From: Porphyromonadaceae bacterium CG2_30_38_12
GTDB lineage: Bacteria; Bacteroidota; Bacteroidia; Bacteroidales; Paludibacteraceae
DNA: 34,018 nucleotides
Reading direction: 5' to 3'
NCBI GenBank assembly: GCA_001873635.1
Contig: MNZK01000046.1
Span: 1-34,018, forward strand
In this document: positions 1 through 34,018 of the stretch, piece after piece
How positions within the stretch are numbered: position 1 is the first letter of the stretch
Layout of the letters: the number at the start of each line of letters is the position of its first letter
Program-made: the position numbers and the translations under genes
The notes under the pieces: model-generated
What the model was told of the DNA's origin: nothing
The model's database searches: none
What the model saw: the letters and a program-made list of their open reading frames with translations, nothing else

Positions 1-1083
<1,083 letters not shown>

Positions 1084-1112
1084 ACGTAGTTTTTTTATTA
1101 ATACTTAAGTTG

Positions 1113-1143
1113 CAAAAGTACGGAATTCTTTCAATGTATTCAA
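1113..1143 (-). promoter_or_regulatory. Bacteroidota-type promoter for the nucleotidyltransferase-galE operon
   Basis: On the minus strand, TTG (1141-1143) is followed after 20 bases by TACTTTTG (1113-1120), matching the -33/-7 pattern TTG...TAnnTTTG of the primary sigma factor in Bacteroidota. The -7 box is about 30 bases upstream of the start codon at 1083. Confidence 0.6.
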
Positions 1144-1265
1144 GTTTTTAGCTGGTAAAATATAAAATCTTTTGTAATCTAAATCTAAATGTTTCTAATT
1201 TAGATAGTTTAGTGAATTGTTGAAAACTCATCTCTTTATGGTTAAAATATTTCGTTTCAAAATAC

Positions 1266-1273
1266 TACCTTTG
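1266..1273 (+). promoter_or_regulatory. Candidate -7 box for the DUF5715 gene
   Basis: TACCTTTG fits the Bacteroidota -7 pattern TAnnTTTG and lies 15 bases before the ATG at 1289. No good TTG at the usual distance upstream was seen, so only the -7 element is supported. Confidence 0.4.
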
Positions 1274-1288
1274 TGGATATTTTTTTAA

Positions 1289-2050
1289 ATGAAACAAATG
1301 CAATTTTTTAGAATAGAAACTTTGATAAAAATTGGCTTTTTTGTAATAGCTGTAATCGTTTTTTTTATCCTTTACACTTTTTTAAAAGAGCCTACTAAAT
1401 TAAATTCAAAAAAGTTTAAAACGAATAGTTATTTAGCAGGAAATCAAATTAATAATGCTACTGCTCCGATTGAACCAGCTGACATTGTTGACGATAAAAA
1501 CGATATTCACATGCTGCATGCGCAAGCCAATGGACTTAAAAAACCTTTTGCTACGAATGCTGAATTTGAAGACAGATACAAATCGTTGGTTTCAGATTTT
1601 AAATTAGTCGAAATTAAGGATTGTCGCCTCTATCACCTCAAGTCGTTAAAACACTCGCATCCTTACCTTATTCCAGAAGCAGTATATATGCTCAATGAGC
1701 TTGCCATCCGTTTTCAGCGTAAGTTGAAGGAAAAAGACTTAGGCAATTATTGCTTTTTTCTGACTTCGGTGTTGCGAACACAAGAAACACAGCAAAATTT
1801 GAGTAAGCGCAATGGTAATGCTGCCGAAATGAGTTCACACTTTTATGGAACTACGATGGATATCTCATACAAGCATTTTCTTAATTTGGACAACGATTCG
1901 ATAGTACCCAGTTGGGAAATTATTCAGGAATTAATGCATACCGTAGTAGAAATGCGCAAAGAATGTAAATTGCTTGCTGTGCGTGAGCGGAAGCAATCGT
2001 GTTTTCATATTACCGTAGTATGTGGTAAACCAAATACCAAAGAGAATTAA
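1289..2050 (+). CDS. DUF5715 family protein, M15-peptidase-like fold
   Basis: A 253-residue protein with one N-terminal membrane segment (about residues 11-31, IGFFVIAVIVFFILYTF) and a large domain expected outside the cytoplasmic membrane. The domain resembles Bacteroidota DUF5715 proteins and has landmarks of M15 (VanY-like) metallopeptidases: TSVLRTQETQ at about 159-168, corresponding to the SxYRSxxxQ region, then SSHFYGTTMD with His184 and Asp191 at the zinc-ligand spacing, and a late His240 in CFHITV. The Glu that normally sits three residues before the last His is a Ser here (237), so catalysis is uncertain. It may act on, or only bind, peptidoglycan peptides. It stands alone, with a candidate -7 box just upstream. 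Fold assignment is inference from motifs. Confidence 0.7.
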   Translation: MKQMQFFRIETLIKIGFFVIAVIVFFILYTFLKEPTKLNSKKFKTNSYLAGNQINNATAPIEPADIVDDKNDIHMLHAQANGLKKPFATNAEFEDRYKSLVSDFKLVEIKDCRLYHLKSLKHSHPYLIPEAVYMLNELAIRFQRKLKEKDLGNYCFFLTSVLRTQETQQNLSKRNGNAAEMSSHFYGTTMDISYKHFLNLDNDSIVPSWEIIQELMHTVVEMRKECKLLAVRERKQSCFHITVVCGKPNTKEN

Positions 2051-2380
2051 CGCTGTGATGTCACTACAGGTGCATGGTGCTTTAAGTTGCGAAACATACC
2101 TTGCTATCACAAGCTTCACAGCATAAGCGAAGTAGTACGGAGTGAATAAACTTACGTACGTTGATGCTAAGCACGTCCATTGAATTTGCCAAAATAGGCT
2201 TTACTGGTAAACCCCAATACCTATAGTATGCCGACATTGGTAGGGTGTTGAATGTGTGTTTTTAAATGCTCTGTGATACAAATAATGCTTGTTTTTATTT
2301 TCAAATGTTATATCTTTGCAAACGGTTATTTTTACATGTTCTTTGTAATATTAATGTCTCTTAAATTCTTTTAAAACATC
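2051..2380. other. Intergenic region before the NuoB-like gene
   Basis: This 330-base stretch holds no convincing coding frame in either direction. Its right part carries the promoter of the small-subunit gene (2289-2318). The left part includes a short palindromic run (ACGTACGT near 2154) and A/T-rich sequence, but no hairpin with a U-run that would make a clear terminator for the upstream gene. Confidence 0.5.
2289..2318 (+). promoter_or_regulatory. Bacteroidota-type promoter for the NuoB/small-subunit-like gene
   Basis: TTG at 2289-2291, a 19-base spacer and TATCTTTG at 2311-2318 give a near-ideal match to the Bacteroidota -33/-7 pattern. The ATG at 2381 is 62 bases downstream of the -7 box, leaving a leader of roughly 55 bases. 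The gene therefore has its own promoter, separate from that of the large Hyf-like operon at 11071-19654. Confidence 0.7.
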
Positions 2381-3136
2381 ATGCTTCATAATTTAAAAAT
2401 ATTATTCCACAACGGAAAGCAGTTTATTCCTGATCCAACTACGGTGCAAGTACCCGGAATTTTTCGTGGACGCCCTATCATTACCGCTGCCAAAGTTGAT
2501 GCTGATCGTTTGAAGGATTTTTGCCCAACAAATGCTATTGGTACCAATCCGGTTACCATCGATTTAGGAAAATGCACATTCTGTGGCGATTGCGCTAGGC
2601 GCTTTCCGGAAAAATTCCTATTTACAAAAGATTATAAAATTTCGTCAAACGAGCGTGATCGACTGATTATTAAGGAGGGTGAAGATAAGTTGGTTGAAGT
2701 AAACCCTGACACTGTGGGCAAAGAGATTCACAGTGTTTTTGGGCGGTCGCTCAAACTACGCCAAATATCTGCAGGAGGCGATAATAGCTGCGAGTGGGAG
2801 CTGGGAGCTGCCAATAATGTTCAGTTTGACATGAGCCGCTATGGTATCGACTTTGTTGCATCGCCACGCCATGCCGACGGTATCGTGATTACGGGACCTA
2901 TTACTGCGAATATGGCACGAGCACTGCAAATTTGTTACGACGCAACGCCCGAACCCAAAATCATTGTAATAGTGGGTACAGATGCCATTAGTGGAGGCAT
3001 TTTTGCCGACAGTCCTGCCATCGACCGTAGCTTTTTAGATAAATATCATGTGGACTTATATATTGCTGGCAATCCTGCACATCCACTCACCATTATCAAT
3101 GGCTTGTTGGACTTAACACGTAAAAAACGCCTATAG
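2381..3136 (+). CDS. Ferredoxin / NuoB-type small subunit of a hydrogenase-like (Ehr-type) complex, cluster ligands degenerate
   Basis: A 251-residue protein with two parts. Residues about 25-100 are a ferredoxin-like domain. Cys48 (FCPTNAI) together with Cys65, Cys68 and Cys71 (CTFCGDC) makes one complete [4Fe-4S] site, while the second site is gone (RFP replaces the usual CP). Residues about 120-246 align by eye with HycG/HyfI/NuoB small subunits: SLKLRQISAGGDNSCEWE, the very typical SPRHADGIVITGPIT, and PEPKIIVIVGTDAISGGIF. Of the four cysteines that bind the proximal cluster in the family, only Cys137 remains. The others are Asp134, Asp201 and Asn231. No hydrogenase large-subunit gene is adjacent; the matching membrane complex is about 8 kb away on the other strand. 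Assignment as its partner is inference from shared family and window. Confidence 0.8.
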   Translation: MLHNLKILFHNGKQFIPDPTTVQVPGIFRGRPIITAAKVDADRLKDFCPTNAIGTNPVTIDLGKCTFCGDCARRFPEKFLFTKDYKISSNERDRLIIKEGEDKLVEVNPDTVGKEIHSVFGRSLKLRQISAGGDNSCEWELGAANNVQFDMSRYGIDFVASPRHADGIVITGPITANMARALQICYDATPEPKIIVIVGTDAISGGIFADSPAIDRSFLDKYHVDLYIAGNPAHPLTIINGLLDLTRKKRL

Positions 3137-3188
3137 ATTGAGCTTTTAGCTGTTTTTTATCCATACGGCATCAATCTCATTCAAACTT

Positions 3189-3229
3189 AAAAGCCCTACT
3201 TTTTTAAAAACAAAGTAGCGGCTTTTTTT
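3189..3229 (+). terminator. Rho-independent terminator after the NuoB-like gene
   Basis: AAAAGCC (3189-3195) and CTACTTT pair with AAAGTAG (3212-3218) and GGCTTTT, with one bulged C, and the right arm ends in a run of seven T. It lies about 50 bases after the stop at 3136, so it should end that transcript before the metallophosphoesterase gene. Confidence 0.75.
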
Positions 3230-3292
3230 CTTCATAAACATTTATCAGTGCATGTTGTTTATAGGTGAGTTATAATTTTTAAAATACATAAA

Positions 3293-4411
3293 ATGAAGAT
3301 AATTTTCTTTCTGTTCGTTTTTTTGACTAATATTTTGATGGTTTTTTATGTGAGTTTACGAGGGTGGCAAGTTTTGCAGTCATTTCCTACACTTAAATTA
3401 GGCTATGTGAGTGCTCAGGTTTTCTTGTTTTTATTGCTCTTGTCGGTTTTTATATTTCGTGATGCTTACAGCGATGCGGTCGCCAAAGTGGTTTCGTTTA
3501 TTGCTTTTACCTACATGATTGTGCTAATTTATTGGCTTCTATCGTTTTTGTTAGTTGATGTCATACGAATTAGCAATTATTTTATTCATTTTTCACCTTC
3601 AGGTATGTCTGTGTTTCGCCTTTGGGCTTTGGGTATTAGCACCGTAGTTATTGTGATTGCCTTGGTGATAGGTAATTATAATTTTAATCATCCACGTACG
3701 GTACATCTTCAACTTAAAGTAGATAAAGTATTACCCAAAAAGCATGTACGCATTGTAGCTGCAAGCGATTTGCATTTGGGATTTTCTATTGATAAAAGCA
3801 TGTTTAAAAAATATGTTTCCCTTATCAATGAACACAAACCTGATTTAGTATTGCTTGCCGGCGATATTGCCGACAACGCTACTGCACCCATTGTAAGACA
3901 AAATATGGCTGAAGAATTTAAGCATATTCAAGCTCCTATGGGCTGTTATGCAATCAGCGGAAACCACGAATATTTTAGTGAAAATCCTTTTGCAATGCAA
4001 AAATACTTGACAGAAGCTGGTGTTACTTATTTGCGTGATTCAGTTACTTTGGTTGCAACTAGTTTTTATGTGGTAGGGCGCGACGATAAAATGAATCCAA
4101 ACAGAAAATCGTTGCAGCAGATAATGCAAAATATTGACAAATCAAAGCCGGTCATATTACTTGATCATCAGCCATTTAATTTAGATGAAGCCGCTCAGAA
4201 TGGTGTGGATTTACAATTGTCGGGTCATACACACAACGGACAGTTTTTTCCTGGCAATTTGTTTGTAAAACGCATGTATGAATTAGCTCATGGTTATCTG
4301 AAAAAAGGGAAAACGCATTATTATGTATCGTCTGGCTTGGGATTGTGGGGTCCTCAATATCGAATTGGAACGCAATCGGAATTAGTGGTCATCGACTTAA
4401 TTTCTAACTAA
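3293..4411 (+). CDS. Membrane-anchored metallophosphoesterase (YkuE/YaeI-like)
   Basis: A 372-residue protein. The first ~130 residues contain about four membrane helices (for example MKIIFFLFVFLTNILMVFY at the start). The rest is a calcineurin-like phosphoesterase domain with the full metal-ligand set in order: ASDLHLG (DxH), AGDIAD (GD), SGNHEYF (GNHE), LDHQPF and SGHTHNGQ (GHxH). Such enzymes hydrolyse phosphoesters using two metal ions. Family members with this membrane layout include UDP-diacylglucosamine-type hydrolases and YkuE-like enzymes, and the substrate here is not clear. The gene is isolated by a terminator upstream and faces cls downstream. No catalytic residue appears to be missing. 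Confidence 0.9.
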   Translation: MKIIFFLFVFLTNILMVFYVSLRGWQVLQSFPTLKLGYVSAQVFLFLLLLSVFIFRDAYSDAVAKVVSFIAFTYMIVLIYWLLSFLLVDVIRISNYFIHFSPSGMSVFRLWALGISTVVIVIALVIGNYNFNHPRTVHLQLKVDKVLPKKHVRIVAASDLHLGFSIDKSMFKKYVSLINEHKPDLVLLAGDIADNATAPIVRQNMAEEFKHIQAPMGCYAISGNHEYFSENPFAMQKYLTEAGVTYLRDSVTLVATSFYVVGRDDKMNPNRKSLQQIMQNIDKSKPVILLDHQPFNLDEAAQNGVDLQLSGHTHNGQFFPGNLFVKRMYELAHGYLKKGKTHYYVSSGLGLWGPQYRIGTQSELVVIDLISN

Positions 4412-4499
4412 ACGACTTAATCGGTTCGACAACGAATTAGGCGGGTAATATAAATTAGTTTAAAGTAGTTAGCTTTGGCAGGTCTATTCTGAAATTTTG

Positions 4500-5918
4500 T
4501 TAAACTAAAGGACTAAATAATCTGGCAAAAGATTCTTTCAATTTTAGGAAGCGTTTACGATTGTTCCATGTTTCTAATGTTATTTCTTCCGAATTTATAA
4601 TATCGCGGTTGAAAAGTTTTTTAAGTTCCAAAGCTGTTTGAGTATCATATATAAAGGCGTTGGCCTCAAAGTTTTGATTAAAGCTACGCTCGTCTAAGTT
4701 TGCCGAGCCTACCACCGAAATATAATCGTCAATGACAATGGCTTTGCTGTGTAAAAAGCCTTTTTTGTAACGATATACGCGTATGCCTGCCTCTAAAACT
4801 TGCCCCAAGTAGCTCGATGTGCATAAGTCCGAAAGGCGCGAGTCAGAGCGTGTGGGTATCATTAGTCGAATATCGACACCGCTCATCGATGCCAACTGTA
4901 CACAGCTGTTTATCAAATCGTTGGGAATGAAATAGGGCGTGTGTATAAAGACATATTGTTTGGCAGCCATGATGGCAGCTGCTACGCCTTGCATAATGTT
5001 TTCCCAATCGGTATCGGGCCCGCTACTCACTATTTGCACAAAATTATCGTTGTGTTTTTCAGGTTCTGGGAAATACTTTCTGTCTGTAATTATTTTTCGT
5101 TCCACAAAATACCAATCGTTCAAAAATAATTGTTGCAAACCGTGAACCACTGCACCTTCGAAGCGCACAAAAGTATCACGCCACATTCCGAGCGAATTTC
5201 CAAAAATATACCTGTCAGCAACATTTAGCCCACCCGTAAAACCTACATTACCATCTACTATGAGCAGCTTTCGGTGATTTCGGTAATTAATTTTGCTTCG
5301 TCCAAAACGCAGTCTAAAAGGTAAAAAAGGGCGGATATAAACACCAGCTTCGCGCAAAGTGCGCAAGTAAAGTCGGGAAAGAAAAAAACTACCCCAATAG
5401 TCGTAAATCATCCTTACACGCACTCCCTGCTTAGCTTTACGGATGAGTAGCACACGTAACCGGTTGGAGATTTTGTCATTCCCGAAAATAAAAAATTCGA
5501 TATGAATATGATTTTTTGCATTTCGAATGGCTTCAAACATGGCATTGAAAGTGCTTTTACCATCGTGTAAAATGTCAATTTTATTGTTCATGTATAGCTT
5601 TGCTTCACTATTTTTATAGAGTAGCTCTACTAAATTTTGAAAGTTGGAACTTATTCCTTCACGTAGGTTTGAGCTTTCGATGAGGATAGATGGGGGAAAT
5701 TGAGCATGAAAACTCTTTTGTTCAATAATTTTTTGTTTACGCAAATTTTGTCCAAATACAAGATATAATCCTAACCCGATTAGGGGTAAAAACAATAAAA
5801 CCAAGACCCATGCCAATGATTTTGCAGGGTTTCTGTTTTCGAGTAGTAGCACCGAAATGGTGGATACTAAAGTGTAAACATAAAGCACAATGATGGTGAT
5901 GGTAAGTATGCTTTGCAT
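4500..5918 (-). CDS. cls: Cardiolipin synthase
   Basis: A 472-residue membrane protein of the phospholipase D superfamily that makes cardiolipin by joining phosphatidylglycerols. Two N-terminal membrane helices flank ENRNPAKSLAW, the typical PLDc_N region (residues ~1-60). Two HKD motifs follow, HRKLLIVDGNVGFTGG in the first half and HSKAIVIDD in the second, each with H-x-K-x4-D intact, so both active-site halves are present. Length fits bacterial Cls. Its ATG follows the ribD stop codon with no gap (TAA then ATG), so it is probably translated from the same mRNA as ribD. It converges with the metallophosphoesterase gene. Confidence 0.93.
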   Translation of the reverse strand: MQSILTITIIVLYVYTLVSTISVLLLENRNPAKSLAWVLVLLFLPLIGLGLYLVFGQNLRKQKIIEQKSFHAQFPPSILIESSNLREGISSNFQNLVELLYKNSEAKLYMNNKIDILHDGKSTFNAMFEAIRNAKNHIHIEFFIFGNDKISNRLRVLLIRKAKQGVRVRMIYDYWGSFFLSRLYLRTLREAGVYIRPFLPFRLRFGRSKINYRNHRKLLIVDGNVGFTGGLNVADRYIFGNSLGMWRDTFVRFEGAVVHGLQQLFLNDWYFVERKIITDRKYFPEPEKHNDNFVQIVSSGPDTDWENIMQGVAAAIMAAKQYVFIHTPYFIPNDLINSCVQLASMSGVDIRLMIPTRSDSRLSDLCTSSYLGQVLEAGIRVYRYKKGFLHSKAIVIDDYISVVGSANLDERSFNQNFEANAFIYDTQTALELKKLFNRDIINSEEITLETWNNRKRFLKLKESFARLFSPLV

Positions 5919-6977
5919 TTAGGTAGGGCTTTTAAAATGCTTGTTCGTATAATTCAGAATGCTATGGTTGTCAATTTTAAGCAATTCGTCGGGAGCAAGG
6001 CTTAAAGTTGGAGCTGCTACACCTTCGTGAATTTGCTGGTTGGATACTTCTACGTGTGCTTCATCCCACAAGCCAGCATTGATAAAACTTTGTAAAAGTT
6101 TACTGCCGCCCTCTACCAACACAGCGTTTATTTGAAGCTCAAAGAGTGCTTTCAGGATATTTTGCAAGAGCTTATCATCAAATTGTATGCTTACAAACAG
6201 TAAATTTTCTCTTGATTTTGTTTCTTTTTCGGTAAATACAATGGTTTTAACCAATCCATTCATCACTTGGTAATCAAAAGGAATGCGTCCTCGTCTGTCC
6301 AAAATTATACGTATAGGGTTGCGCCCTGACCAAAAACGGACTGTAAGCGAAGGGTTGTCCAGCAATACTGTGTTTGTAGCAACCATAATAGCTTGGTTTT
6401 CCGAACGCATTTTGTGTGTGAGCTGCCTTGTAATTTCGTTCGATATTTGAAGTGCCTGTTCCGTATTGTTTTGCCGGTGTGTGTCGATAAATCCATCGTA
6501 GGTTTGCGCCCACTTTAACAAGATGAAAGGACGTTTTTGGTTTTGAAAAATAAAAAAACGTTTGTTAAGTTCGTAGCATTCCTTTTCGAGTACGCCTACT
6601 ACAACTTCGATGCCAGCCTCTTGCATGATTTTTACGCCTCTGCCCGAAACTTTCGGATTGGGGTCTAAGGTGCCTATCACCACGCGTGGAATTTTCATTT
6701 GCACAATCAAATCTGCACAGGGTGGCGTTTTGCCGTAGTGCGAGCAGGGCTCTAAACTAACATAGAGGGTGGCTTGTTGCAATAATTCCTTTTCGGTGAC
6801 AGCATGAATTGCGTTTGGCTCGGCATGTGCTTGACCGTATCGCTCGTGATAACCTTCACCAATAATTTGGTCGTTCACCACAATGACAGCACCTACCAGT
6901 GGGTTTGGCGCCACATGACTGGCTCCTAACTGCGCAAGTTGCAAGCAACGGTGCATATATTTTTCGTTCGTGTTCAT
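5919..6977 (-). CDS. ribD: Bifunctional riboflavin deaminase/reductase RibD
   Basis: Catalyses two steps of riboflavin synthesis in the cytoplasm: deamination of the diaminopyrimidine product of GTP cyclohydrolase II, then NADPH-dependent reduction of its ribose. The N-terminal deaminase domain has the zinc motif HAEPNAI and PCSHYGKTPPCADLI. The C-terminal reductase domain begins near LLKWAQTYDGFID and contains VEGGSKLLQSF. I place the start at the ATG at 6977 (MNTNEKYMHRCLQLA, 352 residues): a longer frame to 7013 would overlap prmC and add residues not seen in the family. Divergent from prmC with a 30-base gap. No other rib genes are nearby. Confidence 0.93.
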   Translation of the reverse strand: MNTNEKYMHRCLQLAQLGASHVAPNPLVGAVIVVNDQIIGEGYHERYGQAHAEPNAIHAVTEKELLQQATLYVSLEPCSHYGKTPPCADLIVQMKIPRVVIGTLDPNPKVSGRGVKIMQEAGIEVVVGVLEKECYELNKRFFIFQNQKRPFILLKWAQTYDGFIDTHRQNNTEQALQISNEITRQLTHKMRSENQAIMVATNTVLLDNPSLTVRFWSGRNPIRIILDRRGRIPFDYQVMNGLVKTIVFTEKETKSRENLLFVSIQFDDKLLQNILKALFELQINAVLVEGGSKLLQSFINAGLWDEAHVEVSNQQIHEGVAAPTLSLAPDELLKIDNHSILNYTNKHFKSPT

Positions 6978-6995
6978 TTTAATTACAAATAGCGT

Positions 6996-7003
6996 TATCT
7001 TTG
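6996..7003 (+). promoter_or_regulatory. -7 box for prmC, almost touching the start codon
   Basis: TATCTTTG matches the Bacteroidota -7 element. TTC at 6973-6975 sits 20 bases upstream as a weak -33 element. The ATG of prmC starts only four bases after the box, so transcription would begin at or next to the start codon and the mRNA would be leaderless or nearly so. Confidence 0.5.
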
Positions 7004-7007
7004 CATC

Positions 7008-7847
7008 ATGCAACAGAATTTTGAAAATATTCGAACAGCACTTAGAGGCTATTGTCCTGAAAATGAAATTAATAGTATTGCTAAATTAGTACTTATGGAG
7101 GTTTCTGGATATACTTTCACCGAACTAATTTTAAACAAAAATACTATTTTTTCTGCAATTCAGCAGGAAAAAGTAAAATATTTTGTTGATAAACTTACCA
7201 AGAGGGAGCCTATTCAATATGTTTTGGGGCGTACGGAATTTTATGGCTTGCAGTTTCAAGTAAATCCTTCGGTTCTTATTCCACGCCCCGAAACAGAGGA
7301 GTTGGTGGATTGGGTGCGGATTAGTTTTAGCACACAACAAGCTTTGCGACTGTTAGATATTGGCACTGGAAGCGGTTGTATTGCTATTTCGCTAAAATCA
7401 ATTTTTGCGAAAAGTGAAGTTACTGCTTACGATATTTCGGATGCGGCACTCGAAACTGCCCGTCAAAATGCCAAGATTAATGACTGTGAAATTGATTTTC
7501 GACAAGTGGATATTCTATATCCGCCATTTTGGGATACCAAATGGGATAGTATTGTGAGCAATCCACCCTACATTCCCAAAACAGAGCAATCGGAGCTTTC
7601 AGCTCATGTGCTCGATTTTGAACCACACACAGCCTTGTTTGTTCCTGATAGCCAACCTCTAATTTTTTATGAAGCGATTGCCGGTTTTGCCTTACAGCAC
7701 CTGAATTCCGGAGGTATGTTATTTTTGGAAATACATCGCGATTTCGGACATCAAATTGTTCAGCTTTTAGAAAAATCAGGATTCAAAGAGGTTATTCTTC
7801 GGAAAGATTTATCAGGAAATGATAGAATGGTGCGGGCAAGGGTTTAA
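7008..7847 (+). CDS. prmC: Peptide chain release factor N5-glutamine methyltransferase
   Basis: A 279-residue SAM-dependent methyltransferase that modifies the GGQ glutamine of release factors in the cytoplasm. The N-terminal helical domain (residues ~1-85) includes REPIQYVLGRTEFYGLQF, very typical of PrmC, then VLIPRPETEELVDW, the SAM loop LLDIGTGSGCIAIS and the catalytic VSNPPYIP. Length is normal. The gene is alone, divergent from ribD and convergent with the FAD oxidoreductase at 7888, and prfA is not nearby. The start is fixed by family length, although the promoter leaves almost no leader. Confidence 0.94.
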   Translation: MQQNFENIRTALRGYCPENEINSIAKLVLMEVSGYTFTELILNKNTIFSAIQQEKVKYFVDKLTKREPIQYVLGRTEFYGLQFQVNPSVLIPRPETEELVDWVRISFSTQQALRLLDIGTGSGCIAISLKSIFAKSEVTAYDISDAALETARQNAKINDCEIDFRQVDILYPPFWDTKWDSIVSNPPYIPKTEQSELSAHVLDFEPHTALFVPDSQPLIFYEAIAGFALQHLNSGGMLFLEIHRDFGHQIVQLLEKSGFKEVILRKDLSGNDRMVRARV

Positions 7848-7887
7848 TGAAATTACCTATAAAAAAACGAAATCGAAATTATTCAAT

Positions 7888-9054
7888 TTACATATTGGGT
7901 AATCTTGGAAATTTTCCCACTTTGGTCATTCTGGCATATTTACCCCAGGCTTGTTTCAGCCAATGCCCAACGACAGGCATCGGAATTAGAATTTCCCGCT
8001 TTCTATCGCGATAAACAAAAGCAGCTCCATCGCCCATATCCATGACGCAAAGAATATTCAAATGTGCTTGATATCCTTTTCGTTTATCGCTGCCATTTTC
8101 TATTTGTATAATGTTGTATGCCGCATTTCGTCCCATCACTTCGGCAATATGTCCTTGCTTGGCTTTCCACTCGGGTCCCTCGTATGCTGCGGCATCGCCA
8201 ATGGCAAACACGTTTGGAAACTCTTCAACCTGATTATAATCGTTTATTTTTACAAAACCTGCGTCCGAAAGAGGTAAATCAGAATTTTTAAGCAAGGGCG
8301 AACCTGCTCCAGCAGCTATAAACATAGTCAAATCTGATTCTAATTTGCTGTTATCTTCGAAAATAATTCCATCTTCCACAAATTCGGTAATTTTTTTACC
8401 ATAATGACTTTTTATGTTTTGCGATGCAAACATCTTGGACATCGCTTTCAGGGCATTTTTACCCATACGAGCGCCAGGTTCAGTCATGGGTGCAAACATA
8501 GTGAGTTGAAAGTTCTTACGAATGCCTTTTTTCTTCAGATAATGGTTGATATTGAACATTAACTCGAAAGCAGGACCGCCACGTACAGCCGATTTGTCCT
8601 TCGGATTACCACCAAAACCGATGGCAATTTTACCGTTTCCTTTCGTTACCAGATCATCTAATTTTTCGCGAAATTGCTTTGTTTGTAGTGGTTGTCCGCA
8701 TATAGTAGAAGTATGTTCCACGCCCTTTGGTTGCATTTTTCCGCTACCAAAAGCCACTATTAAATAATTGTAAGATAGCAATTGCTTTTCGAATGTTACC
8801 GTATTTTCCGCAGCATTTATTCGTATTACTTTGTCAATAATCAGTTTAAAACCGTGTTTTATTTGAATGTCAGCTAATTTAATCTGCGCATTTTCGTATG
8901 TCAATTCGTGAACAGGTATCCAAATTGAGATGGGATAAACGAATAAAAAATCACGGTCGGACACCAATGTTACGTCAAAATTTTTACTCTTTTGCAATTC
9001 AATAGCTGTTTGCACTCCAGCAAATCCACCACCTAAGATGAGTACTTTTTTCAT
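7888..9054 (-). CDS. NAD(P)/FAD-dependent oxidoreductase, sulfide:quinone oxidoreductase-like
   Basis: A 388-residue flavoprotein with the dinucleotide-binding start VLILGGGFAGVQTAIEL, a second motif region NVFAIGDAAA (~281-290) that contacts FAD, and a C-terminal segment rich in Trp and basic residues that could sit on the membrane. This is the layout of sulfide:quinone oxidoreductases and type II NADH dehydrogenases. It has only two cysteines, Cys119 and Cys336. In the region that usually carries a catalytic Cys in SQR (before GGPAFE, ~157-164) there is an Arg, so classical sulfide oxidation is doubtful. It is the last gene of a group with a thioredoxin and a DUF1847 protein (gaps of 37 and 11 bases), which suggests thiol or sulfur chemistry. 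Substrate unknown. Confidence 0.8.
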   Translation of the reverse strand: MKKVLILGGGFAGVQTAIELQKSKNFDVTLVSDRDFLFVYPISIWIPVHELTYENAQIKLADIQIKHGFKLIIDKVIRINAAENTVTFEKQLLSYNYLIVAFGSGKMQPKGVEHTSTICGQPLQTKQFREKLDDLVTKGNGKIAIGFGGNPKDKSAVRGGPAFELMFNINHYLKKKGIRKNFQLTMFAPMTEPGARMGKNALKAMSKMFASQNIKSHYGKKITEFVEDGIIFEDNSKLESDLTMFIAAGAGSPLLKNSDLPLSDAGFVKINDYNQVEEFPNVFAIGDAAAYEGPEWKAKQGHIAEVMGRNAAYNIIQIENGSDKRKGYQAHLNILCVMDMGDGAAFVYRDRKREILIPMPVVGHWLKQAWGKYARMTKVGKFPRLPNM

Positions 9055-9091
9055 AAAATGAATGGTAAATGGTAAATGAATAAATTGTAAA

Positions 9092-9502
9092 TTACTTCAT
9101 TGCTTTCAATAAAAAATCTTTTGTTTTTATTCCCACAAAACGATTTACTTCTTTTCCATCTTTAAAAAGAATAAGTGTAGGAATGCTGCGCACATTAAAT
9201 TTCTGTGCCATAGGTTGATATGTTTCGATATTTAATTTACCCACCTGTTTCCCAACGGACAATTCGTTGGCAACATCATTTAATATCGGAGCCATCATGC
9301 GGCAAGGTGCACACCATTCTGCCCAAAAATCGACTAAAACCAATTTCCCTTTCGTTTGCTGATTGAAGTTTTTATCCGTAAGCGTGATAATTTTTTCACT
9401 ATCAGCCACTTTGGGTGCATTTTTCATTTTAAAGCGGGCATAAATATTTAATAAAATAAATGTACCAAAAATGACAGTAAGAATAATTAATATTGTTTGC
9501 AT
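9092..9502 (-). CDS. Membrane-anchored thioredoxin
   Basis: A 136-residue protein: an N-terminal hydrophobic helix (about residues 3-20) followed by a complete thioredoxin domain with the active site WAEWCAPCRMM (Cys64, Cys67) and the cis-proline stretch VRSIPTLILF. The helix followed by basic residues could anchor it with the thioredoxin domain on either side of the membrane; sequence alone does not decide this. WCAPC is typical of reducing thioredoxins. It sits between the DUF1847 gene and the FAD oxidoreductase gene, so one of these may be its partner. Confidence 0.9.
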   Translation of the reverse strand: MQTILIILTVIFGTFILLNIYARFKMKNAPKVADSEKIITLTDKNFNQQTKGKLVLVDFWAEWCAPCRMMAPILNDVANELSVGKQVGKLNIETYQPMAQKFNVRSIPTLILFKDGKEVNRFVGIKTKDFLLKAMK

Positions 9503-9513
9503 AGTTCTTTTGC

Positions 9514-9978
9514 TTAATTTATAAATTCCTGATACGGATTGTTTTTATGTTCTCTATCTTTTACAACCAAGGTTGTGGTAGGGGCTTTCGATTTCATGTT
9601 GAATACAATGTCGTGCCCAACGCAAAGTCCGAACGAGATATTCAATTCAGTTTGTTGCTGTGCCAAGAAGTCTGCTTGTCCAGCTGGGTTACACGAAGTT
9701 CCGCGTTCCGATTCGTCATCGAGCATTACGGCAGCCGGTACTTTTCCATATTTACAATCAACGGTGTACACATCGAACTGGTCAGAAAGTCGGTCTTTTA
9801 ATTGCAAGGCTTCACGAGTCATCCCTATGCAATGAGCAATACCAATGCGTTTTACACCCTGTTTTTGGGCAAAAAGCTTTAGCTCTTCTACCCGATTTTT
9901 ACCCATTAACAAGGAATCTTCAGCTGCCCGCATCATTTTTAAATCGGTTTCGGTATATAATTTCTTTTGTTTTTGCAT
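9514..9978 (-). CDS. DUF1847 family protein
   Basis: A 154-residue soluble protein of unknown function that I recognise as DUF1847-like from its C-terminal signature: SCNPAGQADFL (Cys96), LNISFGLCVGHD (Cys119) and SKAPTTTLVVKDR. Two more cysteines, Cys50 (GIAHCIGMTREA) and Cys75 (TVDCKYGK), make four in all, well spaced for thiol chemistry or metal binding. As I recall the family, many members carry an extra cysteine cluster at the N-terminus, which is absent here. The gene leads a probable operon with thioredoxin and an SQR-like flavoprotein. A 12-base inverted repeat lies 33 bases upstream of its start. Confidence 0.75.
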   Translation of the reverse strand: MQKQKKLYTETDLKMMRAAEDSLLMGKNRVEELKLFAQKQGVKRIGIAHCIGMTREALQLKDRLSDQFDVYTVDCKYGKVPAAVMLDDESERGTSCNPAGQADFLAQQQTELNISFGLCVGHDIVFNMKSKAPTTTLVVKDREHKNNPYQEFIN

Positions 9979-10010
9979 TTTCGTTTTTTATGAATGTTTG
10001 TATAAATGTA

Positions 10011-10038
10011 TTGAACAGCAAATTTCTTTGCTGCTCAA
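10011..10038. promoter_or_regulatory. Inverted repeat upstream of the DUF1847 operon
   Basis: TTGAACAGCAAA (10011-10022) and TTTGCTGCTCAA (10027-10038) are inverted copies separated by TTTC, with a single mismatch in twelve pairs. The right end of the operon start is at 9978, so the repeat sits where an operator or a leader hairpin would be. No clear -7 box was found nearby. Confidence 0.5.
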
Positions 10039-10229
10039 TAAATATATTTTTTGAAAGTCAATCATAAAAGTTATTTAACTGTTTTTGTTTTTTTTATCTT
10101 TCGGAAAAAGTACATATAGTCACACGATTAGCATTGGTAAAATAAGTTGTTACCTTCATCACACTAAGAGTCATTTGAAAGATAATTTTTTTTCATCATT
10201 ACCTACTCAGTTAAACGAATTGGGCGCAT

Positions 10230-10622
10230 TTAATATTTTTCGTAAGGTAATTTATTAGCAGCCCACATAGGAAATCCATCCATCATTTGATATAGAATTT
10301 TAAACCCGTTTTGCCTCATATAACCAACAGCGGCACCGCTTCTATTGCTTGTGCGGCAATATACCATATAAGTTGCTTTTTTATCTAATTTGTCGATGCG
10401 TGCATAAAAATTATCTTGATAAATATCAATATTAACTGCACCTTTTAAATGTCCAGCTGCAAACTCATGCGGCGTACGCACATCAAGGATGACAATTTTC
10501 TTGTTTTTTGCTAAAATTTGACTTAATTCTGTTGATCTTTTTTGAATAATTTGTTGTGCCGATACAGATAATACAGATATTAACATGATTATTACTGCAT
10601 ATAGGATTTTTTTTGTTTTCAT
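10230..10622 (-). CDS. Exported rhodanese-like domain protein
   Basis: A 130-residue protein with a signal peptide (MKTKKILYAVIIMLISVL then VSAQQ, probable cleavage after residue ~22) and a single rhodanese domain: ILDVRTPHEFAAGHLKGAVNI and the active-site loop VYCRTSNRSG with catalytic Cys89. Rhodaneses carry a persulfide on this cysteine and transfer sulfur to thiol or cyanide acceptors. Location should be the periplasm. The gene lies 250 bases upstream of, and on the same strand as, the DUF1847-thioredoxin-flavoprotein group, which suggests related sulfur chemistry. It has its own promoter with two 12-base direct repeats overlapping the -33 region. Confidence 0.9.
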   Translation of the reverse strand: MKTKKILYAVIIMLISVLSVSAQQIIQKRSTELSQILAKNKKIVILDVRTPHEFAAGHLKGAVNIDIYQDNFYARIDKLDKKATYMVYCRTSNRSGAAVGYMRQNGFKILYQMMDGFPMWAANKLPYEKY

Positions 10623-10659
10623 TTTTTAATATTGCAATAATTTTAGATAATTGACGCCA

Positions 10660-10689
10660 CAAAGATACGAGAAGATTTTTGAATTACAA
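10660..10689 (-). promoter_or_regulatory. Bacteroidota-type promoter of the rhodanese gene
   Basis: On the minus strand, TTG (10687-10689), a 19-base spacer and TATCTTTG (10660-10667) form a full match to the phylum consensus. The -7 box is 37 bases upstream of the start codon at 10622. Confidence 0.7.
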
Positions 10690-10722
10690 TAATATCACTA
10701 TTAAATTATTATAATATCACTA
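10689..10722 (-). repeat. Two 12-base direct repeats at the rhodanese promoter
   Basis: TAGTGATATTAT (minus strand) occurs perfectly at 10711-10722 and at 10689-10700, 22 bases apart, about two helical turns. The promoter-proximal copy touches the -33 element, so the pair is well placed to bind a dimeric or cooperative regulator. Confidence 0.6.
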
Positions 10723-11070
10723 AAGTTCTGTTTTGAAAGATTTGACAATTTACTGTCTCAATGAAACTTTTATTCTGAAAAGCGGTTTTTGTTTTCTACC
10801 AAAGCACCGTGCCTACTTATTTGCTTTATTAAACACTAAAAACTAATTCTATTTTATAAATTAATTTCTATAGTACTGCAAGTAATTATTATTTATGAAT
10901 ATTTTACAGCAGTTTAAGATTAAAGTGCTTATATAATTGAATGTGCCATTAAACTAATAACTACACATTGCGCTATACTAATAAATTAACAAGGTTGTGG
11001 TGGCGTGAATAGTTACCGTCTTAGCTTAACTTTTGGTTTTTTTGGTCTTAAAAATAGGCAGTACTCTATT

Positions 11071-12570
11071 TTACAAATCGTGTCCCGAATAGGACAAATT
11101 AAAACTTTTATTACAAATTGGAAAATCGGATATTTCGTTGTTGCGTACAGATAAAGCCAATGCCAACCAATTATGAAACGAAGGGTCTTTAATTTTGTAA
11201 AGCATCAATTCACCTTTTGTATCGGTAAGCGCGCAATGACATATTTCGCCTCGCCAACCTTCCACCAGCGATAGTGAAAACGCATTGGGTGTAAGTGCTT
11301 TAAGCTCTTGGTTAACTGTTGAAATTTCGGGCACATCGGTCAACATGGTGCGAACATATCGTAGCGATTGTTCTACCTCACGACGGCGTATTTGAACCCG
11401 TGAATATACATCACCATGTCTTTTCAGGATTGGTTCGTGTTCCAATTCGGCATATAAGCTAAAAGGATGCGAAGCTCGAATGTCTCGATTTAGGTTTGTC
11501 ATGCGTGCAGCCATACCTACAGCTCCAATGCTCAGCGCATCGTCAAAAGATACAACCCCTGTGCGTTCAAAACGCGACAAAGCGCTTGGCAAAGTAAAAA
11601 GTTTGTTAGCCATTTCCATGAAGTCAGGCTCAAAAACATCCAATACTTGACACAAGCGTTGAGCAAGTTCAGGAGTAAACGGATAGCGATTTTCGCCAGG
11701 GCGAATAAGGCTTTTGGAAAGCCTGCTACCACACCACTCTTGCATAAAATTAATAATTGGTGTCCGTAAACGCCCAAAAACAGCACTTCCAAGCTGATAA
11801 GCTATGTCGGTACAAACAGCACTCAAATCGCCCACATGAATAGCAATACGCTCCAACTCCAAAGCTAGTGTTCGCGCAAATTCAATATCGCGAGCGGGTT
11901 TAAAGTTAGCTAAGCTTTCGTAAACATGGGCAAATGCCACCCCGTGTCCCACCACTGTATCGCCTGTGATATTTTCAGCTAAGGTAGCCCGTTGAGCTAA
12001 CTGCTTTTTTTGTACGAAGAGCGATTCAATACCACGGTGCTGGTATCCCAACTGAATTTCGAGATGTAAAATTTGTTCGCCATTGCAAATAAATCGAAAA
12101 TGCCCTGGCTCAATGATACCAGCATGTATAGGACCTACTCCAACTTCATGAAGCTCCTCACTATCAATGCTATAAAAAGGATAATTATCCATAATCTGTG
12201 TCTTATCATCGCGGTCGTGCGGATAACGAACAGGCTTTGACCAAGGATGGTCAGTGTAATTAAACCCAAAATTTTCGTGAATTTCCCTTTCAAACTTCTC
12301 AAAACAAAGAAATGTGTTTGAAAACGACTCCAAAGGGTGAGCTTTGTTCACTAAACTTGTAGATATATGAATTTCGTGCGTCACATCATCGGCAACGCAG
12401 CAAATTAGTTTCACATTTTTACCAACACGGTAGCCAAAATAATTCACGCAATGGCGCTCGGGATGTCCTGTCATGAATTCGATATTCATTTCGTAGAACC
12501 ACTCGTAATTGCTTTCGGGAATATCCGATAGTAAAACTGTTTGATTATTTTTTATGCTGATGTAGTTCAT
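11071..12570 (-). CDS. Fused NuoC/NuoD-like large subunit of a hydrogenase-like (Ehr/HyfG-type) complex lacking NiFe ligands
   Basis: A 499-residue protein. Residues ~1-125 match the NuoC (30 kDa) domain, including FEREIHENFGF. From ~140 it matches the large-subunit/NuoD domain: EVGVGPIHAGIIEPGHFRF and LEIQLGYQHRGIE. HyfG and HycE have the same fusion. The positions that should carry the NiFe cysteines read ENITGDTVVGH (Thr202 and Thr205 in place of the first pair) and FNLSYSGHDL at the C-terminus (Ser493 and Gly496 in place of the last pair), so no NiFe centre can be bound in the usual way. This is the pattern of Ehr-type complexes. It is the last gene of the operon; the peripheral arm should face the cytoplasm. 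Confidence 0.88.
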   Translation of the reverse strand: MNYISIKNNQTVLLSDIPESNYEWFYEMNIEFMTGHPERHCVNYFGYRVGKNVKLICCVADDVTHEIHISTSLVNKAHPLESFSNTFLCFEKFEREIHENFGFNYTDHPWSKPVRYPHDRDDKTQIMDNYPFYSIDSEELHEVGVGPIHAGIIEPGHFRFICNGEQILHLEIQLGYQHRGIESLFVQKKQLAQRATLAENITGDTVVGHGVAFAHVYESLANFKPARDIEFARTLALELERIAIHVGDLSAVCTDIAYQLGSAVFGRLRTPIINFMQEWCGSRLSKSLIRPGENRYPFTPELAQRLCQVLDVFEPDFMEMANKLFTLPSALSRFERTGVVSFDDALSIGAVGMAARMTNLNRDIRASHPFSLYAELEHEPILKRHGDVYSRVQIRRREVEQSLRYVRTMLTDVPEISTVNQELKALTPNAFSLSLVEGWRGEICHCALTDTKGELMLYKIKDPSFHNWLALALSVRNNEISDFPICNKSFNLSYSGHDL

Positions 12571-12597
12571 TTTTTTGTGTTCATTTTTATCTGATTC

Positions 12598-14025
12598 TTA
12601 AATTAACTTGGCAATACTTTGGTTAATGAGCTCCACAAAAATAGCTGGTGGATTAAGCCCCAACCAGGCAGCTCCACCAATAAGCACAAATTGCGATAGC
12701 GAGCGCCACGGGTTGATGCGAGGTACATCTGTTGCATCGAAATTAACAGGTGGTATGAATAGTATTTTAAATATATTTTTTGCAAAAGCCCATATTATCA
12801 TTGTTAGCAACAGAAGTACAACTATGAGTAGCAACATTTGTTTTGCTTCGAAAAGCGAACGGAAAATTAAAAATTCGCTTACAAACAAGCCTGATGGTGG
12901 CATGGCAGTTACGCTCAGAAACGCCAACAGAACCACTATGGCGCCGGTAGGATTGTATTGAAAATAATTACCAATGTAATAGATGTTTTTATTTTTATAT
13001 ACTTTATAAATCTGATTATACTGAAAAAACAAGCTCGACTTTACAAAACTATGCAAAATAATATGCAGCACAGCAGCATAATAACCGATGCCACCCGCAG
13101 CCACACCCAGCATAACCAAACCCATGTGTTCCACACTGGAATAAGCCATCATACGCTTGATATTCTTCACTTTAATCATATAAACTGTGGCAATAAATAG
13201 CGATAGAAATGCAGCTATACCCACTACCAAACTTGCCCAATGTAACAAAGTAGTATTAGCAATCACAATGTAGAACCGAAATATACCCACGAAGCCCATT
13301 CCCATAATGATACTCGACAGGAGCGCTGCCGCCGGACCAGGTGCTTTATCTTTGGCATCTACACCGGCAGTAAACATGGGGAAAAGCCCTAACTTGGCAG
13401 TAAAGCCGGTAAAAACAAACAAAAAAGCCAAGCGTAACCACGAAGTATTCAGTAAATCTTTGTGAAGAAGCAAATTTTTGTAAGATAAAGCATCTGCATC
13501 ACTATTGGTGAGCGAGAGACTCAAAAACAAAATCCCGATAAACACAAAGGTAATACTGATAGCACATATAAACACATATTTCCAAGTTCCTTCTAAGGCT
13601 AACTTGTTGCGATGATGGTAGATAAGTGCTGATGCTGACAAAGTCGTTATTTCCGTAAAAATCCATACAACGGCAATGTGGTTAGCTATATAGGCAGCAC
13701 TTACAGCGGTAATTAAAAAAACCAAAGCTCCAAAATAGGTTGCGCGTGAACGAGGATTATTTTCTTCACTTTCTTCGATATACACATAGCTATGAAAAGC
13801 CGCAGGCACACTAATGATAGTGGCTGTTACCAACATAAGAACGCCCAAAGCATCGAAAGTAAAATAATTTGCCGAATCTTTGTTGAAGTTAATACAAGCA
13901 TAAACCGTAAAAGCAATCTGAATAACCAAAAAGGTACTAAGCAATGCATAATTTACATTCCTTTTGCGATTAATAAACAAGGCAGCTCCAAGCAGCGAAG
14001 CACTTATTAAATAAAATAGAATCAT
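12598..14025 (-). CDS. HyfF/NuoN-like antiporter-type membrane subunit
   Basis: A 475-residue integral membrane protein of the proton-conducting (Mrp/NuoLMN) family, with about 13-14 helices. VVWIFTEITTLSASALIYHH carries the buried Glu typical of these subunits, and TAKLGLFPMFTAGVDAKDKAPGPAAALLS the Lys and the broken-helix region, matching HyfF specifically (APGPAAALLS). MAYSSVEHMGLVMLG is also typical. It lies 27 bases upstream of the large subunit gene and 4 bases after the HyfE-like gene. In such complexes this type of subunit couples redox-driven change to ion movement, and all the channel residues I can recognise are kept. Confidence 0.88.
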   Translation of the reverse strand: MILFYLISASLLGAALFINRKRNVNYALLSTFLVIQIAFTVYACINFNKDSANYFTFDALGVLMLVTATIISVPAAFHSYVYIEESEENNPRSRATYFGALVFLITAVSAAYIANHIAVVWIFTEITTLSASALIYHHRNKLALEGTWKYVFICAISITFVFIGILFLSLSLTNSDADALSYKNLLLHKDLLNTSWLRLAFLFVFTGFTAKLGLFPMFTAGVDAKDKAPGPAAALLSSIIMGMGFVGIFRFYIVIANTTLLHWASLVVGIAAFLSLFIATVYMIKVKNIKRMMAYSSVEHMGLVMLGVAAGGIGYYAAVLHIILHSFVKSSLFFQYNQIYKVYKNKNIYYIGNYFQYNPTGAIVVLLAFLSVTAMPPSGLFVSEFLIFRSLFEAKQMLLLIVVLLLLTMIIWAFAKNIFKILFIPPVNFDATDVPRINPWRSLSQFVLIGGAAWLGLNPPAIFVELINQSIAKLI

Positions 14026-14029
14026 TGTG

Positions 14030-14662
14030 TTAGTAGTCTTTTAAATTTGTTAATTGATTGACGTCCACATCTTTAAATACATCCCCAATTTTATTCAAGA
14101 AAATGCCCAAAATAAGCACACTGGCAAAAATATCAAGCATAATTCCTAAGTTTACCAATACGGGCATTTCGCTCCCTACAGCCAACGAAAGTATAAAAAC
14201 GCCATTTTCAATAATTAAATAACCCATGACGTGTGTAATGATTTTTCGACGGGATGCAATGAAGTAAAGTCCAGTAAATAAAGTAGATAATGCAACTACA
14301 AAAAACATTTTATCCAAGCGAACATCTTCCATAGCGTTGGAAAGCACTATGGTAATTACAACAATAATGGTGGTGATAATTAAAGAAACAAAGTTTGGTA
14401 AAAATGGCTCTGCCTCACGCGTTATGTGATTATGCTTAAGCACTCTGCGCAGAAATATAGGCACAGCCAACGCCTTGAAAACGATGGTTTCGAGCATAAT
14501 TAAAATTAGATTAAGTGTATCGATGTGTTTCAGCTCTAAATAAGACACTACAAACAGCAATAGTCCCTGTAAAATAAGTACATTGACGTAGGTGGTCATC
14601 CGATTGGCAATGGACAAATAAAACAAAGTTATCAAAAAAAGTATTAACGTTACGTGTAACAT
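14030..14662 (-). CDS. HyfE-like membrane subunit
   Basis: A 210-residue protein with about six membrane helices, matching the HyfE family (NuoK-like C-terminal half): YLELKHIDTLNLILIMLETIVFKALAVPIFL and HVMGYLIIENGVFILSL, in which the Glu within a helix is the conserved NuoK-type acid. It sits between the HyfC- and HyfF-like genes in the standard order. Expected role: part of the ion pathway in the membrane arm. Confidence 0.85.
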   Translation of the reverse strand: MLHVTLILFLITLFYLSIANRMTTYVNVLILQGLLLFVVSYLELKHIDTLNLILIMLETIVFKALAVPIFLRRVLKHNHITREAEPFLPNFVSLIITTIIVVITIVLSNAMEDVRLDKMFFVVALSTLFTGLYFIASRRKIITHVMGYLIIENGVFILSLAVGSEMPVLVNLGIMLDIFASVLILGIFLNKIGDVFKDVDVNQLTNLKDY

Positions 14663-14687
14663 AAGCTTCTATTATTTTATTTTGAAA

Positions 14688-15593
14688 TTAAATAAATTTA
14701 CCTGATATTAAAAGTGTTGCAAAAAAAACAAGCAAGGAAACAGATGAGAGAACAACAATATATTGTGCATTGTGCGTCATGCGAAAACGTGCCATAAAAG
14801 ACTCAACTATACCTGCCACTACTGCCAATAGCAACTGCATAGCTATGAAGAGAGGAATAGCATATTGATACGAAATAGTTCCCGAAAACAAATTGAAAAT
14901 AAGCGTTCCATAAATAGCAAATTTCAAAAAACCAGCTGTAAGAATTAATCCCAAGTCGAAACCGCTATTATCCAAAATCATTACTTCATGAACCATAGTG
15001 AGTTCGAGGTGTGTTTTAGGATCGTCAATAGGCATACGGCTATTTTCAATCATAGCAATCATGAGCAAAACAAATGCGCCAAGTGCGCCCAATGCATACG
15101 AAACTGATGAGCCTAAATGCAAGGACAAAAAAATGTCGTGAAATGAGGTGTGTCCTGTAAGCAATGCCAATGAGCCGATGAGGATAAAAAATGCCGGTTC
15201 GGCAAACATGGAATACAAAGCCTCACGACTGGCACCCATACCCTCGAAACTACTTCCGGTATCCATGGCACCAATGATGCTAAAAAATTTACCCAAGCCC
15301 AACACATAAGCAAAGAAAATAAAATCGCCATCAAAACTTATCAACCCTGCCGATTTGCCAAAAGGCACTACCAACATGGCTACCACTACGGATGTAAAAT
15401 AAATAGTTGGCGCAATTTGAAAAATAAAACTGGTGGTTTGGCTATACACGGCTCCTTTACGAAACAAGCGAAAAACATCGTACAAAGGCTGAAAAATGCC
15501 CGGTCCTTTACGTCCTGATGCGATACTTTTTGTTCGAATAAGCACCCCAGTAAAAAAGCTTGCAGCTAACACAATTAATAAAACACTCAACAT
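14688..15593 (-). CDS. HyfC/NuoH-like membrane subunit
   Basis: A 301-residue membrane protein of the NuoH/HycD/HyfC family, the subunit joining the membrane arm to the peripheral redox arm. Typical stretches are RKGPGIFQPLYDVFRLFRKGAVY near the N-terminus (the RxGPxxxQPxxDxxKLxxK-like motif) and MIENSRMPIDDPKTHLELTMVHEVMILD, the conserved acidic loop near the quinone/redox site. Eight membrane helices are likely. Its start lies 4 bases beyond the stop of the second antiporter gene. Confidence 0.9.
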   Translation of the reverse strand: MLSVLLIVLAASFFTGVLIRTKSIASGRKGPGIFQPLYDVFRLFRKGAVYSQTTSFIFQIAPTIYFTSVVVAMLVVPFGKSAGLISFDGDFIFFAYVLGLGKFFSIIGAMDTGSSFEGMGASREALYSMFAEPAFFILIGSLALLTGHTSFHDIFLSLHLGSSVSYALGALGAFVLLMIAMIENSRMPIDDPKTHLELTMVHEVMILDNSGFDLGLILTAGFLKFAIYGTLIFNLFSGTISYQYAIPLFIAMQLLLAVVAGIVESFMARFRMTHNAQYIVVLSSVSLLVFFATLLISGKFI

Positions 15594-15597
15594 AATT

Positions 15598-17634
15598 TTA
15601 TAGTTGTTTTAAGAATGTAATAAATAAGTCTATATCAAAATATATCAAGGGTATAGCTATCACCGCAATGATAAAAACAATACCATATAAGATGTAAAAT
15701 TGCAAATTGCCATTCTGAAAAAACCGAAAACGGTCTAAAAAAGACTGCAATTTAAGAGTTGGAAAATCGATCAACCACTTTTCAATCAAATCAGAGGGAT
15801 GCGTTTCCATCATGGCAGTTCCCGGAAAAATTCCTTTCACAGGCTTTTCTTTTTTAAATATCAAAAAAAGTATTTGAAACAGTTGGCTATACGATTTGAC
15901 AAAAGAACTGGCTGTGTATTGCAATTTTGAACTCGATGCCGTGTAGCCACAACCCCAAGTGTCCGATAATTTGTTAGTTTTATGGCGCGTCATTATGTAG
16001 CGAAATCCAAACACAACCGATCCAATAACTAAAATGAGTAGTGCTGATTTGCTTACGCCTTGCATGGCTTGCAGATTTAAACTGTCGAAATTGCTGAATG
16101 ACATGCCTTGCAGGTTTGTGAAGAGCTGTACAGGTTTAGCCAAAAACACAAGAAAAATGGTTGGAAACAAGCCTATTGCAATAATTACAAGGGCTAAAAC
16201 ATAGAGTGGTAATAATTGATACAGCGAACGTTCTTTTACTTCGTGCTCGTAATTATGACGAGGCGAACCAAGAAATACAACTCCAAATGCTTTGGTAAAA
16301 CATATCAATGCGAGCCCACCTATGAGCACTAAACCTGTAATTGTAAAAACTATTCCTAATAAGCTCAATATACTTGCATGGTGAACAGACTGAAACATAC
16401 CCGAATAGAGCATAAACTCGGAAATAAATCCATTGAAAGGTGGTAATCCACTGATTGCCAATGCAGCTATTAGAAAAAGAAAAGCCGTATGAGGCATTTT
16501 TTTGATTAATCCACCCATTTTTTCAATATCCAAATTATGGGTTGCCTGATAAATATTACCAGCCGTGTAAAACAAAAGCGATTTGAAAAGCGAATGATTG
16601 AAGGTGTGAAGCAAAGCCCCACCAAAACCCATGCTTACCAATATCACATTATTACTTCCTAAACCTTGGCAACCGATTCCAATTCCAATTCCAATGATAC
16701 CAATGTTTTCGATACTGTGATAAGCTAAAAGTTTTTTCAGATTATGTTGCAGAATAGCAAGCATCACGCCATACAAACCCGAAACTACCGAAATGATGAT
16801 GATAATGCTCCCCACAACCACAAAATCAACTTTGATAAGCAGTAGCATCCGCAAAATACCAAAAATACCTATTTTGATTAAAATGCCCGACATTAAACCT
16901 GAAATGTGCGATGGAGCAACCGGATGTGCCAATGGCAACCATGTATGAAAAGGCACAAAACCAGCCTTAATGGCAAAGCCCACAAAGAAAAACAAAAACA
17001 GTAAGAGCGACAAAGCCCCTTGATGTTGAACGCTATAAAGTTCAATAGCATGAAATGAATAGCTGCCAGTTTGAATGCCAACCCAGATAAAACCAAGCAT
17101 TAGAAATAATATCGATACATGCGATTGAATGAGAAAGTTGATGCCCGATTCAATAGTTTCAGCCTTTTCGTGTTCAAAAATAATACTCAGAAAAGCCGAA
17201 AGAGCCATTATTTCCCAGGCAATGAGAAATACAAAACCATTTTGAATAACACAAAGACTGAGCAAAGAAGTGTATAAAAGAATAAACATCACCGCTTGCA
17301 GCGTCAAATTATTTTTTTGCTTACGGTATTCGTTCATGTAAAATAAACCATAAAAGCCACCCGTCAAAAATCCAAAATTGATAATAAGCATAAACCAAGC
17401 CGAGAGAGCATCTACCTTCAAATCAATATTTCCGATCAGGCTATTACCTTGCAAACTAAAAACAAAATCGCTTCCTAAAAGCACATTGAAAGCCACTATC
17501 GAAGCAAAAATAGATAATAATAGAATTGCAGCATACAAAGCAATAGCACGTCCTTTCTGATTTACAAAAGGAAAAATGCTCAAAGCAATGCTGGGTATCA
17601 GCAAAAAAATCCAAATAACAATTAATTCATTCAT
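15598..17634 (-). CDS. HyfB-like antiporter subunit, second tandem copy
   Basis: A 678-residue membrane protein of the HyfB/NuoL-type family. Conserved features are IAWEIMALSAFLSIIFEH (buried Glu), AIKAGFVPFHTWLPLAHPVAPSH and the following SGILIKIG (buried Lys), YHSIENIGIIGIGIG, and FNHSLFKSLLFY. After the ~14-helix core comes the C-terminal part with WGCGYTASSSKLQYTASSF, a mark of HyfB/HycC subunits, ending in another membrane helix. It is paralogous to the neighbouring gene at 17657-19654 throughout its length (same motifs and same C-terminal tail), which points to an old tandem duplication. Confidence 0.88.
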   Translation of the reverse strand: MNELIVIWIFLLIPSIALSIFPFVNQKGRAIALYAAILLLSIFASIVAFNVLLGSDFVFSLQGNSLIGNIDLKVDALSAWFMLIINFGFLTGGFYGLFYMNEYRKQKNNLTLQAVMFILLYTSLLSLCVIQNGFVFLIAWEIMALSAFLSIIFEHEKAETIESGINFLIQSHVSILFLMLGFIWVGIQTGSYSFHAIELYSVQHQGALSLLLFLFFFVGFAIKAGFVPFHTWLPLAHPVAPSHISGLMSGILIKIGIFGILRMLLLIKVDFVVVGSIIIIISVVSGLYGVMLAILQHNLKKLLAYHSIENIGIIGIGIGIGCQGLGSNNVILVSMGFGGALLHTFNHSLFKSLLFYTAGNIYQATHNLDIEKMGGLIKKMPHTAFLFLIAALAISGLPPFNGFISEFMLYSGMFQSVHHASILSLLGIVFTITGLVLIGGLALICFTKAFGVVFLGSPRHNYEHEVKERSLYQLLPLYVLALVIIAIGLFPTIFLVFLAKPVQLFTNLQGMSFSNFDSLNLQAMQGVSKSALLILVIGSVVFGFRYIMTRHKTNKLSDTWGCGYTASSSKLQYTASSFVKSYSQLFQILFLIFKKEKPVKGIFPGTAMMETHPSDLIEKWLIDFPTLKLQSFLDRFRFFQNGNLQFYILYGIVFIIAVIAIPLIYFDIDLFITFLKQL

Positions 17635-17656
17635 TTATTCATTTAGTTCATACCAT

Positions 17657-19654
17657 TTATAACATAACATTAAAAATAGTTAGCAAAAAGATAGCCATAA
17701 TAAATATGATTCCATACAATACATACGATTGTACACGACCATTTTGAATAAATTTAAAGTAATTCACAGCATACAACAGTTGATTTGTAAATTTGTGAAT
17801 CAGAATATCTTCAAAAAAATCGTGATAATGCGATACATAACGTTTCGGAGTTGGAAAAATGTCGCCAGCACCTAATTCTTTATATTCTTTGCGTTCCAAC
17901 ACTATAAAATTGAACATTTTGCTCAACGATTTGGAAAATGATTTGCCTGTATATTGCTGTTGCGCATTGCCAGCAGTGTATCCACAGCCCCAAGTAGCAG
18001 CTATGGAGACCATTTTACCGCGCGTAACCCAAGCACGTAAACCCCAAACAACCAACGCAAGCACAATAATCAACAACGAATACAAACTAATTTGCTGTAG
18101 CAATTGGCTATAAGCCAAAAAGCCAAGCGGTTCGGGCATTGGATTCAATGGCGAAAAATGAACCATTATCTTGGCTATAACGGCAAAGAAAAATTGTGGA
18201 AAAAAAGCTACTGCCATCATTAGGGCAATGATAAAATATTGAGGAACTAACATCCAAGCACTCACTTCATGCACTTCGTGATGCAAATGCTGGCGCGGAC
18301 TACCCAAAAAAATCACGCCGAAAGATTTTGTAAAAGTAATGATAGAAAGACCACCAATCACACTCAAACCCGCAAAAGTAAGCGCAAAAAGAATGATTTG
18401 AGAAATATTGTCAAGTTGAATGCCTTGCATTAATCCATTGTAAATAAGAAATTCGGAAATAAAACCATTGAAAGGAGGCATCCCACCAATTGCCACAGCA
18501 CCAATCAGAAAAGTAAAAGCTGTGCGAGGCATCAATTTTAGTAGTCCACCTAATTTCTCCATATCGCGTGTATGCGTTTGTTGATAAACCGAACCCGCCG
18601 AGAAGAAAAGTAGCGATTTGAACAGCGAGTGATTAAGTACATGCAACAACGCCCCACCAAAGCCAAGGTAATAAAGCAAAGGCATTTTGTTAGCTAAACC
18701 CATCAATCCAATACCCATACCAATGCCGATAATGCCAATATTCTCGATAGTACAATACGCTAACATTTTTTTAAAATCACGATGCATGGCAGCATTGAGT
18801 ATCCCATACAAACCCGTAAGCACCGAAACGGTTATTATCACTTCGGCTATCAGTATATAGTCTGTTGTTAAATAGGTAATTACACGTAAAATGCCATAAA
18901 TGCCAAGTTTTACAATGACGCCCGACATAACGCCCGACACATGCGAAGGAGCAGCTGGATGGGCATGAGGTAACCAGCTATGTAGCGGAATAAAGCCGGC
19001 TTTGAGTCCAAAGCCTACAAAGAAAACCACGAATAACCAAAAATTACTGTGAGTACCAAAATAAGCTGTGAAGGCATCGAAACTAAAAGTTCCCGTTTGA
19101 AAATATACCCAAATAAAACCTATTGTTAGAAAAATAACACTGATGTGCATTTGCACCAAATAGTTAATACCTGCTTTGAGTGTCTGCGGATTATTTGAAT
19201 CAAAAATAACCAAAAACATAGACGAAAGCGACATCAATTCCCACGCTATGAGAAATGCCATACTATTTTGCAACATACATACCCACACCATCGAAAGATG
19301 AAAAAGCACAAATAATATCCAATGAAAAGTTAGCTTGCGCGATGTTTCATTATAAACGCGCAGGTAACCTGAGCCATAAATAACCCCGGTTATAACTGTA
19401 AAGTTAATGATAAGAATAAACCATGCTGAAAGTGCGTCGATGCTTACCCTCACGTCGCGCATGAGCTCACCACCCCAAAAAATGAACGAAACGGCATTGC
19501 CAGTAAGCGCAGATACTGCCAACCAACTGGTAGCCAGCGCAGATAGCATAATAGTAATAATAGCGACGTAAGCTTTTTGAGAGGCAGGAACAGCGTAAAT
19601 GACAAGAGCACCCAATAAGGCAATAATCCAACTCGAATGAATCAATTCAACCAT
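17657..19654 (-). CDS. HyfB-like antiporter subunit, first tandem copy
   Basis: A 665-residue membrane protein with the same architecture as the next gene: IAWELMSLSSMFLVIFDS, GLKAGFIPLHSWLPHAHPAAPSH, SGVIVKLGIYGILRV, CTIENIGIIGIGMG, LNHSLFKSLLFF and, in the tail, WGCGYTAGNAQQQYTGKSF. First gene of the six-gene operon. I put the start at the ATG at 19654 (MVELIHSSWIIALL): a longer frame begins at 19711, inside a -7 promoter box at 19709-19716, so it cannot be the translated start from that promoter. With the second copy and the HyfF-like protein, the complex has three antiporter-type subunits, the same number as Hyf and complex I. Confidence 0.87.
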   Translation of the reverse strand: MVELIHSSWIIALLGALVIYAVPASQKAYVAIITIMLSALATSWLAVSALTGNAVSFIFWGGELMRDVRVSIDALSAWFILIINFTVITGVIYGSGYLRVYNETSRKLTFHWILFVLFHLSMVWVCMLQNSMAFLIAWELMSLSSMFLVIFDSNNPQTLKAGINYLVQMHISVIFLTIGFIWVYFQTGTFSFDAFTAYFGTHSNFWLFVVFFVGFGLKAGFIPLHSWLPHAHPAAPSHVSGVMSGVIVKLGIYGILRVITYLTTDYILIAEVIITVSVLTGLYGILNAAMHRDFKKMLAYCTIENIGIIGIGMGIGLMGLANKMPLLYYLGFGGALLHVLNHSLFKSLLFFSAGSVYQQTHTRDMEKLGGLLKLMPRTAFTFLIGAVAIGGMPPFNGFISEFLIYNGLMQGIQLDNISQIILFALTFAGLSVIGGLSIITFTKSFGVIFLGSPRQHLHHEVHEVSAWMLVPQYFIIALMMAVAFFPQFFFAVIAKIMVHFSPLNPMPEPLGFLAYSQLLQQISLYSLLIIVLALVVWGLRAWVTRGKMVSIAATWGCGYTAGNAQQQYTGKSFSKSLSKMFNFIVLERKEYKELGAGDIFPTPKRYVSHYHDFFEDILIHKFTNQLLYAVNYFKFIQNGRVQSYVLYGIIFIMAIFLLTIFNVML

Positions 19655-19708
19655 GAGATAAAGAATTTTAGAAGCAAAAAAAGAATAGAAAGGTGTTGAA
19701 ATTTTTTG

Positions 19709-19716
19709 CAAAGGTA
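19709..19716 (-). promoter_or_regulatory. -7 box of the Hyf-like operon
   Basis: On the minus strand TACCTTTG matches TAnnTTTG. It lies 54 bases upstream of the ATG at 19654. A good TTG at the -33 distance was not found, so the promoter may depend on an activator. Confidence 0.5.
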
Positions 19717-19814
19717 GTGTTTTTGAACGAAATGTGTTTGCTAAAAAGTGTTTAAAGTTATCTTGATCATGCTGAAGCTATTAACAAATAATTTTTCGTT
19801 CTAAATATTTGGTT

Positions 19815-19822
19815 TATCTTTG
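19815..19822 (+). promoter_or_regulatory. -7 box of the ClC gene
   Basis: TATCTTTG matches the Bacteroidota -7 consensus and is 27 bases upstream of the ATG at 19850. The -33 TTG is not clear at the usual spacing. Confidence 0.5.
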
Positions 19823-19849
19823 TAAAAGTTTTTTTTGAATGAAACATAT

Positions 19850-21631
19850 ATGATAAATAAAAATTTGTGGTATTATAAAATGATTATTTGGCGCGAAAAG
19901 CATATCAATCAACGTCAATTTTTGTTAATTCTAAGTCTTGTCATAGGTTTTTTTGCAGCATTAGCAGCATTTATTCTTAAAAGCAGTATTCACCTCATTC
20001 AATATCTCCTCACTGAAAATTTCAGCAAACATTCCGTCAATTTTTGGTACCTGGTGTTTCCTGCAATTGGTATTTTAATCACCTCTATTTTTGTTCGCAA
20101 AATTGTAAAAGACGATATAAGTCATGGCGTAACGCGCATTTTATATGCCATTTCGCAGCGTAAAAGTATAATTAAGTTGCACAATACCTGGTCGTCACTT
20201 GTGGGAAGCTCTATTACCATTGGTTTTGGCGGTTCGGTAGGAGCCGAAGCTCCGATTGTGCTCACCGGCTCTGCAATTGGCTCCAATTTGGGGAAATTTT
20301 TTAAATTAGACCAAAAAACGCTAATGCTATTGGTTGGTTGCGGTGCCGCTGGAGCCATTGGTGGCATTTTCAAAGCTCCCATTGCAGGTATGGTTTTCGT
20401 GTTGGAAGTACTCATGTTGGATATGACACTTACCTCTATTATTCCATTGCTTATTTCGTCAATCACAGCCACAGCCACAGCCTATATTTTATCGGGCGAT
20501 GCTTTTATGTTTCCATCCAAAGTTATCGAGCCATTTGCAATCGAACGTATTCCTTTTCTTATTTTATTAGGCATCATCTGTGGTTTAATATCCCTTTATT
20601 TTACACGCGGCATGAATAGAATCGAAAGCATTTTTCGACGATTCAAAAGCCCGTATTCCAAATTGGCATTGGGCGGTGGTATGCTTAGTTTGCTCATCTT
20701 TATTTTTCCACCTCTTTACGGCGAAGGCTACGATACCATAATTGCCCTACTCATTGGCGATGCGCCTACGGTGCTTGACAGAAGCTTTTTTTTACAGTTT
20801 GGCAGTAGTCCGTGGGTGCTGATTATTTATTTAATTTTAATAATCGGTTTCAAAATTTTTGCCTCAGCAGCTACAAATGGCGCTGGAGGCGTTGGCGGAA
20901 TTTTTGCCCCATCGCTTTTTATTGGTGCCATTACAGGTTTTGTTGTTTCCAATGTGCTTGCATTGGTTGGTTTTCATGTGCCTGTGGAGAATTTCGCATT
21001 AGCTGGCATGTCGGGCGTCATGTCGGGCGTCATGCACGCACCACTTACGGGTATTTTCTTAATAGCTGAATTAACAGGTAGTTACAGTCTGTTTATGACG
21101 CTTATGATTGTCTCTACGGTTTCCTATCTCACGATTATTCTTTTTGAACCTCATAGCTTGTATGCCATGCGTTTAGCTCAAAAAGGTGAATTATTAACTC
21201 ACAACAAAGACAAAGCAGTTCTCACCTTGCTAAAAACCGAAAATGTAATCGAAACAGACCTTACAGAGTTATCCCCTTTAATGTCATTAGGCGAGTTGGT
21301 TAAGATAATCTCGCAATCGAACCGAAATATTTTTCCCGTAGTGGAACCGGTTAGTCGCCTTTTAATGGGTGTTTTATTGTTAGACGAGGTGCGAAATATT
21401 ATGTTCCGTCCCGAATTATACAAACGTTTTACAGTAGGTCAGTTAATGATTTCGCCACCAGCGAAAATTAATTATAATCTACCTATGGAAAAGGTTATGC
21501 AGATTTTTGAAGACACCGGCGCTTGGAATTTACCGGTAATTGATGACCAAAAACGTTACGTAGGATTTGTTTCTAAATCAAAGATATTCAGTTCATATCG
21601 GCATGTATTGGTACATTTTTCCGATGAATAG
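19850..21631 (+). CDS. ClC-family chloride channel/exchanger with C-terminal CBS pair
   Basis: A 593-residue protein with a ClC membrane core (residues ~20-430, 18 helices in the family) followed by two CBS domains (~440-590: VIETDLTELSPLMSLGELV and LMISPPAKINYNLPMEKVMQIF). Signature regions are GSVGAEAPIVLTGSAIGS, which keeps the gating Glu of the usual GxEGP motif although its last Gly is Ala, and AGGVGGIFAPSLFIGA, the third motif. The first motif, usually GSGIP, reads ISHGVTR, so the central Ser is replaced. Keeping the gating Glu is compatible with either channel or H+/Cl- exchanger. I start at the ATG at 19850; an in-frame TTG at 19835 is also possible. Divergent from the Hyf-like operon. 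Confidence 0.9.
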   Translation: MINKNLWYYKMIIWREKHINQRQFLLILSLVIGFFAALAAFILKSSIHLIQYLLTENFSKHSVNFWYLVFPAIGILITSIFVRKIVKDDISHGVTRILYAISQRKSIIKLHNTWSSLVGSSITIGFGGSVGAEAPIVLTGSAIGSNLGKFFKLDQKTLMLLVGCGAAGAIGGIFKAPIAGMVFVLEVLMLDMTLTSIIPLLISSITATATAYILSGDAFMFPSKVIEPFAIERIPFLILLGIICGLISLYFTRGMNRIESIFRRFKSPYSKLALGGGMLSLLIFIFPPLYGEGYDTIIALLIGDAPTVLDRSFFLQFGSSPWVLIIYLILIIGFKIFASAATNGAGGVGGIFAPSLFIGAITGFVVSNVLALVGFHVPVENFALAGMSGVMSGVMHAPLTGIFLIAELTGSYSLFMTLMIVSTVSYLTIILFEPHSLYAMRLAQKGELLTHNKDKAVLTLLKTENVIETDLTELSPLMSLGELVKIISQSNRNIFPVVEPVSRLLMGVLLLDEVRNIMFRPELYKRFTVGQLMISPPAKINYNLPMEKVMQIFEDTGAWNLPVIDDQKRYVGFVSKSKIFSSYRHVLVHFSDE

Positions 21632-21679
21632 AGAGACACTGCTTATTCCTATTTATCTTTTAAAAAATTCAACACAATT

Positions 21680-21886
21680 ATGACAAAACAAAAACTCACC
21701 TATAACGAAGCTGTTCGAGAATTGGAAAGTATCCTCTCCGAATTAGAGAATAACAAAATGCTAACTATGGATGACATAGCCGCTCAGGTAAAACGAGCAG
21801 CCATATTGATGGAATTTTGCAAAAAACAACTCCACGAAATGGATAAAGAGTTGGAAAAAATTATGGACGAGGTTGATAAAATCTAA
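21680..21886 (+). CDS. xseB: Exodeoxyribonuclease VII small subunit
   Basis: A 68-residue, highly charged helical protein with TYNEAVRELESILSELENN, the standard XseB N-terminus, and a heptad-like C-terminal helix. XseB binds the large subunit XseA in the cytoplasm to form exonuclease VII, which degrades single-stranded DNA in mismatch repair and recombination. xseA, which is often adjacent, is not in this window. The gene follows the ClC gene by 48 bases and ends at a terminator, and is probably read through from ClC. Confidence 0.9.
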   Translation: MTKQKLTYNEAVRELESILSELENNKMLTMDDIAAQVKRAAILMEFCKKQLHEMDKELEKIMDEVDKI

Positions 21887-21922
21887 ATTGAATGCTAAGT
21901 ATTCAGCAATCAATAATTTTTT
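21887..21922 (+). terminator. Rho-independent terminator after xseB
   Basis: ATTGA (21887-21891) and TGCT pair with AGCA and TCAAT (21910-21914) across one A-A mismatch and an 8-base loop, followed by AATTTTTT. It starts just inside the intergenic gap after the xseB stop and would end the ClC-xseB transcript before the convergent ilvE. Confidence 0.65.
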
Positions 21923-21966
21923 AAAACTCCCAAAATAAACAAAGGCTTAGGGCAAAAAAATATTCG

Positions 21967-22980
21967 TTAGAGTATAGTTACCCAACCGTGTGTATCGGCT
22001 TCATCGCCATACTGTATAGCCCGCAGTTTATGATAAAGTTTGTCGCACACAGGTCCGGGTTTACCATCTTTTGCAAAAATGTAGCTAATATTTTCATCGT
22101 AGTCGTCAATGCGTTCAATTGGGCTAATAACAGCTGCTGTACCACAAGCACCAGCTTCAGCAAATGTGGCAAGCTCTTCCACCGGCACGTGCCTGGTTTC
22201 AACTTTCATACCTAACTCCTGAGCCAGTATCATCAAACTACTGTTCGTAATAGAAGGCAAAATTGATTGCGATTTTGGAGTAATATAGGTATTATTTTTA
22301 ATACCAAAAAAATTGGCTGCACCACATTCGTCAATATACTTTTTCTCCTTAGCATCTAAGTAAAAAATGTTGGAATAACCCAATTCGTGAGCACGCTGAC
22401 CAGCTACTAAACTCGCAGCATAATTACCACCAACTTTGAATTTGCCCATGCCCAAGGGTGCTGAGCGATCAAACTCGCGCATGATAACAAAAGGAGTCGT
22501 TTGAAAACCTCCCTTAAAATAAGGTCCTACGGGCGTTACAAAAACGATAAACATATACTCTTCAGAGGGTTTCACGCCAATTTGTGGACCACTTCCAAAA
22601 AGTACAGGGCGTATATACAGGGCAGCACCCGACTCGTAGGGTGGCACAAAACGTTCATTTAATTTCACAACTTTCAACACAGCTTCTTCAAAAACTTCTA
22701 CCGGTACTTGCGCCATCATGGTACCTTTACTCGAATCCTGCATGCGCAAAGCATTAGCATGCATACGAAAAATGCGCGTTTTACCATCCTTACCTTTAAA
22801 TGCTTTCAGACCCTCGAACGATTCCTGACCGTAGTGTAGTGCTGTAGCTGAAATATGCAAGTTAAGATATTCTGTGTCATGCACTTCAAGCTCACCCCAT
22901 GAACCGTTTTTGTAGTTACATCGGATGTTGAAATCTGTTTTAATATACCCAAAACCCAAATTCTCCCAATCAATTTCCAT
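21967..22980 (-). CDS. ilvE: Branched-chain amino acid aminotransferase
   Basis: A 337-residue PLP enzyme of fold type IV that transfers the amino group between glutamate and the keto acids of leucine, isoleucine and valine. Typical stretches are LHYGQESFEGLKAF, RMHANALRM, the lysine-bearing region VGGNYAASLVAGQRAHELGY, IDECGAANFFGI and GTAAVISPIERI. Length and order match the long (eukaryote-like) IlvE group common in Bacteroidota. I begin at the ATG at 22980 (MEIDWENLGFGYIKTDF), because the four codons before it are not seen in the family. Stands alone, convergent with xseB. Confidence 0.93.
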   Translation of the reverse strand: MEIDWENLGFGYIKTDFNIRCNYKNGSWGELEVHDTEYLNLHISATALHYGQESFEGLKAFKGKDGKTRIFRMHANALRMQDSSKGTMMAQVPVEVFEEAVLKVVKLNERFVPPYESGAALYIRPVLFGSGPQIGVKPSEEYMFIVFVTPVGPYFKGGFQTTPFVIMREFDRSAPLGMGKFKVGGNYAASLVAGQRAHELGYSNIFYLDAKEKKYIDECGAANFFGIKNNTYITPKSQSILPSITNSSLMILAQELGMKVETRHVPVEELATFAEAGACGTAAVISPIERIDDYDENISYIFAKDGKPGPVCDKLYHKLRAIQYGDEADTHGWVTIL

Positions 22981-23045
22981 ACTATGACACACTAAAATTA
23001 TGAAAAAATAAAATCATATTTGAACGAATAAAAAAAGGAACAAAA

Positions 23046-23906
23046 TCAATGTGCCATTTCTTCTAATTTAGCCTTCACATCCTCCATTAACCATCGAGGT
23101 GTGGAAGTGGCACCACAGATTCCAATTTTTTTTGATAAATCAATATTTAAACCAACTAATTCCGAAGGTTCTGATACAATGTAAGTTTCTTCGTTAATGG
23201 ACTTGGCATGTTCGTAAAGAACTTTACCATTCGAGCTTTTTTTGCCACTTACAAAAATCACAATATCGTTTTCTTTTGCAAAGGTAGTAATATTTGGGAT
23301 TCTATTGGCTACCTGACGACAAATTGTATCGGAAAATTCCAATTCAGCATCATTTTCCATTTTATATTTTACTGTCTCAACCAACTGATTAAAACCTGAT
23401 AGCGACTTTGTTGTTTGCGAAAATAGACGAATGTTTTTTGTGAAATCTACTTTATCCAACTCACCTTCGTCTTCGATAACTACCGCATTACCATCAATCT
23501 GTCCGAGTAAGCCATTCACTTCGGCATGACCATGATGCCCGTATATAACTAGTTGCGTATCGGGCGTGGGAATAGTTTCGTAAGCTTTTTTAATGCGCGA
23601 CTGTAATTTCAAAACCACAGGGCACGAGGCATCCACTATAGTTATGTTGTTTCGCTTCGCTATTTCGTAGGTACTGGGTGGTTCTCCATGGGCTCGGAGC
23701 AACACTTTTACATCGTGCAATTGCTCAAACTGAGCATGATCGATGGTAATTAATCCCATGTTTGCAAGTCGTTCCACTTCTTTGCCGTTGTGTACAATAT
23801 CTCCCAAGCTATAAAGCGTTTGCCCTTTGGCTAATTCATCTTCGGCTTTTTGAATTGCATTTACAACGCCAAAACAAAAACCTGATTTTTTATCTATTTC
23901 TATCAT
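23046..23906 (-). CDS. ispH: 4-hydroxy-3-methylbut-2-enyl diphosphate reductase
   Basis: The last enzyme of the MEP isoprenoid pathway, making IPP and DMAPP in the cytoplasm with one iron-sulfur cluster. The 286 residues show the three expected cysteine regions: GFCFGVVNA (Cys11), VDASCPVV (Cys95) and SDTIC (Cys196), plus the substrate-binding YGHHGHAEVNG and the C-terminal GICGATSTPRWLMEDV. Length is normal. It follows cmk by 67 bases, the usual gene pair in Bacteroidota, so the two are likely cotranscribed. Confidence 0.94.
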   Translation of the reverse strand: MIEIDKKSGFCFGVVNAIQKAEDELAKGQTLYSLGDIVHNGKEVERLANMGLITIDHAQFEQLHDVKVLLRAHGEPPSTYEIAKRNNITIVDASCPVVLKLQSRIKKAYETIPTPDTQLVIYGHHGHAEVNGLLGQIDGNAVVIEDEGELDKVDFTKNIRLFSQTTKSLSGFNQLVETVKYKMENDAELEFSDTICRQVANRIPNITTFAKENDIVIFVSGKKSSNGKVLYEHAKSINEETYIVSEPSELVGLNIDLSKKIGICGATSTPRWLMEDVKAKLEEMAH

Positions 23907-23973
23907 TCAATTATTTGCATTAAATTGTTATCCTCTTTTAAAAAAAAACTTTTATCTTTTTGAATAGTTTTTA

Positions 23974-24666
23974 TCAGTGAACTAACGTTTTTTCGTCAAA
24001 TAATGTTCGCAAAATTTTACTTTGTTCGGCAAGCGATAAATTAGAATTATCAATTTCAATAGCATCAACAGCTTTGCGAAGTGGACTTTCGGCACGGTTT
24101 TGATCTCTGTCATCGCGCTCTTTCACATTAGCCAGAACAGCCTCGAAATCAACCGTTTCTCCTTTGGCAAGCATTTCTTTCATGCGTCGTTGCGCTCTTA
24201 TTTGGGGCGATGCAGTTAAAAATATTTTTAACTCAGCCTCCGGAAAAACAACCGTACCAATATCGCGACCATCCATCACAATGCCTTTCTCTGTACCCAT
24301 AAGTTGCTGCTGCCTAACTAATTCACGCCGCACAGCTGCCAGCGTACTTACACGACTTGCTCCATTAGCAACTTCCAAGGTGCGAATCTCATTTTCAACA
24401 TTTTCATCGTTCAAATAAATTTCCGATTTACCATCTTCAGTCGTTTTAAAATAGAGCTTTATTTCGCTGATTGATTGGTTGATTGCTTCTTCATTCATTG
24501 TGGTGGCACCCATCAATCCCTTGCGAATGCAGAACAGGGAAACTGCACGATACATAGCGCCCGTATCCACATACACATACCCTTTTTCACCTGCAAGTGC
24601 TTTTGCCATGGTGCTTTTTCCGCAGGACGAGAAGCCATCGATAGCTACAATTATTTTTTTTTGCAT
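23974..24666 (-). CDS. cmk: Cytidylate kinase
   Basis: A 230-residue nucleoside monophosphate kinase that phosphorylates CMP/dCMP with ATP. Evidence: P-loop GFSSCGKSTMAKALA at residues ~11-25, YVDTGAMYRAVSLF, VMDGRDIGTVVFPEA and the C-terminal lid region LTASPQIRAQRRMKE. Length matches bacterial Cmk. It is upstream of ispH on the same strand. A possible -7 box TAACTTTG is at 24739-24746 on the minus strand. Confidence 0.95.
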   Translation of the reverse strand: MQKKIIVAIDGFSSCGKSTMAKALAGEKGYVYVDTGAMYRAVSLFCIRKGLMGATTMNEEAINQSISEIKLYFKTTEDGKSEIYLNDENVENEIRTLEVANGASRVSTLAAVRRELVRQQQLMGTEKGIVMDGRDIGTVVFPEAELKIFLTASPQIRAQRRMKEMLAKGETVDFEAVLANVKERDDRDQNRAESPLRKAVDAIEIDNSNLSLAEQSKILRTLFDEKTLVH

Positions 24667-24738
24667 GCTTTGAATTTTATTATAAGCGTATGATTCTTTT
24701 AATTATTTTTTGTTTTGCTTAATACTGAAAAATGAATG

Positions 24739-24746
24739 CAAAGTTA
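24739..24746 (-). promoter_or_regulatory. Candidate -7 box for cmk-ispH
   Basis: TAACTTTG on the minus strand fits TAnnTTTG and lies 73 bases upstream of the cmk ATG at 24666. No TTG at the canonical spacing was seen, so this is a weak call. Confidence 0.35.
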
Positions 24747-24916
24747 ATTAAAAGAAGCCAAATTTAGACTTGCAATTTTTTTTGTTTCAGAGGATAAAAA
24801 TATTTTTTAATTTTTCAGAATGCCTATCACACTACATATCAAAGAAATAACTTGCTTTAACAGATAAATATCTTATATTGTTCACGAAAAATTTTAGATT
24901 AAACAAAAATATATTG

Positions 24917-24924
24917 TATTTTTG
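24917..24924 (+). promoter_or_regulatory. -7 box for the RseC-family gene and possibly rnf
   Basis: TATTTTTG fits TAnnTTTG. It lies 29 bases upstream of the ATG at 24953 and makes starts before about 24930 unlikely. The -33 element is not clear. Confidence 0.45.
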
Positions 24925-24952
24925 CACCCAAATTGCAATGTGGACATTACAA

Positions 24953-25366
24953 ATGAGCCAAAAAATAGAACATAATGGTATTATCACACATATTGATGGC
25001 AAAGCTATGCAAGTCAGTATCGTTCAAGTTTCAGCTTGTAGCTCCTGCCATGCCAAAGGCGCTTGTTCGTCATCGGATATGGATGAAAAAGTAATTTTGG
25101 TTGAAAACAACGATCAGAGCTTACAAATAGGCGATGCCGTGATTCTTACAGGTGAATCTTCAATGGGACTTTTTGCTGTTCTGATAGCTTTTGTGATTCC
25201 ATTTCTACTTATCCTATTCATCCTACTTATTTTACCTGCTTACACTACCAACGAAGCACTGGCTGGTACGCTGGCATTGGGCACACTTATTCCCTATTAC
25301 CTCCTTTTATCTTTATTCAAATCAAAACTCAAAAATAAATTAAAATTTACTGCAACTAAAGTTTAG
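24953..25366 (+). CDS. RseC/MucC-family (SoxR-reducing system) protein
   Basis: A 137-residue membrane protein. The N-terminal part begins SQKIEHNGIITHIDGKAMQVSIVQ and contains a cysteine cluster ACSSCHAKGACSSSD (Cys29, Cys32, Cys38). Two membrane helices follow (~67-85 and ~95-115) with a basic tail. This is the RseC family, which in Bacteroidota and Proteobacteria is commonly placed next to rnf genes, as here (rnfB starts 84 bases after its stop). In E. coli the family works with Rnf/Rsx to keep SoxR reduced, but here its partner is inferred only from position. The start follows from the family N-terminus; the frame upstream has no homology. Confidence 0.85.
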   Translation: MSQKIEHNGIITHIDGKAMQVSIVQVSACSSCHAKGACSSSDMDEKVILVENNDQSLQIGDAVILTGESSMGLFAVLIAFVIPFLLILFILLILPAYTTNEALAGTLALGTLIPYYLLLSLFKSKLKNKLKFTATKV

Positions 25367-25393
25367 TATTATTTAAAAACTGACCTATTTGCT

Positions 25394-25441
25394 AATTGAT
25401 ATAACCGATTTTTAAATTGATATATTTTCAAATTAATTGAT
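25394..25441 (+). repeat. Three AATTGAT direct repeats before rnfB
   Basis: AATTGAT occurs at 25394-25400, 25415-25421 and 25435-25441, 21 and 20 bases apart, so all lie on one face of the helix just upstream of the rnfB start. The first two extend to AATTGATAT. The region is A/T-rich, so chance is a real possibility. Confidence 0.35.
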
Positions 25442-25450
25442 TAATTGCAC

Positions 25451-26296
25451 ATGAATACAATTGTTTTAGCTCTTATAATATTGGGATTAGTGGGTGCCGT
25501 TTCATCCATAATTCTTTTTTTTGTTGCCAAAAAATTTCAGGTTTTTGAAGATGTTCGTATTGCTCAAGTAGAAGAGGCTTTGCCTGCTGCCAACTGTGGT
25601 GGCTGTGGCTTTCCAGGCTGTCATGGTTTTGCCAATGCCTGTGTGAGCGCTCCTTCGCTCGATGGCTTGCTGTGTCCGGTAGGTGGCAATCAAACGATGC
25701 AAAAAGTAGCTGCTATTATGGGCAGAACGGCAGTGGAATCTGCTCCTACAGTGGCGGTAGTTCGTTGTGGTGGCACCTGCGACCACCGTCCGCGTACCAG
25801 CGACTACGATGGGGTGAAACATTGTTTTATTGCTCACAATTTGTACAGTGGCGAAACGGGCTGTTCGTTTGGATGCTTGGGCTTAGGCGATTGCGAAGTA
25901 GCATGCGAATTTGATGCTATACACGTAAATCCCATCACAAAACTGCCAGAAGTGGACGAGGAAAAATGTACCTCCTGCGGTGCCTGCGTCAAAGCATGTC
26001 CAAAACTATTGATAGAGTTGCGCAAAAAAGGACCCAAATCGCGTCGCATTTATGTGAGTTGTCGCAACGAAGACAAAGGACACATTGCCCGTAAATCGTG
26101 CGATGTGGGCTGTATTGCCTGCGGAAAATGTGAAAAAGTATGTCCTCACGGCGCTATAACAATAAGCAATAATTTAGCATTTATTAACGATGATGCTTGC
26201 AAACTTTGTAGAAAATGTGTCGAAGTATGCCCAACCAACGCTATTGTTGAACTGAACTTTCCTCCACGTAAAGTTAAAGAAGAATCACTTGTATGA
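25451..26296 (+). CDS. rnfB: Rnf complex subunit B (long ferredoxin form)
   Basis: An approximately 281-residue iron-sulfur subunit of the Rnf complex, which links electron flow between reduced ferredoxin and NAD to Na+ or H+ transport. It has an N-terminal membrane helix, then the Fe-S domain ANCGGCGFPGCHGFANACV, a middle cysteine-rich region (CSFGCLGLGDCEVACEFDA) and further [4Fe-4S] motifs CTSCGACVKACP, CIACGKCEKVCP and CKLCRKCVEVCP. The many clusters match the long RnfB of Bacteroidota and clostridia. ATG at 25451 gives MNTIVLALIILG; an in-frame TTG six bases before is less likely. Its last four bases overlap the rnfC start, and it is the first of six genes in the order B-C-D-G-E-A. Confidence 0.95.
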   Translation: MNTIVLALIILGLVGAVSSIILFFVAKKFQVFEDVRIAQVEEALPAANCGGCGFPGCHGFANACVSAPSLDGLLCPVGGNQTMQKVAAIMGRTAVESAPTVAVVRCGGTCDHRPRTSDYDGVKHCFIAHNLYSGETGCSFGCLGLGDCEVACEFDAIHVNPITKLPEVDEEKCTSCGACVKACPKLLIELRKKGPKSRRIYVSCRNEDKGHIARKSCDVGCIACGKCEKVCPHGAITISNNLAFINDDACKLCRKCVEVCPTNAIVELNFPPRKVKEESLV

Positions 26297-27618
26297 AAAC
26301 ATTTAAAATGGGTGGCATTCACCCCTCAGAGAATAAACTCTCTGCCGGAAGACCAATTCAACTTGCTAATATACCAAAGCAAGTTGTGATTCCTTTGTCG
26401 CATTATATTGGAAATCCCAGCGAAGCTGTTGTAAAAAAAGGCGACTTTGTAAAAGTAGGTCAGCTCATAGGAAAAGCTAACGGATTTATTTCGGCTAATG
26501 TGCATGCCTCTGTTTCGGGCAAAGTGAACAAAATTGATGTTCAATTAGATGCATCGGGATATAAAAGACTTGCAGTATTTATAGATGTAGAAGGCGACGA
26601 GTGGTTAGAAACCATCGACCGCACGCCTACTATTATCAGCGAGTGTTTACTTTCGAGGGAAGAAATACTAAAAAAAATTCAGGATGCCGGCATAGTTGGG
26701 CTTGGTGGTGCCACCTTTCCTGCTCACGTAAAACTATCGCCTCCTCCGGGTAAAAAGGCAGAAATACTGATTATTAATGCTGTTGAATGCGAATCGTATC
26801 TCACCTGCGACCACCAGTTAATGCTCGAAAAAGGGGAAGAAATTTTAATTGGAGTTAGCATTTTGATGCGTGTATTGGATGTAAAACAAGCTGCCATAGG
26901 CATCGAAAACAATAAAAAAGATGCCATTGCACATCTTTCAAAATTGGCTGAAAAGCACACAGGAATACGCATAGAAGCTTTGAAAGTACAATACCCACAG
27001 GGTGGTGAAAAACAGCTCATCGATGCCATCATTCAACGTCAGGTGCCAAGTGGACGCATCCCAATTGAAGTTGGCGCAGTGGTGCAAAATGTAGGAACTA
27101 CCTTTGCTGTGTATGAAGCTGTTCAGAAAAATAAGCCCATGATTGAGCGCGTATTGACTATTACAGGTAAAGAGGCTTCTAATCCGGGCAATTATTTGGT
27201 GCGTCTGGGAATTTATTTAGCTTCGGTAGTTGAGCAAGCTGGTGGTGTTCCTGCCAACACGGGAAAAATAGTTGGTGGAGGTCCTATGATGGGGCGCTCG
27301 CTTATGAATCTGAACGTTCCGATGGCAAAAGGCAGCGCCGGTATATTATTTATCAAAGCCGAGGAATCATTACGAAAACCAATTCAGAATTGCATTCGCT
27401 GTACGAAGTGTGTGCGTGTTTGTCCTATGGGGCTTGAGCCCTTTTTGCTCATGAACCAAAGTGAACGAAATATGTGGCCGGAAATGGAAAAAAATCGCGT
27501 TATGGATTGTATCGAGTGCGGCAGTTGTAGCTACACCTGTCCATCCAACAGACCTTTATTGGACTATATTCGCTTTGGGAAAACTACGGTGGGAAGTATT
27601 ATCAGAAATAGAAAATAA
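26293..27618 (+). CDS. rnfC: Rnf complex subunit C
   Basis: A 441-residue peripheral subunit that binds NADH and FMN. The N-terminal region has GGIHPSENKLSAG, then VHASVSGKVNKI. GLGGATFPAHVKL (~residues 136-148) is the nucleotide/FMN-binding motif shared with complex I NuoF, and EVGAVVQNVGTT lies in the same family core. Two [4Fe-4S] motifs follow near the C-terminus: CIRCTKCVRVCP and CIECGSCSYTCP. The first codon overlaps the rnfB stop (ATGA). The gene ends three bases before rnfD. Length is like the Bacteroidota form, without the long repeat tail of E. coli RsxC. Confidence 0.95.
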   Translation: MKTFKMGGIHPSENKLSAGRPIQLANIPKQVVIPLSHYIGNPSEAVVKKGDFVKVGQLIGKANGFISANVHASVSGKVNKIDVQLDASGYKRLAVFIDVEGDEWLETIDRTPTIISECLLSREEILKKIQDAGIVGLGGATFPAHVKLSPPPGKKAEILIINAVECESYLTCDHQLMLEKGEEILIGVSILMRVLDVKQAAIGIENNKKDAIAHLSKLAEKHTGIRIEALKVQYPQGGEKQLIDAIIQRQVPSGRIPIEVGAVVQNVGTTFAVYEAVQKNKPMIERVLTITGKEASNPGNYLVRLGIYLASVVEQAGGVPANTGKIVGGGPMMGRSLMNLNVPMAKGSAGILFIKAEESLRKPIQNCIRCTKCVRVCPMGLEPFLLMNQSERNMWPEMEKNRVMDCIECGSCSYTCPSNRPLLDYIRFGKTTVGSIIRNRK

Positions 27619-27621
27619 TTT

Positions 27622-28584
27622 ATGGAAAAACTTATTATTTCGCCTGCACCTCACATTCATGGTGGCGATTCCGTTAAAAAAAACATGACTGCCGTGTTGC
27701 TTGCTTTGTTGCCAGCCCTGTTAGTCGGTTTTTATTTCTTCGGATTGGGTGCACTCATCATCACGCTTACTTCGGTAATAAGCTGCGTGCTTTTTGAGTA
27801 TATTTTGCAGCGTTATGTGCTACGCATCGAAACCTCCATCAGCGATGGTTCAGCCGCTGTAACTGGTTTACTGTTAGCCATGAACTTACCCACCAATTTA
27901 CCAATCTGGATTATCGTTATTGGTGCTTTGGTTGCCATTGGTATCGGAAAAATTACTTATGGTGGTTTAGGAAACAATCCTTTTAATCCAGCATTGGTAG
28001 GGCGCGTATTTTTACTAATATCTTTTCCGGCTCAAATGACTTCGTGGCCATTGCCAACGCCCTTTTCCTCCCATTATTTGGATGCTGAAACTGGTGCCAC
28101 TGTTTTGTCAATTATAAAAAGCCACTTGGGCGAACTACCATCCACACTCAGCTTATTTTTGGGAAATATGAGTGGTTCGATGGGCGAAATTTCCTCAGCT
28201 GCCCTGCTACTTGGGTTGCTCTATTTATTATTAAAGAAAACAATAAGCTGGCATATTCCTATTAGCATTCTTAGCACTGTGTTCGTGTTTACAGCATTAT
28301 TAAATTATTTCAAACCAGATGTTTACGCCTCGCCTTGGTTGCATATGTTTTCGGGCGGTTTAATGCTTGGTGCTATTTTTATGGCAACCGATTATGTAAC
28401 GTCACCCATGAACCCCCGCGGCATGTTAGTTTATGGTTTTGGAATTGGAATTATTACAGTGGTAATTCGTGTTTTTGGTGTCTATCCAGAGGGTGTCTCG
28501 TTTGCCATTCTTATCATGAATGGGTTCACGCCCATCATTAACACCTACATCAAGCCAAAACGTTTTGGAGAAAACATAAAATAA
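27622..28584 (+). CDS. rnfD: Rnf complex subunit D (flavinylated membrane subunit)
   Basis: A 320-residue membrane protein of the NqrB/RnfD family, with about nine to ten helices. SPAPHIHGG at the start is typical. AETGATVLSI holds the site for covalent FMN, where Thr160 is the expected acceptor in the (S/T)GAT motif. NPFNPALVGRVFLL and ATDYVTSPMNPRGMLVYGFGIG are family-conserved helices. FMN would be attached by an ApbE-type transferase, whose gene is not in this window. No Shine-Dalgarno sequence precedes the start. Confidence 0.95.
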   Translation: MEKLIISPAPHIHGGDSVKKNMTAVLLALLPALLVGFYFFGLGALIITLTSVISCVLFEYILQRYVLRIETSISDGSAAVTGLLLAMNLPTNLPIWIIVIGALVAIGIGKITYGGLGNNPFNPALVGRVFLLISFPAQMTSWPLPTPFSSHYLDAETGATVLSIIKSHLGELPSTLSLFLGNMSGSMGEISSAALLLGLLYLLLKKTISWHIPISILSTVFVFTALLNYFKPDVYASPWLHMFSGGLMLGAIFMATDYVTSPMNPRGMLVYGFGIGIITVVIRVFGVYPEGVSFAILIMNGFTPIINTYIKPKRFGENIK

Positions 28585-28601
28585 CTTTTTAAACGAAAAA
28601 A

Positions 28602-29228
28602 ATGGCACAATTAAAATCAAGTTTTAAAAATATGGTATTGGTGCTTTCGGGCATTGCCTTGTTTGCAGCTACAACCTTAGCCTCGGTGTACGAATTTACC
28701 AAGGCGCCCATTGAGGCGTCCAAAGTAGCCAAACAGCAACATGCCATCAAGGAAGTACTACCTGCATTCGATCATTTGTCTCGACCCTTAAAAATAGCAG
28801 ATGGCAATGAAAACATGGTAGTTTATAAAGCTTTTGATGCAACGAATCAATTTGTAGGAGCAGCAGTCGAAACATCTTCGAATAATGGTTTTGCAGGTAA
28901 AATTGTCATCATGGTAGGTTTTGACAAATCGGGGAACATTGTGAACTACTCGGTACTGGAGCAAAAAGAAACTCCGGGCTTAGGCACAAGAATGGTGGAA
29001 TGGTTCAAAACAAACAAGGGTAAACAAAGTATAATCGGCAAAAATCCGGCAACGACTAACCTCACGGTGAGTAAGGATGGCGGCGATATTGATGCCATTA
29101 CAGCATCCACCATTTCGTCGAGAGCATTCTTATTTACGGTGCACAATGCCTACAAAGCTTTTACATCTAACAAAAATGAAGTAGTAGCTTCGATAAACGA
29201 CTCTATAAAAAGTAATTCAATTCAATAA
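28602..29228 (+). CDS. rnfG: Rnf complex subunit G (flavinylated)
   Basis: A 208-residue protein anchored by one N-terminal helix (~9-28), with its FMN-binding domain outside the cytoplasm. ETPGLGTRMVEWF is the usual mid-domain stretch. The flavinylation site reads DAITASTISSRAF, with Thr170 as probable FMN acceptor. The usual sequence is D-x-x-T-G-A-T, so Gly-Ala is replaced by Ala-Ser, a mild departure. The gene lies 17 bases after rnfD and 13 before rnfE. Confidence 0.92.
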   Translation: MAQLKSSFKNMVLVLSGIALFAATTLASVYEFTKAPIEASKVAKQQHAIKEVLPAFDHLSRPLKIADGNENMVVYKAFDATNQFVGAAVETSSNNGFAGKIVIMVGFDKSGNIVNYSVLEQKETPGLGTRMVEWFKTNKGKQSIIGKNPATTNLTVSKDGGDIDAITASTISSRAFLFTVHNAYKAFTSNKNEVVASINDSIKSNSIQ

Positions 29229-29241
29229 CAAGGAAAACATC

Positions 29242-29835
29242 ATGCCTAAAAATTCAAACCTGAAAGTATTCCTGAACGGATTTATTAACGAAAATCCAAC
29301 CTTTGTGCTCATCTTAGGTATGTGCCCAACTTTAGCCACTACCTCATCGGCAATCAACGGGTTGAGTATGGGATTAGCTACCACTTTTGTTCTCTTTGGC
29401 TCCAATGTAGTTATTTCAATGCTCAAAAAAATCATTCCCGACAATGTTCGCATCCCTGCTTATGTAGTTGTTATAGCAACCTTTGTGTCGGTTGTTCAAA
29501 TGTCCATGCAAGCATATTTACCTGCTTTGTACGAAAGTTTAGGAATTTTCATTCCACTGATTGTGGTTAACTGCATTGTGCTGGGGCGTGCCGAAGCCTT
29601 TGCAGCCAAAAATACGGTTTTCAAATCCGCACTCGACGGATTGGGAATGGGATTAGGCTTTTCGATGGCTCTCACCATGCTGGGCTCCATACGCGAAATT
29701 TTAGGCACAGGAAAAGCCTTTGGCTATACCTTATTCCCCGATAAATATGGTATGCTTATTTTTGTGTTAGCTCCAGGTGCTTTTATAGCCTTAGGTTATT
29801 TAATTGCTCTGATGAGCAAATTAAAAAAAGCTTGA
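29242..29835 (+). CDS. rnfE: Rnf complex subunit E
   Basis: A 197-residue membrane protein of the NqrD/RnfE family with about six helices. NPTFVLILGMCPTLATTSSA and IVVNCIVLGRAEAFA each provide one cysteine of the pair that, with RnfA, holds an iron-sulfur cluster in the membrane in related Nqr/Rnf complexes. GLGMGLGFSMALTMLGSIREILGTG is also characteristic. It precedes rnfA, its structural pseudo-symmetric partner. Confidence 0.94.
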   Translation: MPKNSNLKVFLNGFINENPTFVLILGMCPTLATTSSAINGLSMGLATTFVLFGSNVVISMLKKIIPDNVRIPAYVVVIATFVSVVQMSMQAYLPALYESLGIFIPLIVVNCIVLGRAEAFAAKNTVFKSALDGLGMGLGFSMALTMLGSIREILGTGKAFGYTLFPDKYGMLIFVLAPGAFIALGYLIALMSKLKKA

Positions 29836-29877
29836 TAATTTACAATCTTAAAAAAAAATAGTAAATAAAAAAACAAT

Positions 29878-30453
29878 ATGACTTATATATTAATTTTTAT
29901 CAGTGCTGTATTTGTGAACAACATTGTTTTGTCGCAGTTTTTGGGTATTTGTCCCTTTTTAGGTGTATCTAAAAAAATTGATACTGCATTGGGTATGAGT
30001 GGTGCAGTAGCATTTGTTATGACTATTGCTACCATTTTCACCTACATAATACAGAAATTTATTTTAGAACCACTAAAGGTTGAATTTCTGCAAACAATTA
30101 CCTACATTCTCATTATTGCTGCCTTGGTGCAAATGGTTGAAATTATTCTAAAGAAAGTTTCTCCAGCTCTTTATCAGGCTCTGGGTGTGTTTTTACCTCT
30201 TATTACAACCAACTGCACCATACTTGGAGTAGCCATTATGGTTATTCAAAAAAACTTCAACTTAGTTGAAAGTGTTGTTTTTGCTATATCCACCTCCTTG
30301 GGATTTGGTTTAGCCTTAATTTTATTTGCAGGTTTGCGCGAGCAACTCGGATTAACACGATTGCCGAAAGGCATTGATGGAACACCTATCTCGCTGATTA
30401 CTGCTGGCTTACTTGCCATGGCTTTTATGGGCTTTGCAGGGATAGTGAAATAA
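29878..30453 (+). CDS. rnfA: Rnf complex subunit A
   Basis: A 191-residue membrane protein of the NqrE/RnfA family, with six predicted helices. FVNNIVLSQFLGICPFLGVSKK and PLITTNCTILGVAIM hold its two conserved cysteines, in inverted symmetry with RnfE. LGFGLALILFAGLREQL follows. The last gene of the operon, 42 bases after rnfE. No strong terminator was seen between it and the tRNA promoter at 30491. Confidence 0.94.
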   Translation: MTYILIFISAVFVNNIVLSQFLGICPFLGVSKKIDTALGMSGAVAFVMTIATIFTYIIQKFILEPLKVEFLQTITYILIIAALVQMVEIILKKVSPALYQALGVFLPLITTNCTILGVAIMVIQKNFNLVESVVFAISTSLGFGLALILFAGLREQLGLTRLPKGIDGTPISLITAGLLAMAFMGFAGIVK

Positions 30454-30490
30454 GTTTGAAATATTATGTGATTTTTTTACAATAACTATT

Positions 30491-30519
30491 TTGTAGTTTA
30501 AAAAAAAGCACTATCTTTG
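30491..30519 (+). promoter_or_regulatory. Promoter of tRNA-Val
   Basis: TTG (30491-30493), an 18-base spacer and TATCTTTG (30512-30519) match the Bacteroidota pattern. Two small hairpins follow in the leader before the tRNA: GCTTTA-GAAA-TAAAGC (30524-30539) and CGCTA-TAAAGT-TAGCG (30543-30558). Confidence 0.6.
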
Positions 30520-30573
30520 CACCGCTTTAGAAATAAAGCAAACGCTATAAAGTTAGCGCTTTACAAAAATATC

Positions 30574-30648
30574 GGGCGTTTAGCTCAGCTGGTTCAGAGC
30601 ATCTGCCTTACAAGCAGAGGGTCATTGGTTCGAATCCATTAGCTCCCA
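30574..30648 (+). tRNA. tRNA-Val (anticodon UAC), with two mispaired stem positions
   Basis: A 75-base cloverleaf. D stem GCTC/GAGC, anticodon stem TCTGC/GCAGA with loop CTTACAA (anticodon TAC at 30609-30611), and T loop TTCGAAT are all regular. The acceptor stem GGGCGTT/AGCTCCC has C30577 against T30644, and the T stem ATTGG/CCATT has T30625 against T30639. The 3' CCA is not encoded. The 5' acceptor strand is that of a usual Bacteroidota tRNA-Val, while the 3' strand would pair perfectly with GGGAGCT. The gene may thus be a hybrid of two tRNAs (see findings). Confidence 0.85.
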
Positions 30649-30649
30649 C

Positions 30650-30686
30650 AAAAAAGCCTGAATTCTTATTGAAATCAGGCTTTTTT
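30650..30686 (+). terminator. Terminator after tRNA-Val
   Basis: AAAAAAGCCTGA (30650-30661) and TCAGGCTTTTTT (30675-30686) form a strong stem with further TTC/GAA pairing inside, and the right arm ends in six T. It begins two bases after the tRNA. Confidence 0.85.
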
Positions 30687-30801
30687 ATTGATTAAATCCT
30701 TTATATAGCCAATGAATCAATAAGGCTACTTGGTGAATAATTATAAATTGCTTTAATTTCTGCTGTGGTTTGTATTTAATTAGAATTTTAGAAAAGTATT
30801 G

Positions 30802-33645
30802 ATGGAATTTGAGAATAAAATAGTTATAAAAGGTGCAAGAGAACACAACCTCAAAAATGTTTCATTGGAGATTCCGCGAGATTCTTTGATTGTGTTTACA
30901 GGTTTATCCGGTTCAGGAAAATCATCCCTGGCGTTTGATACAATTTACGCAGAAGGGCAGAGGCGTTATATTGAATCACTTTCTGCATACGCTCGTCAGT
31001 TTTTGGGCATGCTTGAAAAGCCTGATGTTGATTTAATTGAAGGTTTAAGTCCGGCTATTTCTATTGAACAAAAATCTATAGCTCATAATCCACGTTCGAC
31101 TGTAGGAACTGTAACGGAAATTTATGATTATTTAAGACTTCTTTTTGCAAAAGTTGGGAAACCATATTGTTATAATTGCGGCAGACCGGTGGAGAAACAG
31201 AATTCAGAACAGATTATTGATACAATTCTGAATAACTTTAGCGGAAAGCGAATAAATATTTTAGCTCCTGTCGTGCGCGGAAGAAAAGGACATTACCGCG
31301 AACTGTTTGAAGATATTCTCCGTGATGGATTTGTGAAAGCCCGTGTTGATAATGAAATAATTGAAGTCGTTAGCGGATTTAAGTTAGACAGATATAAAAT
31401 TCATAATATTGAAATAGTCATTGACAGACTCAAAGTAGATGCAAACTCCCGATTCAGACTGAGTGAATCTGTTGATGTAGCACTGACATTTGGTGAAGGA
31501 AATTTAATTGTATCAGACGGGAATGAAGATTTTCTTTACAGCCGTAATTTTTCCTGTCATTACTGTGATATAAGTTATCAGGAGCTTGCCCCAAATTCTT
31601 TTTCATTCAATTCACCATTCGGAGCTTGTCCTGACTGCGATGGATTAGGTGAGAAAAAAGATTTTGATTTGGACTTGATAATTCCGGACTGGAATAAATC
31701 AATTAATGAAGAAGGAATAGCGGCAATCGGCAAACCTCGAAATATCTGGTTCTTCAATCAGCTCGAAGGTGTATCAAAAACACTTGGATTTACTTATGAT
31801 ACTAGGCTAAAAGATTTATCAAAATATCAGTTGGATATTTTACTGAAAGGAAGTAAAGAAAAGATTGAATTTACTTATAATTATGGTGGTGGAAAATCTG
31901 TAACATATAAACACAAATTTGCAGGTGTACTCAATTATCTGAAACATTATTATGAAAACACGGCATCTAATTCTGTAAGAGAATGGGCTGAATCTTTTAT
32001 GTCCACTACAAAATGTTCCACATGCAATGGAATGAAATTAAGGAAAGAAAGTCTTGCCGTAAAAATCAATGACTTAAATATCAGCGAAGTGACGGAAATG
32101 TCGTTGCTTAAAGCAAAAACATTTTTTCAAAATATTAATTTCAGTGAGAGAGAAAAAATTATTGCTCAGCCGATATTGAAAGAAATCAGTGAGAGAATAA
32201 ATTTTTTATTAAATGTTGGACTTGAATATTTAACATTGGGAAGAGAAGCACGGACATTATCAGGCGGTGAATCTCAGAGAATAAGGCTTGCAACACAAAT
32301 CGGAACTCAGCTTTCCGGTGTTTTATATGTTTTGGATGAACCAAGCATCGGATTACATCAGTCAGATAATCTGCGGCTGATTAACTCATTAAAAAATCTC
32401 AGAGATTTGGGAAATACCATAATTGTTGTTGAACATGACAGAGAGACAATAGAAAACTCAGATTATTTAGTTGATTTAGGTCCACGAGCCGGTGAACACG
32501 GCGGAAAAATTTGTTTATCAGGTGAGTATAATAAAATCATGAAAAGCACAAATGGTTTTAGTTCTCTTACTGTTGATTATTTGAAAGATAAAAAGAAAAT
32601 TGAAATCCCGAATGAATTGCGAAAAGGGAACGGGAATTCAATTAAACTTTATGGTGCAACGGGAAATAATCTTAAGCATGTAAATGTTGAATTCCCGCTG
32701 GGAAAATTTATTGCTGTCACCGGATTAAGCGGTTCCGGAAAATCATCTTTGATTAATGAAACTTTGGTTCAGATTTTATTGAAAAATTTTTTCAATTCAA
32801 AAGTGAAGCCGCTTCCATATAAGAAGATTGAAGGATTACAATACATTGACAAAGTAATTGAAATTGATCAGTCACCAATCGGAAGGACGCCTCGTTCAAA
32901 TCCTGCAACATATATTGGCTTATTTACTCATATCAGGGATTTGTTTACAGAACTTCCCGAATCGAAAATCCGCGGATATAAAGCCGGGCGTTTCAGCTTT
33001 AATGTTAAAAGTGGCAGATGTGAAGTTTGTGAAGGTGCTGGTCTTCAGAAAATTGAGATGAATTTTCTGCCAAATGTTTTTGTGAAATGCGAAAACTGCG
33101 GAGGGAAAAGATACAATCATGAAACTCTTGAAATTCTTTATAAAACAAAATCAATAAACAACGTTCTTGAAATGACAGTTGAAGAAGCACTGGCTTTCTT
33201 TGAGGATTTTCCAACTATCAAAAGAAAAATTAAATCACTAAACGATGTCGGACTTGGATATATTAAGTTAGGACAGCAGGCTACAACACTCTCCGGAGGT
33301 GAAGCTCAAAGAGTAAAACTTGCTACAGAATTGAGCAAAGTAAGTACCGGAAAAACCTTCTATATTCTTGATGAACCAACGACGGGACTTCATTTTGAAG
33401 ATGTGAAAGTTCTTCTTGATGTATTAAACAAACTTGTCGATAAAGGGAATACAGTTCTTGTTATTGAACATAATATGGATGTAATAAAAGTTGCTGATCA
33501 CATTATTGATCTTGGTCCCGAAGGCGGAGAAAAAGGCGGGGAAATAATTGCTGCCGGAACTCCGAAAGAAATTATTAAAAATAAAAAAAGTATAACCGGA
33601 CAATTTTTACAAACAGAATTTAAAAGATTAGGAGTATCACTATGA
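30802..33645 (+). CDS. uvrA: Excinuclease ABC subunit A
   Basis: A 947-residue DNA damage sensor of nucleotide excision repair, which loads UvrB on lesions. Two ABC ATPase halves are present: Walker [15 protein letters not shown] (~34-47) and [13 protein letters not shown] (~641); signature LSGGESQRI (~486) and [15 protein letters not shown] (~830). Zinc-finger cysteines are CHYC...CPDC (~252-279) and CEVCEG...CENCGG (~740-767). Complete, normal length. I use the ATG at 30802. Codon choice differs by eye from the genes to the left (more AGA and GGA), and its stop overlaps the next start. Best explained as belonging to a different genome or a transferred block, possibly Ignavibacteria-like, which is only an impression. 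Confidence 0.96.
33630..33634 (+). promoter_or_regulatory. Shine-Dalgarno sequence of the AhpD-like gene
   Basis: AGGAG sits seven bases before the ATG at 33642. Strong Shine-Dalgarno sites like this were not seen before the genes left of the tRNA, so it marks a different style of translation start in this part of the window. Confidence 0.6.
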
Positions 33646-33995
33646 AAACAACTCTGAATGAATTCAAGGTATATCGGGCAGAAATGAATGATAAAATACT
33701 GAACTCAGGATTCAGAGATTTTAACAAATTTTTTGCTCTTGATAACAAAGCATATATCGACGGGGCACTGTCATCAAAAGTAAAAGAACTTATGGGACTT
33801 GTTGCTTCGATGGTTTTACGATGCAACGATTGTATTTTGTATCATATTGATCGTTCAGTACAGGAAGGCGCAACAAGGCAGGAAATGTATGAAAGTTTCA
33901 ATATTGCATTAATTGTTGGCGGTTCGATTGTTATTCCTCATTTGCGATTTGCAATGGAACAATTAGACAATATTCTGAAGGATAAAAATGAGTAA
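33642..33995 (+). CDS. Carboxymuconolactone decarboxylase / AhpD-like protein
   Basis: A 117-residue all-helical protein of the CMD family. MVLRCNDCILYHIDRSVQEGA contains the CxxC-x3-H motif (RCNDCILYH) of AhpD-like thiol peroxidase partners, so a redox rather than a decarboxylase role is likely. GGSIVIPHLRFAMEQL near the C-terminus is typical of small CMD proteins. Its ATG overlaps the uvrA stop (ATGA), so it is translationally coupled to uvrA. The substrate is unknown. Confidence 0.85.
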   Translation: MKTTLNEFKVYRAEMNDKILNSGFRDFNKFFALDNKAYIDGALSSKVKELMGLVASMVLRCNDCILYHIDRSVQEGATRQEMYESFNIALIVGGSIVIPHLRFAMEQLDNILKDKNE

Positions 33996-34018
33996 AAAAA
34001 TTTTCCTTTGTAAAAAAA
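33988..34018 (+). CDS. Start of an unidentified gene, cut by the window edge
   Basis: An ATG at 33988 opens a frame reading MSKKIFLCKK to the end of the window. GAAGGA lies just upstream as a Shine-Dalgarno site, and the start overlaps the last codons of the AhpD-like gene, as in the coupling just before it. Too short to identify. Confidence 0.5.
   Translation, partial: MSKKIFLCKK

Follow-up and report, generated by a model that had tools for sequence, protein, structure and literature searches.

What takes the place of the N2 (proximal) cluster, and what work is left for a complex-I-like machine, when the four cysteines that should hold that cluster are missing? The question is raised by a small-subunit gene of Porphyromonadaceae bacterium CG2_30_38_12, found in a window (the whole stretch of DNA that was analysed, 34,018 nucleotides) in which the features of that gene are as follows.

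2381..3136, + strand: small subunit (B), an intact open frame of 251 amino acids that begins with ATG
2522..2593, + strand: ligands of ferredoxin cluster II, Cys48 (2522-2524), Cys65 (2573-2575), Cys68 (2582-2584) and Cys71 (2591-2593)
2780..2791, + strand: Asp134 (2780-2782) and Cys137 (2789-2791), at proximal-cluster ligand columns 1 and 2
2981..2983, + strand: Asp201, at ligand column 3
3071..3073, + strand: Asn231, at ligand column 4

The protein is a HycF-like ferredoxin domain for a single [4Fe-4S] cluster fused to a HycG/NuoB-like domain. In profile searches its residues 1-100 resemble E. coli HycF (7z0s_F, E 1.2e-13), whereas from about residue 111 onward the matches are to HycG (7z0s_G) and MbhJ (6cfw_J) and then to the PSST subunits of complex I; the C-terminal half also matches Oxidored_q6 with an E value of 1.4e-20. 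An AlphaFold model, computed for the small subunit alone from 45 aligned sequences, is confident (pLDDT 91.7, pTM 0.89), and its top fold matches in the PDB are HycG and MbhJ. The sequence-only reading had placed Asp134, Cys137, Asp201 and Asn231 at the four cluster columns, inside otherwise well-kept motifs, and this placement holds: in profile alignments the four residues fall on the cysteines of P. furiosus MbhJ (6cfw_J) and E. coli HycG (7z0s_G), and the motifs SPRHAD (161-166), PEPK (190-193) and SGGIF (204-208) are all present. The four ferredoxin cysteines, likewise noted as kept, are cysteine in all 111 related sequences that have a ferredoxin domain, while the window protein has neither the first CxxCxxC nor the last cysteine of a 2[4Fe-4S] ferredoxin. 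The same reading presupposed that no intact second small subunit serves the operon from elsewhere, and a genome-wide search agrees with this as far as a genome that is 82.6% complete allows: the sole further PF01058 gene found is an ordinary four-cysteine NuoB in a nuo operon.

The remaining genes of the complex lie on the opposite strand.

11071..12570, - strand: large subunit, a NuoC/D fusion, HycE-like, without the NiFe cysteines (T202, T205, S493 and G496 instead)
12034-12036, - strand: codon of Arg179 in the HRGIE motif (large-subunit residues 178-182)
12598..14025, - strand: HyfF-like antiporter subunit, with E125, K211, K329 and E384 kept
14030..14662, - strand: HyfE-like (NuoK-like) membrane subunit
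14688..15593, - strand: NuoH/HyfC-like membrane subunit, with conserved acids E124, E132, E183, D190, D191, E197, E203 and D208
15598..17634, - strand: HyfB-like antiporter subunit, second copy
17657..19711, - strand: HyfB-like antiporter subunit, first copy

The small-subunit gene is thus displaced by 8 kb from the rest (11071-19711), whereas in close relatives (L089, L112, L122) it closes the operon as the final gene. On contigs of sufficient length, the order HyfB-H-E-F-CD-B is common to the four-cysteine and the cluster-less types. A lone small-subunit gene is found in L065 (four-cysteine) and in L140 (DCDN); in the latter, the D-type small subunit at 10001-10738 has no adjoining operon, and no close large subunit was found in that genome, where the best match reached 26%. 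Two HyfB-like subunits occur in L089, L112, L121, L124, L128, L143 and L144, as they do in the window (15598-19711), and other D-type operons have one. Elsewhere in the family, Variovorax and Rhodoferax (L046 7466-25346, L120, L137) carry two neighbouring Ehr operons, one whose small subunit has the ferredoxin domain and one whose small subunit does not. In one further locus (L009 1501-3361, G060) the D-type small subunit is followed, on the same strand and about 0.7 kb downstream, by an ordinary four-cysteine NuoB gene. Some 7.2 kb upstream of B, 10 of 32 C-type loci have a gene whose reading alone suggests a helix-turn-helix protein.

Between the displaced gene and the operon, at 7888-10622 (- strand), the window holds a sulfide-quinone-reductase-like flavoprotein (under the model cut-off), a thioredoxin and, by reading only, a rhodanese-like protein. 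Alongside the Ehr operon it also holds a complete-looking Rnf operon at 25445-30453 (+ strand; rnfB, C, D, G, E and A by NCBIfam), and the source genome has a nuo operon as well.

Set against known systems, the complex shares with Ehr both the HyfB-H-E-F-CD-B order and the absence of a complete NiFe ligand set: T202/T205 and S493/G496 stand where the large subunit would have its NiFe cysteines, and antiporter-like, NuoH-like, large and small subunits are all encoded, the last at a distance of 8 kb. It departs from its Ehr relatives in that the four cysteines of their proximal [4Fe-4S] cluster read DCDN. Ehr complexes have been described, in the excerpts available, as lacking the Ni- and Fe-coordinating residues (PMC6349859, PMC10284858, PMC7304191); their function has been termed unknown (PMC10284858), a formate-dehydrogenase-Ehr complex has been proposed (PMC6349859) and pH homeostasis has been put forward as a possible role (PMC6688271). 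These excerpts mention the NiFe site only, whereas the window complex is also without the proximal cluster and has two carboxylates at its columns. The best sequence matches of the small and large subunits, and the best fold matches of the small subunit, are the E. coli formate hydrogenlyase and hydrogenase-4 (Hyc, Hyf) and P. furiosus MBH, which carry both the NiFe site and the proximal cluster where the window complex has neither; the two CxxC motifs of a group 4 NiFe hydrogenase are missing from its large subunit. Complex I has a homologous Q module and shares the HRGxE arginine, the NuoH acids and the antiporter-like subunits, but the four-cysteine N2 site that subunit B has in NDH-1 is absent here, as are NuoEFG from the operon. 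Mrp-type cation/proton antiporters, whose mode of work we propose for the window complex too, have the antiporter-like subunits with conserved Glu and Lys but not the NuoH, CD and B subunits that the window complex possesses.

To place the substitution in its family, small subunits were gathered from whole genomes, GTDB contigs and plasmids, and 122 open reading frames scoring above 150 bits gave 114 non-redundant sequences. The GTDB contig search confirmed 528 of 583 stretches, of which the best 80 were used, and six plasmid records from overlapping lists of 246, 211 and 227 comprised four of the four-cysteine and two of the cluster-less type. Later sampling added 14 sequences (n=128; 61 CCCC, 67 cluster-less), and Mycobacterium branderi brought the cluster-less total to 68; its plasmid operon (L175 4215-11654) is Ehr-like, with a HyfB-like gene 3' of a small-subunit gene whose NDDA product is annotated merely as 'ferredoxin'. 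The order to which G833 (genome title Cytophagales) belongs gave matches in 14 of 291 genomes, two of them already in the set; in the orders of G834 (1/266) and G831 (1/22) the genome at the centre of the search was the single match, and two family-level searches over the same 10 genomes matched 7, at loci that were all in the set already. Around the source genome itself, close matches occurred in 16 of 395 genomes of its class, one of the 16 being of the four-cysteine type, and in 3 of 6 genomes of its genus.

The ligand columns of the 114 sequences fall into 61 CCCC, 51 D-x-D-N, 1 DDHS and 1 TDES, with x being C in 46 of the 51, N in 2, and A, S or V in one each. If the cysteines had simply decayed, random residues would be expected at these columns; instead, D134, D201 and N231 occur together in 51 of 53 non-CCCC sequences (later 59 of 67), which rules such randomness out. 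The replacement looks selected, as the earlier reading had supposed, since D-x-D-N recurs in 59 of the 66 cluster-less Bacteroidota sequences and the remaining seven differ from it slightly. The cultured Arcticibacter eurypsychrophilus (L093), for one, reads DCDN. Ligand sets are far more varied in the order of G833 (DCDN, DNEN, ENEN, DDHS, DDHF, DDNY, DTDN, DGDN, DNDN, DQDS, DQES and DADN). Over all cluster-less sequences column 137 may be C, N, A, S, V, T, G, Q or D, and column 231 N, S, F, Y or A, although in Bacteroidota Asn231 is by far the commonest (61/66). Cys137 was considered as a retained ligand and rejected on the variability of its column. Among all 128 sequences, none retains two or three of the ligand cysteines. 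A control set of 25 small subunits with lower scores (24 nuo-like genes and one ferredoxin-less Ehr, at least one gene being counted twice) has all four cysteines throughout, 23 by a strict pattern and two by eye. Within the 51 D-x-D-N sequences 63 of 249 columns are invariant, three of these by choice of the set. From these residues it is very probable that the proximal cluster is gone from the small subunit, which would apparently make it a selected variant of Ehr complexes in which that cluster, too, has been lost.

What the cluster-less sequences have in common is the number of acids: exactly two of the four columns are Asp or Glu in all 68, across 16 ligand sets. In Bacteroidota the pair is at 134 and 201, or at 134 and 137 (DDHS, DDHF, DDNY), and in Allomeiothermus silvanus (TDES) and M. 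branderi (NDDA) it is at 137 and 201. When columns were shuffled over the 15 distinct sets of the 67 sequences other than that of M. branderi, the rule was reached in 12 of 20,000 shuffles. It was noticed after the fact, however, and covers some four independent arrangements (two in Bacteroidota, A. silvanus and M. branderi), for which the binomial probability, at p = 0.5 for each column, is 0.375^4, or ~0.02; with so few arrangements the rule is suggestive, short of proof. Asp is unlikely to be there as an easy mutational outcome, because Cys to Asp takes two base changes. An oxidised [4Fe-4S](Cys)4 cluster has a net charge of -2, the same as two carboxylates.

A partner for such a charge would be at hand in the large subunit. 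In Yarrowia complex I, NDUFS2-R121, the equivalent of the HRGxE arginine, lies 3.7 A from N2, and exchange of this arginine for Met or Lys abolishes the N2 signal, as given in excerpts of one paper (PMC8042128). The corresponding Arg179 is present in 46/46 D-type and 52/52 C-type large subunits. Of fifteen further cluster-less genomes, in which the large subunit was read from the flank, 13 carry Arg, and L159 and L161 carry Lys, so that this second-sphere position keeps its positive charge; the subunit was not recovered at L158, L163, L164 and L166; A. silvanus has the arginine too, as does M. branderi by eye. Lys also stands at 179 in all four ferredoxin-less four-cysteine relatives, so the residue is not strictly tied to the cluster.

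The membrane part has kept its equipment. The HyfF-like residues listed above are conserved in 27/27 D-type sequences, those of the NuoH-like subunit in 22/22, and the HyfB-like E181, K260, K291, H384 and K388 in 32/32; all of these charged positions are assigned to the proton path known from complex I. The cavity of the large subunit has likewise retained residues such as H149. With the ion path kept and the electron path lost, a transporter is the best reading. No conserved neighbour in the D-type loci hints at which ion would be moved.

We give about an even chance to the proposal, drawn from sequence, that this is an ion-translocating Ehr-type complex which is not driven by electrons through N2, and in which a carboxylate pair of charge -2 takes over from the charge that the oxidised cluster would carry. 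The emptied N2 site would deliver no electrons to the large-subunit cavity by that route; the two carboxylates would substitute for the -2 of the oxidised [4Fe-4S](Cys)4 cluster, presumably through contact with Arg179, and would fix the cytoplasmic module and its interface with NuoH in a single state. The complex might then act as a redox-uncoupled translocator of cations and protons, similar to Mrp and complex I, and the isolated ferredoxin cluster could be structural, or could serve as a redox or oxygen sensor that gates the translocator. Against this, the complete conservation of the cluster II ligands could indicate that electron transfer of some kind is still of importance.

The main rival to charge replacement is a divalent-metal site, in which another ion (e.g., Mg, Ca, Mn, Fe or Zn) would be held by the carboxylates together with Asn, Ser, His or water, in a structural or catalytic role. 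The sequence-only reading had raised, as a speculation, a different metal bound by three oxygen donors. Its carboxylate part has stood up, in that the pair is constant in 68/68 cluster-less sequences, and the Asn231 of most Bacteroidota (61/66) and the His at 201 in DDHS and DDHF would suit a metal; the third oxygen donor, however, is not constant, the remaining two positions tolerating A, V, G, F and Y. A metal site is on this showing unlikely, though it deserves a serious hearing. Distinctly unlikely is the reading that the complex has remained a redox enzyme whose electrons leave ferredoxin cluster II for a partner or substrate and bypass N2. The ligands of cluster II (111/111) and kept cavity residues such as H149 are in its favour, but most D-type members are also without cluster I, which leaves cluster II without neighbours, and neighbour families outside the operon are each confined to at most 3 of the 26 long D-type loci, among which no partner oxidoreductase recurs. 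Clusters of the [4Fe-4S] type with a single Asp ligand are known, and Cys137 is present in 50 of 67 cluster-less sequences, so that an Fe-S cluster might in principle persist here with unusual Asp/Cys/Asn ligation; since the remaining 17 of 67 have no cysteine at any of the four columns, we regard this as very improbable. Decay of an unused gene, which the patchy occurrence in class (16/395) and genus (3/6) might suggest, is barely credible given zero internal stops among all matches listed in the genome searches, 63 invariant columns of 249, a conserved operon and kept ion-path residues.

How the N2 ligands came to be lost can be followed in part. The large-subunit counts, which keep duplicates in and set aside 16 untyped, 4 ferredoxin-less and 2 other rows, have S and G at the C-terminal NiFe columns in 46/46 cluster-less and 52/52 four-cysteine sequences; column 202 is Cys in 10/52 of the four-cysteine and 1/46 of the cluster-less type, and column 205 in 0/52 and 1/46, respectively. 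The four-ligand NiFe site is therefore missing in both types, which makes its loss older than that of N2. This overturns the suggestion of a coordinated loss of NiFe site and proximal cluster, for four-cysteine relatives in several phyla were already without the full NiFe site.

The first tree of small subunits left the ligand columns out. In it, L082 and three four-cysteine sequences of the Kapabacteria/Ignavibacteria kind join the D-type rows to make up one set of 55 (SH-aLRT 91), within which the branching does not resolve, and the whole set is nested in a four-cysteine family of Proteobacteria, Planctomycetes, Gastranaerophilales, Lentisphaeria and others. Once the 14 sequences are added and A. 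silvanus, a long branch, is dropped, a single change between the C and cluster-less states is found, at moderate support (SH-aLRT 82), while the ligand sets change 17 times on the tree with the added sequences. For the two outlying cases the nearest of the small-subunit-core rows compared are four-cysteine, namely Caballeronia at 57% for M. branderi and Bradyrhizobium at 56% for A. silvanus. The tree favours three separate cluster losses, which suggests that those in A. silvanus and M. branderi were separate from that in Bacteroidota, but the AU test does not reject a single cluster-less clade (p 0.16).

Cluster I, the outer cluster, appears to have gone later still. All four of its cysteines remain in 1 of the 51 D-x-D-N sequences, some in 12 and none in 38, as against all four in 50 of the 58 CCCC sequences with a ferredoxin domain; the other three CCCC sequences are without any of Cys48/65/68/71. 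The cluster I cysteines are kept in the basal cluster-less L069 and L082 and, by eye, in several others from the order of G833, so that its loss seems to postdate that of N2. Eight CCCC sequences are also without cluster I, and its loss is thus not specific to the cluster-less type. In the open-access literature, searched through titles and the beginnings of abstracts and with the founding Ehr description outside that search, no natural loss of N2 or the proximal cluster in this superfamily came to light.

Overall, we hold it plausible, at somewhat less than an even chance, that N2 was swapped, perhaps repeatedly, for a carboxylate pair of equal charge, and that a redox-free or redox-gated transporter keeps working. 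It has long been asked how complex I couples the pumping of ions to electron transfer at N2 and at the quinone site. A natural lineage with the Q-module fold and the ion-path residues, and with two fixed carboxylates instead of the N2 cysteines, uncouples the two halves of that question. If the proposal is true, the charge at the N2 site, beyond the flow of electrons, would set the conformational state of complex-I-like machines.
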